A DNA stretch of 64,000 bases from Microbispora sp. NBC_01189. Its GTDB lineage: Bacteria; Actinomycetota; Actinomycetes; Streptosporangiales; Streptosporangiaceae. Under the pieces are notes generated by a model. It saw nothing but the letters and a program-made list of their open reading frames with translations, did not search any database and had not been told where the DNA came from. Of the stretch, positions 1 to 64,000 are shown piece after piece. The DNA is taken from positions 1,580,001 through 1,644,000 of the forward strand of contig NZ_CP108581.1 in assembly GCF_036010665.1 (NCBI RefSeq), read 5' to 3'. Within the stretch, counting starts at the first letter, position 1. Each line of letters starts with the position of its first letter. The position numbers were made by a program, and so were the translations under genes.

Positions 1-261
1 CTGGCCGACGCGCTGATCCGCTCCCTGATCATCGCGGAGGTGGAGGCGCCGTTCGGCGACCGGATGGCGAGCCTGGTGCTGCGTGTCGCCGCCGGCGGCA
101 GCACCGCGGACCTTTCTCCCGACGACCAGCTCGCCCTCAGCGGGTCCCTGGTGGGCGTATGGGTGCAGGAGTTGCTGGAGATGCTGCGCGGACGGCGCAC
201 CTACGAGCAGATCCAGCACCGGATCGAACTCGCCGCCGAACGGCTGCTCGCGGGTTTCTGA
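1..261 (+). CDS. TetR-family regulator, C-terminal end (5' end outside window)
   Basis: The reading frame is open from the first base and stops at 259-261, so only the last 86 residues are present. The visible part is all helical, with a Q-L-A-L-S-G-S-L-V-G-V-W stretch and a final amphipathic helix, as in the ligand/dimerisation half of TetR-family repressors. No DNA-binding domain is in view, so the family call rests on this C-terminal character alone. What it regulates cannot be told from this fragment; the next gene is convergent. Confidence 0.5.
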   Translation: MADALIRSLIIAEVEAPFGDRMASLVLRVAAGGSTADLSPDDQLALSGSLVGVWVQELLEMLRGRRTYEQIQHRIELAAERLLAGF

Positions 262-346
262 TATTCAACCGGCCCCCGTATTCAAACGGCCCTCGTTCAC
301 CCCACCATCGGCATCGGGCTAGAACGGGTTCCAGTGCAACGGGGCG

Positions 347-682
347 TCATTCGAATGCCTCGACGAGGGCCTTGGGCGCGGTCAGGCACCAGGCCTCGGT
401 GACCAGCTCGAACAACTCGTCCGCGTCGATCCCCTCCAGGCGGACGACGACCCAGCCGAACCGCCCGGCGGTGAACTGCGGCTCGAACACCTCGGGACGC
501 TCGGCCACCAGCGCGATCTGCTCCTCGATCGTGGCCTTGAGGCCGACCGTCCGAGTCCGCTCCCAGAGGTAGCCGAAGCCCTTGTCGCGCACCTTGAAGG
601 CGACCCAGTCGCCTCCCTCGCTCTGCCGCACCTCGGGCAGCCGGTCCAGCATGCCCAGGAACTCCTCGACGCTCACACCCAT
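347..682 (-). CDS. MmcQ/YjbR-family protein
   Basis: A 111-residue protein with the compact MmcQ/YjbR fold pattern: an N-terminal helix (V-E-E-F-L-G-M-L), a central D-K-G-F-G-Y-L-W-E strand, and the G-R-F-G-W-V-V-V-R-L strand followed by a C-terminal helix. Length is normal for the family. YjbR members are often called DNA-binding, but the biochemical role of most is not established. The ATG at 680-682 is the only start giving the complete domain. It stands alone between a convergent TetR gene and the minus-strand gmd, 54 bp from the gmd stop. Confidence 0.75.
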   Translation of the reverse strand: MGVSVEEFLGMLDRLPEVRQSEGGDWVAFKVRDKGFGYLWERTRTVGLKATIEEQIALVAERPEVFEPQFTAGRFGWVVVRLEGIDADELFELVTEAWCLTAPKALVEAFE

Positions 683-736
683 GCGTCTGTCGTACCAGAG
701 CGCACCGACAGAAACGCACCACCCCGGACGGGACGG

Positions 737-1765
737 TCACGGCCAGGAGGGATTGTCCTGCTCGGGATCGCGGCCGTCGGCGAGAAGGCGCAGGTCGGCC
801 TCGACCATTATCGCCACGAGGTCCTCGAACGACACCGTCGGTTCCCAGCCCAGCTGGGTGCGGGCCTTCTTCGGGTCCGCGCAGAGCAGATCGACCTCCG
901 CCGGCCGGTGCAGGGAGGAGTCGCAGACGACGTGCCGCTCCCAGTCCAGCCCGGCGGCGCCGAAGGCGGCCTCGACCAGCTCGCGCACCGAGTGCGTACG
1001 CCCGGTGCCGATGACGTAGTCCTCGGGCTCGGCGGCCGACAGCATCAGGTGCATGGCCCGCACGAAGTCGCCCGCGAAGCCCCAGTCGCGGCGCGCCTCC
1101 AGGTTGCCGAGGCGCAGCTCCGACGCCATGCCGAGCTTGATCCTCGCGACGCCGAGCGAGACCTTGCGGGTGACGAACTCGGCCCCGCGCCGGGGCGACT
1201 CGTGGTTGAACAGGATGCCCGACACCGCGAACATGCCGTACGACTCGCGGTAGTTCTGCGTGAGAAAGTGCCCGTACGCCTTCGCCACGCCGTACGGCGA
1301 CCTCGGGTGGAAGGGGGTGCGCTCGGTCTGCGGCGTCTCTCTCACCTGGCCGAACATCTCCGAAGACGACGCCTGGTAGAAGCGGATCTGCCGCGCGGAC
1401 GAGCCGCGCGAGGCGGTGATCCCCGAGCAGACGCGGATGGCCTCCAGCACCCGGAGCACACCCATGCCGGTCACCTCCCCGGTGAGCTCGGCCTGCTCCC
1501 ACGACATCGGCACGAACGAGATGGCCCCGAGGTTGTAGACCTCGTCCGGCTGCGCCTTCTCCACCGCCGAGATCAGCGACCCCTGGTCGAGCAGATCGCC
1601 CCGCACGAGCCGCACGTCCTGCAGGAGCCGGCGCACGCGCGGGACGCGCGGGTTCGCCTGGCCGCGGACCAGCCCCCAAACCTCGTATCCCTCACGCAGC
1701 AGGTGCTCGGCGAGATAGGAGCCGTCCTGACCGGTGATGCCGGTGATCAGCGCACGCCTGGCCAA
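737..1765 (-). CDS. gmd: GDP-mannose 4,6-dehydratase
   Basis: An extended short-chain dehydrogenase of 342 residues that converts GDP-D-mannose to GDP-4-keto-6-deoxy-D-mannose, the precursor of GDP-fucose, rhamnose and related deoxysugars. Visible signatures are the N-terminal G-I-T-G-Q-D-G-S-Y nucleotide-binding loop, the S-S-S-E-M-F-G motif and the Y-G-V-A-K active-site Tyr/Lys pair. The start is TTG (complement of 1763-1765), placed by a strong GAGGAGG Shine-Dalgarno sequence six bases upstream. It is divergent from the glycosyltransferase at 2011 and may supply an activated sugar to that cluster. Confidence 0.93.
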   Translation of the reverse strand: MARRALITGITGQDGSYLAEHLLREGYEVWGLVRGQANPRVPRVRRLLQDVRLVRGDLLDQGSLISAVEKAQPDEVYNLGAISFVPMSWEQAELTGEVTGMGVLRVLEAIRVCSGITASRGSSARQIRFYQASSSEMFGQVRETPQTERTPFHPRSPYGVAKAYGHFLTQNYRESYGMFAVSGILFNHESPRRGAEFVTRKVSLGVARIKLGMASELRLGNLEARRDWGFAGDFVRAMHLMLSAAEPEDYVIGTGRTHSVRELVEAAFGAAGLDWERHVVCDSSLHRPAEVDLLCADPKKARTQLGWEPTVSFEDLVAIMVEADLRLLADGRDPEQDNPSWP

Positions 1766-1846
1766 CGGATCCTCCTCATACCACCCAACTCAGCCTATGA
1801 GAGGCGAATGTACCGCCCTGCCCGACCTCGCCCACATAGCCGGTAG

Positions 1847-1860
1847 TAGAACGCGTTACA
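1847..1860. promoter_or_regulatory. Palindromic operator candidate in the divergent gmd/GT4 spacer
   Basis: The 245-bp spacer 1766-2010 holds TAGAACGCGTTACA, which fits the spaced palindrome TnnAACnnGTTnnA recognised by KstR-type TetR repressors of mycobacteria. It lies mid-spacer, where one regulator could govern both directions. The match to the consensus is visible; the regulator is a guess, and a 14-bp degenerate palindrome can occur by chance. Confidence 0.3.
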
Positions 1861-2010
1861 CCGAATCTCGTTCGGGTAACCTAACACCCCAGGTCGGGGA
1901 GGGTGAGGGTCGAGCGAGGACGACTTCCACCTCATAACACCCCGGATAAGGTCAAATGGTAGTGTTCCTGGCAGCAGCCCCACGGGGGCACGACTGGAAA
2001 GGGGTGCCTC

Positions 2011-3252
2011 TTGGAGGAGAGGCTGCGAGTCGCGCTGCTGTCCTATCGCAGCAAGCCCACCTGCGGCGGCCAGGGGGTGTACCTACGCCACATCAGCCGT
2101 GAGCTCGTCACCCTGGGCCATCACGTCGAGGTCTTCTCCGGCCAGCCGTACCCGGAGCTGGACGAGGGCGTGATCCTCAACAAGATCCCCAGTTTGGACC
2201 TCTACCGCGACGAGGACCCGTTCCGCACGCCGAAGCTCGCGGAGTACCGCGACTGGATCGACGCGCTGGAGGTCGCCACCATGTGGACGGCCGGATTCCC
2301 CGAGCCGCTGACGTTCAGCCTCCGCGCCTTCCGCGAGCTCAGGAAACGGCGGGACGACTTCGACGTCGTCCAGGACAACCAGACGCTGGGATACGGCCTG
2401 CTCGGCATCCAGAAGCTGCTCCCGGTGGTCGGCACCATTCATCACCCCATCAGCGTCGACCGGCGGATCGAGCTGAAGGCCGCCAAGGGGTGGAAGCGGC
2501 TGTCGATGCGCCGCTGGTACGGGTTCGTCCGCATGCAGAGCGTCGTCGCCCCCCGGCTCAGCCCGATCCTGACCGTCAGCGAGTCGTCGCTCGCCGACAT
2601 CCATCGCGACTTCAACGTGCCGCAGTCGAATATGCGGCTGATCCCCCTCGGCGTCGACACGCGGTTCTTCCACCCCCGGCCGGAAGCGCCGAAGCGGGAG
2701 AACTCGATCGTGGCCGTGGCCAGCGCCGACTCCCCGATGAAGGGCGTCGCGACCCTGCTGCGGGCCGTCGCCAAGCTCGCCACCGAGCGGGAGGTCGACC
2801 TGACCGTGGTGAGCAGGCCCACCCCCGGCGGGCCCACCGAACAGCTCGTCGGCGAGCTGTCGCTGCACGGCCGCGTACGGTTCGTGCACGGCATCCCCGA
2901 CGAGGAGCTGGCCGAGCTGATCGCCACCTCCGAGGTGGCGGTGGTCCCCTCCCTCTACGAGGGCTTCTCGCTGCCGGCCGTCGAGCACATGGCGTGCGGC
3001 ACCCCGCTGGTCGCCTCGCGTACGGGCGCCCTGCCCGAGGTGGTCGGCGACGCGGCGATCCAGGTGACACCGGGCGATCCGGAGGAGCTGGCCGCCGTGC
3101 TGCGCCGCCTGCTCGACTCCCCGCGGGAGCGCGAGGAGTACGGCCGCCGCGGCTACGACCGCGTGATGGAGCGCTACGCGTGGCCGGTCGTCGCCCGGCG
3201 CACCGTCGAGGCCTACCACGAGGCCATCGCCGCTCACACCCCCTCGCGGTGA
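2011..3252 (+). CDS. GT4-family glycosyltransferase
   Basis: A 413-residue retaining GT-B glycosyltransferase. The N-terminal half carries the acceptor-side glycine loop (C-G-G-Q-G-V-Y-L). The C-terminal half carries the GT4 donor site E-G-F-S-L-P-A-V-E, with two glutamates seven residues apart, followed by G-T-P-L-V-A-S. The start is TTG at 2011 with AAAGGGG 7-13 bases upstream. It heads a plus-strand set with a methyltransferase (76 bp on) and a cyclase-fold protein. The donor could be a GDP-sugar from the divergent gmd, but donor and acceptor cannot be read from sequence. No signal peptide; likely cytoplasmic or membrane-associated. Confidence 0.88.
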   Translation: MEERLRVALLSYRSKPTCGGQGVYLRHISRELVTLGHHVEVFSGQPYPELDEGVILNKIPSLDLYRDEDPFRTPKLAEYRDWIDALEVATMWTAGFPEPLTFSLRAFRELRKRRDDFDVVQDNQTLGYGLLGIQKLLPVVGTIHHPISVDRRIELKAAKGWKRLSMRRWYGFVRMQSVVAPRLSPILTVSESSLADIHRDFNVPQSNMRLIPLGVDTRFFHPRPEAPKRENSIVAVASADSPMKGVATLLRAVAKLATEREVDLTVVSRPTPGGPTEQLVGELSLHGRVRFVHGIPDEELAELIATSEVAVVPSLYEGFSLPAVEHMACGTPLVASRTGALPEVVGDAAIQVTPGDPEELAAVLRRLLDSPREREEYGRRGYDRVMERYAWPVVARRTVEAYHEAIAAHTPSR

Positions 3253-3327
3253 CTCCCCGGACCCACGCAGCACCACCCCACGCAGCACCACCCCATGAAG
3301 CGCCACCCCACGAGAGGCAGGCACCGA

Positions 3328-4041
3328 GTGCTGACCGTCGACTTCGCCCGGCTGCCGGTCGGACCGGGTGACCGCGTCCTCGACCTCGGGGCCGGTGGTG
3401 GCCGGCACGCCTTCGAGGTGCTGCGCCGCGGCGCCGACGTGACCGCCTTCGACATGGACGCCGCCGAGATGGAGAGCGTGGCGGCCATGTTCGCGGCCAT
3501 GGACAAGGAGGGCGAGGTGCCGGCGGGCGCGACCGGTGACACCGTCGTCGGCGACGCCCTCGACATGCCGTTCCCCGACGCCTCCTTCGACCGCGTCATC
3601 GCCGCCGAGGTACTGGAGCACATCCCCGACGACATGGCCGCGATGCGGGAGATCGTACGCGTGCTCAAGCCGGGCGGCCGGGCCGCGATCACGGTGCCGA
3701 GCTTCCTCCCCGAGCGCGTCTGCTGGGCGCTGTCGGAGGACTACCACACCACCCCTGGCGGACATATCCGGATTTATACGCTGGCGGAGCTCCAGGCGAA
3801 GCTCAAGGCCTCGGGCTTGGAGGTCGGCGGCCACCACCACGCGCACGGGCTGCACACGCCGTACTGGTGGATCAAGTGCGCGGTCGGAGTGAAGAACGAC
3901 GAGCATCCGCTCGCCAAGGCGTACCACGAGCTTCTCGTCTGGGACATCATGAAGCGCCCCCTCGCCACCCGGCTGGCCGAGGCCGTGCTCAACCCCCTGA
4001 TCGGCAAGAGCGTGGTGGTCTACGTCCGGAAGCCGGCATGA
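3328..4041 (+). CDS. Class I SAM-dependent methyltransferase
   Basis: A Rossmann-fold methyltransferase with motif I (V-L-D-L-G-A-G-G-G-R-H), the acidic post-I residue (F-D-M-D), and the F-D-R-V-I-A-A-E-V-L-E-H motif of the Methyltransf_11 group. I prefer the GTG at 3328, which has GAGAGG ten bases upstream and starts just before the fold; an in-frame ATG at 3295 would add 11 poorly conserved residues encoded by a small CACCCCA-rich repeat. The stop overlaps the next start (ATGA at 4038), so translation is probably coupled. Substrate unknown; the context suggests tailoring of a glycosylated or polyprenyl product. Confidence 0.85.
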   Translation: MLTVDFARLPVGPGDRVLDLGAGGGRHAFEVLRRGADVTAFDMDAAEMESVAAMFAAMDKEGEVPAGATGDTVVGDALDMPFPDASFDRVIAAEVLEHIPDDMAAMREIVRVLKPGGRAAITVPSFLPERVCWALSEDYHTTPGGHIRIYTLAELQAKLKASGLEVGGHHHAHGLHTPYWWIKCAVGVKNDEHPLAKAYHELLVWDIMKRPLATRLAEAVLNPLIGKSVVVYVRKPA

Positions 4042-5099
4042 GGCGGCTGCCGCACGTTCCCGGGATCATCACCGCCGACCAGGTCCTCCGTACGGCCGAG
4101 AGCATCGCCGCGATCCAGGACGACGAGGGCGGGGTGCCCTGGCCCGAGGGCCACATCGACGCCTGGAACCACATCGAGTGCCTGATGGCGCTGACCGTGG
4201 CCGGGCTGCGCGAGGAGACCCGCAGGGGCTACGACTGGCTCGTACGGCACCAGCGCCCGGACGGCTCCTGGCCGACGAGGATCCGGGACGGGCGGCCCGC
4301 CGAGGCCGCCGGCGAGTCCAATCACGCGGCGTACATCGCGGTGGGGGTCTGGCACGACCTGCTGGTGACCGGTGACGAGGACTTCGCCCGCGCCATGTGG
4401 CCGGTGGTCGTCCGGGGCCTCGGCTTCGTCATGGGGCTGCAGACCACGCGGGGCGAGATTCTCTGGCAGCGCGACGCCGAGGGCCACCCGGCCGGCTACG
4501 CCCTGCTCACCGGGTGCTCGTCGATCCACCAGGGCCTGCGGTGCGGGGCGCTGCTCGCCGAACGGCTGGGCGACCCGCAGCCCGACTGGGAGCTCGCCGC
4601 CGACCGGCTCGGCCACGTCGTCGCCCACCACCCGGAGGCGTTCGCCGACAAGAGCCGGTTCTCGATGGACTGGTACTACCCCGTGCTCGGCGGCGCCGTC
4701 CGCGGGGTGGACGCCGTACGCCGGTTCGACCTGGAATGGGACACCTTCGTGGAATCCGGCCTCGGGGCGCGCTGCGTCTCCGACCAGCCGTGGGTGACCG
4801 GCGCGGAGTCGTGCGAGCTGGTGCTCGCGCTCGACGCCGCCGGGCTGCGGGACCGCGCGCTGACGGTGTTCGCGGACATGCAGCACCTGCGCCACGAGGA
4901 CGGGGCCTACTGGACCGGCTGGCAGTTCGTGAACGAGCGGCACTTCCCCGACGAGCGGTCGGGCTACACGGCGGCCGCGGTGGTGCTCGCCGCCGACGCG
5001 CTCGCCCGCGCGACCCCCGGCTCGGGGATCTTCCGCGACGCCGGCGGCCGGGAGGCCCGTGTCACCGGCGAGTGCGGCTGCGCGCGCGCCCGCGCCTGA
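4038..5099 (+). CDS. Prenyltransferase/squalene-cyclase-repeat (alpha/alpha barrel) protein
   Basis: A 353-residue protein made of repeated helix pairs with conserved aromatic and glycine turns, including R-P-D-G-S-W-P, the cyclase QW-type signature. Other landmarks are an aromatic S-M-D-W-Y-Y-P stretch and E-D-G-A-Y-W-T-G-W-Q near the end. It is shorter than true squalene-hopene cyclases and I see no DxDD protonation motif, so it may be a sugar- or terpenoid-binding relative, not an active cyclase. Its ATG overlaps the methyltransferase stop. The C-terminus ends in a Cys-containing G-E-C-G-C tail. Confidence 0.6.
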   Translation: MRRLPHVPGIITADQVLRTAESIAAIQDDEGGVPWPEGHIDAWNHIECLMALTVAGLREETRRGYDWLVRHQRPDGSWPTRIRDGRPAEAAGESNHAAYIAVGVWHDLLVTGDEDFARAMWPVVVRGLGFVMGLQTTRGEILWQRDAEGHPAGYALLTGCSSIHQGLRCGALLAERLGDPQPDWELAADRLGHVVAHHPEAFADKSRFSMDWYYPVLGGAVRGVDAVRRFDLEWDTFVESGLGARCVSDQPWVTGAESCELVLALDAAGLRDRALTVFADMQHLRHEDGAYWTGWQFVNERHFPDERSGYTAAAVVLAADALARATPGSGIFRDAGGREARVTGECGCARARA

Positions 5100-5105
5100 T
5101 CCTGC

Positions 5106-7071
<1,966 letters not shown>

Positions 7072-7136
7072 GAGCGGACCGAGATCTCCCCGCCCCGGGG
7101 GATATCTCCGGTGGCCGCGGGTACCCGGACGGCGAC

Positions 7137-7631
7137 ATGCAGACGTTCCTGCCGTATCCGGACTTCACCGTCTCCGCACGCGTGCTCGACCCGCTCCGCC
7201 TGGGCAAGCAGCGGGTCGAGGCGCTACAGGTCCTGCGCACGCTCACCGTGCCGGGGTACGGCTGGCGGCACCATCCCGTCGCCCACATGTGGGCCGGGTA
7301 CGAGGAGGCGCTGGTCCGCTACGGCCTGGAGATCGTCGCGGCATGGTGCGACATGGGCCGGGCCGACACCTGCGCCGGGACGATGACCAGGGAACTGCTC
7401 GGCTGCCGCGGCATCGAGACGCCCCGCACCCAGATCGTCCTCGCCGAGGCGGGCGAGCTGCCGCCGTGGCTGGGCGATCCCACCCTCCACCTCAGCCACC
7501 GCTCCGCCCTGCTGCGCAAGGATCCCGGGTTCTACGGCCCGTTGTTCCCCGGCGAGCCCGACGATCTTCCCTACGTCTGGCCCCGCTCCGACCGCGTCAA
7601 CGCCCTGCTCCCACCCCGCCGAACCGTCTGA
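7137..7631 (+). CDS. MSMEG_6728-family protein (pyrimidine-dimer-glycosylase-like)
   Basis: A 164-residue protein beginning M-Q-T-F-L-P-Y-P-D-F, followed by R-L-G-K-Q-R-V-E-A-L-Q and H-P-V-A-H-M-W. This is the pattern of the actinobacterial MSMEG_6728 family, distantly related to pyrimidine-dimer DNA glycosylase proteins. A histidine/aspartate-rich C-terminal part (L-H-L-S-H-R-S-A-L-L-R-K-D) is intact. Function is unproven; a DNA-repair role is inferred from the family name only. It starts at ATG 7137 and is probably not part of the dehydrogenase operon (65-bp gap). Confidence 0.75.
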   Translation: MQTFLPYPDFTVSARVLDPLRLGKQRVEALQVLRTLTVPGYGWRHHPVAHMWAGYEEALVRYGLEIVAAWCDMGRADTCAGTMTRELLGCRGIETPRTQIVLAEAGELPPWLGDPTLHLSHRSALLRKDPGFYGPLFPGEPDDLPYVWPRSDRVNALLPPRRTV

Positions 7632-8148
7632 AACCCCACAGAGCCGCATCGGACAGGCTCCTGTCGGCCAAGCCCGTTCTCCTGCTCCTGCTCGGCAGCG
7701 ACCTCCACATGATGGAGCGGCTGACCGCCTACGACCGGCCGTTCTACCGACCTGTGGGCCAGTGCTCCGGCGTTCACGCCGGGGGTGAAGGCCCACGCGG
7801 GAGTGCCCGCCAGGGCGCGAGCGTGCCCTGGCCCTCCGCCCGTGAACAGGTCAGCTCATGGGTCAAGCCCTGGCGGGAGAGATGCGCACACTGTCCGCTC
7901 ACATGGGTCGTTTCCGCTGGGTCGATGGAGTGCTTGAGGACCGTGAGCGGTGCGTTGCCCACGCTTGTGGCGAGGTGGCAGCCGCACCCGGAAGTGCCCG
8001 CTCCACGGGGTACCAGCGGACGGGAGCGCTGTATATCTCGCTGGGATCCGCTCCGAGACGCCCCTTCGGTGCGGTTGGCGTCCGCCCGCCCGCGCCGTAG
8101 ATCGGGGGGTGACTCAGGGTGTGGATTCCGTCACGGTGGCGTAAACCC
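7632..8148. other. Gene-free stretch left of the TnpB gene
   Basis: About 520 bases with no convincing gene. An 80-residue frame at 7858-8100 has no recognisable domain and no good ribosome site. The stretch presumably contains the left end of the TnpB element. At 8103-8122 lies an imperfect copy of the sequence that also forms the tnpB promoter (GGGGGG, then 6-9 bases, then CAGGGTGTGG), so the left end may have been duplicated. I found no tnpA-like gene. Confidence 0.4.
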
Positions 8149-8167
8149 GGGGGGTACGATCAGGGTG
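8149..8167 (+). promoter_or_regulatory. Probable leaderless promoter of tnpB
   Basis: GGGGGGTACGATCAGGGTG ends in the GTG start of tnpB. TACGAT is a good -10 hexamer and lies seven bases before the GTG, so the transcript would begin at or next to the start codon. No Shine-Dalgarno sequence is needed in that case. A similar sequence lies about 46 bp upstream. Confidence 0.4.
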
Positions 8168-9432
8168 TGGAGGGGGCCAGGCAGGCGCGTGCGCATGTGG
8201 CGCGTCTCGACCTGAGCACGGCCCAGGTGGCGGTGCTGGACGGTCAGGCGCACACCGCCCGCGCGCTGTGGAACCTGCTGCACGAGTACGTCACCTTCCG
8301 GCAGGGCCGGTTGGCGACGGTGAAGGACTGTGACGCGGCGATCCGGGCGGCCCGCCGCGAGATCGACTGGATGGGGCGGCTGCCCGCCCAGGCGGCCCAA
8401 GCGGTGCTGAGAACCTACCGGCAGGCGTGGGCGAACTTCTTCGACCCCGGCCACCCCGCTGGACGGCCCACCTTCAAGAGCCGGTCCCGGACCCGGCCGG
8501 CGGTGGATGTGCCGCAGGCCCGCGACCTGAACATCGCCCGGCTGAATCGGCGGTGGGGCGCGGTCAACCTGCCCAAGGTCGGGCGGGTGCGCTTCCGCTG
8601 GACCAGGGACCTGCCCGGCGTCACCAGGGGCGGCCCGGCCGGGCGCATCACCGGAGCCCGCCTGGTCAAAGAAGCCGACGGCTGGCACATCGTGTTCCGG
8701 GCCGAACGCCAGGTGCCTGCCCCGGCCGCCCACCCCGGCGAGCCGGTCGGGATCGACCGGGGGATCACCGTCGCCCTGGCGTTGTCGGACGGCACCACGC
8801 GCGAGCACGGGCCCTGGCTGCGCGACGGCGAGAAACAACACCTGCGCCGACTGGAGAAGAAGTCCGCCCGCCAGCGCCGCACTCGCACTCCCGGCCGGCC
8901 CACGTCCAAACGGCTGGCCCGCACCTACGACCGGATCGCCCGGCTCCGCGCGACAGCCAAGCGCCGAGCCTTGAACTGGCAGCACCAGACCACCACCGAA
9001 ATCGCGCGCACCTTCGGCGTGATCGTGGTGGAAGACCTGCAGATCCCGAACATGGTCCGCTCCGCCACCGGCACGATCGACAACCCCGGCCGGAACGTGC
9101 GGCATAAGGCCGGGCTGAACCGCGCCATCACCGGGCAGGCGTGGGGCCGCACGGTCACCCTGCTGGAGTACAAAACCCGTGATCGCGGCGGCCTGATGGT
9201 GAAGGTTCCCGCCCCGGGCACATCGCAGACCTGCCACCAATGCGGCCACCGCGACCCGGCGGCCCGGAACGGGATCAGGTACGCCTGTGCCAACCCCGCG
9301 TGCGGGTGGGCCGGGCACGCCGACACCAACGCCGCGATCAACATACGCAACGCCGCAGGAACCGCGGTGTCAGGACGTGGAGACCTCGGGGCTGCCCGGT
9401 CCGCGAAGCGTCAACCCCCGCGCGCCTCTTGA
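8167..9432 (+). CDS. tnpB: TnpB RNA-guided nuclease (IS605/IS1341-type, solo)
   Basis: A 421-residue TnpB, the transposon nuclease family ancestral to Cas12. The three RuvC carboxylates look intact: Asp197 (G-I-D-R-G-I-T), Glu289 (V-V-E-D-L-Q-I-P-N-M) and Asp386 (G-H-A-D-T-N-A-A). The zinc ribbon C-H-Q-C ... C-A-N-P-A-C lies between the last two. An N-terminal OrfB helix-turn-helix-like part precedes them. The start is GTG 8167; the frame extends further upstream but without family similarity. No IS200-type TnpA lies beside it, so it cannot move itself without help. It is followed directly by a guide-RNA scaffold. Confidence 0.9.
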   Translation: MEGARQARAHVARLDLSTAQVAVLDGQAHTARALWNLLHEYVTFRQGRLATVKDCDAAIRAARREIDWMGRLPAQAAQAVLRTYRQAWANFFDPGHPAGRPTFKSRSRTRPAVDVPQARDLNIARLNRRWGAVNLPKVGRVRFRWTRDLPGVTRGGPAGRITGARLVKEADGWHIVFRAERQVPAPAAHPGEPVGIDRGITVALALSDGTTREHGPWLRDGEKQHLRRLEKKSARQRRTRTPGRPTSKRLARTYDRIARLRATAKRRALNWQHQTTTEIARTFGVIVVEDLQIPNMVRSATGTIDNPGRNVRHKAGLNRAITGQAWGRTVTLLEYKTRDRGGLMVKVPAPGTSQTCHQCGHRDPAARNGIRYACANPACGWAGHADTNAAINIRNAAGTAVSGRGDLGAARSAKRQPPRAS

Positions 9433-9502
9433 CCGCGACACGACGGGAGAATCTCCGGCCTTCAGGCCGGAGAGGAGTTCAAGGTCGCGCCGACACAATG
9501 GC
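9330..9502 (+). ncRNA. TnpB guide RNA (reRNA/omegaRNA), scaffold plus guide
   Basis: TnpB guide RNAs overlap the 3' end of tnpB and run through the element's right end. Here the stop codon is followed by a perfect 9-bp hairpin (TCTCCGGCC-TTCA-GGCCGGAGA, 9452-9473) and then GGAGTTCAA, ending at 9482. This is the usual end of actinobacterial scaffolds. The guide should be the flanking DNA from 9483, roughly 9483-9502. The hairpin and end sequence are seen directly; the 5' boundary near 9330 is approximate and inferred from the family. Confidence 0.6.
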
Positions 9503-9645
9503 GCTCGACCCGCCGGATCCCGCGGAGACCGCCGGCGCCCTCGGTCTTACCGGCGGTGACCCGATGCGGAGACCGTCGGCGGATGGTGGAACCGCCGGTT
9601 CTCCTCGGCACGCCGTGCGTTGATCGGCAGGCGTCCACCGGACCG

Positions 9646-9671
9646 ACGGGTAGCCCCGAAGGGCTACCCGT
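9646..9671 (-). terminator. Terminator of the sugar ABC operon
   Basis: A perfect 11-bp stem (ACGGGTAGCCC / GGGCTACCCGT) with a CGAA loop lies 15 bases beyond the stop of the minus-strand gene at 9687. It could also stop readthrough from the TnpB side. Confidence 0.75.
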
Positions 9672-9686
9672 CAGCCGGCTGAGGGC

Positions 9687-10697
9687 TCAGCTCTCGGAGG
9701 AGAAGGCGGCGTCGAAGGCCGCGTCGGGTGGGGTGATGGCGTTGAGCGAGCGGATGTAGGCGAGGGATTCGGGTGCGCCGTGCAGCCGGTCCATGCCCGC
9801 GTCCTCCCACTCGATGGAGATCGGGCCGTCGTAGCCGATGTGGTTGAGCGCGCGGAAGCACTCCTCCCACGGCACGTCGCCCCGGCCGGTGGACACGAAG
9901 TCCCAGCCGCGGCGCGGGTCGGCCCACGCCAGGTGCGAGGCCAGCCGGCCCCGCCGCCCGTCGCGGGTGGCGACCCGGGCGTCCTTGCAGTCCACGTGGT
10001 AGATCTTGTCGGCGAAGTCCAGGATGAACCCCGCCGGGTCCAGACCCTGCCACACCATGTGCGAGGGATCCCAGTTAAGCCCGAACGCCGGCCGGTTGCC
10101 GATCGCCTCCAGCGTCCGCACCGTGGTGTGGTAGTCATAGGCGATCTCGCTGGGGTGCACCTCATGGGCGAACCGCACCCCGACCTCGTCGAAGACGTCC
10201 AGGATCGGGTTGAACCGCTCGGCGAAGTCGGCGTAGCCGGCCTCGATCATCGACGGCGGCACCGGGGGGAACATGGCCAGGGTGTGCCAGATCGACGATC
10301 CGGTGAACCCGACCACGGTCTTGACCCCGAGCTTGGCGGCGGCGCGGGCGGTGTCCTTGATCTCCTCGGCGGCCCGGCGGCGGACGCCCTCGGGCTCGCC
10401 GTCGCCCCAGATGCGGGCGGGCAGGATGCCCTTGTGCCGTTCGTCGATGGGGTGGTCGCAGACGGCCTGGCCGACCAGGTGGTTGGAGATCGTCCACACC
10501 TTCAGGTCGTACTTGGCCAGGGTCTCCAGCTTGCGCTCGACGTAGGAGTCGTCGGCCACGGCCTTGTCGACCTCGAAGTGGTCGCCCCAGCAGGCGATCT
10601 CAAGACCGTCGTAGCCCCACTCGGCGGCCAGCCGGCAGACCTCCTCGAACGGCAGGTCCGCCCACTGACCGGTGAACAACGTGATCGGCCTGGTCAT
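9687..10697 (-). CDS. TIM-barrel sugar-phosphate isomerase/epimerase
   Basis: A 336-residue member of the xylose-isomerase-like TIM-barrel family (AP_endonuc_2; IolE/IolI relatives). Expected metal ligands are visible as E in H-E-V-H-P-S-E, D and H in W-D-P-S-H-M, H-V-D-C-K-D, and E in S-I-E-W-E-D. ATG at 10697 overlaps the preceding dehydrogenase stop in a TGATG junction, so the two are translationally coupled. It is the last gene of a sugar-uptake operon and probably isomerises or dehydrates the keto-sugar made by that dehydrogenase, as in inositol-type pathways. The exact sugar is not deducible. Confidence 0.85.
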
Positions 10698-11872
10698 CAG
10701 TCCTCCACACTCGTGAAGCGGCTGTCGGCGGCCGCGCTCTCCTCGACGGCGGCGAGCACCCGCTGCACCTGGAGACCGTCCTCGAAGGACGGCGTCGGGT
10801 CGGTGCCGGCGGCGATCGCCTCCAGGAAGTCCTTGACCTCGTGAACGAAGGTGTGCTCGTACCCGAGGCCGTGCCCCGGCGGCCACCAGGCCCCCACGTA
10901 CGGGTGGTCCGGCTCGGTGACGAGAACCCGCCGGAAGCCGGCGTCCGACTCCGCGGCGTCGTAGAACCACAGCTCGTTCATCGCCTCGAAGTCGAAGGAC
11001 AGGCTGCCCGCCGACCCGTTGATCTCGATGCGCAGCGCGTTCTTGCGGCCGGTGGCGAAGCGGGTGGCCTCGAACGACGCCAGCGCGCCGCCCTCGAAGC
11101 GGCCGATGAACAGGGCCGCGTCGTCCACCGTCACCTCGCCCTTCGCACCGCCGCCGCCCTGGCCGGCCAGGCCGCTCGACCCCTCGGCGAGCGGGCGCTC
11201 CTTGACGAAGGTCTCGGTGAGCGCCGTCACCCCGGTCAGGTTCCGGCCGACGATGAACTGGGCGGTGTCGATGATGTGGGCGCCGATGTCCCCGAGCGCG
11301 CCGGACCCGGCCTTGTCCTTCTGGAGCCGCCACACGAGGGGGAACTCCGGGTCGACGATCCAGTCCTGCAGGTACTGCGCGCGCACGTGCCGGATCTCGC
11401 CCAGCCTGCCCTCGGCCACGAACTTCCTGGCCAGGGCGATGGCGGGGACGCGGCGGTAGTTGAAGGCCACCATGCTGCGCACGCCGCGCGCCGCCGCCTC
11501 CTTAGCGGCGGCGGTCATCGCCTCCGCCTCCGCCACGGTGTTGGCCAGCGGCTTCTCACAGATGACGTGCTTGCCCGCCGCCAGCGCGGCGATCGCGATC
11601 TCGGCGTGCGAGTCGCCCGGCGTGCAGATGTCCACGATCTGCACGTCGTCGCGCTCGATCAGCCGCTTCCAGTCCGTCTCGACCGCGGCCCAGCCGAGCG
11701 TGTCGGCCGCCTCCGCCGTACGCTCGGCGGACCGCCCGGACAGGACGGCCATGGCCGGCCTCACCGGTACGTCGAAGACCGCCGCGACGTTCCGCCACGC
11801 CTGTGAGTGCACGCGCCCCATGAACGCGTACCCCACCATGCCGACACCCAGCGCCGGCCTGCTTTCAGTCAC
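10697..11872 (-). CDS. Gfo/Idh/MocA-family NAD(P)-dependent dehydrogenase
   Basis: A 391-residue oxidoreductase with an N-terminal dinucleotide fold ([11 protein letters not shown]) and the E-K-P-L-A-N-T motif, whose lysine is catalytic in the family. The central G-D-I-G-A-H-I-I-D segment carries the conserved histidine. Length is typical for inositol and sugar dehydrogenases. It lies between the binding protein and the TIM-barrel isomerase of a six-gene minus-strand operon, so it most likely oxidises the imported sugar or polyol. Confidence 0.88.
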
Positions 11873-11898
11873 TAGAACTCCCTCGAGTCAGGGCTGGA

Positions 11899-12957
11899 TC
11901 AGGATTCGAACCCGGTCGGCAGGTACTTGTCGGCGTTGTCCTTGACGACGGTCTCCGACGTCAGCGTGATGGACTGCGGCACCTGCTGCTCCAGCAGGTC
12001 GCTCATGCCCTTGCCCTGCGCGATCAGGCGCGCCAGCTTGATCGCCGAGGCGGCCATCGTCGGGCTGTAGGTCACCGTCGCCTTCAGCACACCGCTGTCG
12101 GCCTGGATGTCACGCATCGCGTTCGCCGAACCGGCGCCGCCGACCATGAAGAACTCGCTGCGCCCGGCCTCCTTGATCGCCGCGAGCACACCGATGCCCT
12201 GGTCGTCGTCGTGGTTCCAGATCGCGTCGATCTTCTTGTGCGCCTGCAGCAGGTTGCTCGCCACCTGCGTGCCCGACTCCACCGTGAACTTCGCGTCCTG
12301 CTGCGCGGTCACCTTGAACCCGAAGGTCTTCAGCGCGTCGGCGAAGCCCTTGCTGCGGTCCTGGGTCAGCGGCAGCGTCGCGATGCCCTGGATCTCCAGG
12401 ATCACCGGGTCGGCCACACCCTTGTCCTTCAGCGTCTTGCCGATGTAGTTGCCCGCGGCCACGCCCATGCCGTAGTTGTCGCCGCCGATCCAGGTCCGGT
12501 ACGACAGCTTGTCGGGGAACACCCGGTCGAGGTTGATCACCGGGATGCCGGCGTCCATCGCCTGACGGGCGACCTGGTTGAGCTGCTGGCCGTCGTTGGG
12601 CAGGATCACCAGCGCGTTGACCTTGGCCTGGATCAGCGACTCCACCGCGGAGATCTGCTGGTTGATGTCGTTGGTCGGCTCGACCGCCTTGAGCTCCACG
12701 TCGGAGTACTGCTTGGCGGCGTCGGCGGCGTTCTTGCTGATCGCGGCGATCCAGCCGTGGTCGGCGGCCGGGGCCGAGAAGCCGATGACGACCTTGTCGC
12801 CGGGGGTGTCGTTGCCGCCGGCGGCGGCGGCGGGGGCCGCGGCCGGGGCGCTGGCCTGCGCGGCCGGCTCGTTGCTGGTGCAGGCGGTGATGAGAGCGCC
12901 TGCGCCGATGACGGCTCCGCCGAAGAGGAAGCCCCGGCGGCCGGGGTGCTGCGTCAT
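11899..12957 (-). CDS. Sugar ABC transporter substrate-binding lipoprotein
   Basis: A 352-residue periplasmic-binding protein of the ribose/xylose type (Peripla_BP_4). The N-terminus has twin arginines (R7-R8-G-F-L-F) followed by a hydrophobic stretch and a lipobox ending at Cys26 (L-I-T-A-C), then an Ala/Pro-rich linker to about residue 48. It should be exported, possibly by Tat, and lipid-anchored outside the membrane. The body contains I-N-L-D-R-V-F and N-H-D-D-D-Q-G-I-G, typical sugar-contact strands. It serves the permease and ATPase encoded upstream. Confidence 0.9.
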   Translation of the reverse strand: MTQHPGRRGFLFGGAVIGAGALITACTSNEPAAQASAPAAAPAAAAGGNDTPGDKVVIGFSAPAADHGWIAAISKNAADAAKQYSDVELKAVEPTNDINQQISAVESLIQAKVNALVILPNDGQQLNQVARQAMDAGIPVINLDRVFPDKLSYRTWIGGDNYGMGVAAGNYIGKTLKDKGVADPVILEIQGIATLPLTQDRSKGFADALKTFGFKVTAQQDAKFTVESGTQVASNLLQAHKKIDAIWNHDDDQGIGVLAAIKEAGRSEFFMVGGAGSANAMRDIQADSGVLKATVTYSPTMAASAIKLARLIAQGKGMSDLLEQQVPQSITLTSETVVKDNADKYLPTGFES

Positions 12958-13082
12958 TTCTTTTTCTCCTTGGGATGGGGATTAAGCAGTGGGGAACAAA
13001 CAGTGGGGACAAACAGTGCTGACGAAGGGCGTGAGAGGCCGGGACCACGGCCGTGAGCCGGTGGCCTGGCGAACTCCGGGAG

Positions 13083-14093
13083 CTAGGTCGCGGATTTGAG
13101 GCTTCGCCGCTGCAGCAGCACGGCGGCGACGATGATGACGCCCTTGGCGACCAGCTGGTCGGCCGTGTTCAGCCCGTTGAGGATGAACAGGTTGGTGATC
13201 ACCGTGAAGATCAGCAGACCCAGGATCGAACCGATGATCGTGCCCCGGCCACCGGTCAGCAGCGTGCCACCGATGATCACCGCGGCGATCGCGTCCAGCT
13301 CGTACAGATCACCGTGCGTCGAGGACCCCGTCGTGGTCCGCGCCATGATCAGGACCGCCGCGATCCCGCAGCACAACCCCGACAGCGCGTACAGCATCAG
13401 CGTGTGCCTGCGCACATTGATACCGGCCAGCCGCGCCGCCTCGGGGTTGCCGCCGACCGCGTACGTGCGCCGCCCGAACGTGGTCCGGTTCAGCACCAGC
13501 CACCCGACCAGCACCACCAGCGCGAACACATAGACCAGCAGCGGCAGCCCCAGCACCCGCGTCGTGGACAGATCCACGATCATCGAGTTGTCCGGCTGCA
13601 CCAACTGCGTCCGCTGGTTCGACATCCGCTGCGCCAGACCCCGCCCGGCGACCATCATCGCGAGCGTCGCGATGAACGCCACCATCCGCCCGTAGGCGAT
13701 CAGGAACCCGCTCAGCAGCCCGGCTCCGGTGCCCACCACGACCGCGCACACGATCATCACAACCGGCCCGTACGCCTGCGTGGCCAACGTGGTCGCCCAC
13801 ACCGACGCCAACGCCATCACCGCGCCGACCGACAGGTCGATCCCCCCACCGATGATCACGAAGGTCATCCCAACCGTGATCACCCCGATGGTCGAGGCCA
13901 GCGCCAGAATACTCACCAGGTTGGAGGAGGTGGCGAAGTTCTCCGGCCGGGTCACCACCCCCACGATCGCCAGCAACACCAACGCCGCGACCAGGCCCAG
14001 ATGCCGGACCTCACCCAGCCGGCCCAACGGCCCGCCCGCACCCGCCGGCTTGACCGGCGCGTTGGCCGGCGCGGCCTGATCGACCTCAGTCAT
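13083..14093 (-). CDS. Sugar ABC transporter permease (RbsC/XylH type)
   Basis: A 336-residue polytopic membrane protein with about eight to ten hydrophobic segments and the family signature G-G-G-I-D-L-S-V-G-A-V. The C-terminal part has G-G-T-L-L-T-G-G-R-G-T, also usual in RbsC-type permeases. The start overlaps the ATPase stop by eight bases. Its codon use is richer in TTG, CAT and GGT than that of the flanking genes, and this trait continues through most of the ATPase gene. Confidence 0.92.
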   Translation of the reverse strand: MTEVDQAAPANAPVKPAGAGGPLGRLGEVRHLGLVAALVLLAIVGVVTRPENFATSSNLVSILALASTIGVITVGMTFVIIGGGIDLSVGAVMALASVWATTLATQAYGPVVMIVCAVVVGTGAGLLSGFLIAYGRMVAFIATLAMMVAGRGLAQRMSNQRTQLVQPDNSMIVDLSTTRVLGLPLLVYVFALVVLVGWLVLNRTTFGRRTYAVGGNPEAARLAGINVRRHTLMLYALSGLCCGIAAVLIMARTTTGSSTHGDLYELDAIAAVIIGGTLLTGGRGTIIGSILGLLIFTVITNLFILNGLNTADQLVAKGVIIVAAVLLQRRSLKSAT

Positions 14094-15684
14094 GGAACGC
14101 TCCTTCAGGAGAATCTGCCACCGCAGAACCCACTACCTCAGACCCAGCCGTCTCCCCAGCGGAGACCATCACCAGATCCAGCACCCGATGCTCATCCAAC
14201 TCCCGCGCCGGGGCCTCATGCACGATCCGGCCCTCCCGGACCACCAGCACCCGATCCGCCAGACCCAACACCTCGGGCACCTCACTCGACACCAAAAGCA
14301 CACCGATCCCGTCGTCGGCCAGCTTGCGCACCAGCGCGTACAGCTCGGCCCGGGCACCGACATCCACCCCACGCGTCGGCTCGTCCAGCAACAACAACTT
14401 GCGATCCTCGGCCAGCCACCGCCCCAGCACCGCCTTCTGCTGGTTACCCCCCGACAACGTCCGGATCGGCCGCCGCACATCAGGCGGACGGATGTCCAAC
14501 GCCTCCGACAACCGCTTGGCCTCCGCGAACTCACTCCTACGATCCAGCCACCCCAGCCACCGCGGCCGCGTATACCGGCTCAACGACGCCAGCGTGATGT
14601 TCTGCGCCACCGGATGATCCAGCAACAACGCCTGCGCCTTACGCTCCTCCGGCGCAAGACCCATCCCCATCCGCACCGCCCGGCTCGTACTCCCCGGACG
14701 CACCACCTGACCGTCCAAAACCACCCGGCCACTGCCCCGCCGCGCCCCGTAGATCGCCTCAACGATCTCACTACGACCCGACCCCACCAGACCCGCCAAC
14801 CCCACGATCTCCCCCGCCCGGATGCTGAACGACACATCCGCGAACCGCCCAGGAAGACTCAGGTTCTCCACCCGCAACACCTCATCGCGGCCCTCATGCG
14901 CCCCCGCCTCCGGACGCGGCGGAAACACATACTCCACATTCCGCCCCGTCATCAACGCCACGATCTGCTGCGTCGGCGTGTCCTTCGCCGCCAAACCCAC
15001 CGCAACCGTCCGCCCGTCCTTCAACACCGTGACCCGATCCCCGATCTGCCGGATCTCCTCCAGCCGATGCGAGATATAGATCACCGCCACCCCCTGCGCG
15101 GTCAGATCCCGGATCACCCGAAAAAGGTTGTCCACCTCGTCATGCGCCAGCGCCGCCGACGGCTCATCCATGATGATCAAACGAGCCGAATGCGACAACG
15201 CCCGCGCCATACTCACAATCTGCTTGTGCGCCGGAGACAACCGGCCCACCTCCATCCGCGGCCGGATCTCCCCATGACCCAACCGCCCCAACAGCTCAGC
15301 CGCCGCCCGCTCGGCCTCCCCCCGGCGCGAGAACCCCAACCGCGCCCGCTCATGACCCAGATAGATGTTCTCGGCCACACTCAACCCGTCCACCAGGTCA
15401 AGCTCCTGATAGATCGTGGCGATGCCGAGGGCCATGGCCGCGGTGGGCGGCGCCAGCCGTACGGGGGCTCCGTCGAGCAGCACCTCGCCCTCGTCGGGCG
15501 AGTGCGCGCCGGAGAGGGTCTTGATGAGCGTCGACTTCCCGGCGCCGTTCTGGCCGAGCAGGCAGTGCACCTCGCCGGCTCTCACTTCCAGATCGACGCC
15601 GTCCAGCGCGCGCACGCCGGGGAACTGCTTGACGATCCCCCTCATCTGCAGCAGGGGGTGCTCGTCTCCCATGGGGTCTCCCAA
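14086..15684 (-). CDS. Sugar ABC transporter ATPase (RbsA/MglA type, two domains)
   Basis: A 532-residue fusion of two nucleotide-binding domains. Domain 1 has a full Walker A (G-Q-N-G-A-G-K-S-T), a weak signature (L-S-P-A-H-K-Q) and Walker B (L-I-I-M-D-E-P). Domain 2 has the usual degenerate P-loop (G-L-V-G-S-G-R-S), with L-S-G-G-N-Q-Q-K and L-L-L-D-E-P. ATG is at 15684, with an alternative four codons on. Roughly the first 90 codons use the genome's normal C-ending codons; from about 15415 down to the stop many TTG, GGG, CAT and AGT codons appear, so the gene looks mosaic. Confidence 0.92.
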   Translation of the reverse strand: MGDPMGDEHPLLQMRGIVKQFPGVRALDGVDLEVRAGEVHCLLGQNGAGKSTLIKTLSGAHSPDEGEVLLDGAPVRLAPPTAAMALGIATIYQELDLVDGLSVAENIYLGHERARLGFSRRGEAERAAAELLGRLGHGEIRPRMEVGRLSPAHKQIVSMARALSHSARLIIMDEPSAALAHDEVDNLFRVIRDLTAQGVAVIYISHRLEEIRQIGDRVTVLKDGRTVAVGLAAKDTPTQQIVALMTGRNVEYVFPPRPEAGAHEGRDEVLRVENLSLPGRFADVSFSIRAGEIVGLAGLVGSGRSEIVEAIYGARRGSGRVVLDGQVVRPGSTSRAVRMGMGLAPEERKAQALLLDHPVAQNITLASLSRYTRPRWLGWLDRRSEFAEAKRLSEALDIRPPDVRRPIRTLSGGNQQKAVLGRWLAEDRKLLLLDEPTRGVDVGARAELYALVRKLADDGIGVLLVSSEVPEVLGLADRVLVVREGRIVHEAPARELDEHRVLDLVMVSAGETAGSEVVGSAVADSPEGAFHD

Positions 15685-15705
15685 CGATGGTCAGTTGGCG
15701 GAGTA

Positions 15706-16893
15706 TCAGTTGGCGGAGTAGACGTGATCACTGATCAGTCGGGTGGCGCCGATGACACCCGCGGTCTCTCCGAGTTCGGAAAGCACGATCGGCAGGTTGC
15801 CGGTGGCGAGCGGCAGCGACCGGCGGTAGACGACGCTCCTGATCTCCGCGAGCAGCACGTGGCCCAGCTTGGCCACGCCTCCCGCGATGATCACCAGTCC
15901 GGGGTTGAAGAAGCTGACCAGGCTGGCCAGAACCTGGCCCGCCCGGCGCCCGCCGTCGCGGATCAGCCCGATCGCCGCCGCGTCGCCCTGCGCCGCCGCG
16001 GCGCCCACGTCCTCGGCCGTCAGCGTTCCCACGGCCGCGAGCCGTTCGGCCAGGTACGGCGAGCCGCCCGAGCGGGCCACCTCGACCGCTTCCCTGGCCA
16101 GCGCGGCCCCGCCGAAATAGGCCTCCAGGCAGCCGGAGTTGCCGCAGGAGCAGACCGGGCCGAGGTCGTCCACCCGGATGTGGCCGATGTCGCCGGCGCT
16201 GCCGGACACACCGCGGTAGATCTTGCCGTCCACCACGATGCCGCAGCCGATTCCGGTGCCGATCTTCACAAGCAGGAAGTCGCCGACACTCCGGGCGAGA
16301 CCGGTGTGCAGCTCTCCCAGCGCCATGATGTTGACGTCGTTGTCCACCATCGTGGGACAGCACAGCGCCTGGCCGATCGTCTCCCGCACCGGGTAACGGT
16401 CCCAGCCGGGCATGATCGGCGGTACGACCGGGACGCCCTCGGCGAAGCTCACCGGCCCGGGGACACCGATTCCCGCTCCGGTCAGCTCGTCGTACAGGCC
16501 GTCCCTGTTCAGCTTGCCGAGCAGGTCGATCGCCCGGTCGAGCACCGCCGCGGGGCCCTGCCTGATGTCGCAGGGCTCGCTGAGGTGGCCGAGCACCTTC
16601 AGCTCACCGTCGGTCACCGCGACGTCGATCGAGGTGGCGCCGACGTCGATGCCGGCGAAGCGGGTGGCCTGCGACAGCCGTACGCGGCCCGAACGCCGGC
16701 CGCCGCGCGAGGCGGCGAGCCCGTCCGGCTCGGCCAGGCCCAGCTCGACGAGCCGGTCCAGCTCCACGTTGAGCTTCGAACGCGACAGGTCCACCACGTC
16801 GCCGAGCTCGGCGCGGGAGCGCCCGCCGTCCCTCAGCAAGCGCAGAAGCGCGGCCTGATGGACGTTCTCCGGCCTGATGGTCGTCCGTTTCAC
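15706..16893 (-). CDS. ROK-family transcriptional repressor
   Basis: A 395-residue ROK protein. An N-terminal winged helix (residues about 8-65, A-A-L-L-R-L-L-R-D) precedes a sugar-kinase-like fold with a G-I-D-V-G-A-T phosphate loop and the ROK zinc motif C-S-C-G-N-S-G-C-L-E. It heads the minus-strand sugar operon, 21 bases before the ATPase start, and faces pgmB across a 159-bp spacer. It probably represses both directions until the sugar or its phosphate binds. The zinc and kinase-fold residues are intact; whether it also phosphorylates a sugar is unclear. Confidence 0.88.
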   Translation of the reverse strand: MKRTTIRPENVHQAALLRLLRDGGRSRAELGDVVDLSRSKLNVELDRLVELGLAEPDGLAASRGGRRSGRVRLSQATRFAGIDVGATSIDVAVTDGELKVLGHLSEPCDIRQGPAAVLDRAIDLLGKLNRDGLYDELTGAGIGVPGPVSFAEGVPVVPPIMPGWDRYPVRETIGQALCCPTMVDNDVNIMALGELHTGLARSVGDFLLVKIGTGIGCGIVVDGKIYRGVSGSAGDIGHIRVDDLGPVCSCGNSGCLEAYFGGAALAREAVEVARSGGSPYLAERLAAVGTLTAEDVGAAAAQGDAAAIGLIRDGGRRAGQVLASLVSFFNPGLVIIAGGVAKLGHVLLAEIRSVVYRRSLPLATGNLPIVLSELGETAGVIGATRLISDHVYSAN

Positions 16894-17052
16894 CTACGCC
16901 TCCGCGTCCACGTGATTGGCTGGAAACGTACCCCTTTTCCCCACAACAGGGAAGACCTTTTATCGATCTGATGCAATCTTTCGCTGAATCCAACAAAAGT
17001 CAGGATGAGGAGCGGAACAGGGTAGGAGAAGAGACGGACGCGAGGAGGGCGG
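16894..17052. promoter_or_regulatory. Divergent promoter region between the ROK operon and pgmB
   Basis: A 159-bp AT-enriched spacer. TTTTATCGATC (from 16957) and CAACAAAAG (16991-16999) form a loose inverted TTTT/AAAA arrangement that could be a ROK operator; no perfect palindrome is present. GAGGAGGGCGG before 17053 is the ribosome site of the next gene. Confidence 0.35.
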
Positions 17053-17844
17053 ATGCCGGGGTTGCCATTGGGGTTGCCGGAGCGGGTACGCGGCTGCCTG
17101 TTCGACATGGACGGCGTGCTCACGCGTACGGCTCGGGTCCACGCGGCGGCGTGGAAGGAGATGTTCGACGCCTTCCTGCGCGACCGGGCCCTCGCCACCG
17201 GAACGCCGTTCGTCCCCTTCGACGAGACCGGCGACTACGACCGGTACGTCGACGGCAGAAAGCGCCTGGACGGCACGCGGGAGTTCCTCCGGTCCCGGGA
17301 CATCACCCTGCCGGAGGGCGAGCCGGACGACCCGCCGGGCATGCCCACGCTCAACGGCCTGAGCAACCGCAAGAACGCACTGGTCCAGGCGGTCCTCGAC
17401 CGGCGGGGCGTCGAGGTCTTCGAGGGCTCGGTGCGCTATCTGCGCGCGGTCGGCGAGGCGGGCCTGCGCCGGGCGGTCGTCTCCTCCAGCGCCAACACCG
17501 CCCGCGTGCTGTCCGCCGCCGGGCTCGCCGAGATGTTCGACGCGCGGATCGACGGTGTGGTGGCGGCCGAGCGCGGTCTGGCCGGCAAGCCGGCCCCCGA
17601 CATGTTCCTCGCCGCCGCTGAGGCCCTGGGAATCCCGCCGGCCGCGGCGGCGGTCTTCGAGGACGCGCTGGCCGGGGTCGCCGCCGGGCGCGCGGGCGGC
17701 TTCGCCTGGGTGGTGGGCGTGGACCGTGCCGGGCCCGCCGGGAACCAGGCCCGGGCCCTGCGGGACAACGGCGCCGACGCGGTGGTGAGCGACCTCGCCG
17801 ACCTGCTGGATGAGCGACCGGACGAGCGACCGGACGAGCGATGA
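17053..17844 (+). CDS. Beta-phosphoglucomutase-family HAD hydrolase
   Basis: A 263-residue HAD-superfamily protein with nucleophile Asp18 and acid/base Asp20 in L-F-D-M-D-G-V-L-T, motif II S-S-S-A-N-T, Lys in G-K-P-A-P-D-M-F, and motif [10 protein letters not shown]. The cap matches beta-phosphoglucomutases, which turn beta-glucose 1-phosphate into glucose 6-phosphate. It overlaps the GH65 phosphorylase by four bases (ATGA at 17841), and that enzyme would produce its substrate. The C-terminus ends in a short repeated D-E-R-P tract ([11 protein letters not shown]) from a 12-bp tandem repeat. Confidence 0.88.
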
Positions 17845-20201
17845 TCAGGCATCCCGCCTTCACCACCGAGCCGTGGTCGGTCCGCGAGTGCCGCCTGCAC
17901 ACCGACGTGCTCGCCCAGACCGAGTCGGTCTTCGCGCTCTCCAACGGGCACATCGGGCTGCGCGGCAACCTCGACGAGGGGGAGCCGTACGGGCTGCCCG
18001 GCACCTACCTCAACTCCTACTACGAACTGCGCCCCCTGCCGTACGCGGAGGCGGGCTACGGCTACCCCGAGTCGGGGCAGACGGTGGTCAACGTCACCAA
18101 CGGCAAGCTGATCCGGCTGCTGGTGGACGACGAGCCGTTCGACGTGCGGTACGGCACCCTCCACTCGCACGAGCGGCTCCTCGATCTGCGCGCCGGGACA
18201 CTCATCCGCACGGTCCACTGGAGCTCTCCCACCGGGGCGGAGATCCGGATGCGCTCCACCCGCCTCGTGTCGTACACCCATCGGGCCGTGGCCGCGATCC
18301 GCTACGAGGTGGAGCCGGTGGACCAGCCGGTCAACGTGGTCGTCCAGTCGGAGCTGGTCGCCAACGAGACCGTCCCCACGGCGGCCGCCGACCCCCGCGC
18401 CGCCGCCGCACTGGAGGCGCCACTGGTGCTGGAGGAGAACGCGGCCGGCCGCGACGGCGTGTGCGCCATGGTCCACTCCACCCGGGCCAGCCGGCTGCGG
18501 GTCGCCGCCGCGATGCGCCACGAGGTCGACGGCCCCGGAGGCACCCGGGTCGACTCCGACGGCGGTGGCGACGTCAGCCGGGTGACGGTCGCCACCCGCC
18601 TGAAACCCGGAGAACGGCTGCGGCTGGACAAGTTCTTCGCCTACGGCTGGTCGGCCAAGCGCTCCCGGCCCGCCATGCACGACCAGGTGGTGGCCGCGCT
18701 GGCCGCGGCCCGGCTCACCGGCTGGGACGGCCTGTGCGCCGAGCAGCGCGCCTTCCTCGACGACTACTGGGCGGGCGCGGACGTCGAGGTCGAGGGCGAC
18801 ACCGAGGTGCAGCAGGCCGTCCGCTTCGGGCTGTTCCACCTGCTCCAGGCGGGCGCCCGGCTGGAGCGGCGGCCCGTCCCCGGCAAGGGGCTGACCGGCT
18901 CCGGTTACGACGGCCACGCGTTCTGGGACACCGAGAGCTTCGTGCTGCCGGTCGCCACGTACACCTATCCCAGGGCCGCCCGCGACGCGCTGGAGTGGCG
19001 CGCGTCGATCCTCCCGCTCGCCGAGGCGCGGGCGGAGCAGCTCGGGCTGGCCGGGGCGGCGTTCCCCTGGCGCACGATCAACGGCGAGGAGTGCTCGGGA
19101 TACTGGCCCGCGGGCACCGCGGCCTTCCACGTCAACGCCGACATCGCCGACGCGGTGACGCGGTACGTCGACGCGACCGAGGACACCGCGTTCGAGCGGG
19201 ACTTCGGCCTGCCCCTGCTGGTCGCGACCGCGCGCCTGTGGTGCGCGCTCGGTCACCACGACGCCGAGGGCCGCTACCGCATCGACGGGGTGACCGGCCC
19301 GGACGAGTACAGCGCGATCTCCGACAACAACCTCTACACGAACCTCATGGCCCGCCGGAACCTGCGCGCCGCCACCGCGGCGACCGTCCGCCATCTCGAC
19401 CAGGCCGGTCAGCTCGGCGTCACTCTGGAGGAGACCGCGATGTGGCGCGACGCCGCCGCAGCGATGTACCTCCCGTACGACGAGCGGCTGGGGGTCCACG
19501 CGCAGAGCGAGGGTTACACCGGGCACGCGGTGTGGGACTTCGAGAACACCCGGCCCGACCAGTATCCGCTGCTGCTCCACTTCCCCTACTTCGACCTCTA
19601 CCGCAAGCAGGTGGTCAAACAGGCCGATCTCGTGCTGGCCATGCACCTGTGCGGCGAGGCGTTCACGCCGGAGCAGAAGGCCCGCAACTTCGCCTACTAC
19701 GAGGCGCTGACGGTGCGGGACTCCTCACTGTCGGCCGCCACCCAGGCCGTGCTCGCCGCCGAGGTCGGGCAGCTCGGGCTCGCCTACGCCTATCTCGGGG
19801 AGGCGGCGCTCATCGACCTGCGCGACCTGCAGCACAACACCCGCGACGGCGTCCACATGGCCTCGCTGGCCGGGGCGTGGATCGCGCTGGTGTCGGGGTT
19901 CGGCGGCATGCGCGCGGGCGAGGGGCGGTTGTGCTTCGCCCCGCGCCTGCCCGCGGAAATCACCCGGCTCACCTTCCGGATGCGCTACCGCGGACGCCTG
20001 CTGCGGGTCGACGTCACGTCCGAGAGCACGACGTACCGGCTGCTGCACGGCTCGCCGGTCACGCTGGCGCACCACGGTGAGAACCTGAGGCTCGGCGCGC
20101 GGCCGCAGTCCCGGAGCAACCCGCCGCCGCCCTTTGCCGAACTGAGGATCACGCAGCCGCCCGGCCGCGAGCTTCCGCCCCGGCGCCCGGTGGCTCCCTG
20201 A
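17841..20201 (+). CDS. GH65 disaccharide phosphorylase
   Basis: A 786-residue GH65 enzyme (trehalose, maltose, kojibiose or nigerose phosphorylase group). It has the N-terminal beta-sandwich, the (alpha/alpha)6 barrel with the general-acid Glu489 in T-G-P-D-E-Y, and a small C-terminal beta domain. [13 protein letters not shown] is the conserved substrate loop. It cleaves a glucose disaccharide with phosphate to give glucose and beta-glucose 1-phosphate, which its coupled neighbour isomerises. The specific disaccharide cannot be told from these motifs. The C-terminal 40 residues are a proline-rich tail. Confidence 0.92.
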
Positions 20202-20355
20202 GGCGATATCCCCATTCGGGCAGGCCAAGGCGGCGCGGCGTCGTACAGTGAGCGTGCTCGTGAACGTTCCTCAGTTCCTGTCCCGAACTGGGCGCGGATC
20301 GGCGACTCCCCTCTCACCGCGCGGTCACGCCCGAGCGAACCCGCTGGAGGCACGC

Positions 20356-21414
20356 ATGTCCTCGTCCGCTCCCCTGCGCGTGATTCAGTGGGCCACGGGC
20401 GCGGTCGGTGGACGCGCCCTGCGCAGTGTGATCACGCGCCCGGAGTTCGAGCTCGCCGGGGTGCTCGTCTACGACCGGGACAAGGTGGGCCGGGACGCCG
20501 GCGAACTGGTGGGGCTCGGGCCCGTCGGACTCGCCTGCACCGACGACGCCGAACGGATGCTCGCCACCGAGGCCGACTGCGTGCTGCACATGCCACTGCC
20601 CGCGTCCTATTTCGGCGGCGATCCCGGGACCGACGCCGAGACCATCTGCGCGCTGCTCGCCTCGGGCAAGAACGTCGTCACCACCACCGGCTTCGTCTAC
20701 CCCCGCGCGTACGGCCCGGGGCTGGTGGACCGCCTGGAGAAGGCCTGCGCCCGGGGCGGGACGTCCCTGCACGGCACGGGCATCAACCCGGGCTTCATGA
20801 GCGACCTGCTGCCCCTGGCGCTGACCGGGCTGTCGGACCGGCTCGACCACATCTTCGTGCGGGAATGCTCGGACTACCGGGGTCATCCCTCCCCGCACAT
20901 CGCCGCCGACCTGATGGGCTTCGGCCGGGAGCCCGACGACTACAGCACGTCCGTCCGGCCGTTCCGCGCCTTCCAGCGCGCGCTGTTCGGCGAGAGTGTC
21001 CAGCTTGTCGCCGCCGCGCTCGGCGTGCCGCTGGACGAGGTGGAGGAGACCGACGAGTACCTGCTCGCGACCGAGGACTTCGACATCGCGGCGGGCGAGG
21101 TGCGCAAGGGCACGATCTGCGCGTCCCGCTGGGTGTTCACCGGACTGGCGCGGGGCCGGCCGTTCATCACGGTCGAGTGCGTCTACAAGGCCGACGGCCG
21201 CCGGGTGCCACAGTGGGGTGACCTCGGCTTCACCATGCACGTCCAGGGACGGCCCGGCATGGCGGTCACGATCGACGACATGACCCAGGGGCTGGCCGGG
21301 GCGGCGGCCCACGCGGTCAACTCGATCGCCGCCGTGTGCGCGGCGCCGCCGGGCATCCGCACGATCCTCGACCTTCCGCTCGCCACCGGCCGGGGAGCCG
21401 TACGGCTGGCCTGA
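20356..21414 (+). CDS. Dihydrodipicolinate-reductase-like NAD(P)-dependent protein
   Basis: A 352-residue protein with an N-terminal dinucleotide loop (I-Q-W-A-T-G-A-V-G-G-R-A-L) typical of the actinobacterial DHDPR/2,4-diaminopentanoate-dehydrogenase-like family. The mid-part holds H-G-T-G-I-N-P-G-F, conserved in that group. These proteins are annotated as reductases but are not the lysine-pathway DapB (too long, different C-terminal domain). ATG 20356 follows GGAGG. It stands alone, 154 bp from the GH65 gene; the preceding spacer shows no clear terminator. Confidence 0.8.
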   Translation: MSSSAPLRVIQWATGAVGGRALRSVITRPEFELAGVLVYDRDKVGRDAGELVGLGPVGLACTDDAERMLATEADCVLHMPLPASYFGGDPGTDAETICALLASGKNVVTTTGFVYPRAYGPGLVDRLEKACARGGTSLHGTGINPGFMSDLLPLALTGLSDRLDHIFVRECSDYRGHPSPHIAADLMGFGREPDDYSTSVRPFRAFQRALFGESVQLVAAALGVPLDEVEETDEYLLATEDFDIAAGEVRKGTICASRWVFTGLARGRPFITVECVYKADGRRVPQWGDLGFTMHVQGRPGMAVTIDDMTQGLAGAAAHAVNSIAAVCAAPPGIRTILDLPLATGRGAVRLA

Positions 21415-21452
21415 CGAGCCGTGCTTGTGAACAGTCGCGGACCGTGCGCGCA

Positions 21453-23993
21453 TCATGTCCTCACCCGCCGGGTGGTGCGGGGGTGCGGGTGGTGGGCGTG
21501 GTGGGCGTGGTGCGCATGGTGCGGGGGTTGCGGTAGGTGAAGGCCCAGCGGTCGTCGCCGATCTTTCGGCGGGTGTAGTGGGTGGCGGTAGCGGTCGCGG
21601 TTGTGGAACTGGCAGGCCGGCCCGAGCAGCTTGAGGTCGGTCAGCCCGCCGCTGCACCAGTTGTCGCAATGATCGATTTGGCACATGGTGGCGGGCAGGG
21701 GGCAGCCGTCGACCCAGCAGGTGGCGTAGCGGGTGAAGACGGCCCGGCGCTGGGCCGGGGTGGCGAGTCGGACCTTGCGGCCCATGTCCAGGACCTGCCC
21801 GGCGGCGTCCATGACGATCCTCACCAGGCTGCTGGTGCGGGCCAGTCGGTGCACGCTGGAGACGGGCAGCAGGTGCCCGGTCGCCAGGATCAGCCCCGGC
21901 AACCCCCGCAACCACACCCCCGGCGGCACATTGCCCCCCAACCCCGGCCAGGCTTCACCTCCCGGCCAGGCGCTCCCACTCTGCCGGGCTTCGCCGCTGT
22001 GGTCCGCCTCCGGCGGAGCGTCGGCTCCCACCCCCGCCCAGGCATCACTGCCAGGCCAAGCGCCACCGCCAGGCCAGGCGTCGCCTCCCGGCCAGGCGCT
22101 CCCTTCCGCATCCGGCGGAGCGTCGGGCTCGGGTGGGGGATCAGGAGCATGCGTCTGCTGCGGGCGTGCCTGCTGCGGCCGCGCTCGGTTTCTACGGCGT
22201 CCTCGCCCGATGCCCTCTTCCTGAGTGCCGGGGTCGTCGTCAGAGTCGTCGTCAGAGTCGTCGGCGTGGTCCTGCTGGACGTCATCGCAGTCGCGCTCGT
22301 GGCCGCGCTCGTGGCCGCGCTCGTGGCCGCGCTCGTGGCCGCGCTCGTGGCCGCGCTCGTGGCCGCGCTCGTGGCCGCGCTGGTGGCTGTCGGTTGGGTC
22401 GAAGTGTGGCCAGGCGGCAGCCGGACCATCCATGGGCGAGCTACCGGCGGCCGCGCGGCCGGTGACAGGCTCCAGCCCGTCAGCGCCCCCACACGCACCG
22501 CCACACGCACACGCACACGCGGCGGCACCGGAGGCGGCACGGCAGGGAGCATGGGAGGGGGCACGGCAGGCGGCATGGGAGGCGGCACGGCAGGCGGCAC
22601 GGCAGGCGGCACTGGGCGCGGCAGGGGAGGTGTCGTCTCCTGCGGAGGGCGCGACGGTCGAGCTACCGTCCTCACCGGCTGAGCGATCCCCGCCCGCCGG
22701 GGGCACAGTGGCTGCGCGTTCGGGGCCGGTGGCTGTGCGTTCGGGGCTGACGGCCGTTGGCCGTGTGCCCGGCTCCGCACCCTCCGACTGCTCGTCGGCG
22801 GGCTCTGGCTCTTCGCCGGCGGGCTCCTCAATGGTCGGCTCGCCGCCGTCGATGATGGGCTCACCCTCGTCGCAGGCAGTGCCACTCGCAGGGTCGTCGG
22901 GAAGGGACTCGGCGTTGACCAGCACCAGAAGCTCAGTCACGATCTTGTTCTCCAAGAACGCGATCAACGCATCCGCGTTCCGCACACTCAACGGCCGGTC
23001 ATCACCCTCAGCCTTCGGCTTGGCATAGACGTCCAGCATGTGCTGCAACCGCGCGGCCGCCTCCACCGGCAGATAGAACTCCCCCTCCAGCCCACCGCCC
23101 CTCCGCCGGCGCACCCGGAAGAACCGGCGATCGAAGTCGGCCTGCTCGTCCTTCTCATGCCCATCAGGGTCCAGCACCGCCCGCAGATACCGCCCCGCCT
23201 TCGCCACCTCCGCCGCACCCGCCGACTTCGCCAACTCCAGCAAAATCCGCTCAGCCGTCGCCGCCTGCTCATCGGTCAACCCCGCGGTAGCCGTGCAGAT
23301 CGCCTCCACGACCCCCTCCGCCAGACCACCCTCCGCGAACAGGCGACGCACCTCCGGCAGCCGATCCAACTCCATGCCCATCGTCAACAGGCGGCCCGCC
23401 CCCGGAGGCGTCATCCCCCCGGCAGACCGCAACCACAACTTCGTGGACGCATGCCCATGACCCTTCGCCTCCCCCGCCCGATGAACACGACCCACCCGAG
23501 CCGCCAACGCCGACGTGATCCGATCACGGACCGCAAGCAACTCCTCCGCCTCGGCCAGACACACACCCGCGTCCTCAGGCACCGGCACCAACGCCACCAC
23601 CCCCGCCGCCTCGACAACAGCCGCCACCACCACCCATGACGACGACCCCACGCCACAAGCACCGCCAGAGGCCCGGTCACGGCCCTCATCGCCCCGGCCA
23701 GCGCCTGCAGCATCGTCCGAAGCACCATCGAGAACGTCGCCGGGAATATCACTGCGCGCGTCCCTTGGAGCGACTGGAGTGCCGCTGTCGGCAGGAACGC
23801 CATCAGAAGGGACGTCACTCACGGTCTTTTCGTGCTTTCGCCCCCTGGGCTCGACGATCGGCACATATTCACGGGCAAGCGCGCCCTCGGAAGACCAGAG
23901 GGGCGAGTTGGCGGTGAGCTGATCCCACCAGTCGCCATCGCCGTTATCGTTCGAACGATGAGGGTGCGTAGGGTCAGAGTCGAACAGATCCAT
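21453..23993 (-). CDS. DUF222/13E12-type HNH nuclease protein with long low-complexity insert
   Basis: An 846-residue protein. Residues about 120-370 form the DUF222 (13E12) helical domain. The last ~120 residues hold an HNH domain: C-W-V-D-G-C, then C-Q-I-D-H-C-D-N-W and C-Q-F-H-N-R-D. Between them is an insert of about 350 residues: an acidic Glu/Pro region, Cys/Ala/His-rich repeats (C-R-A-A-S-H-A), seven GHER tetrapeptides, and Gly/Ala/Trp repeats (G-G-D-A-W-P). Family members are common in actinobacteria, often in many copies, and are suspected mobile or toxin-like nucleases; no activity is proven. The HNH residues are intact. Its codon use and repeats differ from its neighbours. Confidence 0.82.
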   Translation of the reverse strand: MDLFDSDPTHPHRSNDNGDGDWWDQLTANSPLWSSEGALAREYVPIVEPRGRKHEKTVSDVPSDGVPADSGTPVAPRDARSDIPGDVLDGASDDAAGAGRGDEGRDRASGGACGVGSSSWVVVAAVVEAAGVVALVPVPEDAGVCLAEAEELLAVRDRITSALAARVGRVHRAGEAKGHGHASTKLWLRSAGGMTPPGAGRLLTMGMELDRLPEVRRLFAEGGLAEGVVEAICTATAGLTDEQAATAERILLELAKSAGAAEVAKAGRYLRAVLDPDGHEKDEQADFDRRFFRVRRRRGGGLEGEFYLPVEAAARLQHMLDVYAKPKAEGDDRPLSVRNADALIAFLENKIVTELLVLVNAESLPDDPASGTACDEGEPIIDGGEPTIEEPAGEEPEPADEQSEGAEPGTRPTAVSPERTATGPERAATVPPAGGDRSAGEDGSSTVAPSAGDDTSPAAPSAACRAACRAASHAACRAPSHAPCRAASGAAACACACGGACGGADGLEPVTGRAAAGSSPMDGPAAAWPHFDPTDSHQRGHERGHERGHERGHERGHERGHERGHERDCDDVQQDHADDSDDDSDDDPGTQEEGIGRGRRRNRARPQQARPQQTHAPDPPPEPDAPPDAEGSAWPGGDAWPGGGAWPGSDAWAGVGADAPPEADHSGEARQSGSAWPGGEAWPGLGGNVPPGVWLRGLPGLILATGHLLPVSSVHRLARTSSLVRIVMDAAGQVLDMGRKVRLATPAQRRAVFTRYATCWVDGCPLPATMCQIDHCDNWCSGGLTDLKLLGPACQFHNRDRYRHPLHPPKDRRRPLGLHLPQPPHHAHHAHHAHHPHPRTTRRVRT
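22293..22388. repeat. 12-bp tandem repeat encoding (GHER)7
   Basis: GCGCTCGTGGCC is repeated seven times without a mismatch from 22293 to 22376, followed by one degenerate copy (22377-22388). Because the unit is 12 bp it stays in frame inside the HNH gene and gives seven Gly-His-Glu-Arg units on the minus strand. It should be prone to slippage and vary between strains. Confidence 0.95.
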
Positions 23994-24259
23994 CGCACCT
24001 CCCCATCGATTCGAAAGCCTGTCTTAATCCTCCCACGCCAATGCGTCGCGAACACCCCCGAGCAGCGATTAGTTGGGGCTGCAGGTGAACTTCTCATCTA
24101 TGGAGATAGCCCGACTTTTAGGCCTTTCTCGGCCCATGCTTCTCTCACCGAACATGAGGCATGGCGTCGGCCAGAGCGATCACGGCACACTTTTCCGCAT
24201 ACGAACGGGTGGGCGCGAGGCGTGGCGGTGCGGGCGGTTCCCGGGCGGTTCCGTACGGC
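23994..24259. other. Spacer upstream of the HNH gene
   Basis: 266 bp, more AT-rich than its surroundings around 23994-24130. It should hold the promoter of the minus-strand HNH gene. I see no gene, clear terminator or repeat in it. Confidence 0.4.
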
Positions 24260-25321
24260 TCAGTCGTCGGGGTACCAGCGGTCGGGCTCGCCGGGCACCC
24301 GGGTGACCTGGCCGCGCTGTTCCAGCCAGACCAGGTGGGCGAGGGTCTCGCCGTTGGCCGTCCTGCGCATGTGCGCGGGGATCGTCTCCCAGGGGCGCGA
24401 CCAGCTCAGCCGGGTGGCGATGTCCCAGCAGGCCGCGCCGTCGCCGTCCGCGACGACCCGCCGTACCTCCGCGAGCCGCTCCTCGTGGTGCGCGATGACG
24501 TGGCCCACCCGGGCGTCCAGTTCCAGGAAACGGTACTCGTGGGCGGGCAGCACCTCCTCCACGTCGAGCTTGCCCACCACGCGCAGCGCGTCGAGATAGT
24601 CGGCCAGCGGGTTGGGCGACGACTGCGGGTGCACCGCGACCATCGGCGTGATCCTCGCCAGCACGTGGTCGCCGGAGAACAGCAGCCTGCGCTCCGGCTC
24701 CGCGAAGCACAGGTGGCCGGGCGAGTGACCGGGGGTCCACACCGCCCGGAGGTCCCAGCCGGGCAGCCCGAGCCGGTCCCCGTCCTCGATGAGCCGGTCG
24801 GGCGCCGCCATCGTCACGAACTGGCGCAGCATGACCGACGCGCCCGCCAGTTCCTGCGCCGTCAGGTCCGGCACGCCGCAGCGGAGCAGCAGCGCGCGCT
24901 CCTGCTCGACGAGATCGTCGATCGCCGAGTCGTCGTAGCGGCCTCGGATGAGGCGGGCGTCGGCCGGGTGCAGCCCGATCCAGGCGCCCGAGACCTCCCG
25001 TACGCGCCCCGCCAGACCGTAGTGGTCGGGGTGGATGTGCGTGACCAGCACGGCCTTCACGTCCGTGATCTCGTATCCGGCCGTCCCCAGCCCCGCCACG
25101 AGCGCGTCGTACGCCTCGCCGGTGTTCCATCCGGCGTCGACGAGGACCACTCCACCGGGGACTTCGAGCGCGTAGACCAGGACATAGCGCAAGGGGTTGA
25201 TCGGGATCGGGACGGGGATCGACCACAGCCCCGGACGCACCCGCTCGACCTCCGGCAGGCCGCCTCCCCGCCACGCGGCGCGCTGCGCCTCGTTCGCCGC
25301 CGTCACGCTCGCCTTGCCCAC
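24260..25321 (-). CDS. MBL-fold metallo-hydrolase
   Basis: A 353-residue metallo-beta-lactamase-fold enzyme. Metal ligands are T-H-I-H-P-D-H, H in G-H-S-P-G-H, D in S-G-D-H-V and H in P-A-H-E-Y. A C-terminal helical extension (residues about 270-353) is typical of the MBL hydrolases annotated as RNase Z-like or glyoxalase II-like in actinobacteria. The substrate is not deducible. ATG at 25321. It is not obviously in an operon. Confidence 0.85.
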   Translation of the reverse strand: MGKASVTAANEAQRAAWRGGGLPEVERVRPGLWSIPVPIPINPLRYVLVYALEVPGGVVLVDAGWNTGEAYDALVAGLGTAGYEITDVKAVLVTHIHPDHYGLAGRVREVSGAWIGLHPADARLIRGRYDDSAIDDLVEQERALLLRCGVPDLTAQELAGASVMLRQFVTMAAPDRLIEDGDRLGLPGWDLRAVWTPGHSPGHLCFAEPERRLLFSGDHVLARITPMVAVHPQSSPNPLADYLDALRVVGKLDVEEVLPAHEYRFLELDARVGHVIAHHEERLAEVRRVVADGDGAACWDIATRLSWSRPWETIPAHMRRTANGETLAHLVWLEQRGQVTRVPGEPDRWYPDD

Positions 25322-25382
25322 CGGTCCACGCCCCTCTCGCAGCTCCGCTGCCCGATTGTGCCGCGCTGAACCGAATGTCGTT

Positions 25383-25667
25383 CTACCGGGTCCCCGGGAG
25401 CCGCACGTCGAGGCGAGCCGCGGCCTCCAGCGGCAGGACCGGCGCCCGCTCGGACGCGACCGTCGCCGGCGACAGCCTCACCACGAGATCGGACATGCCG
25501 GCGGCCTCGGCCCACGCCTCGCCGCACCGGTCGCGCGCGCGCTCGAAGTTCTCCGCATCGGTGGTCAGCGAATCCAGCCGGCGTCGGCGCGCGTGGGTCC
25601 CGTACGCGGAAGACCTCCTGATCCATTCCGGGGACACGACAACCCACGTGCTTCGCGAAGCTCCCAT
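25383..25667 (-). CDS. Hypothetical protein, uncertain
   Basis: A 94-residue frame with plausible composition in its second half (an amphipathic A-E-N-F-E-R-A-R-D-R-C-G-E-A-W helix, then L-V-V-R-L-S-P). I do not recognise it. It could be the remnant of a longer gene, or a non-coding frame in the spacer between the MBL hydrolase and the cellulase. No strong ribosome site precedes the ATG at 25667. Confidence 0.25.
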   Translation of the reverse strand: MGASRSTWVVVSPEWIRRSSAYGTHARRRRLDSLTTDAENFERARDRCGEAWAEAAGMSDLVVRLSPATVASERAPVLPLEAAARLDVRLPGTR

Positions 25668-25782
25668 CGCGGAAATGAAAGTTTCAGGGACGCGCTCCCC
25701 TGACCGCCGGTCATGCGGGGAGGACCACGGATGTCGTTGACGCCCCAGGAAATCCGGCGGAAACATCAGTGCCGCGCCCCTT

Positions 25783-25796
25783 TGGGAGCGCTCCCA
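25783..25796. promoter_or_regulatory. CebR-type operator upstream of the cellulase
   Basis: TGGGAGCGCTCCCA is a perfect 14-bp palindrome and identical to the operator bound by the LacI-family repressor CebR in Streptomyces, which is released by cello-oligosaccharides. It lies 73 bp before the cellulase start at 25869. No CebR gene is in the window, so the repressor would act from elsewhere. Confidence 0.9.
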
Positions 25797-25868
25797 CACC
25801 ACCAGACCCACAGCTCTCTCCACCATCACTCCCTCGCGGACACCCCGAGGACCACCCCGAGGACCACT

Positions 25869-28409
25869 GTGCTCAGAAGAATCGGCATTCTCGCCGTGGC
25901 GGCACTGACCGCGGCCTGCCTGACCGGCGCGCCTCCCGTCACGGCGGACGAGGGCCCGGAACAGATCCCCAACGGCACGTTCGACACCACCGCCGACCCG
26001 TGGTGGCACACCTCGAACCTGGACTTCGAGCTGTCGGGCGGCCGGCTCTGCACGAACGTCCCCGGCGGGACGGTCAACCCCTGGGACGCGATCATCGGCG
26101 TCAACGACATCCCGCTGGTGAAGGACGAGACCTACGCGTTCAGCTTCTTCGCCACCGCCGACCCGTCGAAGGTCGCCAGGGCGTTCGTCCAGCTGCCGAC
26201 CGATCCCTACACCCAGTACGTGGCGGCGGCCCCCGAGGTCAGCGTCTCGGGCAACACCTACAGCTACACGTTCACCTCGCCGGTCGACCTGCCCAACGCC
26301 CAGGTCGTCTTCCAGATCGGCGGCAGCGCGACGCCGTGGCGCTTCTGCGTCGACAACGTCTCGCTCAAGGGCGGGGCGCCGCCGGAGGTCTACACGCCCG
26401 ACACCGGTCCCCGGGTGCGGGTGAACCAGGTGGCCTACCTGCCCAAGGGCCCCAAGAACGCCACCCTGGTCACGGGCGCCACCAGCGCGCTGCCCTGGCA
26501 GCTCAAGAACTCGGCCGGGGCCGTGGTCGCGCACGGCTCGACGACCCCGCGCGGCGTGGACAACAGCTCTGGGCAGAACGTCCACTCGATCGACTTCGGT
26601 TCGTACGTCAAGGCGGGGACGGGCTACACGCTCACCGCCGACGGTGAGACCAGCCGGCCGTTCGACATCAAGCCGGACGCGTACGCCTCCCTCAAGCTCG
26701 ACGCGCTGAAGTTCTACTACACCCAGCGCAGCGGCATCGCGATCGACAACGCGCTGCGGCCCGGGTACGGCCGTCCCGCCGGTCACGTGGACGTGGCTCC
26801 CAACCAGGGCGACAAGAACGTCCCCTGTCAGCCGGGCGTGTGCGACTATCGTCTCGACGTGTCCGGCGGCTGGTACGACGCGGGCGACCACGGCAAGTAC
26901 GTGGTCAACGGCGGCATCTCGGTCGCCCAGATCATGAGCGAGTTCGAGCGGACCAAGAACGCCCCGACCGCCAAGCCCATCGGCAGCCTGAACATCCCCG
27001 AGAGCGGCGACGCCGTCCCGGACGTGCTCGACGAGGCCCGCTGGGAGCAGGAGTTCCTGCTGAAGATGCAGCGGCCCGACGGCATGGTCCACCACAAGAT
27101 CCACGACGAGAACTGGACCGGCCTGCCGCTGCTGCCGAACCTGGACCCGCAGAAGCGCGAACTTCACCCGGTCAGCACGGCCGCCACGCTGAACCTCGCC
27201 GCGACCGCCGCCCAGGCGGCCCGGATCTTCGCGCCGTACGACGCCGCGTTCGCCGCGAAGAACCTGGCGGCGGCGAAGAAGGCGTGGACGGCGGCCAAGG
27301 CGAACCCGAACCTGCTCGCCTCCCCCTCCGACGGCAACGGCGGCGGCACCTACGACGACGCCAAGGTCAGCGACGAGTTCTACTGGGCCGCGGCCGAGCT
27401 CTACATCACCACCGGTGAGAAGGAGTTCGAAAACTACATCCTCGCCTCGCCGCTGCACACGGCCAACATCTGGAACACGGGCGCCATGGACTGGGGCAAC
27501 GTCGCGGCGCTCGGCCGCCTCGACCTGGCGACCGTGCCCAACACCCTGCCCGGCCGCAACCAGGTGCGCGCCTCGGTGGTAGCCGGCGCGGACAGGTACC
27601 TCGCCACGCTGAAGGCCCACCCGTACGGCCTGCCATATGACGCGGCGTCCTACGACTGGGGATCGAACAGCATCGTCCTCAACAACATGGTGGTCATGGC
27701 CACGGCCTACGACATCACCGGTGACCTGAAGTATCGCGACGGCGTGCTGCAGGGCGTCGACTACATCCTCGGCCGCAACGCGCTCAACCAGTCGTACGTG
27801 ACCGGCTACGGCGAGGTGGCGTCGAAGAACGAGCACAGCCGGTGGTACGCCCACTCGCTGGACACCTCGCTGCCGAACCCGCCGCACGGCACGCTCGCGG
27901 GCGGCCCCAACTCCAGCATCCAGGACCCGGTGGCCCAGGCGAAGCTGAGAGGCTGCGTGGCGCAGTTCTGCTACATCGACGACATCGGCTCGTGGTCTAC
28001 CAACGAGCTGACGATCAACTGGAATTCGCCGCTGTCGTGGATCTCGGCCTTCATCGCCGACCAGGGCGACGGCACGGTCAAGGCCCCCGGCGCGTGCAAG
28101 GTCACCTACACCACGCACGGTTCCTGGCCGAGCGGCTTCACCACCCAGATCACGATCCAGAACACCGGCACGAAGGCCGTCGACGGCTGGAAGCTGCAGT
28201 GGTCGTTCCTGGGCGGCCAGAAGATCGACCACTCCTGGAGCGCCAACTTCTCGCAGCAGGCGGCGACCGTCACCGCCGAGAACGAGACGTGGAACAAGAC
28301 CATCAAGCCGGGCCAGTCGGTCGACATCGGCTACAACGGCCTGGGGGCGCCCGGCGCCAACCCCTCGCCCGACCTGATCACCCTCAACGGCGCCGCCTGC
28401 TCCACCTGA
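25869..28409 (+). CDS. Secreted GH9 cellulase with CBM4/9-like and CBM2 modules
   Basis: An 846-residue modular endoglucanase/cellobiohydrolase. A Sec signal ([10 protein letters not shown]) probably ends after V-T-A. It is followed by a CBM4/9-like beta-sandwich (about 35-175), a CelD_N immunoglobulin-like domain (about 180-275), the GH9 barrel and a C-terminal CBM2 (about 742-846). The GH9 base pair is Asp337 and Asp340 in Y-D-A-G-D, and the acid is Glu713 in T-N-E-L. I prefer GTG 25869, which has GAGGA seven bases upstream; an upstream in-frame ATG at 25713 would place the CebR operator inside the gene. It breaks down extracellular cellulose. Confidence 0.93.
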
Positions 28410-28448
28410 TCAGCCTGCTCCACCTGATCAGCCTGCTCCACCTGATCA
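28395..28448. repeat. Three 18-bp tandem repeats across the cellulase stop codon
   Basis: GCCTGCTCCACCTGATCA occurs three times head to tail with no mismatch (28395, 28413, 28431). The first copy contains the last codons and the TGA of the cellulase. The other two repeat the same end and stop in frame, so any readthrough would meet two more identical stops. Confidence 0.95.
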
Positions 28449-28470
28449 GCACGTCGCCGTAACCCGCACT

Positions 28471-28502
28471 CCGGCCGCCGCCTCAGCAGAGGCGGCGGCC
28501 GG
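28471..28502 (+). terminator. Cellulase terminator
   Basis: A perfect 13-bp stem (CCGGCCGCCGCCT / AGGCGGCGGCCGG) with a six-base loop, 62 bp after the cellulase stop. No U-tract follows, as is common in this genus. Confidence 0.8.
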
Positions 28503-28548
28503 TTCCATTCCGGCGAGGCCGGCCCACCCGGGCACTACTCTGTGGGGC

Positions 28549-29190
28549 GTGATCGACGACATCTGGGTGGACGACGCCGTCACGGCGCTGCGTCCGGACT
28601 TCGCCGTCCTGGTCGTGTGCGCGTACGGCCTGCGTAACGGCCCCTCCGACCACCGTTCGCGGGAGTGGCTGGCCGGCGCGGCGGCCGGCGCCGTGCCGGA
28701 GGACGACGAGAGGATCGAGGCGTGGCGCTCGGCGTACCGCGCCTTCGGGGCCAAGCCCCAGCGGACCCGCCCGTCGGTGGACGCGCTCGTCCGCCGCCTG
28801 CCGCTGCCCGAGATCAACCTGGTGGTGGACGCCTACAACGCCGTGTCCGTACGGCACGGCCTGCCGATCGGCGGCGAGGACCTGCGCCGCTACCGGGGCA
28901 CCGCCCGGCTGGTCCGCGCCGCGGGCGACGAGCCGTCGGAGGAGGCGCTGGGCGAGCCCGCGATCGGCGAGGTGGTGTGGCGCGACGACGAGGGCGTCAC
29001 CTGCCGGAGATGGAACTGGCGGCAGTGCGTCAGGACCAGGATCACCGAGGAGACGGCCGACGCGCTGTTCCTTCTGGAGCGGCTCGAACCGCTGTCGATC
29101 CCGGCACTGCATGCGGCCGGTGAGGACCTCGCGGGTATGCTGTCCGCTATAGCTCCCGATATCCGGATCGAGTCGCGGCTCCTCGGGTGA
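28549..29190 (+). CDS. B3/B4 tRNA-binding-domain protein
   Basis: A 213-residue protein with the B3/B4 fold of the phenylalanyl-tRNA synthetase beta subunit: F-G-A-K-P-Q-R-T-R-P-S, then L-P-L-P-E-I-N-L-V-V-D-A-Y-N, then the conserved R-W-N-W-R-Q. Stand-alone members may act on tRNA or mischarged amino acids, but this is unproven. GTG 28549 lies seven bases after a TACTCT -10-like hexamer (28536-28541), so the mRNA may be leaderless. Confidence 0.8.
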   Translation: MIDDIWVDDAVTALRPDFAVLVVCAYGLRNGPSDHRSREWLAGAAAGAVPEDDERIEAWRSAYRAFGAKPQRTRPSVDALVRRLPLPEINLVVDAYNAVSVRHGLPIGGEDLRRYRGTARLVRAAGDEPSEEALGEPAIGEVVWRDDEGVTCRRWNWRQCVRTRITEETADALFLLERLEPLSIPALHAAGEDLAGMLSAIAPDIRIESRLLG

Positions 29191-29387
29191 GCCAGTCGTG
29201 ATGACCAGAGGGTGAGGGACACCTCATCACCCAGACGGGCTATCCGTGCGTGACCTGTTTGATCGATCCTGGGAGGATGGCCCGGGACCGGTGACCCGCG
29301 CGGGCGCACCTCGGTGTGTGAGGCGAGTAGCCTTGGACAGGTTCACCAAACATCAACGCCGATCTGCGGAAGAGGGCGATTTCCGCC

Positions 29388-33146
<3,759 letters not shown>

Positions 33147-33164
33147 CCGGCGACCCGCAGGATT

Positions 33165-33201
33165 GAGGAGGTCCCCCGCACCCTGTGGGGGACCTCTCCT
33201 C
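33165..33201 (+). terminator. kgd terminator
   Basis: GAGGAGGTCCCCC and GGGGGACCTCTCCTC form a long stem with one two-base bulge, starting 18 bp after the kgd stop. Confidence 0.75.
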
Positions 33202-33229
33202 ATGATCAGGTAATTCACTGGAGCGAGGC

Positions 33230-33406
33230 ATGTACTTCACCGACAAGGGGATCGAGGAGCTCGTCGAGCGGCGCGGCGAGGAGGAGGTCGGCATCGGCTG
33301 GCTCGCCGAGCGGCTGCGCGAGTTCGTGGATCTCCATCCCGAGTTCGAGGTGCCCGTGGAGCGGCTGGCCACCTGGCTCGCCCGCCTGGACGACGACGAG
33401 GACTGA
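33230..33406 (+). CDS. DUF6104-type small protein
   Basis: A 58-residue acidic protein starting M-Y-F-T-D-K-G-I-E-E-L and ending in L-D-D-D-E-D. It matches the small actinobacterial family DUF6104, usually found beside kgd; I recall this link and have not searched for it. It is predicted to be two helices, with G-W-L-A-E-R-L-R-E-F in the middle. ATG 33230 has a GAGCGAGG Shine-Dalgarno region. Function unknown. Confidence 0.8.
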   Translation: MYFTDKGIEELVERRGEEEVGIGWLAERLREFVDLHPEFEVPVERLATWLARLDDDED

Positions 33407-33420
33407 GACTGCCGGACCAA

Positions 33421-33461
33421 ACGCGATACATCTTGACTTTTCACAGACGCGATATATCGTG
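33421..33461. promoter_or_regulatory. PadR-type operator pair and promoter of the DUF4097/PadR unit
   Basis: ACGCGATACATC (33421) and ACGCGATATATCG (33447) are two similar sites with their starts 26 bp apart. The second contains the perfect palindrome CGATATATCG (33450-33459). Between them lies TTGACT (33433-33438), a good -35, and TATCGT 16 bases on could be the -10, inside the second site. A repressor there would block RNA polymerase. The PadR protein encoded downstream is the likely binder (autoregulation). Confidence 0.6.
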
Positions 33462-33499
33462 TTTGTGGACGGCAGGACTTCGCATGGAAGGGCTTGGCG

Positions 33500-34327
33500 A
33501 TGCCCCAATGGACGATCGACTCCCCTGGGCAGCTCACGTTCGGCAAGGTGACAGCTCTGAACGTGCGGATCGTGGCCGGCCGGCTGGCCGTGCTGGCCAG
33601 TGACGGCCCGCCCAGCCTGGAGGTGACGGAGGTGGAGGGGGCGCCGCTGCTGGTGACCCACGACGAGGCCGACGGCCGCCTGACGGTCACGTACAAGGAC
33701 CTGACGTGGGACGGGGTCCTCGGGTGGTTACGCCCGGGCTCGCGCCGCACGACCCTGACGCTCACCGTGCCGAGCACCTGTCCCGTGCAGGCCGGGGTCG
33801 TCTCGGCCGCCGCCGTGGTCACCGGCATGGAGGGGACCACCGGGGTGAAGAGCGTCTCCGGGGAGATCGTCCTCGACGGTGTCAGCGGCGAGGTGCAGGC
33901 CGAGACGGTCTCGGGTTCGGTGGAGAGCCGGGGCATGGCCGGCGACCTGTCGTTCGGCAGCGTCTCCGGTGAGCTGACCGTCGCCGGGGGCAGGCCGCGG
34001 CGGCTGCGCGCGAACACGGTGTCCGGCCGGATCACCGCCGACCTGGAGCTCGCGCCCAACGGTCACGTCACGATGCACAGCGTGTCCGGCCCCGTTGTCG
34101 TACGGCTCCCGCGCACCGTCGACGCCGACGTGACCGTCCGCTCGACCTCCGGGAGGGTCGAGTCGGCGTTCCCCGGGCTGGAGTCCACCGCCGTGCCCGG
34201 CGTCCGCACGCTCGGCGGCCGGCTGGGCGGCGGCATGGCCTCGCTCTCCGCGACCACGATGTCGGGCGACGTCACCCTGCTGAGCGGTCCCCCCACCGGC
34301 GGGCGGGAAGAGGAGGAGACAGCATGA
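33500..34327 (+). CDS. DUF4097-family beta-strand-repeat protein
   Basis: A 275-residue protein made of regularly repeated short strands (V-S-G-E-I, V-S-G-E-V, V-S-G-S-V, V-S-G-E-L, V-S-G-R-I), the adhesin-like DUF4097 beta-helix. No signal peptide is present, so it probably stays inside. These proteins commonly accompany PadR regulators. ATG 33500 is preceded by GAAGGG; a TTG two codons earlier is possible. Its stop overlaps the ATG of a mini-ORF cassette that leads into padR. Confidence 0.85.
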   Translation: MPQWTIDSPGQLTFGKVTALNVRIVAGRLAVLASDGPPSLEVTEVEGAPLLVTHDEADGRLTVTYKDLTWDGVLGWLRPGSRRTTLTLTVPSTCPVQAGVVSAAAVVTGMEGTTGVKSVSGEIVLDGVSGEVQAETVSGSVESRGMAGDLSFGSVSGELTVAGGRPRRLRANTVSGRITADLELAPNGHVTMHSVSGPVVVRLPRTVDADVTVRSTSGRVESAFPGLESTAVPGVRTLGGRLGGGMASLSATTMSGDVTLLSGPPTGGREEEETA

Positions 34328-34395
34328 GCGAGCGAATCAATAGGCACAGTGTCTGGCGAATGCCGCTCCGAGCCGAAGGCGAGGAGGTGGCATGA
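34324..34395 (+). CDS. Mini-ORF 1 of the coupling cassette (23 residues)
   Basis: ATG 34324 overlaps the DUF4097 stop (ATGA). The frame starts M-S-E-R-I-N-R-H-S-V-W and ends G-E-E-V-A, with its own TGA overlapping the next ATG. The last codons are GAG GAG GTG GCA, which also form the Shine-Dalgarno sequence for the following start. It may encode no functional peptide and act only to pass ribosomes along. Confidence 0.5.
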   Translation: MSERINRHSVWRMPLRAEGEEVA

Positions 34396-34468
34396 GCGAG
34401 CGAAGCGAGCGAATCAATAGGCACAGTGTCTGGCGAATGCCGCTCCGAGCCGAAGGCGAGGAGGTGGC
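34324..34468 (+). repeat. Direct duplication of a 68-77-bp cassette
   Basis: Copy 1 (34324-34391) and copy 2 (34392-34468) are identical apart from the insertion of AGCGAGCGA in copy 2. Each copy carries a start codon, a short frame and a GAGGAGG ribosome site at its end. Confidence 0.95.
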
Positions 34469-34472
34469 ATGA
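34392..34472 (+). CDS. Mini-ORF 2 of the coupling cassette (26 residues)
   Basis: A duplicate of mini-ORF 1 with nine extra bases (one extra S-E-R) after codon 4 and otherwise the same 68-base sequence. It ends in an ATGA overlap with padR at 34469 and again supplies GAGGAGGTGGC as the ribosome site. Confidence 0.5.
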   Translation: MSERSERINRHSVWRMPLRAEGEEVA

Positions 34473-35260
34473 GTCCCGTTTTCGGGCATGGGCGGCTGCG
34501 GCTGTACCTGCTGAAGCTGCTGGAGGAAAGCCCGCGGCACGGATACGAGGTCATCCGGCTGCTGCAGGACCGGTTCCTCGGCGTCTACTCCCCCTCCCCC
34601 GGAACGATCTATCCCCGGCTCGCCCGCCTGGAGGACGAGGGCCTGGTCACCCATGAGGTCGTGGACGGCAAGAAGGTCTTCACGCTGACCGACAAGGGCC
34701 GGGCCGAGCTGACCGACCGGATGGACGAGCTGGCCGAGCTGGAGCAGGAGATCACCGCCTCGGTCCAGGACATCGCCCGGGAGGTGAAGGAGGACGTGCG
34801 GCAGACGGTGCGGTCCCTGCGCGACGAGCTCACCCAGATGGCCCGGGACATCGGCGACGACGGCCGGGACCTGAACCGGAACCAGAAGGAGGAGTGGCAG
34901 CGGCACCGCGACCAGGCCAGGGAGGAGTGGCGCAGGCAGAAGGAGGAGTGGCGCCGTCACAAGCAGGACTGGCAGGAGGAGCGCGACCGCTGGCAGCAGG
35001 AGTGGCGCCGCATCTGGGAGGAGTCCTGGGGGTTCGGCGGGAGCCGACGCGACGGCGCCCCGCGCACCGGTCCCGACCCCGCTCTCAGCCGGATGCTGGC
35101 CGACTTCGTGACCGACCTCCACCGCTCTCTCGCCGAGTCTTCCGGGGAGTCTTCCGGGGAGTCTTCCGGGGCGGGCGCGCGGAGTGAGGAGGCGCTGGCG
35201 GAGTGCCGGGCCGCTCTCGACGAGGCCGCGGAACGGATCCGCCGCGCCATGCGCTCCTGA
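34469..35260 (+). CDS. PadR-family transcriptional regulator with long coiled coil
   Basis: A 263-residue regulator. Residues 1-90 are the PadR winged helix (L-Y-L-L-K-L-L-E-E, R-H-G-Y-E-V-I, Y-S-P-S-P-G-T-I-Y-P-R-L). It continues as a charged helix with repeated E-E-W-R-R/K units (about 125-185), probably a coiled coil, much longer than the usual PadR C-terminal helix. Near the end is a triple E-S-S-G repeat from a 12-bp tandem repeat. It is the last gene of the unit and probably binds the operator pair at 33421-33461. Confidence 0.88.
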   Translation: MSPVFGHGRLRLYLLKLLEESPRHGYEVIRLLQDRFLGVYSPSPGTIYPRLARLEDEGLVTHEVVDGKKVFTLTDKGRAELTDRMDELAELEQEITASVQDIAREVKEDVRQTVRSLRDELTQMARDIGDDGRDLNRNQKEEWQRHRDQAREEWRRQKEEWRRHKQDWQEERDRWQQEWRRIWEESWGFGGSRRDGAPRTGPDPALSRMLADFVTDLHRSLAESSGESSGESSGAGARSEEALAECRAALDEAAERIRRAMRS

Positions 35261-35262
35261 CG

Positions 35263-36225
35263 TCAGAGGGTGAAGACCACCTTGCCGAAGACGTCGCCCC
35301 GGTGGACGGCCGCGAAGCCCTCCGCCGCCTCGGTGAGCGGCAGCACCCGGTCGATCACCGGCCGTACGCCCGTCTGCTCCAGGAAGACCGCGAGCCGCGC
35401 GAGCTGCTCGCGCGTCCCCATGGTCGACCCGATGATCGACTTCTGTAGGAAATAGACCTGCACGAGTTGCGTCGGGGCGACCATGCCGCTCGTCGCGCCG
35501 CAGGTGACGATGCGGCCACCGGGGCGCAGGGAGCTGAGCGAGTGCTTCCAGGTGGCCTCGCCGACCGTCTCCATGACGGCGTCCACCCGCTCGGGCAGGC
35601 GGGCGTTCGTCTCGAAGACCCGGTCGGCGCCGAGGCCGAGTGCCCGCTCCCGCTTGTGCTCCGACCGGCTCGTCGCCCAGACGCGGTATCCGGCGGCCCG
35701 GCCGAGCGCGATCAGCGCGGTCGCCACGCCGCCGCCGGCGCCCTGGACGAGGATGGTCGAGCCCGGCTCCAGTCCGGCCTTGTCGAACAGCATGCGGTAG
35801 GCCGTCAGCCAGGCCGTGGGCAGGCAGGCGGCCTCCTCGAAGGAGAGCGCGGCGGGCTTTCGCACCAGGTTGCGCCGGGGCACCACGACCTTCTCGGCGA
35901 ACGTGCCGTCGTACTTCTCCGACAGCAGCGAGCGGGCCGGGTCGAGGGTCTCGTCGCCGTCCACCGGCGTGCCGATCACGGCGTGGACGACGACCTCCTC
36001 ACCGTCCTCGTCCACTCCCGCGGCGTCGCAGCCGAGGACGACCGGCAACCGGTCCTGGCTGATCCCCACGCCCTTGAGGGTCCACAGGTCGTGGTGGTTG
36101 AGCGAGGCGGCCCGGACCGTCACGGTGGCCCAGCCCTCCGGTACGGCGGGCTCGGGACGCTCACCCAGCGTCAGGCCCTTCAGCGGGTCATCCGGATCGA
36201 TCTGCGTGGCGGTGACGGCGAACAT
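35263..36225 (-). CDS. Zinc-type/quinone oxidoreductase (MDR family)
   Basis: A 320-residue medium-chain dehydrogenase lacking the zinc-lobe cysteines, with the NADPH loop G-A-G-G-G-V-A-T-A and the T-S-R-S-E-H-K cofactor-selecting strand. It resembles quinone oxidoreductases and crotonyl reductases of the family. It converges on padR with two bases between stops. ATG at 36225. Substrate unknown. Confidence 0.85.
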   Translation of the reverse strand: MFAVTATQIDPDDPLKGLTLGERPEPAVPEGWATVTVRAASLNHHDLWTLKGVGISQDRLPVVLGCDAAGVDEDGEEVVVHAVIGTPVDGDETLDPARSLLSEKYDGTFAEKVVVPRRNLVRKPAALSFEEAACLPTAWLTAYRMLFDKAGLEPGSTILVQGAGGGVATALIALGRAAGYRVWATSRSEHKRERALGLGADRVFETNARLPERVDAVMETVGEATWKHSLSSLRPGGRIVTCGATSGMVAPTQLVQVYFLQKSIIGSTMGTREQLARLAVFLEQTGVRPVIDRVLPLTEAAEGFAAVHRGDVFGKVVFTL

Positions 36226-36536
36226 GCCAGCACACTACCGCGCACTCCGGGTCTGTTGATAAACAGGGACATTACCGGGACCAGAGCGCCGGAAATCAAT
36301 CGAGACCCGTCAAGAATGGCGGTGAACCCCTCGTCCGGTAAGACGTCATACCCCACCACACCCCTGCTGAACTGGGCAGATACGAGCCATAACCAGCCGC
36401 TATCGATAACGGATAGGGCAATCTGCTGATTGTTCTGGTTATAAGCACCACAGCCGGTGAGATCCGGTCGTTAATCTTCGGAGCGTTTTCCTGCTGAATG
36501 GGACGCACCCTCATCCGTCCCAGGGAAAGGAGCTTC
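36226..36536 (+). promoter_or_regulatory. Promoter/leader of protease array member 1
   Basis: A 311-bp spacer. At 36393-36418 lies CTATCGATAACGGATAG, an imperfect palindrome. Near the gene the RNA hairpin TGGGACG (36499-36505) / CGTCCCA (36516-36522), a perfect 7-bp stem, precedes the AAAGGAG ribosome site. The same hairpin recurs before most of the later protease genes. No CRP-type site is seen here. Confidence 0.5.
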
Positions 36537-37697
36537 ATGATCCCCCGAGCACGACGCCTGACCATCCCCTTCACCGGTGCGCTCGTCGCGGCCGGCGTGG
36601 TCGGCATGGTCGGCATGGTCGGCATGGTCGGCGTCACCCAACCGGCGGCCTCGGCGCAGGCCGGTCCCGGCGACGTGACCGTCAAGGCGGCGCCCCAGAC
36701 GCCCGCCCAGGCGGTCTCCTTCTGGACGCCGCAGCGGATGCGGGCGGCCAAGGACTACAGCGAGGAACTCGGCAACTCCGTCAAGGGCTTCGGCAAGGTC
36801 AGCACGACCACCCCCGACGGCAAGCCGGGCACGGTCCCGCCGATCGGCGCGGAGAAGACCAAGGCGGGGGTGTCCCGGCAGGTCAACCTGCCGAACACGG
36901 TCGGCCGGGTGTTCTTCACGCTGCCCGGCCAGAATCCGCTCGACCCCCGGAGCTGGAAGTACTGCTCCGGCACGTCCGTGCAGAGCAGGTTCCGCAACGT
37001 GGTCGCCACCTCGGCACACTGCGTCTACGACCCGGTGTCGAACCAGTTCTACGACAACTGGATCTTCATCCCCTCCTACTGGGACGGCGACCAGGCGTGG
37101 GAGGGCAAGGCGCCGTACGGCATCTATCCCGCCAAGTGGTTCCAGGCGCACGACGACTTCGTGGTCAGGGAGGACTACGACTACGACTACGCGTTCGTGA
37201 ACGTGTCGTCGGGCTTCCGGCTCACTCCGAAGACGGTCGGCTCCGCCACGCAGTACACGACGGCCACGCAGTACACGACCACCCCGGCTGGCCGCCTGGG
37301 CGACAACGTGGGCGGCCAGGGCTTCACCTGGAACCGCAGCACGAAGGTCAAGGTGTTCTCGTTCGGCTACCCGGCGGGCCCGCACCCGGACGGCGACCGG
37401 CCGTTCACCGGGCGGACGATGAAGTGGTGCTACGGCCAGACGACTCCCATGCCGGCCGCGCCGAAGTACAACCTTCAGGAGCACATCGGGTTCAGGTGCG
37501 GCATGACCGCCGGCGCGAGCGGCGGCCCGTGGCTGCTCGACTACAAGAGCAGGACCCGCAAGGGCTACCTCAACGGCATCAACAGCATCGCCTGGGACAG
37601 CGACGGCAACGACCGGTACGACCGGATCTCCTCGCCGTACTTCAACAGCGAGACCTACGACGTCTACGCGGCGGCCGCCAACCGGTGGACGCAGTGA
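36537..37697 (+). CDS. Secreted trypsin-like serine peptidase, array member 1
   Basis: A 386-residue preproprotein. The signal peptide contains a repeated V-G-M unit, made by tandem 9-bp repeats, and probably ends at A-S-A. A propeptide follows, then the S1-type catalytic domain: His in V-A-T-S-A-H-C, Asp in D-Y-A-F-V, and nucleophile Ser328 in A-G-A-S-G-G-P-W. The cysteine pair that brackets the active site (K-W-C-Y-G and F-R-C-G-M) is present. It looks like an active extracellular protease. Inside the variable loop, GCCACGCAGTACACGAC is duplicated in tandem (37245-37280). ATG 36537 follows AAAGGAG; an in-frame GTG at 36498 lacks support. Confidence 0.9.
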   Translation: MIPRARRLTIPFTGALVAAGVVGMVGMVGMVGVTQPAASAQAGPGDVTVKAAPQTPAQAVSFWTPQRMRAAKDYSEELGNSVKGFGKVSTTTPDGKPGTVPPIGAEKTKAGVSRQVNLPNTVGRVFFTLPGQNPLDPRSWKYCSGTSVQSRFRNVVATSAHCVYDPVSNQFYDNWIFIPSYWDGDQAWEGKAPYGIYPAKWFQAHDDFVVREDYDYDYAFVNVSSGFRLTPKTVGSATQYTTATQYTTTPAGRLGDNVGGQGFTWNRSTKVKVFSFGYPAGPHPDGDRPFTGRTMKWCYGQTTPMPAAPKYNLQEHIGFRCGMTAGASGGPWLLDYKSRTRKGYLNGINSIAWDSDGNDRYDRISSPYFNSETYDVYAAAANRWTQ

Positions 37698-37755
37698 CGC
37701 GGGCGGCCTGACCGCACGGCCATTCGGTCAAGCGCGCACACGTCCAGGTGGACGA

Positions 37756-37781
37756 GGGCCCGGCGGGCGACCGCCGGGCCC
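37756..37781 (+). terminator. Terminator after array member 1
   Basis: An 11-bp perfect stem (GGGCCCGGCGG / CCGCCGGGCCC) with a GCGA loop, 58 bp after the stop. Confidence 0.8.
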
Positions 37782-37870
37782 TTCGCATGTCCCCGTGCCC
37801 GCGCCCGGGGCGGCTTACGTCCCGCCTACGCCGGATGCGATGAAATTCCGGAAGTGTGAGATGCCGAGAG

Positions 37871-38332
37871 TCAGAAGCCAAACAACGCGCCGGTGGCCGA
37901 CCGCATCTCGCATTCATTGCCGAAGGTGTGCCGGAGCTGGAAGTACTTCCCGTCCCAGATACCGCTGGCGGTGGCCGTCGCAGGTGCGTAGAGCATCGTG
38001 CAGGGCTCGGTGCCGGGCCGCTCCAGGTCCGCCGGATCAAGGACCGCTCTGCTCAGCCGGGCGCACGCCTCGGCCGGGCGGGGATGCGAACCCCCTACCG
38101 GGGAGCAGTTCAGGAAGGCCGAGCGCGCCGGCGGATCCGTCGGCGCGCCGTTCGCCACCGTCAGGATCGCCACGCGTACGCGGGCGGCCGGGGGCGGGGG
38201 AGCCGGAAGCGCGATCTCGGGCGACGGCGGCGCGGGCAGGACTCCCGCCCGCCCGTGGCCGGACGCCGACGCGTGGCCGGACGGGCCGGCGGCCAGGGCC
38301 GCACCGGCGAGCAGGACAAGCAGCGTTCTCAT
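37871..38332 (-). CDS. SSI-family (subtilisin inhibitor-like) secreted protease inhibitor
   Basis: A 153-residue secreted protein. A signal peptide (L-L-V-L-L-A-G-A-A-L-A-A) and a proline-rich linker lead into the SSI fold: C-S-P-V-G-G-S-H-P-R-P-A-E-A-C, then the reactive loop C111-T-M-L-Y, then G-I-W-D-G-K, F-G-N-E-C and a final G-A-L-F-G-F. By alignment with Streptomyces SSI, the P1 residue is Met113 and P1' is Leu114. All four cysteines of the fold are present. SSI proteins tightly inhibit extracellular subtilisin-type and some trypsin-type serine proteases. It is on the opposite strand between members 1 and 2 of the protease array. Confidence 0.88.
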   Translation of the reverse strand: MRTLLVLLAGAALAAGPSGHASASGHGRAGVLPAPPSPEIALPAPPPPAARVRVAILTVANGAPTDPPARSAFLNCSPVGGSHPRPAEACARLSRAVLDPADLERPGTEPCTMLYAPATATASGIWDGKYFQLRHTFGNECEMRSATGALFGF

Positions 38333-38541
38333 TCGATCCCCCCGTTTCCGCTGGTGTCAGCGTTCCGGTGGGGATGCCTCCGAGCAAGCGCACACTCCGC
38401 GCCACAAGGAAATCCGACGTACCACAGACCGCTTCGGTTCCGCTGGTTTCATAACGAGCTGGGCAAGAAGCTGTGCCTGAACCGTGTGGATCTGGAAAAA
38501 TCACCCCTTACTATCCATATCTCCCATCTGAGAGGCCCACG

Positions 38542-39729
38542 GTGACCAGGAAGCTCGCACTCGCCGGTGGCGCAGCCGCCGCCGCGGGCCTGGCCGCCGT
38601 GCTCTGGAGCCAGGGACCGGCCACACCCGCGACGGCCTCGCTCCACATCGCCGCGGCCCCGGTCTCCGTCGTGAGCGGCCTCGACAGGAGTGCGGCCGGC
38701 ACGGGTGTGGTCAGCAGAAGCGGAGTCAGCAGAGGCGGCGTCAGCAGAGACGAAGTCAGCAGCTTCGCCCTCGCGCCGACCCAGACGGACAAGGAGCGGG
38801 TGGCGGCGTACTGGAGCCCCGAGCGGCTCAAGCAGGCGAGCAGCTACGTGCCGAGCACGAAGCCGTCGCCGCCGGCGAAGAGCGCCCCCTCGGCGCAGGA
38901 GGTGGTCCCCGGCGAGGCGAGCCGGGGCGCGACTCCGCCCCGGCGGGCGTCCGCCTCCGTCCCCGGCGACGCCCCGCCGATGGTGGGCAAGGTCTTCTTC
39001 AAGGTGGGCGACAAGCAGTACTGGTGCTCCGCCTCGGCGGTCCACTCGGTCCACCGCAACCTCGTCGCCACCGCCGGGCACTGCGCGTACGCGCTGGCGC
39101 AGGACACGCCGGTGGAGAACTGGATCTTCATCCCGTCCTACCACGACGGCGTGGCCCCCAAGGGGATCTTCGTCGGCCACACGCTCTACATGCACGAGGA
39201 CTTCGCGGGCCAGGGCGACTTCGACCGCGACTACGCCTTCGTGACCGTGCACCGGGGCTTCACCTGGCAGGCGTACACGGAGCAGGGCAGGTTCAAGTAC
39301 CGGGCCGTGGACGTGGGGCGCCTGGAGGACAAGGCCGGCGCCTTCCTGTTCACCTCGGCCAAGCCGCTCGCCCGGCGCGTCAGCGCCTTCGGCTACCCCG
39401 CGGGGGCTCATCCCGACGGCACCCGCCCGTACGACGGCCAGACGGTGCGGACCTGCTCCGGCACGACGGAGAAGAAGACCGTCAGCGCGCCGACCTGGCA
39501 GCTGGAGCACGGGGTGCGCCTGCCCGGCTGCGCCTTCACCGCCGGCGCGAGCGGCGGCCCGTGGGTCGTCGGCTACGACGACGTCAAGCGGACCGGCTAC
39601 CTGACCGGGGTCACCAGCCTGACCTGGAACCTCAGTGGTGGCGGGCGTCTCGACGCCGTCTCCACGCCGTACTTCAACACGCTCACCCGGCGGGTGTACG
39701 CGCAGGCGGGCCGGCAGGGCACCGGCTGA
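38542..39729 (+). CDS. Secreted trypsin-like serine peptidase, array member 2
   Basis: A 395-residue preproprotein with GTG start at 38542 after GAGAGG. The signal peptide is Ala-rich. The propeptide is longer than in the other members and contains a V-S-R repeat (S-G-V-S-R-G-G-V-S-R). Catalytic residues are present: His in A-T-A-G-H-C, Asp in D-R-D-Y-A-F, Ser337 in A-G-A-S-G-G-P-W. Both active-site cysteines are kept (R-T-C-S-G and P-G-C-A-F). It lacks the K-N-V-N-L-P junction shared by most members, and its leader has no hairpin or CRP site. It is the most divergent of the likely active enzymes. Confidence 0.9.
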   Translation: MTRKLALAGGAAAAAGLAAVLWSQGPATPATASLHIAAAPVSVVSGLDRSAAGTGVVSRSGVSRGGVSRDEVSSFALAPTQTDKERVAAYWSPERLKQASSYVPSTKPSPPAKSAPSAQEVVPGEASRGATPPRRASASVPGDAPPMVGKVFFKVGDKQYWCSASAVHSVHRNLVATAGHCAYALAQDTPVENWIFIPSYHDGVAPKGIFVGHTLYMHEDFAGQGDFDRDYAFVTVHRGFTWQAYTEQGRFKYRAVDVGRLEDKAGAFLFTSAKPLARRVSAFGYPAGAHPDGTRPYDGQTVRTCSGTTEKKTVSAPTWQLEHGVRLPGCAFTAGASGGPWVVGYDDVKRTGYLTGVTSLTWNLSGGGRLDAVSTPYFNTLTRRVYAQAGRQGTG

Positions 39730-39748
39730 GCCCGCCTCATGTTTTAGC

Positions 39749-39764
39749 TGTGATTTAGCTCACA
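39749..39764. promoter_or_regulatory. CRP-type site upstream of array member 3
   Basis: TGTGATTTAGCTCACA is a full TGTGA-N6-TCACA palindrome, 248 bp before the start of member 3. It matches the cAMP-receptor-protein consensus of actinobacteria and E. coli. Confidence 0.75.
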
Positions 39765-39939
39765 CAACGACCGCCCTGGGCGTTGCGCTGCGTGCCGATC
39801 TTTACACGGACCGCTCTCGATCAGACCTGCGCCGATGCCGAGTCGTGATCCTCATCCTGACAAGACCTGTCGGAGACAACCGTCAAGTAACGGACGGAGT
39901 CACCTGGAAAGCACGCAAAACATGGGCGAAAAGCGCAGG

Positions 39940-39990
39940 TACTGTCTTTACTAGCCCTTTACACACGGGTGGGACGCATGAGGCGTACCA
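39940..39990 (+). promoter_or_regulatory. Promoter and hairpin leader of array member 3
   Basis: TACTGT (39940-39945) is the -10 candidate, 67 bp before the ATG. The leader hairpin TGGGACGC-ATGAG-GCGTACCA (39970-39990) has one mismatch. The spacer 39730-40011 otherwise shows no gene. Confidence 0.5.
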
Positions 39991-40011
39991 CACGACAGCA
40001 CCTGGAGATCC

Positions 40012-41196
40012 ATGAACACCCGAGTCAGGCGCCTGATCCTCCCCATCGGAGGCATCGCCGCCGCCGGCCTCGTCGGGGCCACCCTGGCAGTGCCGGCTCA
40101 GGCCGCCCGCGACACGGCCTCGGACACCCTGGCCGCGAGCGGAGTCGCCGCGAAGAACATCGTCGCCTTCTGGCTCAGCGAGAAGGCCGCCAACCTGGTC
40201 AACGCCACCCCGTACGACCACGAGACCCTGGTCTCCGCGAAGCACATCTCCAAGGGCGGGCCGTCCGCGGACAGCAAGCCGGGCACCGTCGCCCCCACCG
40301 GCGGCGGCACCAAGGCCAGCGGCGCGTCCAAGAACGTGAACCTGCCGCGTACGACCGGCAAGGTCTTCTTCGTCGGCGCCGACCACCGGCCGCACTGGTG
40401 CACCGCCACCTCGCTGCAGTCGAAGTACCACAACGTGGTCGCCACCGCCGGCCACTGCGTGTACGACACCGAGTCGAACAAGGCCACCATGAAGTACTGG
40501 GTCTTCGTGCCCGGTTACTACCAGGGCAAGGCTCCGTGGGGCATCTACGTCGGCAAGACGGCCTACACCCACTATGACTTCGACGTCTACGAGGACGGCG
40601 ACCGCGACTACGCGTTCGTGACCGTCTACAACGGCATCAAGGCCGGCCGCGGCGGCGACCTGCGCAACGTCGCCGAGTGGAACTGGAAGCAGGTCGACAA
40701 GAAGGAGTACGACAAGTACGACGGCTTCATCCGCAAGGCCAAGGGCGGCAAGTACTACGTGGTCAAGTTCACCGACGCCGGTCGCCTCGGCGACAACGTC
40801 GGCGGCCAGGGCTTCGCCTACAACCAGAAGGTCGGCAAGTACGTCTACGTGTTCGGCTACCCGAGCGGCTCGCACCCGGACGGCAACCACGCCTTCACCG
40901 GCAACACCCTCAAGTGGTCGTACGGCAAGACCTTCGCCGCCAAGGCCCCGGCCGTGAAGGCCGAGGAGCTGGTGGGCGTGAAGTCCTCCTTCACCGGTGA
41001 GGGCTCCTCGGGTTCGGCGTGGCTGCTCACCTACTCGAGCAGCCGCCGCCTGGGCTACCTGAACGGCGTCACCAGCGGTGTCTCCGACACCGACGGCAAC
41101 GACCGGATCGACACCAGCGTCTCCCCGTACTTCGACGGCGAGACCTACGGCGTCTACAAGGCCGCCGCCAACGTCTGGTCCGGCTCCATCGCCTGA
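40012..41196 (+). CDS. Secreted trypsin-fold peptidase, array member 3 (Ser kept, disulfide lost)
   Basis: A 394-residue preproprotein. The signal peptide ends near V-P-A-Q-A-A; the propeptide contains F-W-L-S-E-K-A-A-N-L. The mature domain begins around K-N-V-N-L-P. His is in A-T-A-G-H-C-V-Y-D and Asp in D-R-D-Y-A-F. The serine motif is E-G-S-S333-G-S-A-W: the nucleophile remains but the following G-G-P is G-S-A. Both active-site cysteines are replaced by Ser (K-W-S-Y-G and V-K-S-S-F). It is thus intermediate between the active members and the Leu-substituted ones. The variable loop is 48 codons (40636-40779). Whether it is active is uncertain. Confidence 0.88.
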   Translation: MNTRVRRLILPIGGIAAAGLVGATLAVPAQAARDTASDTLAASGVAAKNIVAFWLSEKAANLVNATPYDHETLVSAKHISKGGPSADSKPGTVAPTGGGTKASGASKNVNLPRTTGKVFFVGADHRPHWCTATSLQSKYHNVVATAGHCVYDTESNKATMKYWVFVPGYYQGKAPWGIYVGKTAYTHYDFDVYEDGDRDYAFVTVYNGIKAGRGGDLRNVAEWNWKQVDKKEYDKYDGFIRKAKGGKYYVVKFTDAGRLGDNVGGQGFAYNQKVGKYVYVFGYPSGSHPDGNHAFTGNTLKWSYGKTFAAKAPAVKAEELVGVKSSFTGEGSSGSAWLLTYSSSRRLGYLNGVTSGVSDTDGNDRIDTSVSPYFDGETYGVYKAAANVWSGSIA

Positions 41197-41234
41197 TCCG
41201 CCTGATCGCCGCCCGCGGCGACACCCCCCCCCAC

Positions 41235-41266
41235 GGAAGGCCCGGCTGTCCTCAGCCGGGCCTTCC
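41235..41266 (+). terminator. Terminator after array member 3
   Basis: A perfect 14-bp stem (GGAAGGCCCGGCTG / CAGCCGGGCCTTCC) with a TCCT loop. Confidence 0.9.
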
Positions 41267-41384
41267 GGCGTACCGACGGAAATTCTGTGCGGAAGGTGTA
41301 AACCCACCGATGGGGAAAGGCGACGCCGCCCGATGCGAAGAACCAGGTCAAACCGCGCGGGTGCGATCCGTTCCATGAATCGGG

Positions 41385-41400
41385 TGTGATTCGCGTCACA
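41385..41400. promoter_or_regulatory. CRP-type site upstream of array member 4
   Basis: TGTGATTCGCGTCACA, with the palindrome extended by one base each side (G...C), 274 bp before the start of member 4. The identical 16-mer occurs before member 5. Confidence 0.8.
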
Positions 41401-41602
41401 CCAGAATGCGGCCGCCGTCGTCACCTCCTTCCACAGGATTCGGTCAGAGAACTCCCAGGAAACTCCCAGACTGCGGAAACGATCGAGGGGGGCGGGTTGA
41501 CAGAAGGGTTTGCGAGCAGTCGGTCAGGTCACGCGAAGATCTCGGCGCCCGGCGGGGTCCGCACCCCCGCTTGTTCGCCTGTTTCGGTCCAAATCGGGGC
41601 TG

Positions 41603-41652
41603 TATGGTCTGGCCATCCCTCTTCTGACGGATGGGACGCAAGAGGCGTCTCA
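41603..41652 (+). promoter_or_regulatory. Promoter and hairpin leader of array member 4
   Basis: TATGGT (41603-41608) lies 66 bp before the ATG. The hairpin TGGGACGC-AAGAG-GCGTCTCA (41632-41652) pairs throughout with one G-U. AAGGAG follows at 41662. The rest of the spacer 41197-41673 holds the terminator and CRP site and no gene. Confidence 0.55.
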
Positions 41653-41673
41653 CGACAGACCAAGGAGTTCCCC

Positions 41674-42924
41674 ATGAAGCGCACTCTGGCTTTCGGTGGC
41701 CTTGTCGCCACCGCCGGCCTCCTGGCCGCGGGCCTCGCCGCCCCGGCTCAGGCCGCCCCGAAGGACGTCGCCAGCGACGCACTCGCCACCAACGGCATCG
41801 CGGCCTACGCCACGGTCGCCTACTGGTACAACAACGAGTACGCGAACCTGGTCAACGCGACGCCCTACACCGTCGAGACCAAGGTCGTCGCCAAGCACAT
41901 CAGCAAGGGCGGTCCCACTCCGGACAGCAAGCCCGGTGTGGTTCCGGCGATCGGCGACGAGAAGAAGACCGTCGCCAAGTCGAAGAACGTCAACCTGCCC
42001 AAGACCACGGGCAAGGTGTTCTTCGACGGCGCCGACGGCAGGCCGCACTGGTGCACCGCCACCTCCGTGCAGGCGGCCTACCGCAACCTGGTCGCGACCG
42101 CCGGACACTGTGTCTACGACACCGAGTCCAACGCGGCCACCCTGCAGAACTGGGTGTTCGTGCCCGGTTACTACCAGGGCAAGACCCCGTGGGGCATCTA
42201 CGTCGGTAAGACGGCGTACACGCACTACGACTACGACGTGTACGAGGACGGCGACCGCGACTACGCGTTCGTCACCGTGTACAACGGTCTGAAGATCGGT
42301 CACGACGGTCTGTCCGAGCCGGAAGCGGCCCCTGGCGAGTGGTACGAGGTCACCAAGGAGACCTACGAGAAGTTCCCCGCGGAGTACCGCGCCAAGGACC
42401 GGGAGGGCCGCTGCTACTTCAAGCGGCGCCAGGACGGCCAGGGCAAGTGGCACTACTACGTGTGGAAGTTCGTCGACGCGGGTCGCCTGGGTGACAACGT
42501 GGGCGGTCAGGGTCTGGCCTACAACCAGAAGATCGGCCAGCCGGTCTTCGTGTTCGGCTACCCGAGCGGGTCGCACCCGGACGGCAACTACGCCTTCACC
42601 GGCAAGACCCTCAAGTGGAGCTACGGCAAGACCTTCGCCGCGCAGGCCCCGGCCATCAAGGCCGAGGAGCTGCAGGCCGTCAAGTCCTCCTTCACCGGAG
42701 AGGGCGCGCTCGGCTCGGCGTGGCTGCTCAAGTACAACAACGGCCGCCGTCTCGGCTACCTGAACGGCGTGACCATCGGCGTCTCCGACACCGACGGCAA
42801 CGACCGCTACGACACCTCCGTCTCCCCGTACTTCGACGGCGAGACCTACGGCGTCTACAGCGCGGCCAAGAACAACTGGTCCGGCTCGATCGCGATTCCT
42901 TTCGAGAACCCGCTGAACCACTGA
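41674..42924 (+). CDS. Secreted trypsin-fold pseudopeptidase, array member 4 (Ser to Leu346)
   Basis: A 416-residue preproprotein with signal peptide (L-V-A-T-A-G-L-L-A-A-G-L-A-A-P-A-Q-A), propeptide and S1-like domain. His145 (A-T-A-G-H-C) and Asp (D-R-D-Y-A-F) are kept. The nucleophile position is Leu346 in G-E-G-A-L-G-S-A-W, and both neighbouring cysteines are Ser. It should not have classical serine protease activity. The variable loop is 64 codons (42289-42480) and includes an unusual C-Y-F-K-R-R segment. From A-G-R-L-G-D-N to S-G-S-I-A it is identical in protein sequence to member 5. It alone has a nine-residue C-terminal extension ending P-L-N-H. Confidence 0.9.
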   Translation: MKRTLAFGGLVATAGLLAAGLAAPAQAAPKDVASDALATNGIAAYATVAYWYNNEYANLVNATPYTVETKVVAKHISKGGPTPDSKPGVVPAIGDEKKTVAKSKNVNLPKTTGKVFFDGADGRPHWCTATSVQAAYRNLVATAGHCVYDTESNAATLQNWVFVPGYYQGKTPWGIYVGKTAYTHYDYDVYEDGDRDYAFVTVYNGLKIGHDGLSEPEAAPGEWYEVTKETYEKFPAEYRAKDREGRCYFKRRQDGQGKWHYYVWKFVDAGRLGDNVGGQGLAYNQKIGQPVFVFGYPSGSHPDGNYAFTGKTLKWSYGKTFAAQAPAIKAEELQAVKSSFTGEGALGSAWLLKYNNGRRLGYLNGVTIGVSDTDGNDRYDTSVSPYFDGETYGVYSAAKNNWSGSIAIPFENPLNH

Positions 42925-42946
42925 TCCCAGCGGATCAGGCTTGACG

Positions 42947-42973
42947 AAGAGCCCGGCCTCCGGCCGGGCTCTT
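42947..42973 (+). terminator. Terminator after array member 4
   Basis: AAGAGCCCGGCC / GGCCGGGCTCTT, a 12-bp stem with TCC loop, followed by TTCGTTTT. Confidence 0.92.
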
Positions 42974-43162
42974 TCGTTTTCTCCCAAGGCGCGACGCCGG
43001 CCTTATTCGCTCGCGGTGGAAGTAAACCGAGGAAGGGTCTCGCGCGACGTGGCCGGAAACACGGCTTTCGCCGTTCGCGGCATCGCGCCACCATTCGGCC
43101 ACCGTACGTGAGGAACGGGCCCCTTAGACGGATCAGCCGCCCGACCAGTGCCATCGCAGTGG

Positions 43163-43178
43163 TGTGATTCGCGTCACA
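43163..43178. promoter_or_regulatory. CRP-type site upstream of array member 5
   Basis: TGTGATTCGCGTCACA, 267 bp before the start of member 5. TTAGACG lies about 40 bp further upstream, as also before members 6 and 7. Confidence 0.8.
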
Positions 43179-43372
43179 GCGATTCCTGACGCCGCCACAC
43201 AGGGATTTCCACAGTCGATGGTGAGAATCCGGAAAGGGAGATTCTCTAGCTGCGGCAACGGCCTACCCGGGACGGCCGGCCCCTCACTGTCGGTTATGTA
43301 ACGAAAAGGCCACACGAGGGCGGCGCCGGGTTTGGCGCCAAACGCCGACATACCGGCGAAAGTCCTGCGCTG

Positions 43373-43423
43373 TATGGTTCTGGCTATCCCTTTACTGACG
43401 CATGGGACGCATGAGGCGTTCCA
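43373..43423 (+). promoter_or_regulatory. Promoter and hairpin leader of array member 5
   Basis: TATGGT (43373-43378), 67 bp before the ATG. The hairpin TGGGACGC-ATGAG-GCGTTCCA (43403-43423) pairs fully with one G-U; AAGGAG follows. The spacer 42925-43444 shows no gene besides these elements. Confidence 0.55.
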
Positions 43424-43444
43424 CGACAGACCAAGGAGTTCCAA

Positions 43445-44674
43445 ATGAAGCGCACCCTCGCCTTCGGTGGCCTCGTCGCCACCGCCGGCCTCCTGGCCGC
43501 GGGCCTTTCCGTCCCCGCTCAGGCGGCCAGTGACGTCGCCAGCGCCCCGCTGGCCGCCACCGGCATCCAGGCCAAGAACATCGCCGCCTTCTGGTTCAGC
43601 GAGCGCATGGCCAACCTGATCAACGCCACGCCGTACACCGTCGAGACCAAGGTCGCCGCCAAGCACCTCTCCAAGGGCGGGCCGTCGGCGGACAGCAAGC
43701 CGGGTGTCGTGCCGGCGATCGGCGACGAGAAGAAGTCGGCCGCCAAGTCGAAGAACGTGAACCTGCCCAAGACCACGGGCAAGGTGTTCTTCATCGGCGC
43801 CGACCACAAGCCGCACTGGTGCTCGGCCACCTCGGTGCAGTCGTCGTACCACAACATGGTGGCCACGGCCGGGCACTGTGTCTACGACACCGTGTCCAAC
43901 GCCTCCACCATGAACAACTGGGTCTTCATCCCGGGTTACTACCAGGGCAAGACCCCGTGGGGCATCTACGTCGGCAAGACCGCCTACACGCACTACGACT
44001 ACGACGTGTACGAGGACGGCGACCGCGACTACGCGTTCGTCACCGTGTACAACGGCATCAAGCTCCCGCCGAACGGGCTCGACGAGGCCTGGGCCATCAT
44101 CAGGAAGGCCCTGCGCACCGGCGACTGGAGCGAGGTCGAGAAGTACGTCGGCTTCAAGGAGGTCGACAAGGCCACCTTCGAGGCCTACGACAAGGCGAAG
44201 CAGCTTCCCGCCTACGCGCGTGACGGCAAGTACTACGCGCTGAAGTTCACCGACGCGGGTCGTCTCGGCGACAACGTCGGTGGTCAGGGTCTGGCCTACA
44301 ACCAGAAGATCGGCCAGCCGGTCTTCGTGTTCGGCTACCCGAGCGGGTCGCACCCGGACGGCAACTACGCCTTCACCGGCAAGACCCTCAAGTGGAGCTA
44401 CGGCAAGACCTTCGCCGCGCAGGCCCCGGCCATCAAGGCCGAGGAGCTGCAGGCCGTCAAGTCCTCCTTCACCGGTGAGGGCGCGCTCGGCTCGGCGTGG
44501 CTGCTCAAGTACAACAACGGCCGTCGTCTCGGCTACCTGAACGGCGTGACCATCGGCGTCTCCGACACCGACGGCAACGACCGCTACGACACCTCCGTCT
44601 CCCCGTACTTCGACGGCGAGACCTACGGCGTCTACAGCGCGGCCAAGAACAACTGGTCCGGCTCGATCGCCTAA
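43445..44674 (+). CDS. Secreted trypsin-fold pseudopeptidase, array member 5 (Ser to Leu348)
   Basis: A 409-residue preproprotein. The propeptide contains G-I-Q-A-K-N-I-A-A-F-W-F-S-E and K-H-L-S-K-G-G-P-S-A-D-S. His and Asp are in place (A-T-A-G-H-C-V-Y-D, D-R-D-Y-A-F). Leu348 occupies the nucleophile position in G-E-G-A-L-G-S-A-W and both active-site cysteines are Ser. The loop after T-V-Y-N-G is the longest of the array, 67 codons (44057-44257), with an amphipathic charged helix. The remainder to the stop is identical in protein to member 4, which points to recent gene conversion. Confidence 0.9.
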   Translation: MKRTLAFGGLVATAGLLAAGLSVPAQAASDVASAPLAATGIQAKNIAAFWFSERMANLINATPYTVETKVAAKHLSKGGPSADSKPGVVPAIGDEKKSAAKSKNVNLPKTTGKVFFIGADHKPHWCSATSVQSSYHNMVATAGHCVYDTVSNASTMNNWVFIPGYYQGKTPWGIYVGKTAYTHYDYDVYEDGDRDYAFVTVYNGIKLPPNGLDEAWAIIRKALRTGDWSEVEKYVGFKEVDKATFEAYDKAKQLPAYARDGKYYALKFTDAGRLGDNVGGQGLAYNQKIGQPVFVFGYPSGSHPDGNYAFTGKTLKWSYGKTFAAQAPAIKAEELQAVKSSFTGEGALGSAWLLKYNNGRRLGYLNGVTIGVSDTDGNDRYDTSVSPYFDGETYGVYSAAKNNWSGSIA

Positions 44675-44734
44675 CTCTCTCCGAGAGCACAAGCGGTCAC
44701 CCGTCAGGGGTCCACACCCTGACACGGTCCACCC

Positions 44735-44766
44735 GAAGGGCCCGGCTTCCGAGCCGGGCCCTTTCG
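44735..44766 (+). terminator. Terminator after array member 5
   Basis: AAGGGCCCGGCT / AGCCGGGCCCTT stem with a short loop, 60 bp after the stop, ending in TTTCG. Confidence 0.85.
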
Positions 44767-44843
44767 GCGTCTCCGAGGGCCGGAGACGGGGATTGCGGGC
44801 ACGATTAGACGGTTCGGCCGCCGATTCCGCTCCCTTCCATGCG

Positions 44844-44859
44844 TGTGATTTAGGTCACA
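44844..44859. promoter_or_regulatory. CRP-type site upstream of array member 6
   Basis: TGTGATTTAGGTCACA, 263 bp before the start of member 6; TTAGACG lies about 36 bp upstream. Confidence 0.78.
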
Positions 44860-45044
44860 CCTATGAGACCCACCGCCGGCCCGCACTCCCTCACAGCGAG
44901 GATTCAGGCTTCCGCCCCACCTGCGCACTCGGCTCCGTTTCGGCCACCCCAAACCGAAACATGGCTCGATCACGGAATGGTAACGCGCCGGAGGGTTCCC
45001 CTCCGCGGTGCCGCGAACGCTTTCTGTCATGAAGATCTGCCCGG

Positions 45045-45096
45045 TATGTTCCTTGGCGATCCCTTTACTGACGCATGGGACGCATGAGGCGCCCCA
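45045..45096 (+). promoter_or_regulatory. Promoter and hairpin leader of array member 6
   Basis: TATGTT (45045-45050), 72 bp before the ATG. Hairpin TGGGACGC-ATGAG-GCGCCCCA (45076-45096) with one A-C mismatch; AAGGAG follows. No gene is seen in 44675-45121. Confidence 0.5.
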
Positions 45097-45121
45097 CGAC
45101 AGAGCAAGGAGCACACCCTCA

Positions 45122-46204
45122 ATGAAGCGCACTCTGGCTCTCGGTGGCCTCGTCGCCACCGCCGGCCTCCTCGCCGCCGGTCTCGCCGCCCCTGCCCAGG
45201 CGGCCGGCAAGGGCTGGGCCAAGGACAACATGGCCCCCACGAACCCTGCGGCCCTCCAGGTCATCAAGTACTGGCGGGGTGAGCGGGCGTCGAACTTCGA
45301 GAACGCCACGCCGTACGCCGTCGAGACCAAGGTCGCCGCCAAGCACATCTCCAAGGGCGGGCCGTCGGCGGACAGCAAGCCCGGCGTCGTCGCGGCCATC
45401 GGCGACGAGAAGAAGTCGAGCAGCACCTCGAAGAACGTGAACCTGCCCAAGACCACGGGCAAGGTGTTCTTCCGCGGCGCCGACGGCAAGCCGCACTGGT
45501 GCTCGGCCACCTCCGTGCAGTCGACCTACCACAACCTGGTCGCGACCGCGGGGCACTGTGTGTACGACACGCAGTCGAACAAGGCCACGATGGACTACTG
45601 GGTGTTCGTCCCGGGTTACTACCAGGGCAAGACCCCGTGGGGCATCTACGTCGGCAAGACCGCCTACACCCACTACGACTACGACGTGTACGAGGACGGC
45701 GACCGCGACTACGCGTTCGTCACCGTGTACAACGGCGTGCTCCCGTCGTGGGAGAAGCGCAAGCTGGTCGTCAAGGACGTCGGCCGCCTCGGCGACAACG
45801 TCGGCGGTCAGGGCCTGGCCTACAACCAGAAGATCGGCAGCGCGGTCTACGTCTTCGGTTACCCGAGCGGGTCGCACCCGGACGGCAACCACGCCTTCTC
45901 CGGCAAGACGCTCAAGTGGAGCTACGGCAAGACCTTCGCCGCGACCGCTCCGGCCATCAAGGGCGAGGAGCTGCAGGGCGTCAAGTCCTCCTTCACCGGT
46001 GAGGGCTCGCTCGGCTCGGCGTGGCTGCTGCAGTACAAGAGCGCCCGTCGTCTCGGCTACCTGAACGGCGTGACCATCGGCGTCTCCGACACCGACGGCA
46101 ACGACCGCTACGACACCAGCGTCTCCCCGTACTTCGACGGCGAGACCTACGGCGTCTACAACGCGGCCAAGAGCAACTGGACTGGCAAGATCACCGCGCA
46201 GTAG
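45122..46204 (+). CDS. Secreted trypsin-fold pseudopeptidase, array member 6 (Ser to Leu297)
   Basis: A 360-residue preproprotein, the shortest of the Leu-substituted group because its variable loop is only 15 codons (45737-45781). Signal peptide as in members 4 and 5. The propeptide differs (K-G-W-A-K-D-N-M-A-P-T-N). His and Asp are kept; Leu297 replaces the nucleophile in G-E-G-S-L-G-S-A-W; the cysteine pair is replaced by Ser. ATG 45122; an in-frame ATG at 45008 would begin upstream of the promoter and is unlikely. It represents a near-minimal form of the scaffold. Confidence 0.9.
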   Translation: MKRTLALGGLVATAGLLAAGLAAPAQAAGKGWAKDNMAPTNPAALQVIKYWRGERASNFENATPYAVETKVAAKHISKGGPSADSKPGVVAAIGDEKKSSSTSKNVNLPKTTGKVFFRGADGKPHWCSATSVQSTYHNLVATAGHCVYDTQSNKATMDYWVFVPGYYQGKTPWGIYVGKTAYTHYDYDVYEDGDRDYAFVTVYNGVLPSWEKRKLVVKDVGRLGDNVGGQGLAYNQKIGSAVYVFGYPSGSHPDGNHAFSGKTLKWSYGKTFAATAPAIKGEELQGVKSSFTGEGSLGSAWLLQYKSARRLGYLNGVTIGVSDTDGNDRYDTSVSPYFDGETYGVYNAAKSNWTGKITAQ

Positions 46205-46367
46205 TCCGCGCAGTAGTCCGTACGCGAGTCCCACTCGTGTGGACGACCGTACGACCGCGGGCCGGTGGCGAACCCACTGGCCCGCGCCCGCGACACCCCC
46301 GTTCGACCCCCCTCCGGCCGGCGGAGAACCCTTCGGCAGCGAGCGAACGGTGCCATCCCCCACCCGA

Positions 46368-46391
46368 AGCCCCGGCGCAGGCGCCGGGGCT
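46368..46391 (+). terminator. Terminator after array member 6
   Basis: Perfect 11-bp stem AGCCCCGGCGC / GCGCCGGGGCT with a two-base AG spacer; some inner pairs would open to form the loop. It lies 163 bp after the stop. Confidence 0.75.
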
Positions 46392-46449
46392 CGGCGCGTT
46401 CCGGGGCCCTTTAGACGCGTCACGGGCCGATCCGGTGTCATTCGTTTCA

Positions 46450-46465
46450 TGTGATTTACATCACA
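46450..46465. promoter_or_regulatory. CRP-type site upstream of array member 7
   Basis: TGTGATTTACATCACA, 268 bp before the start of member 7; TTAGACG lies about 40 bp upstream. Confidence 0.78.
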
Positions 46466-46660
46466 CTGTCGTTTTTGTGGACCGAAACAAAAGCCACCGG
46501 CACCCCTCACTCCCCACCCTCGCACCTGACCGACTATCTGCGTGAATGTCGGTCTAGGTCGTAAAAAATGCTCCTTGGCGCGAATATCACGGATTGATCT
46601 CGACGTTCCGGCGGCCCGAGACGGCGCGGGAACCGCTACCGCATCTCAAGATCATCCATG

Positions 46661-46710
46661 TATGGTCCAGCCATCCCTTCACTGACGGATGGGGCGCATG
46701 AGGCGTCTCA
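46661..46710 (+). promoter_or_regulatory. Promoter and hairpin leader of array member 7
   Basis: TATGGT (46661-46666), 67 bp before the ATG. Hairpin TGGGGCGC-ATGAG-GCGTCTCA (46690-46710) pairs throughout with two G-U; AAGGAG follows. The A-to-G change in the left arm is tolerated as G-U, as expected for a selected stem. The rest of 46205-46732 shows no gene. Confidence 0.55.
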
Positions 46711-46732
46711 CGCCAGACCAAGGAGTTCCCCC

Positions 46733-47953
46733 ATGAAGCGCACTGTTGCCTTTGGTGGCCTCGTGGCCACCGCCGGCCTCCTCGCCGCCGGTCTCGTCAC
46801 CCCCGCCCAGGCGGCCGGTGACGTGGCCAACGCCCCGCTGGCGTCGACCGGCATCCAGGCCAAGAACATCGCCGCCTTCTGGCTGGCGGAGAACGCGGCC
46901 AACCTGATCGCCGCCACGCCGTACAACGTCGAGACCAAGGTCGCCGCCAAGCACCTCTCCAAGGGTGGCCCGTCGGCCGACAGCAAGCCCGGCGTCGTCC
47001 CGGCGATCGGCGACGAGAAGAAGACCGCCGCCAAGTCGAAGAACGTGAACCTCCCCAAGACCACCGGCAAGGTGTTCTTCGCGGACGGGTTCAAGAACAT
47101 CGGCACCAAGGAGAAGCCGCAGTATGTCGCGGTCAACCCCCACTGGTGCTCGGCCACCTCCGTGCAGTCGTCGTACCACAACATGGTCGCCACGGCCGGT
47201 CACTGCGTCTACGACACCGTGTCCAACAAGGCGACGCTGAACTACTGGGTCTTCATCCCGGGTTACTACCAGGGCAAGACCCCGTGGGGCGTGTACGTCG
47301 GCAAGACGGCCTACACCCACTACGACTACGACGTCTACGAGGACGGCGACCGCGACTACGCGTTCGTCACCGTCTACAACGGCCTCAAGGTCAACGGTGG
47401 CACGGCCGACCGCACGGCCCCGGTGAACCGCACCGAGGTGTCGAAGGCCGACTGGGACGCCTACGCCAAGAACGCTCCGTTCCTGGTCGCGGGGTCCGAT
47501 GGCGGCAAGTACTACGTCTGGAAGTTCGTCGACGCGGGTCGCCTCGGTGACAACGTGGGCGGTCAGGGTCTGGCCTACAACCAGAAGATCGGCCAGCCGG
47601 TCTTCGTGTTCGGCTACCCGAGCGGGTCGCACCCGGACGGCAACCACGCCTTCTCCGGCAACACCCTCAAGTGGAGCTACGGCAAGACGTTCCCCGCGCA
47701 GGCCCCGGCCATCAAGGCCGAGGAGCTGCAGGGCGTCAAGTCGTCCTTCACCGGTGAGGGCTCGCTCGGCTCGGCGTGGCTGCTCAAGTACAACAACGGC
47801 CGCCGTCTCGGCTACCTGAACGGCGTGACCATCGGCGTCTCCGACACCGACGGCAACGACCGCTACGACACCTCCGTCTCCCCGTACTTCGACGGCGAGA
47901 CCTACGGCGTCTACAGCGCGGCCAAGAACAACTGGTCCGGCTCGATCGCCTGA
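46733..47953 (+). CDS. Secreted trypsin-fold pseudopeptidase, array member 7 (Ser to Leu345)
   Basis: A 406-residue preproprotein close to member 5 in signal and propeptide. It has a second insertion not seen in the others, about 15 residues between K-V-F-F and the first conserved H-W-C (F-K-N-I-G-T-K-E-K-P-Q-Y). His and Asp are kept; Leu345 is at the nucleophile position in G-E-G-S-L-G-S-A-W; both active-site cysteines are Ser. The main variable loop is 51 codons (47384-47536). The C-terminal part is nearly that of members 4 and 5. Confidence 0.9.
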   Translation: MKRTVAFGGLVATAGLLAAGLVTPAQAAGDVANAPLASTGIQAKNIAAFWLAENAANLIAATPYNVETKVAAKHLSKGGPSADSKPGVVPAIGDEKKTAAKSKNVNLPKTTGKVFFADGFKNIGTKEKPQYVAVNPHWCSATSVQSSYHNMVATAGHCVYDTVSNKATLNYWVFIPGYYQGKTPWGVYVGKTAYTHYDYDVYEDGDRDYAFVTVYNGLKVNGGTADRTAPVNRTEVSKADWDAYAKNAPFLVAGSDGGKYYVWKFVDAGRLGDNVGGQGLAYNQKIGQPVFVFGYPSGSHPDGNHAFSGNTLKWSYGKTFPAQAPAIKAEELQGVKSSFTGEGSLGSAWLLKYNNGRRLGYLNGVTIGVSDTDGNDRYDTSVSPYFDGETYGVYSAAKNNWSGSIA

Positions 47954-47999
47954 GTGCTCACGCGCTCTGACCGATCCGCTTGACACACAGGTTGAAAAA

Positions 48000-48025
48000 C
48001 AGGGTCCGGCTTCGGCCGGGCCCTG
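48000..48025 (+). terminator. Terminator after array member 7
   Basis: CAGGGTCCGGC / GCCGGGCCCTG stem with a G-T pair, followed by TTCCTTTTTT, a real U-tract. Confidence 0.93.
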
Positions 48026-48069
48026 TTCCTTTTTTGCGCAGTTGTTTCCGACGTGAGGCCTGTGCGCTG

Positions 48070-48075
48070 TATGTT
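48070..48075 (+). promoter_or_regulatory. -10 element of array member 8
   Basis: TATGTT followed by CCTT, as before members 6 and 9, 58 bp before the GTG. The leader hairpin is not conserved here and no CRP-type site is present in the 179-bp spacer. Confidence 0.5.
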
Positions 48076-48132
48076 CCTTCGCATCGCGTCGACGAGTGCC
48101 GCGCGGGAGACGTTCCACGGCAAGGAGATCGG

Positions 48133-49260
48133 GTGAAGCGCATCCTCGCCCCGCTGGCAGGGGCGGTGGCGACGTCCGCGTTGCTCGGCATGGTCGTTCC
48201 CGCGCCCGCGCGGGCCTACGACATCACGGTGACGAGCCCGCTGGTCCCCCAGGCGGAGGTCTCCTCCGCGCTCGCCTACTGGCTCGGGAACGGCGCGCGT
48301 GCGTTCGCCGCCGCGACGCCCTATCTCCTGCCGGTGACGATCACCGCCACCCCCGTCCCGCGCGGCGACGCGGAGCCCGATGGCGACCGGGGCGTGGTGC
48401 CCGCCGTCGCGGGGGCCAGGCGGGTGCCCGGCGTCTCACGGAACGTCAACCTGCCGCGAACCGCGGGCAGAGTGTTCTTCGTCGGCGCCGACCACCGCCC
48501 GCACTGGTGCGCGGGCACCTCGGTCCAGGCCGATCACCGCAACCTCGTCGCGACCGCCGGCCACTGTGTGTACGAGCCTGGGCGGCGGCCCTCCGTGGCG
48601 GCGGCCCGGACCTACCGCCACTGGGTCTTCGTGCCCGGGTTCTCCAGGGCCGCCTCCGGGGCCACGGCGCCTCTCGGCGTCTATCCCGGCAAACAGGCCT
48701 TCGCCCACCAGGACTTCACCCGCTACGGCGACCTCGACCGCGACTACGCCTTCGTCAGCGTCCACGACGGCGTGCTGCCCCGGCGGGTCGTGCTTTCCGG
48801 CGCCGCGCGGTACGCCGCTTTCACCGGTCCGAAGTACCGCACCCGGACGGGCTACACCGGCGTGCTGCTGACCCGCGCGGGCCGCCTCGGCGACAAGGTG
48901 GGAGAGCAGGGCCTGGCCTACAACCTCCCGGTCCGCGGACCTCTCGCCGTCTTCGGTTATCCCGTCGGTCCCGCCTCCGGCGCGGCGCCCACCGGTTTGC
49001 GCCGGTCGTACGGAAGACCGTTTCGCGTCTGGGATCTGACCCAAAAGGCGGACGAACTGGTGGCCGTACGCGCGCCCTTCGTGTCCGCGGGGGGATCGCC
49101 GTGGCTGGCCGCGTATCGGGGCGGGCGCGGGCTCGGCTACCTCAACGGCCTGACGATCGGCATGTCCGGCCAGTCCATCGCCCTCTCGCCCTACTTTGAC
49201 GGCGAGTTGTTCCATGTATACGACGCCGCCCGGCACGAGCGCGTCCCTTCTCCCGCCTGA
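48133..49260 (+). CDS. Secreted trypsin-fold peptidase homologue, array member 8 (degenerate Ser motif)
   Basis: A 375-residue preproprotein, GTG start after AAGGAG. Signal peptide ends near A-R-A. His (A-T-A-G-H-C-V-Y) and Asp (D-R-D-Y-A-F-V) are kept. The nucleophile region reads V-S-A-G-G-S-P-W, so the residue four before Trp is Gly; a serine lies two before Trp instead. Both active-site cysteines are gone (R-R-S-Y-G, V-R-A-P-F). It is more diverged than members 3-7 and lacks T-D-G-N-D-R near its end. Probably inactive, although a shifted nucleophile cannot be excluded. Confidence 0.85.
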   Translation: MKRILAPLAGAVATSALLGMVVPAPARAYDITVTSPLVPQAEVSSALAYWLGNGARAFAAATPYLLPVTITATPVPRGDAEPDGDRGVVPAVAGARRVPGVSRNVNLPRTAGRVFFVGADHRPHWCAGTSVQADHRNLVATAGHCVYEPGRRPSVAAARTYRHWVFVPGFSRAASGATAPLGVYPGKQAFAHQDFTRYGDLDRDYAFVSVHDGVLPRRVVLSGAARYAAFTGPKYRTRTGYTGVLLTRAGRLGDKVGEQGLAYNLPVRGPLAVFGYPVGPASGAAPTGLRRSYGRPFRVWDLTQKADELVAVRAPFVSAGGSPWLAAYRGGRGLGYLNGLTIGMSGQSIALSPYFDGELFHVYDAARHERVPSPA

Positions 49261-49367
49261 GAGCGTTTCGACCGGCGACCCGCCGCGAAACATACCGGAC
49301 ACAAAAAGGCCCTTAATTCCGGACACGTCTTCTTATCTACGACTTATGGCAACAAGCTCCTGTGCGG

Positions 49368-49418
49368 TAAGTTCCTTGACATCCCTTTACTGACGCATGG
49401 GGCGTAAGTGACGTCCCA
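49368..49418 (+). promoter_or_regulatory. Promoter and hairpin leader of array member 9
   Basis: TAAGTT (49368-49373), 72 bp before the ATG. The hairpin TGGGGCG-TAAGTGA-CGTCCCA (49398-49418) uses a different loop yet keeps pairing (one G-U). No CRP-type site in 49261-49444 and no terminator seen after member 8. Confidence 0.55.
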
Positions 49419-49444
49419 CGTACAGCGCGAGGAGCGACCCCCCT

Positions 49445-50548
49445 ATGAAGAAGCACGTGCTTCTCCCGATCGGCGCGATCGTCGCCGCGGGACTTGCGGC
49501 GACAGCCCTGACCGCTCCGGCCCAGGCCGGAAAGGTCATCAGCACCGACAAGCTCGCCAGCGCGGCCGGCGTCGGCGACGTCGTGAAGTTCTGGCTCGAC
49601 GGCAACGGCTACAAGCTCAAGTCGGCCGACCCGTACGGTCTGGAGCACAAGCAGGTTCCCAAGCACGTTTCCAAGGGAGCCCCCGCCGCCGACGGCAAGC
49701 CGGGCATCGTGCCGGCGATCGGCGACGAGAAGAAGACCGCCGCGAAGTCCAAGAACGTCAACCTGCCGAAGACCGTCGGCCGGGTCTTCTTCAGCCTCGG
49801 CAGCGGCCTCTACTCCTGCTCCGCCTCCTCGGTGCAGTCCGCGTACCACAACCTCGTCGCCACGGCGGGCCACTGCGTCTACAACATCGAGACCAACCAC
49901 GATGTCGTGGACAACTGGATCTTCATCCCGGGCTACTACGACGGCAAGGCCCCCTGGGGCGTGTACGTCGGCAAGCAGGCGTTCACGCACTACGACTTCG
50001 ACGTGTACGAGGACGCCGACCGCGACTACTCGTTCGTCACCGTCTACAACGGCATCGGGTACGACCTCGAGAAGAAGTTCGTCGACCTCGGCCCGCTGGG
50101 CAACAACGTCGGCGGCCAGGGCCTGGCCTACAATCAGAAGGTCGGCGCGCCGGTCTTCGTGTTCGGCTACCCCTCGGCGCCGCACGGCGACGGCGACTAC
50201 GTGTGGACCGGCCAGACGGTCAAGTGGTGCTACGGCAAGCCGTACTTCCCGGTCAAGGAGCCCTCGGTCAAGGTCGAGGAGCAGGTGGGCCTCAAGTGCT
50301 CGATGACCGGCGGCTCGTCCGGCGGCCCCTGGATCCTCAAGTACAGCAGCGCCCGCCGTCTCGGCTACATCAACGGTGTGACCAGCCTCGGCGGGGACAC
50401 CGACGGCAACGACCGTAGCGACATGATCAGCTCCCCGTACTTCGACGGCGAGACCTACGGCGTCTACAAGGCGGCCTACTCGCTGTGGTCCGGCTCGCTG
50501 GTCCGCAAGGACGGCACGATCGGCATCACCGAGGCCAAGTCCGAGTGA
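49445..50548 (+). CDS. Secreted trypsin-like serine peptidase, array member 9
   Basis: A 367-residue preproprotein with the complete triad: His in A-T-A-G-H-C-V-Y-N, Asp in D-R-D-Y-S-F, Ser292 in T-G-G-S-S-G-G-P-W. Both active-site cysteines are present (K-W-C-Y-G and L-K-C-S-M). The propeptide and K-N-V-N-L-P junction match members 4-7, so it joins the active type and the Leu-substituted type in one family. The variable loop is short (about 13 codons). It is the last gene of the array. Confidence 0.92.
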   Translation: MKKHVLLPIGAIVAAGLAATALTAPAQAGKVISTDKLASAAGVGDVVKFWLDGNGYKLKSADPYGLEHKQVPKHVSKGAPAADGKPGIVPAIGDEKKTAAKSKNVNLPKTVGRVFFSLGSGLYSCSASSVQSAYHNLVATAGHCVYNIETNHDVVDNWIFIPGYYDGKAPWGVYVGKQAFTHYDFDVYEDADRDYSFVTVYNGIGYDLEKKFVDLGPLGNNVGGQGLAYNQKVGAPVFVFGYPSAPHGDGDYVWTGQTVKWCYGKPYFPVKEPSVKVEEQVGLKCSMTGGSSGGPWILKYSSARRLGYINGVTSLGGDTDGNDRSDMISSPYFDGETYGVYKAAYSLWSGSLVRKDGTIGITEAKSE

Positions 50549-50559
50549 CGCCCGCCTCC

Positions 50560-50592
50560 GGTGGGGTCCGGTCCCTCGTGGCCGGCCCCACC
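50560..50592 (+). terminator. Terminator after array member 9
   Basis: GGTGGGGTCCGG / CCGGCCCCACC stem with a bulged base, 12 bp after the stop. Confidence 0.7.
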
Positions 50593-50656
50593 GTGGGCAC
50601 CCGTTCGCCCAGGTTGTGGCGGCAGGTGCGGCGGCGGGCACGGCGAGCGCGCCCTG

Positions 50657-51814
50657 TCACACGCCGACCGCCGCCCTGCCGGTGCGCCGGCCACGCTCCA
50701 GCAGCGCCGCCACCCGGGGATCCGCGGCGTACGGCGCCAGTCGCCGGCGCAGGTCCGCGACGTAGGTCCGGGTGCGCGCCGACTGGATGCCCTCGGCCGC
50801 GTCGAGCGCCGAGGACGCGACCTGGCACGCCTCCTCCAGCTCGCCCTCCTGGATCAGGGCCGAGGCGAGCAGCGCGAGGTTGAACATCCTCCCCCGCACG
50901 TATCGCCCGTCCATCACCAGCGACCGCCTGGCCTGCCGTACGGCTTCTCCGCCGTCGCCGAGGTCGCGCAGGCAGTGGGCCGACTTCGCGGCCAGGTAGG
51001 CCTCGTCGAAGTAGCCGATCCAGCGGGGCTCGTTCTGCGGAGAGCGCCGGTCGAAGGCGATCTCGGCCTCGTGCAGCGCGTTCCCGCACCCCGCCCGGTC
51101 CCCCAGCAGCGCGAGGGCGTGCGCCTCCAGCACGCGGGTCTCGGCGAGCAGGGTGCGGACCCCCGAGCGCCGGGCCGCCTCGACCCCCGCCCTGGCCAGC
51201 TCCAGCCCGTGCCGGGCGTGCCCGATGTAGACGGCCTGGTGGCTCATCCCGGCCAGGATCTCGCCGCTCAGCGCGTGGTCGCCCGCGCCCCGCGCCAGGC
51301 CGAGCGCCTGGATGAGGTAGCGCTGCGCGAGCCCGTGCCGCTCCAGGTCGTAGGCCATCCATCCGGCGAGCCGGGTCAGCTCGGCCGCCGCGGTCGCGAG
51401 CGACCGCCCGGTGGCCTCGCCGTACGCGCCCTCGCGCAGCAGCGGCGTCACGGCGGTGTGCAGGTAGCGCACGACCGGCCCGCGCACGCTGCCACCGCCG
51501 AACCGGTTGTCGAGCTCCCCGAACGACCGGGTGACCTCCCGGATGGCGGCGACGTCCGAGGCCCCGACCCGGCGTGGCCCGGCCGCGGAGAGCCGCTCCG
51601 CGGGCGGCGCCGCCAGCCAGTGAGCGAGTCCCGCCGAGCCCGCTCCCAGGGCGAAGGTGGAGTCGAGCAGGAACCTGCGCCGCTCGACGTCGGCTCTCCA
51701 CAGTGCTGTCACGCTTGCCACACCCTCCTGCCACGAATGGGGAAACCGCTCTCCCACGCCGAGGCCGCCGAGCCGTCGGGCCAGGCACCTGATGCGGTCG
51801 AGGTCACGTCGCAT
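50657..51814 (-). CDS. TPR-type regulator-like protein without visible HTH
   Basis: A 385-residue protein of helical repeats (residues about 95-375) matching the C-terminal sensor half of actinomycete regulators that usually start with an XRE or AfsR-type helix-turn-helix. Here the first 45 residues contain no such domain; the conserved A-D-V-E-R-R-R-F-L-L linker follows almost directly. A stretch at 53-70 (G-A-G-S-A-G-L-A-H-W-L-A) is hydrophobic. It may sense a peptide or act by protein contact. It is convergent with protease member 9. ATG at 51814; I see no upstream frame that would restore the HTH. Confidence 0.7.
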   Translation of the reverse strand: MRRDLDRIRCLARRLGGLGVGERFPHSWQEGVASVTALWRADVERRRFLLDSTFALGAGSAGLAHWLAAPPAERLSAAGPRRVGASDVAAIREVTRSFGELDNRFGGGSVRGPVVRYLHTAVTPLLREGAYGEATGRSLATAAAELTRLAGWMAYDLERHGLAQRYLIQALGLARGAGDHALSGEILAGMSHQAVYIGHARHGLELARAGVEAARRSGVRTLLAETRVLEAHALALLGDRAGCGNALHEAEIAFDRRSPQNEPRWIGYFDEAYLAAKSAHCLRDLGDGGEAVRQARRSLVMDGRYVRGRMFNLALLASALIQEGELEEACQVASSALDAAEGIQSARTRTYVADLRRRLAPYAADPRVAALLERGRRTGRAAVGV

Positions 51815-51924
51815 CGCTCTTCCAACCGGGGACAGGTAACAGCCGATGAGGTTACGGAGAGCTTTCTTTATAGCACTTACCGTGACGAGGTAAAGGGGTT
51901 CTCAAGCGCTCGCGACGGAAAAAA

Positions 51925-51953
51925 GGGCCGGGCGCCGCACGGCACCCGGCCCC
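51925..51953 (-). terminator. Terminator of the malic enzyme gene
   Basis: GGGCCGGGCGCC / GGCACCCGGCCC with one mismatch; on the minus strand it is followed by a T6 tract (AAAAAA at 51919-51924). Confidence 0.85.
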
Positions 51954-51975
51954 TCCGCCCCGTCAGGGCGCGGGA

Positions 51976-53160
51976 TCACTTACGCGCGACGCCGTCCTCG
52001 CGGGCCTGCCGCGCGACGGCGGAGATCACCGCGGGGGCGACCCGCGCGTCGAACGGCGAGGGGATCACGTAGCTCTCCGACAGGTCGTCCCCGACCACGG
52101 CCGCGAGCGCCTCGGCCGCCGCCACCTTCATGTTCTCGGTGATGGTCCTGGCGCGGACGTCGAGAGCGCCCCGGAAGACCCCCGGGAAGGCCAGCACGTT
52201 GTTGATCTGGTTGGGGTGGTCGGACCGGCCGGTGGCGACCACGCGGGCGTACCGGGCCGCCACCGAGGGCTCGACCTCGGGCGTGGGGTTGGACAGCGCG
52301 AACACGATCGAGTCCCGCGCCATCCCGGCGACGGCCGGCTCGGAGATGGTGGAGCCGGAGAGCCCGACGAACACGTCGGCCCCGGCGAGGGCCGCCTCGG
52401 TGGAGCCGGCCAGGCCCGCCTTGTTGGTGTCCCTGGCCAGCGCCCGCTTGACCTGGTTCAGGTCGTCGCGGCCAGTGTGGATGATCCCCTTGGAGTCGGC
52501 GACCGCGATGTCGCCGATCCCGGCGTTCAGCAGGATCCGCGAGACGGCGACGCCGGAGGCGCCCGCGCCGGCGACGACGGCGCGCAGGTCGCCGAGCGAC
52601 CGCCCGGTGAGGCGGGCCGCGTTGCGCAGCGCGGCGAGCACCACGATCGCGGTGCCGTGCTGGTCGTCGTGGAAGACGGGGATGTCGAGGAGCGCCCGCA
52701 GGCGGTCCTCCACCTCGAAGCAGCGGGGGGCGCTGATGTCCTCGAGGTTGACGCCGCCGAAGGAGGGCGCGAGCCGGACCACGGTCTCGACGATCGCGTC
52801 CACGTCCGTGCAGTCGATGCAGACGGGCACCGCGTCGACGCCGGCGAACTGCTTGAACAGCAGGGCCTTGCCCTCCATCACGGGCATCGCGGCGGCGGGC
52901 CCGATGTCGCCGAGTCCCAGCACCGCGGTGCCGTCGGAGACCACGGCCACGACGTTGGAGACCCAGGTGTAGTCGTTGACCAGGTCGGGGTTGTCGGCGA
53001 TGGCGGTGCAGACGCGGGCGACACCGGGGGTGTACGCGAGCGACAGGTCTCCGGCGTCGCGGACCGGGACGGTGGAGCGGACCTCCAGCTTGCCGCCGCG
53101 GTGCAGCGCGAACGCGGGATCCAGATCGAGAGAAGTCAAGGAATCAGGTGTAACGGTCAC
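51976..53160 (-). CDS. NAD(P)-dependent malic enzyme
   Basis: A 394-residue short malic enzyme that decarboxylates malate to pyruvate. Visible motifs: S-L-A-Y-T-P-G-V-A, the metal site F-H-D-D-Q-H-G-T-A, the dinucleotide loop G-A-G-A-S-G-V-A, and S-N-P-T-P-E. Length fits the bacterial form without a phosphotransacetylase domain. GTG at 53160 begins at V-T-V-T-P-D; the frame continues upstream but without family similarity. It is divergent from the CGNR gene across a 259-bp spacer with no gene. Confidence 0.92.
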   Translation of the reverse strand: MTVTPDSLTSLDLDPAFALHRGGKLEVRSTVPVRDAGDLSLAYTPGVARVCTAIADNPDLVNDYTWVSNVVAVVSDGTAVLGLGDIGPAAAMPVMEGKALLFKQFAGVDAVPVCIDCTDVDAIVETVVRLAPSFGGVNLEDISAPRCFEVEDRLRALLDIPVFHDDQHGTAIVVLAALRNAARLTGRSLGDLRAVVAGAGASGVAVSRILLNAGIGDIAVADSKGIIHTGRDDLNQVKRALARDTNKAGLAGSTEAALAGADVFVGLSGSTISEPAVAGMARDSIVFALSNPTPEVEPSVAARYARVVATGRSDHPNQINNVLAFPGVFRGALDVRARTITENMKVAAAEALAAVVGDDLSESYVIPSPFDARVAPAVISAVARQAREDGVARK

Positions 53161-53419
53161 AGCGACCCCAGTGTCGAAAGGACGAGTTCCTTCGGTAGAC
53201 GCCGTCAAGAGAACGAGAGCCCAGGCTTCGGTAGCCGCCGGAGGCCGTCGTCGTTGACGGTCGTCTCTTGAGGGGGTACGGGGGTCACCCGTCTCCCGAT
53301 TGTGCCACACGAACCACCGCCCGCCCCTCCCCCGACGACCCCAGATCGTTGCCCCTATGGGTGTTCCCCCAGGCCACGTGGCGTGTAATACTCGGCTTTG
53401 CCGGTGATCTCTCACGCAC

Positions 53420-53959
53420 ATGGGCGCCCCAGTGGACTTGACGTCTTACGCCGAGCTGGCCGTTCAGCTGGTCAACATGGGCGACGAGCTCAGAAACCCC
53501 TTCTCCCTGCGGTCGCTGCTGGAGGAGACGGGCCGTACGGAGGCGGCCTCCCGCCTCACCCGCCGTGACATCGACGCGCTGTGGGAGCTCCGCGAGGAAC
53601 TCGCGGGGGTGTTCGAGGCCGCGGCGGGCGGAGACGACGCCGACGTGGTCGACCGGCTCAACGGCCTGCTGGTCCGGCATCCCGTGCATCCGCAGATCTC
53701 CGGCCACGACGGCCAGCCCTGGCACCTGCACCTGACCGAGGGCGGCCGGGTCGCCGACGCCCTCTCGGTCGGGTCGGTCATGGGCCTCGCCAGCGTGGTG
53801 ACCCGCCTCGGCGTGGACCGGCTCGGCCTCTGCCAGGCGTCGCCGTGCCGCAACGCCTACATCGACACCTCCTCCAACCGGTCGCGCCGCTACTGCTCGG
53901 AGCGGTGCGCCAGCCGGGCCAACGTGGCGGCGTACCGGGCCCGCAGGCGCGGAGCCTGA
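53420..53959 (+). CDS. CGNR zinc-finger/ABATE-domain protein
   Basis: A 179-residue protein. Residues 1-130 form the stress-linked ABATE domain; the C-terminus is the CGNR zinc finger, with C-x4-C, then Y-C-S-E-R-C-A-S-R-A-N-V-A-A-Y-R. Such proteins are taken as transcription regulators, though targets are rarely known. ATG 53420 gives the full domain. It converges with sodX, leaving 36 bp. Confidence 0.85.
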   Translation: MGAPVDLTSYAELAVQLVNMGDELRNPFSLRSLLEETGRTEAASRLTRRDIDALWELREELAGVFEAAAGGDDADVVDRLNGLLVRHPVHPQISGHDGQPWHLHLTEGGRVADALSVGSVMGLASVVTRLGVDRLGLCQASPCRNAYIDTSSNRSRRYCSERCASRANVAAYRARRRGA

Positions 53960-53995
53960 CCCCGCGAGCCTGACCCCGCGAGCGCGACACCGGCG

Positions 53996-54370
53996 TCAGC
54001 CGGCCGGCGCGGGGAAGCGCAGCGCGGGCCGGGGCCAGTAGCGCAGCACGACCCTGCCCAGGACGTCGGCCTCGGGCACCGCGCCGAAGTCCCAGCTGTC
54101 GCGGCGCCCGGGAGCCGACTGGTTGTCGCTCTCCAGCCACCAGCCGTCGCCGGTGAGCCGGAAGGCCCGCTTGACGATCAGCCCGTGCGGCCGCCTGGCG
54201 ACCACCAGGTCACCCGGCCGCACGGCGGCGCCGAGCCGTACCAGCAGCCAGTCTCCGGGCCGCAGCGCGGGCCTCATCGAGTCGCCGGAGACACATACGG
54301 CGGTGAGCACATCCCCCTCCGCGTGGCGTTTTCGAGACGAGTAAGGTCGGTCCTGGAAAGGTGCTGTCAT
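53996..54370 (-). CDS. sodX: Nickel superoxide dismutase maturation protease (S26 type)
   Basis: A 124-residue S26 signal-peptidase-like enzyme with catalytic Ser31 in S-G-D-S-M-R-P and Lys67 in L-I-V-K-R. It removes the NiSOD leader to expose the N-terminal nickel-hook histidine. ATG 54370 has AGGA six bases upstream; an ATG two codons earlier (54376) has no room for one. It is divergent from sodN, with only 24 bp between the starts, whereas the usual actinobacterial order is co-directional. Confidence 0.88.
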   Translation of the reverse strand: MTAPFQDRPYSSRKRHAEGDVLTAVCVSGDSMRPALRPGDWLLVRLGAAVRPGDLVVARRPHGLIVKRAFRLTGDGWWLESDNQSAPGRRDSWDFGAVPEADVLGRVVLRYWPRPALRFPAPAG

Positions 54371-54394
54371 CAGCATTCCTAAGGAAGGATTCCG
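54371..54394. promoter_or_regulatory. 24-bp sodX/sodN divergent gap with two ribosome sites
   Basis: TTCCTAAGGAA is nearly palindromic: AAGGAAGG serves sodN on the plus strand and AGGAA serves sodX on the minus strand. There is no room for promoters, so each promoter must lie inside the other's coding region and the two transcripts overlap at their 5' ends. Confidence 0.7.
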
Positions 54395-54796
54395 ATGCTC
54401 GCACGACTGCTGCGACCCCGGCACGAGGCGTCCGCTCACTGCGACCTGCCGTGCGGGGTCTACGACCCGGCGCAGGCCCGCATCGAGGCCGAGTCGGTGA
54501 AGGCGATCATTAAGAAGTACGCCGACAACGACGACCCGGTCTTCCGGACCCGCGCGCTGCTCATCAAGGAACAGCGGGCCGAGCTGGTCAAGCATCACCT
54601 CTGGGTGCTGTGGACCGACTACTTCAAGCCCCCGCACCTTGAGCAGTACCCCCAGCTCCACCAGCTCTTCTGGGACGCCACGAAGCTCGCGGGCGCGGCC
54701 GGTGCCAAGGGCACCGTCGACCCCGGGCTGGCCGACGACCTCCTGGCGAAGATCGAGGAGATCTCCAAGATCTTCTGGGAGACCAAGGCCGCCTGA
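54395..54796 (+). CDS. sodN: Nickel superoxide dismutase
   Basis: A 133-residue NiSOD precursor. The 14-residue leader ends in E-A-S-A and is cut before His15, giving the nickel hook H-C-D-L-P-C-G-V-Y with ligands His15, Cys16 and Cys20. The rest is the four-helix bundle. It disproportionates superoxide in the cytoplasm. ATG 54395 follows AAGGAAGG. A GC-rich hairpin follows the stop. Confidence 0.96.
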   Translation: MLARLLRPRHEASAHCDLPCGVYDPAQARIEAESVKAIIKKYADNDDPVFRTRALLIKEQRAELVKHHLWVLWTDYFKPPHLEQYPQLHQLFWDATKLAGAAGAKGTVDPGLADDLLAKIEEISKIFWETKAA

Positions 54797-54802
54797 GCCG
54801 GG

Positions 54803-54846
54803 CGCGACCCGGCCCCGCACGGCCCCGCCGCGCGGGGTCGGGTCGC
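54803..54846 (+). terminator. sodN terminator
   Basis: GCGACCCGGCCCC and GGGGTCGGGTCGC form a long stem with one mismatch. The rest of the 271-bp spacer to 55067 shows no gene. Confidence 0.7.
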
Positions 54847-55067
54847 CTGGAATGCGGCCCCGGAAAGCATCCCAGAGCACGTGACAAGGGCATGTACGTC
54901 AGGCGCGACGAAACCCCATAGAGGCTTCGTATTCGGTACTACGGAATTTACGAGGAGTTACCTCCAAGGAACGCCATAATCGGCGCGTCTGGCCGGGGCA
55001 GCACCGTCCAAGTGGCGGTAAGTTGCAGTCAGCGGCAGTGAGCCGGCTCGAAGGGGCGAGGAGGAAC

Positions 55068-55493
55068 GTGACCGAGGAAACCGAGACGCCTGCGGTGGAT
55101 CTGACCGGGATTCGCGACGCTGTGAGTGTCCGGCTGCCCGCCGTGAGCGCCTATCTGTCCGTGCTGCGCACGGCCACCGCCGGGCTCGCCGCACGGCTCG
55201 ACTTCACCCTCGACCAGATCGAGGACCTGCGCATCGCGGTGGACGAGGCCTGCGCCATGCTGCTGCGGCACGCCGTACCCGGAACGGACCTCCTCGCGGA
55301 GTTCGAACTCACCGGCCCGGAGATGACGGTGCGTGTCGAGGTGAACACCCTCGGCGTCAGCACGCCCAACCGGGAGGACTTCGCCTGGATGGTGCTGACC
55401 GCGCTGGCCGACGACGTGGACGCCATCTCCGACCACGCCGACCATCTGGCGATCATGCTGCGTAAGCGCCGGAGCGCGGCGGGGCCGTCGTGA
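55068..55493 (+). CDS. RsbW/UsfX-like anti-sigma factor
   Basis: A 141-residue GHKL-fold protein. The helix D-L-R-I-A-V-D-E-A-C-A-M-L-L corresponds to the N-box of anti-sigma kinases, but the usual Asn of D-E-A-x-x-N is Met, as in other actinobacterial SigF partners. It should bind and hold the sigma factor encoded next. GTG 55068 follows GAGGAGG. The stop overlaps the sigma start (GTGA at 55490). Confidence 0.8.
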   Translation: MTEETETPAVDLTGIRDAVSVRLPAVSAYLSVLRTATAGLAARLDFTLDQIEDLRIAVDEACAMLLRHAVPGTDLLAEFELTGPEMTVRVEVNTLGVSTPNREDFAWMVLTALADDVDAISDHADHLAIMLRKRRSAAGPS

Positions 55494-56293
55494 CGGAAAG
55501 GACGAGTGCGATGGCCTCCGGCGACTCGGCGGCGGTGCCGGACCGCGTCCGCGCGCGAACGCTCTTCGCCGAGCTCTCGGAGCTGCCGCCGGAGGACCCG
55601 AGGCGCCAGCGGATCCGCGACGAGCTGGTCGAGCTGCACCTGCCGCTCGTGGAATATCTCGCCCGCCGGTTCCGCAACAGGGGCGAGTGGCTCGACGATC
55701 TGACGCAGGTCGCCACGATCGGTCTCATCAAGTCGATCGACCGCTTCGACCTCGGCCGCGGCGTGGAGTTCTCCACGTACGCGACCCCGACCATCGTCGG
55801 GGAGATCAAGCGGCACTTCCGCGACAAGGGCTGGGCGGTCCGCGTGCCGCGCCGGCTGCAGGAGCTCAAGCTCGCGCTCACCAAGGCGATAAGCGAGCTG
55901 TCGCAGCGGGAGAGCCGGGCCCCCACGGTCGCCGAGCTCGCCGTCCACCTGGGGATGACCGAGGAGGAGGTCCTGGAGGGCCTGGAGTCGGCCAACGCCT
56001 ACTCCACCGTGTCGCTCGACGCGCCCGACTCGGGCGACGACGACGCTCCCGCCGTCTCCGACTCGCTCGGCATCGTGGACGAGTCGCTGGAGGGCGTGGA
56101 GTACCGCGAGTCGCTCAAGCCGCTGCTGGAGCGCCTGCCGCCGCGGGAGAAGAGAATCCTGCTGCTGCGCTTCTTCGGCAACATGACGCAGTCCCAGATC
56201 GCCACCGAGCTGGGCATCTCGCAGATGCACGTCTCCCGGCTGCTCGCCCGGACCCTGGCCCAGCTCCGCGAGGGCCTGACCGCCGAGGACTGA
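55490..56293 (+). CDS. sigF: SigB/SigF/SigG-type RNA polymerase sigma factor
   Basis: A 267-residue sigma factor with region 2 (L-D-D-L-T-Q-V-A-T-I-G-L-I-K-S-I-D-R-F-D), region 3 and region 4 (Q-S-Q-I-A-T-E-L-G-I-S-Q-M-H-V-S-R). These are the traits of the stress and sporulation SigB/F group. Its GTG overlaps the anti-sigma stop, so the pair is made together. The gene symbol is by family; actinomycetes carry several paralogues. Confidence 0.88.
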   Translation: MTERTSAMASGDSAAVPDRVRARTLFAELSELPPEDPRRQRIRDELVELHLPLVEYLARRFRNRGEWLDDLTQVATIGLIKSIDRFDLGRGVEFSTYATPTIVGEIKRHFRDKGWAVRVPRRLQELKLALTKAISELSQRESRAPTVAELAVHLGMTEEEVLEGLESANAYSTVSLDAPDSGDDDAPAVSDSLGIVDESLEGVEYRESLKPLLERLPPREKRILLLRFFGNMTQSQIATELGISQMHVSRLLARTLAQLREGLTAED

Positions 56294-56364
56294 GCTCCGG
56301 ACCGACGAGCCGGACAGGAATGACCGAGACGCCGCACTCCCCCCGGCGGCGCCCGGGCAGCGGC

Positions 56365-56406
56365 GCCCGATCGGCAGGGCCCGATCGGCAGTGCCCGATC
56401 AGCAGG
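56365..56406. repeat. Three 14-bp tandem repeats
   Basis: GCCCGATCGGCAGG is repeated three times (56365, 56379, 56393) with one base changed in each of copies 2 and 3. It lies between the convergent sigma factor and membrane protein genes. Confidence 0.85.
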
Positions 56407-56421
56407 GCGGGCCCAGCCGGA

Positions 56422-56820
56422 TCAGGAGCCGTCCTCGCCCATCAGCGCGTGGGTCGAGGCCGGAGCGAGCAACGCGACCAGGGCCGCGACGGCGGCGACG
56501 ACGAGCGGCACGCCGAAGCCGTACTGCGCCGACTGGATCAATGTGATCGCGACGGGCAGCGCGAAGATCTGGGTGACGACCGACGGCCCCCTGCTCCAGC
56601 GCAGCATGTGCCACAGGCCCCGGGCGACCCAGATCAGGCCGGCCCCGCCGAGCACGCCGAACCCGGCCACCGCGATGCCGGTCACCAGGTCGGTGGCCTT
56701 GCCGATCAAAGTCTCGACGCCGACATAGCCGCCCATCACTACGGCGAGCAGGCCCTCGGCGGCCAGGACGGCGGCGGCCACCGTGAGCGTCGCGGGGCGG
56801 CCGGCGGAACTGCTGATCAC
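56422..56820 (-). CDS. Small integral membrane protein
   Basis: A 132-residue protein with four hydrophobic segments (about 12-32, 42-65, 82-98 and 103-122), separated by short loops; W-H-M-L-R-W-S-R-G-P follows the second. It is not recognised; actinomycetes have many such proteins. ATG at 56820. Confidence 0.7.
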   Translation of the reverse strand: MISSSAGRPATLTVAAAVLAAEGLLAVVMGGYVGVETLIGKATDLVTGIAVAGFGVLGGAGLIWVARGLWHMLRWSRGPSVVTQIFALPVAITLIQSAQYGFGVPLVVAAVAALVALLAPASTHALMGEDGS

Positions 56821-56907
56821 AACGCCCCACCCTACCCGTACGGGTGGCCGCCCTCCCTGGGAGGCGTCACCCGGCGGAAGCGGTAAACGGTTCGTTAACC
56901 TTCAGGC

Positions 56908-57900
56908 ATGCGGGCTCTCCTCCTCGTGAATCCCAAGGCCACCTCGACGCACCGGCGCACGCGGGACGTGCTGATCCGGGCGCTCGGCGCCGCCGTGGAC
57001 CTGTCGGTCGAGGAGACCGCCTACCGCGGCCACGCGACCACGCTCGCCGCGACGGCGCGGGCCAAGGGGTTCGACGCGGTGGCGGTGCTCGGCGGCGACG
57101 GAACGATCAACGAGACCGTCAACGGGCTGCTCCACACGCGTCCGGGCGGGCGCGCGAGCGAACGGCCGGCCCTCATCGTCATCCCCGGCGGCAGCGCGAA
57201 CGTCTTCGCCCGCGCCCTCGGGCTGCCCAACAACCCGGTCGAGGCGACCGGAGCCGTCCTGGAGGCGCTGCGCGAGGACCGGCGCCGCGTCATCGGTCTC
57301 GGACAGGCGATTTGGCACAATGAGGTTTCGGGCCCCGATCCCGGGGCAGGAGCGGGCCCTGACCAACAGAGGTCCCGATATTTCACATTTTGTGCAGGGC
57401 TGGGATACGACGCGGAGGTTGTCCGGGCCGTGGAGGGTCTGCGGAGCGCGGGATACCGCGCGTTGCCCGCCCTCTACGTAGGCACGGCGGTGCGTCACTT
57501 CTTCGTGACCGACCGGCGGTGTCCGGCGATCCGGCTGGCGCGTCCCGGCCTGCCCACAGAGGATGGGATTTTCCAGGCGATCGTGTCGAACACGGCGCCC
57601 TGGACGTACGCCGGTACACGTCCGATCAACCCGACACCGTGGGCCGGCTTCGAGACGGGGCTCGATCTGCTCGGGCTCCGCAGGTTGAATCTGCCCGCCA
57701 TGCTCTCGTTGGTCCGCCAGATCATCGGAGAGCACCGGGGATTGCCGCGCGGTAAACACCTCGTTCAGACGCATGACGAAGAGGAGTTCACCCTCCTCGC
57801 CTCCCGGCCGGTGGCCTTCCAGATCGACGGTGACTACCTGGGAGAACACGAGTGGGTGATCTTTCGCGCTATCCCGGACGCGTTACAAGTCCTCGTCTAA
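56908..57900 (+). CDS. Diacylglycerol/lipid kinase-family protein
   Basis: A 330-residue DAGK-catalytic-domain protein. It begins L-L-V-N-P-K-A-T and has the ATP loop L-G-G-D-G-T-I-N-E and the P-G-G-S-A-N-V-F-A-R motif. The C-terminal beta domain holds F-Q-I-D-G-D-Y-L-G. It should phosphorylate a membrane lipid (diacylglycerol or similar). A flexible Pro/Gly loop at about 139-151 interrupts the domain. ATG at 56908. Confidence 0.88.
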   Translation: MRALLLVNPKATSTHRRTRDVLIRALGAAVDLSVEETAYRGHATTLAATARAKGFDAVAVLGGDGTINETVNGLLHTRPGGRASERPALIVIPGGSANVFARALGLPNNPVEATGAVLEALREDRRRVIGLGQAIWHNEVSGPDPGAGAGPDQQRSRYFTFCAGLGYDAEVVRAVEGLRSAGYRALPALYVGTAVRHFFVTDRRCPAIRLARPGLPTEDGIFQAIVSNTAPWTYAGTRPINPTPWAGFETGLDLLGLRRLNLPAMLSLVRQIIGEHRGLPRGKHLVQTHDEEEFTLLASRPVAFQIDGDYLGEHEWVIFRAIPDALQVLV

Positions 57901-58118
57901 GCTGTTACATGTAGTCATAGTGTGACGCATCCGACAGCCACGACGGGCAAAACCTTGTCCCAAACCTCTTGTGTGGTGTTGGTACGGCTGAAAAGCTGAA
58001 TCACGACGTCGGAACGTAGGACCTTTACGGAGACCACAGCCTCTGTACAGGTCCCCGGCGATCGCATGGACACATCCCGGCACCTAACCCTGGAACCGGG
58101 TAAACGTCCGCCCTAGTT

Positions 58119-58134
58119 AGTGAAAGAGTTCACA
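58119..58134. promoter_or_regulatory. CRP-like site upstream of whiB1
   Basis: AGTGAAAGAGTTCACA matches TGTGA-N6-TCACA apart from the first base and lies 55 bp before the whiB1 start. In Mycobacterium tuberculosis, whiB1 is known to be controlled by CRP. Confidence 0.6.
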
Positions 58135-58188
58135 AAGTTGACGGCCAGCGGAGCCACAACGGCTCCATCTGACGAAGGAGTGGAACGC

Positions 58189-58443
58189 ATGGACTGGCGC
58201 CACCGCGCTGCCTGCCGTGACGTGGACCCCGAACTGTTCTTCCCGATCGGGAACACCGGTCCCGCGCTCATGCAGATCGACGAGGCCAAGCAGGTGTGCC
58301 GGCGATGCACGGTCGCCGACTCCTGCCTGAAGTGGGCCCTGGAGTCCGGCCAGGACGCCGGCGTCTGGGGCGGATACAGCGAGGACGAGCGCCGCGCACT
58401 CAAGCGCCGCACGGCTCGTGCCCGCGCCCGCGCCGCCGTTTGA
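58189..58443 (+). CDS. whiB1: WhiB1-like iron-sulfur regulator
   Basis: An 84-residue WhiB protein with the four cluster cysteines Cys9, Cys37, Cys40 and Cys46, the same spacing as mycobacterial WhiB1, followed by G-V-W-G-G-Y and a basic Arg-rich tail. It binds a NO-sensitive 4Fe-4S cluster and the housekeeping sigma factor. ATG 58189 follows GAAGGAG. Its neighbour pdtaS is also its neighbour in M. tuberculosis. The 288-bp upstream spacer has a CRP-like site and no gene. Confidence 0.93.
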   Translation: MDWRHRAACRDVDPELFFPIGNTGPALMQIDEAKQVCRRCTVADSCLKWALESGQDAGVWGGYSEDERRALKRRTARARARAAV

Positions 58444-58502
58444 TCAACATATCTGATCACACGTTCGATCCCGGCCGTCCGGCCGCCGTACGCGACCGTC
58501 CT

Positions 58503-58529
58503 CGGTGAATGCCCTCGCGGCGTTCACCG
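58503..58529. terminator. Bidirectional hairpin between whiB1 and pdtaS
   Basis: CGGTGAATGCC-CTCGC-GGCGTTCACCG, an 11-bp stem with one G-T pair, between convergent genes. It is placed to end both transcripts. Confidence 0.6.
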
Positions 58530-58640
58530 GACGGCGGCGTACGCTCGGGTCGCAGGACCCTGTCGATCGCATGTCGGTCATCGCGTCCACTATGGCATCC
58601 CCCACACCGCCGCGATGACGCGGGGTGCCCCTCACGCGCG

Positions 58641-60104
58641 TCAGGCGGGCTGCACCGGGATGCTGATTCTCACCTCGGTCCCCCCGCCGTCCCTCCCCGC
58701 CACGCCCAGGCGGCCCGACAGCTCGCCGACGACCAGCGTGCGGACGATCTGGAGCCCTAGGCTCCCGGTCGCCTCCAGGTCGAAGTCCGCGGGCAGGCCC
58801 CTGCCGTCGTCGGCCACCACGACCTCCAGCCGGTCGGCGTCCCGGCTGACGACGACCTGCACGTTGCCCGAGGAATGCGCGAAGCCGTGCTCGACCGCGT
58901 TCTGGAGCAGCTCCGTCAGCACCATCGCGATCGGGGTCGCGACCGCCGCGGGAAGTACGCCGAAGCCGCCCGTCCGCTTGATCGCCACCTGCGCGACAGC
59001 CACCTCCGCCGTCATCGCGATGACCCGGTCGGCGATGTCGTCGAACTCGACCATCTCCTCCGGCATCTGCGCGAGGATCTCGTGGACGATCGCGATGGAC
59101 CCGACCCGGCGCACCGCCTCGTTCAGGGCCTCCTGCCCCTCGGGATTGTTCAGGCGGCGCGCCTGGAGCCGCAGCAACGCCGCCACGGTCTGCAGGTTGT
59201 TCTTGACCCGATGATGGATCTCCCGGATCGTCGCGTCCTTGGTCAGCAGCTCGCGCTCGCGCCGCCGCAGCTCGGTCACGTCGCGGATCAGCACCAGCGC
59301 GCCGATGCGGCCGCCCCCGACGATCAGCGGGATCGCCCGTAGCTGCACGACCGTGCCGCCGTTCTCCACCTCGGTCTCCCGGTGCGCCCGCCCGCTGGCG
59401 ACGAGCATCAGATCCTCGTTGATCGGCTCGTCCGAGTAGCACAGGCCGGCGGTCGTCTTCCCGAGGTCCGCGCCCACGAGGTCGGCGTGCAGGCCGAGGC
59501 GGCGGTACGCCGACAGGGCGTTCGGCGACGCGTAGGTGACCCGGCCGGCCTTGTCCAGCCGGAGCAGGCCGTCGCCCACGCGGGGCGACCTGACCAGGAT
59601 CGGCTCCTCCTCCGCGAAGGGGAACCTGCCCTCCGCCACCATCTGCGCGAGGTCGGAGGCGCTCTGCAGGTACGTCAGCTCCAGCCGGGAGGGGGTGCGC
59701 GCCGACGACAGGTTGGTGGACCGCTGGATCACCCCGATGATCGAGCCCTCCATGCCCCGCCGTACGGGGATGGTCTCCTCTCGCACCGGCACACCGCTCG
59801 ACCAGTCGGGGTCGCCCTCCCGGCAGATGCGGCGCTCGGCCCAGGCAACGTCGATCAACGGCCGCTCCCCCGCGGCCACGGACATCCCCACCACGTCGTC
59901 GTGGTAGACGGTGGGACCGGTCGTGGGACGCATCTGGGCCACCGCCAGCCACCTCGTGCCGCCCTGGTCGGGAACCCAGAGGATCAGGTCGGCGAACGAC
60001 AGGTCGGCGAGCAGCTGCCAGTCCGAGACCAGAGAGTGAATCCAGTCGAGGTCGGCGGACTCGAGTGCGGTGTGACGCGATACGAGGTCGCTGAGAGTCG
60101 GCAC
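58641..60104 (-). CDS. pdtaS: PdtaS-type sensor histidine kinase
   Basis: A 487-residue cytoplasmic kinase of the HWE/HisKA_2 group. The N-terminal GAF-like domain starts P-T-L-S-D-L-V-S-R-H-T and has no membrane segment. A PAS domain follows (about 205-325), then the phospho-acceptor helix I-H-H-R-V-K-N-N-L-Q-T-V and an HATPase with N-A-V-E-H-G-F and D-D-G-R-G-L-P. It matches Rv3220c PdtaS in order and neighbourhood. Its partner, an RNA-binding PdtaR antiterminator, is not in the window. GTG 60104 starts the conserved N-terminus although no strong Shine-Dalgarno precedes it. Confidence 0.9.
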   Translation of the reverse strand: MPTLSDLVSRHTALESADLDWIHSLVSDWQLLADLSFADLILWVPDQGGTRWLAVAQMRPTTGPTVYHDDVVGMSVAAGERPLIDVAWAERRICREGDPDWSSGVPVREETIPVRRGMEGSIIGVIQRSTNLSSARTPSRLELTYLQSASDLAQMVAEGRFPFAEEEPILVRSPRVGDGLLRLDKAGRVTYASPNALSAYRRLGLHADLVGADLGKTTAGLCYSDEPINEDLMLVASGRAHRETEVENGGTVVQLRAIPLIVGGGRIGALVLIRDVTELRRRERELLTKDATIREIHHRVKNNLQTVAALLRLQARRLNNPEGQEALNEAVRRVGSIAIVHEILAQMPEEMVEFDDIADRVIAMTAEVAVAQVAIKRTGGFGVLPAAVATPIAMVLTELLQNAVEHGFAHSSGNVQVVVSRDADRLEVVVADDGRGLPADFDLEATGSLGLQIVRTLVVGELSGRLGVAGRDGGGTEVRISIPVQPA

Positions 60105-60186
60105 GTGTGCATGATGCGCCGCCTGCCGGGCCGAAAGCGAATCGACCTTCGCCACCTGGCAGGATGCACCATATGACGGGGCCGAC

Positions 60187-61356
60187 ATGACGGGGCCGAT
60201 GGACAGACTGCGCGCGGCGGCGGCGCGGCGGGAGGCGGCGGGCCTGCGGCGTGCCCTGCGCCCGCGCACGCCCGACCACGACGGGCTGCTCGACCTCGCC
60301 TCCAACGACTACCTCGGCCTCTCGCGGGACGAGCGGATCGTCGAGGCGGCCGTCCGCGCCACCCGCGAATGGGGGGCGGGCTCCACCGGGTCGCGCCTGG
60401 TGACCGGGTCGACCCGGCTGCACGCGGAGCTGGAGGACCGGCTCGCCGCCTTCGCGGGAGCGTCCGGCGCCCTGGTGTTCTCGTCGGGATACCTCGCCAA
60501 CCTCGCCGCCGTCGCCGCCCTCGGCCGGGACGGTCTGATCGTCTCCGACGCCGGCAACCACGCCTCGATCGTGGACGCCTGCCGGCTGTCGCGGTCGCGG
60601 GTCGTGGTCACGCCGCACGGGGACACCGAGACGGTGGCCAAGGTCCTGGCCGAACGCCACGAGGAGCACGCCCTCGTCGTCACCGACGCCGTGTTCTCCG
60701 TTGACGGAGACGTCGCGCCGCTGCGCGCCCTGCACGAGGCCGCCGTACGGCACGGCGCGCTGCTCGTGGTGGACGAGGCCCACGCGCTCGGCGTCGTCGG
60801 CGACCACGGCAGGGGCGCGGCGCACGCGGCCGGGCTGGCCGGCCGGCCGGAGGTCGTACGGACCGTCACGTTGTCGAAGTCGCTGGGCTCCCAGGGCGGC
60901 GCGGTCCTGGGCGCCCCGGAAGTGATCGGCACGCTCGTCGACACCGGCCGGTCGTTCATCTTCGACACCGGCCTCGCGCCCGGGTGCGCGGGGGCCGCCC
61001 TGGCCGCCCTCGACCTGCTGGAGGCGTCTCCCGGCCTGCCCGCCCGCGCCCGCGAGAGGGCGCGGGAGCTGGCCGCGCTGGCCCGCGGGCTCGGCCTGGA
61101 GACGGCCGACCCCGCCGCCGCCGTGGTGCCGGTCGCGCTCGGCCCGCCCCGGCTCGCACTCGCGGCGGCGGCACTGTGTGCGGATCACGGGGTGCGCGTG
61201 GGATGCTTCCGCCCACCGTCGGTGCCGCAGGACCGCGCGTGTCTGCGGTTGACCGCACGTGCCGATCTGCGGTCCGATGATCTCGTGGTGGTCCGGGGTG
61301 CGCTCACCGCTGTGGCCGAGATGACGAAAGGGCCGAGTCGAGGGTGGGACGGTTGA
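60187..61356 (+). CDS. bioF: 8-amino-7-oxononanoate synthase
   Basis: A 389-residue PLP enzyme that condenses pimeloyl-ACP/CoA with alanine, the first step of biotin ring assembly. Visible motifs: [30 protein letters not shown] and the PLP lysine in [14 protein letters not shown] 60187; just before it ATGACGGGGCCG is duplicated (60175, 60187) and the first copy runs into TGA. First gene of bioF-gntR-bioD-bioB. Confidence 0.94.
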
Positions 61357-62081
61357 CGGAGCACGGCGAGGACTCTCCCCGCGTGCCGAAATACTACGAC
61401 GTGAAGCGGAGTCTCCTGGAACTCACCAAGAGCCTGCCCGCGGGCAGCGCGCTCCCGCCCGAGCGCGCTCTGGCCGTACGCTTCGAGACCTCGCGGACGA
61501 CGGTCCGGCAGGCGCTGTCGGAGCTGGTGGTCGAGGGCAGGCTGCTGCGCATCCAGGGCAAGGGCACGTTCGTCGCGCAGCCCAAGGTCGCGCAGGTGCT
61601 CCAGCTCACCTCTTATACGGGTGACCTGCGCACGGTCGGCCTGGAGCCGGACACCAAGATCCTCGACATCAGCTACGTCACCGCCGACGAGACCCTCGGC
61701 CGGCGGCTGGCCGTCAACCCCGGCAGCCGGGTGCTGCGCATCCACCGCCTCCGCCTGGCCAACGGCGAGCCGATGTCGATCGACACCACGCACCTCTCCG
61801 CCCGCCGCTTCCCCCGGCTGCGGCGGGAACTGGAGGTGCACTCCTCGCTGTACGAGACGCTGCACAACGCCTACAACGTGCGGCTGACCGACGCGGAGGA
61901 GGTCATCGAGACCGTGCTCGCCACGCCGTACGACGCGCAGGTGCTCGGGGTGGACGTCGGTCTGCCGATGCTGCTGCTGACCCGGCACGCCTTCGACGCC
62001 GACGGCAACCCGGTCGAGTACGCCCAGTCGCTCTACCGCGGCGACCGCTACAAGTTCGTCACCCGCCTCCGCCGGCCGTAA
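61344..62081 (+). CDS. DasR-like GntR/HutC-family regulator
   Basis: A protein of up to 245 residues. The GntR winged helix ([20 protein letters not shown]) is followed by a UTRA effector domain with Q-L-T-S-Y-T and R-G-D-R-Y-K-F-V at the end. It is strikingly like the Streptomyces GlcNAc regulator DasR throughout. The start is uncertain: GTG 61344, TTG 61353 (overlapping the bioF stop) or GTG 61383 with GAGGA upstream. Its place inside the biotin operon is odd for a DasR relative. Confidence 0.88.
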
Positions 62082-62083
62082 TC

Positions 62084-62806
62084 ATGAGTGTTCTCGTGGT
62101 GACCGGGACGGACACCGGGGTGGGGAAGACGGTGGTGACGGCCGCGCTCGCGGCGCTGGCGGTGGCGCGGGGCGCGACGGCCGCAGTCGTGAAGCCGGCG
62201 CAGACGGGGGTCGCGGCCGGGGAGCCCGGGGACCTCGACGAGGTGATCCGCCTGTCGGGGGTGACCTCGACCTTCGAGATGGCGCGGTATCCCGATCCCC
62301 TCTCCCCTGCGGCGGCGGCCCGCGTCCGCGGCCTGCCGCCGCTGTCGCTCGCGGCCGCCGCGGCCCGGATCGGGGAACTGGCCGAGTCGCACCGGCTGGT
62401 GCTCGTCGAGGGCGCCGGGGGGCTGCTCGTCCGGTACGACGAGGAGGGCGGCACGCTCGCGGACCTCGCCCGGCACCTGGACGCCCCGGTGCTCGTGGTG
62501 GCCCGCGCCGGGCTGGGCACCCTCAACCACACGGCGCTGACGCTTGAGGCGATGGCGGGCCGGGGCCTCGATCTCGCGGGCGTGGTGATCGGCTCCTGGC
62601 CCGCCGTCCCGGGCCTCGCCGACCGCTCGAACGTCGCCGATCTGGAGATGCTCGCCGCCCGCCCGTTGTCGGGCGCGTTGCCGGAGGGCGCGGGGTCGCT
62701 CGGCCCCGAGGCGTTCGCCCGGGTGGCGCGGGCGGGCCTGGCCCCCGCGTTCGGCGGCATGTTCGACCCGGCCGCGTTCCGTTCGACCTTTATGCTGCCC
62801 CTGTGA
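62084..62806 (+). CDS. bioD: Dethiobiotin synthetase
   Basis: A 240-residue P-loop enzyme that closes the ureido ring of biotin using ATP and CO2. Visible: G-T-D-T-G-V-G-K-T at the N-terminus, K-P-A-Q-T-G and V-E-G-A-G-G-L-L-V. It begins two bases after the regulator stop. Confidence 0.94.
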
Positions 62807-62840
62807 CAGCAGTGCCCCAACCGGCCGACGGGAGTGCCGC

Positions 62841-63839
62841 GTGAAGACCGACATCCTGGAGATCGCCCGCGTCCAGGTTCTCGACGAGGGCAGAGGGCTC
62901 GACGCGGCGCAGGCGCTGGAGTGCCTGACGCTGCCCGGCGACCGCCTGGCGGACCTGCTCGCCCTGGCGCACGAGGTGCGGATGAAGTGGTGCGGCCCCG
63001 AGGTCGAGGTGGAGGGCATCGTCTCGCTCAAGACCGGAGGCTGCCCGGAGGACTGCCACTTCTGCTCGCAGTCCGGGCAGTTCTCCTCTCCGGTCCGCGC
63101 GGCCTGGCTCGACATCCCCTCCCTCGTCCAGGCGGCCGTCGAGACGGCGGCGACCGGGGCGACCGAGTTCTGCATCGTGGCCGCCGTACGCGGCCCGGAC
63201 CGGCGGCTGATGGACCAGGTCCGCGAGGGCGTCCGGGCGATCCGGGAGGCGGTCGAGATCAACGTCGCCTGCTCGCTCGGCATGCTCACCCAGGCGCAGG
63301 TGGACGAGCTGGCCGAGATGGGAGTGCACCGCTACAACCACAACCTGGAGACCGCCCGGTCGCACTTCCCCCGCGTCGTCACCACCCACACCTGGGAGGA
63401 GCGCTGGGAGACCTGCCTCATGGTCCGGGAGGCGGGCATGGAGCTGTGCTGCGGCGGCATCGTCGGCATGGGCGAGACGCCGGAGCAGCGGGCCGAGTTC
63501 GCCGCCCAGCTCGGCGAGCTGGCGCCGGACGAGGTGCCGCTCAACTTCCTCAACCCCCGGCCGGGCACGCCGTTCGCCGATGCCCCGCTGCTCGACGGCG
63601 CCGACGCGCTGAAGACGATCGCCACGTTCCGCCTCGCCCTGCCGCGCACCATCCTGCGGTACGCCGGAGGCCGCGAGCTGACCCTCGGCGACCTCGGCAC
63701 GAGGGAGGGCATGCTGGGCGGGATCAACGCCGTCATCGTCGGCAACTACCTCACCACCCTGGGCCGGGCACCCGAGCGTGACCTGGAGCTGCTCGCCGAT
63801 CTCAAGATGCCCATCAAGGCGCTCTCCCAGACGCTCTGA
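62841..63839 (+). CDS. bioB: Biotin synthase
   Basis: A 332-residue radical-SAM enzyme that inserts sulfur into dethiobiotin. The SAM cluster motif is C-P-E-D-C-H-F-C, and further cluster ligands lie in I-N-V-A-C-S-L-G and in the A-G-G-R-E strand. GTG 62841. It ends the biotin operon; no BioA is in the window. Confidence 0.95.
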
Positions 63840-63956
63840 TCGGGCTTATCCGGAGCGGCAGCGGGCATCAGCGGAGGTGACCGACGTTCTCCCGTGGCTG
63901 GAGGGCATTGGCCGTCCGTCCGTTCGCAAAAGTGACCGACTGGTAGGTTTCACCCT

Positions 63957-64000
63957 ATGGAGTCCCCCAAACACGCAGGCGACATCGCTGTCGCCGTCTC
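63957..64000 (+). CDS. Start of an unidentified gene (runs off the window)
   Basis: ATG 63957 opens a frame M-E-S-P-K-H-A-G-D-I-A-V to the window end. TAGGTT (63943-63948) lies eight bases before the ATG and could be a -10 for a leaderless mRNA. Too short to identify. Confidence 0.35.
   Translation, partial: MESPKHAGDIAVAV

Follow-up and report, generated by a model that had tools for sequence, protein, structure and literature searches.

Members 4–7 of a nine-gene tandem array in Microbispora sp. NBC_01189 are, judging from their sequences, very probably selected, non-proteolytic relatives of trypsin-like proteases. Their nucleophile is lost, their genes are intact and their clade, found in many related soil bacteria, is conserved under purifying selection, as expected of functional pseudoproteases. 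The array lies in a 64,000-nucleotide stretch of contig NZ_CP108581.1 (the 'window'), and all coordinates are positions in that stretch. At about even confidence, the best overall explanation is that these proteins are sealed scaffolds acting as cofactors or adaptors through paralogue-specific binding insertions.

Active-site residues across the array

All nine members are encoded on the forward strand, and all nine reading frames are open on translation. Member 1 (36498..37697), member 2 (38473..39729, start codon uncertain) and member 9 (49445..50548) retain the Ser-His-Asp triad and the second Cys pair, and are presumed active. By translation and alignment, their serine motif reads GASGGPW in members 1 and 2 and GSSGGPW in member 9; within the second Cys pair, member 2 reads R-T-C-S-G. 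Gene order around member 1 is alike in the loci of relatives (from the best 80 of 453). Leucine takes the place of the nucleophile in member 4 (41674..42924; GALGSAW, Leu346), member 5 (43445..44674; GALGSAW, Leu348), member 6 (45122..46204; GSLGSAW, Leu297) and member 7 (46733..47953; GSLGSAW, Leu345). Translation and alignment here agree with the first-pass annotation, which had set these leucines against G-[AS]-S-G-G-P-W in members 1, 2 and 9. It had also described both active-site cysteines as serine in members 3–7, and His and Asp as remaining in members 4–7. Both descriptions hold: KWSYG and V-K-S-S are read in all five proteins, and AGHC and DRDYAF in members 4–7. The first Cys pair (C42-C58 by analogy) is retained in all nine members.

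Member 3 (40012..41196) combines a retained Ser333 (GSSGSAW) with absence of the second Cys pair and a 46-aa insertion, and by its sequence is an intermediate type. Since it has the serine and lacks both cysteines, the losses are nested rather than simultaneous. Member 8 (about 48133..49260, start codon inferred) reads SAGGSPW, with Gly in the nucleophile column of the alignment, no second Cys pair and Ile at position 214; it is a second type of putative pseudoprotease. Counting member 8, the nucleophile serine is missing from five of the nine members. A complete His57-Asp102-Ser195 triad is absent from members 4–7, with Leu at 195, and from member 8, with Gly by alignment; His and Asp are present. 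Position 214 aligns as Ile in members 4–8 (LNGVTI or LNGLTI) and as Ser in members 1, 2, 3 and 9. The first-pass annotation had mentioned neither the Ser214 to Ile change nor the loss of the nucleophile in member 8. These replacements suggest that members 4–7 have no protease activity and that side chains would seal the old active site.

The proteins have a double beta-barrel chymotrypsin fold (PA clan/S1-like), and AlphaFold2 models of members 5 and 9 reached pLDDT values of 90.7 and 85.3. Signal peptide, pro-region and leader are all retained in members 4–7, which are apparently secreted. Pfam Trypsin_2 (PF13365) scores of members 4–7 were 18.8–20.8 bits, below the curated cut-off of 27.6, as were those of the presumed active members 1 (25.7), 2 (19.1) and 9 (26.7). 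Pfam found no further domain in members 3–7, and NCBIfam gave no match above a cut-off. Genes such as members 4–7 call for caution before they are read as trypsin-like peptidases.

The nearest solved folds by sequence and structure are Anisep (PDB 3wy8) and AL20 (PDB 3cp7), with profile matches at E 1.4e-30 and 3.8e-29, each in two stretches spanning both barrels. A search of the open-licence PMC literature found no paper on Anisep. By alignment, these two proteins have the Cys pair and Ser motif of members 1, 2 and 9. They have a catalytic Ser and no long inter-barrel insertion, whereas in members 4–7 Leu is present and the second Cys pair missing, with insertions of 49–65 aa in members 4, 5 and 7; member 3 also differs in lacking the second Cys pair.

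Residue coupling and descent among close relatives

Loci were collected from the best 80 of 453 relatives, giving 64 loci (hereafter the best-80 set), so that the counts describe close relatives. Partial ORFs at locus ends were excluded before counting, and the 313 ORFs, which included truncated repeats, were reduced by 12 to 301 de-duplicated rows. Leu or Ile stands at the nucleophile in 108 of the 301 best-80 rows, and both cysteines of the second pair are missing in 108/108 of these. His57 and/or Asp102 are lost in 61 of the 108, as against 4 of 125 Ser rows. The first-pass annotation had treated the three changes as one coordinated event. That view did not survive the survey: within the best-80 set, the Cys pair is missing from 30 Ser rows, member 3 among them, and present in 55 of 62 Asp rows. 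On these sequences, loss of the cysteines does not depend on loss of the serine. Within the active site, the closest coupling is that of Leu/Ile195 with Ile214 (95/108, best-80 set).

Ser197 of GxLGSAW is present in 108/108 Leu/Ile rows of the same set. This might suggest that the proteins have kept enzymatic activity by moving the nucleophile to another residue, such as Ser197, and members 4–7 do retain His57 and Asp102. The idea is very improbable: Ser197 also occurs in 97% of best-80 Ser rows without the Cys pair, so it is not a newly arisen substitute for the lost serine, and His57 and/or Asp102 are absent from the 61 Leu/Ile rows noted above.

In the best-80 set, the Leu/Ile rows form essentially one clade within the Streptosporangiaceae, whose members come from the window's genome and six named genera. 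Nested in it are four Ser rows and one Ala row, so either Leu is not strictly irreversible or the motif was moved by gene conversion. Nonomuraea arrays of this set have Asp at the nucleophile site and keep His57 and Asp102; member-8-type positions hold Gly, Ala, Asp or Ser, varying by species. In the 313-row tree, which retained position 214, Leu and Asp rows stand apart from each other. A 69-row tree was built with position 214 removed and four long-branch rows excluded. Independent origins of Leu and Asp were considered and set aside, as the AU evidence is confounded: a single Leu/Ile + Asp clade gave p 0.0085 against all other rows, a value confounded by the Ser rows that sit within the Leu clade, and p 0.597 against Ser/Cys-pair rows alone.

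The spread of the motif was surveyed with a degenerate DNA pattern for GEG[AS]-[L/I/M/F]-GS[AS]W, whose GS position also admits some other residues. It matched in 55 of 250 family genomes, including 14 of 15 from the organism's own genus, the window's genome among them. A reversed control pattern gave 5 matches in those 250 genomes, so some single pattern matches may be chance. Across the class, 394 genomes were sampled, 41 from the family; the pattern occurred in 2 of the 353 outside the family, and the control matched twice in the 394. One of the two outside matches (G290, GAFGWAW) is plainly chance; the other is GSLGSSW in G559. A further ten-genome sample was picked for several motif matches each and is non-random.

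Selection and a shared leader

For the Leu/Ile rows, omega was about 0.06 (GY94, F3x4), and omega = 1 was rejected in 40/40 pairs. The value of 0.058 is about twice the 0.028 of the Ser/Cys-pair rows. Pairs were taken across different loci, though some may be from the same genome; each sequence was used at most twice, only core columns entered, and median dS was 1.5–2.0. NG86 estimates of dN/dS (0.357 for Leu/Ile rows, 0.85 for Ser/Cys-pair rows) were set aside because the method takes no account of the extreme G+C at third positions and gives too low a dS. Also discarded were NG86 loop values of 1.1–1.6, which depend on an unreliable alignment, and codon-model omegas on the insertions, which came out at 0.000–0.012 in three of the four groups because dS was saturated; the single-linkage grouping used for insertions had merged 97 of 142.

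Decay of redundant copies is an extremely improbable account of members 4–7. It would fit a duplicated array, the variable residue at member-8-type positions, as relaxed constraint might give, and an omega somewhat above that of Ser/Cys-pair rows, but it is opposed by open frames, a single replacement type in 108 rows, an omega of about 0.06 and retention of leader and signal peptide. Members of the member 8 type may be decaying; in the Leu/Ile clade, decay is contradicted. The first-pass proposal of selected pseudoproteases rather than decay is borne out by essentially one clade in six named genera and the window's genome, by open frames, by omega well below 1 and by the signal peptide, pro-region and leader kept in members 4–7.

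A leader with a covarying hairpin is common to members 3–7, member 9 and a second cluster in the same genome. In the window, on the forward strand, it precedes member 3 (39956..40011, the most divergent copy, with 3 mismatches to the 22-base core), member 4 (41618..41673), member 5 (43389..43444, predicted hairpin at about 43403-43423), member 6 (45062..45121), member 7 (46676..46732) and the active-type member 9 (49384..49444). Its 9 occurrences in the 7.37 Mb genome each lie upstream of a family gene, which suggests that leader-bearing genes may be co-expressed. Of 151 candidate stretches, the 121 whose ends resembled GACAG and GGAG entered the leader collection, and base pairs were recounted on 101 distinct leaders plus 7 from the organism's own genome. 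A figure of 95.5% paired, from 56 leaders picked by eye (51 of the 101 plus 5 own), was dropped as skewed to regular copies. In the best-80 set, a looser 18-base pattern lay upstream of 82/96 Leu/Ile genes, 28/62 Asp genes, and 19/29 Ser genes without and 23/83 with the Cys pair; it is non-specific, given 283 matches in 740,699 bases of loci. Rfam gave no match to the leader and two sub-threshold matches elsewhere in 36000-51000. An upstream ORF within the leader was rejected, its reading frame being broken in some copies examined by eye.

Insertions, candidate partners and known pseudoproteases

The segment inserted between the two barrels differs from paralogue to paralogue. Counted by hand on the sequences, the insertions measure 46 aa in member 3, 62 in member 4 (42289..42474), 65 in member 5 (44057..44251), 13 in member 6, the shortest among members 4–7, and 49 in member 7 (47384..47530); the limits in members 4 and 7 come from the alignment. 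The member 5 insertion is predicted to be an ordered subdomain of helices and short strands. Pfam gave no match above a cut-off for it or for two cluster-2 insertions. In the best-80 set, insertions are often nearer those of another genus than those of array neighbours, while cores are alike within arrays; by these comparisons the insertions have a history of their own. Whether they are binding modules is an evenly balanced judgement. At only 13 aa in member 6, the insertion is not the sole working part in all members.

Core likeness bears on another reading, in which the Leu motif was fixed once and spread through arrays by gene conversion, reflecting homogenisation and not selection on each copy. 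Members 4, 5 and 7 share 95–99% of bases over the C-barrel, and the closest core is the same-genome one in 76 of 132 best-80 rows, ties counted. As a full account homogenisation is improbable, since it leaves unexplained why the motif persists in six named genera with omega about 0.06, and why His57/Asp102 are progressively lost while frames stay open. Taken as the way in which the motif spread, it is compatible with the cofactor/adaptor explanation.

The hosts are filamentous, sporulating actinomycetes, which could favour a rather unlikely structural role at the surface of hyphae or spores, as abundant secreted scaffolds with no specific partner, the insertion tuning their packing. Tandem copies with an alike core would suit this, as would the large low-complexity insertions of some cluster-2-type copies. 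However, the resemblance of insertions across genera rather than between neighbours fits specific roles better than generic packing, and Pfam matches for members 1–9 include no surface-anchor domain.

An SSI (subtilisin-inhibitor-like) protein (37871..38332, reverse strand; PF00720, E 2.2e-18) is encoded between members 1 and 2, and members 4–7 might be decoys or sinks for such an inhibitor, sparing the active proteases. SSI genes were found in 11/11 genomes searched and in 25 of the 64 best-80 loci, many of which end before that place, and Nonomuraea loci with Asp-type arrays are among the SSI-bearing ones. The decoy role raised in the first-pass annotation is nonetheless unlikely indeed. Leu195 and Ile214 should hinder a canonical inhibitor; SSI and the main array lie on different contigs in the five g34 genomes searched and in G178; and in the Herbidospora loci L036 and L054, type 1 and 2 members sit about 155 bases apart with no SSI between. 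The window also holds the genome's sole PF00720 match, so that cluster 2 has none alongside.

Putative binding, adaptor or cofactor roles are the preferred direction. In the explanation favoured here, members 4–7 would form a conserved, secreted, non-proteolytic clade of chymotrypsin fold descended from proteases of the Anisep/AL20 type, exemplified by members 1, 2 and 9. Ser195 to Leu/Ile, Ser214 to Ile, Gly197 to Ser and Pro198 to Ala/Ser would have sealed the catalytic centre, and in many relatives His57 and/or Asp102 would have gone too, the fold being retained as a scaffold. The working part would be the paralogue-specific subdomain inserted between the barrels, each paralogue binding a partner of its own, which could be a sister protease or its zymogen, a substrate, or a component of the envelope or matrix. 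Their part in an extracellular program would be that of cofactor or adaptor without catalysis, and they would be co-induced with active-type member 9 through the hairpin leader. That the ligands are the active sister proteases rather than something else is a tentative choice, short of even. Cluster 2 comprises three putative pseudoproteases, and beside them lies no further match to the family or to Trypsin_2, which argues against obligate partnership with a linked protease. More speculative still is an extracellular recognition kit of sealed scaffolds, ligand-specific insertions that keep their differences across genera, gene-converted cores and one leader shared with an active sister, of which the Nonomuraea Asp version is possibly a form with a new ligand or metal site.

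Precedents exist for such repurposing. According to PMC4794232, MamO is a trypsin-like pseudoprotease of magnetotactic bacteria whose protease domain is a non-catalytic scaffold, and it promotes proteolysis dependent on the related protease MamE. As described there, MamO is HtrA-related and magnetosome-linked, with Thr for Ser and a C-terminal transporter domain, whereas the members here are Anisep/AL20-like, with signal peptides, tandem arrays and varied insertions. Insect clip-domain serine protease homologues, according to PMC6901238, are non-catalytic and networked with active proteases and a protease inhibitor. They are eukaryotic, carry a clip domain, absent from the Pfam matches of members 1–9 (E up to 0.1), and act in melanisation; the likeness would be one of possible working, not of descent. 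A prokaryote survey (PMC2605481) counts, in its accessible part, 966 serine proteases of five families in 91 genomes, 42 of them putatively inactive, so the kind is already known; in that part there is no account of conserved tandem arrays, of diversified insertions or of a common leader. The main texts of two Planobispora rosea papers (PMC4514598, PMC8269224) do not mention the array protein family in a term search. Searches of the open-licence PMC literature listed no account of comparable pseudoproteases secreted by bacteria in general or by actinomycetes.

Few bacterial pseudoproteases are known to have a worked-out role, MamO being one example. The present case offers a whole tandemly arrayed clade in cultured actinomycetes, with active-type sisters and an inhibitor gene at the locus as built-in controls. 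With paralogue-specific insertions on a near-identical core, nature has in effect carried out a domain swap, and the leader they share is a handle on when the set is used. If the binding reading is true, the array would show the conversion of a protease scaffold into a family of binders.

Altered active sites across a tandem protease array

The window (positions 1580001-1644000 in a 7.37 Mb genome assembled as one contig) carries nine related family genes in tandem on the + strand (36498-50548, by translation and alignment), each an open reading frame. An SSI-type (subtilisin-inhibitor-like) inhibitor gene lies on the - strand between members 1 and 2 (PF00720, E 2.2e-18). Alignment bore out the first-pass annotation on three points: Leu occupies the place of the catalytic Ser in members 4-7 (Leu346, 348, 297 and 345), Ser replaces the second Cys pair, which flanks the active site, in members 3-7, and His and Asp are retained in members 4-7. 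The same alignment placed Ile at the Ser214 position in members 4-8 and Gly in the nucleophile column of member 8, both absent from that annotation. The member 8 type (48133-49260) varies among relatives, which show Asp, Ala, Gly or Ser in that column (17 rows, counting one repeat of member 8), a spread that would fit weaker constraint on this slot.

Family ORFs were drawn from 64 loci of named relatives (best 80 of 453 relatives) and from the window's own genome, giving 313 distinct full-length ORFs, or 301 once truncated repeats were removed. The nucleophile in these 301 rows (one ORF each) is Ser in 125, Leu/Ile in 108 (98 Leu, 10 Ile), Asp in 62, Gly in 3 and Ala in 3. Leu/Ile rows come from Herbidospora, Microtetraspora, Microbispora, Acrocarpospora, Planotetraspora, Sphaerimonospora and the window's genome. 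All 108 lack both cysteines and carry Ser197 with Ala or Ser at 198; position 214 is Ile in 95, Ser in 11 and Ala in 2. Both His57 and Asp102 remain in 47/108 Leu/Ile, 121/125 Ser and 62/62 Asp rows. A DNA pattern for the motif matched 55 of 250 genomes of the taxonomic family (14/15 in the own genus; 13/68 genera), and some single matches may be chance because a reversed control pattern matched five times in the same 250. Outside the family, 2 of 353 genomes of the class matched, about the control rate.

Clade structure, selection and the order of losses

The large tree, built before de-duplication and with eight trait columns taken out, grouped 113 of the 114 Leu/Ile rows into a single 118-row clade that also includes four Ser rows and one Ala row; support for the branch is only 67. 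One further Ser-to-Leu change sits in the member 3 group, and Leu and Asp rows are separated. Under a richer model, a 69-row tree split 25 Leu/Ile rows from the Ser/Cys-pair and Asp rows (support 94.7); a single clade of Leu and Asp against Ser/Cys-pair rows alone was not rejected (p 0.597).

A codon model that allows for strong codon bias returned a median omega of 0.058 for Leu/Ile pairs (n = 40); omega was 0.028 for Ser with the Cys pair (40 pairs), 0.045 for Ser without it (23 pairs) and 0.037 for Asp (40 pairs). Every pair in all four groups rejected omega = 1, and a simpler dN/dS method gave higher values. Constraint therefore acts on the Leu/Ile clade, if a little less strongly than on the presumed active enzymes, and this contradicts decay, in line with what the first-pass annotation had suggested.

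Its proposal that the three changes were coordinated did not hold across the 301 rows, where the losses are instead nested. The Cys pair is present in 95 Ser rows and already gone in 30, member 3 among them, and is kept in 55 of 62 Asp rows; Cys loss is therefore separable from Ser loss, being neither needed nor sufficient for it. Mid-array members carry Asp (DHD, with the Cys pair) in Nonomuraea loci, and Leu in Microtetraspora or Herbidospora loci. The 62 Asp members (L056-L070 and L072, Nonomuraea; L025-L035, Herbidospora) have a D-H-D arrangement that may bind a ligand or a metal or form a salt bridge.

Insertions, a common leader and other loci

An insertion separates the strand DRDYAFVTVYNG from the strand beginning DAGRLGDN. 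Its median length in the 301 rows is 55 aa in Leu/Ile (13-216), 95 aa in Asp (9-187), 46 aa in Ser without the Cys pair and 13 aa in Ser with it. The member 5 insertion is predicted to form an ordered subdomain (helices 184-198, 202-207 and 215-224 plus short strands; block pLDDT 82-96). Insertion and core were compared for 132 rows whose insertion is at least 25 aa long, drawn from the Leu/Ile and Ala rows and the Ser rows that lack the Cys pair, with the window genome counted as a separate group. A match in another genus was closer than any same-genome paralogue for the insertion in 109/132 rows and for the core in 56/132; 60 rows combined an insertion nearest abroad with a core nearest at home, and 7 the reverse. 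Base identity between members 4 and 5 is 98-99% over the C-barrel and 45% over the insertion. The insertions thus appear old and distinct, with cores kept alike within arrays, probably through gene conversion.

A shared leader (43389-43444) has equivalents before members 3, 4, 6, 7 and 9, and copies elsewhere in the genome at C1:2013213, 2015374 and 2018991. It contains a covarying 8-bp hairpin, with a -10-like hexamer on one side and a ribosome binding site on the other. The leader is family-specific; all nine genome-wide matches to its core lie upstream of family genes, and Rfam gave no match.

A second cluster in this genome (L092:9270-14957; C1:2013272-2018956) comprises three Leu/Ile pseudoproteases, of which one is encoded on the opposite strand. 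Their insertions exceed 160 aa, and one of these insertions is rich in His/Asp and Pro/Thr; by eye, the genes flanking the cluster appear unrelated. Two more distant Ser-type relatives with intact Ser motifs lie on the - strand at C1:5037929-5039884 (L088-L091). A related same-genus genome carries seven family genes in one stretch (L094, G155:C1:1210000-1229900), where the nucleophile position is Leu or Ile in six and Ser in one. In an off-array Herbidospora member (L093:1903-3531) every triad residue is altered (Gln57, Asn102, Ile195); its insertion is very long, and it has the same leader as the window array.

The inhibitor gene and possible functions

Relatives partly repeat the arrangement of an active member, SSI, a second active member, an altered middle and a further active member. 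The SSI gene is visible in 25 of the 64 loci (best 80 of 453 relatives), many of which end early, and was found in 11/11 genomes searched. The pseudoproteases could be imagined as SSI decoys; however, SSI and the main array occupy different contigs in five genomes of one group (g34) and in G178, and the cleft of the Leu members should be blocked, both of which speak against decoys.

At the sequence level, the analysis shows that the nucleophile is lost, that the clade is conserved and under purifying selection, that the insertions are distinct and that the leader is shared. Inactive homologues are a known class, with 42 putative cases reported among 966 serine proteases in five families across 91 prokaryotic genomes (PMC2605481). 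MamO shows that a bacterial chymotrypsin-fold protease can lose catalysis and become a scaffold, one that promotes the action of a related protease (PMC4794232), and in insects non-catalytic clip-domain homologues are organised in networks around active proteases together with an inhibitor (PMC6901238). Among open-licence PMC papers, no description was found of an arrayed, insertion-diversified clade with a common leader. In Microbispora ATCC-PTA-5024, ETK32012.1 and ETK32013.1 (consecutive accessions) are reported as over-represented at 90 h and, by Phyre2, as possible alkaline serine proteases (PMC4709908). We speculate that these two belong to the window's protease family, a possible expression lead. 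Judged by eye, signal peptides suggest that the array members are secreted. Members 4-7 would be secreted proteins without protease activity, presumably expressed jointly with the active-type member 9, in which the insertion may serve as the binding part.
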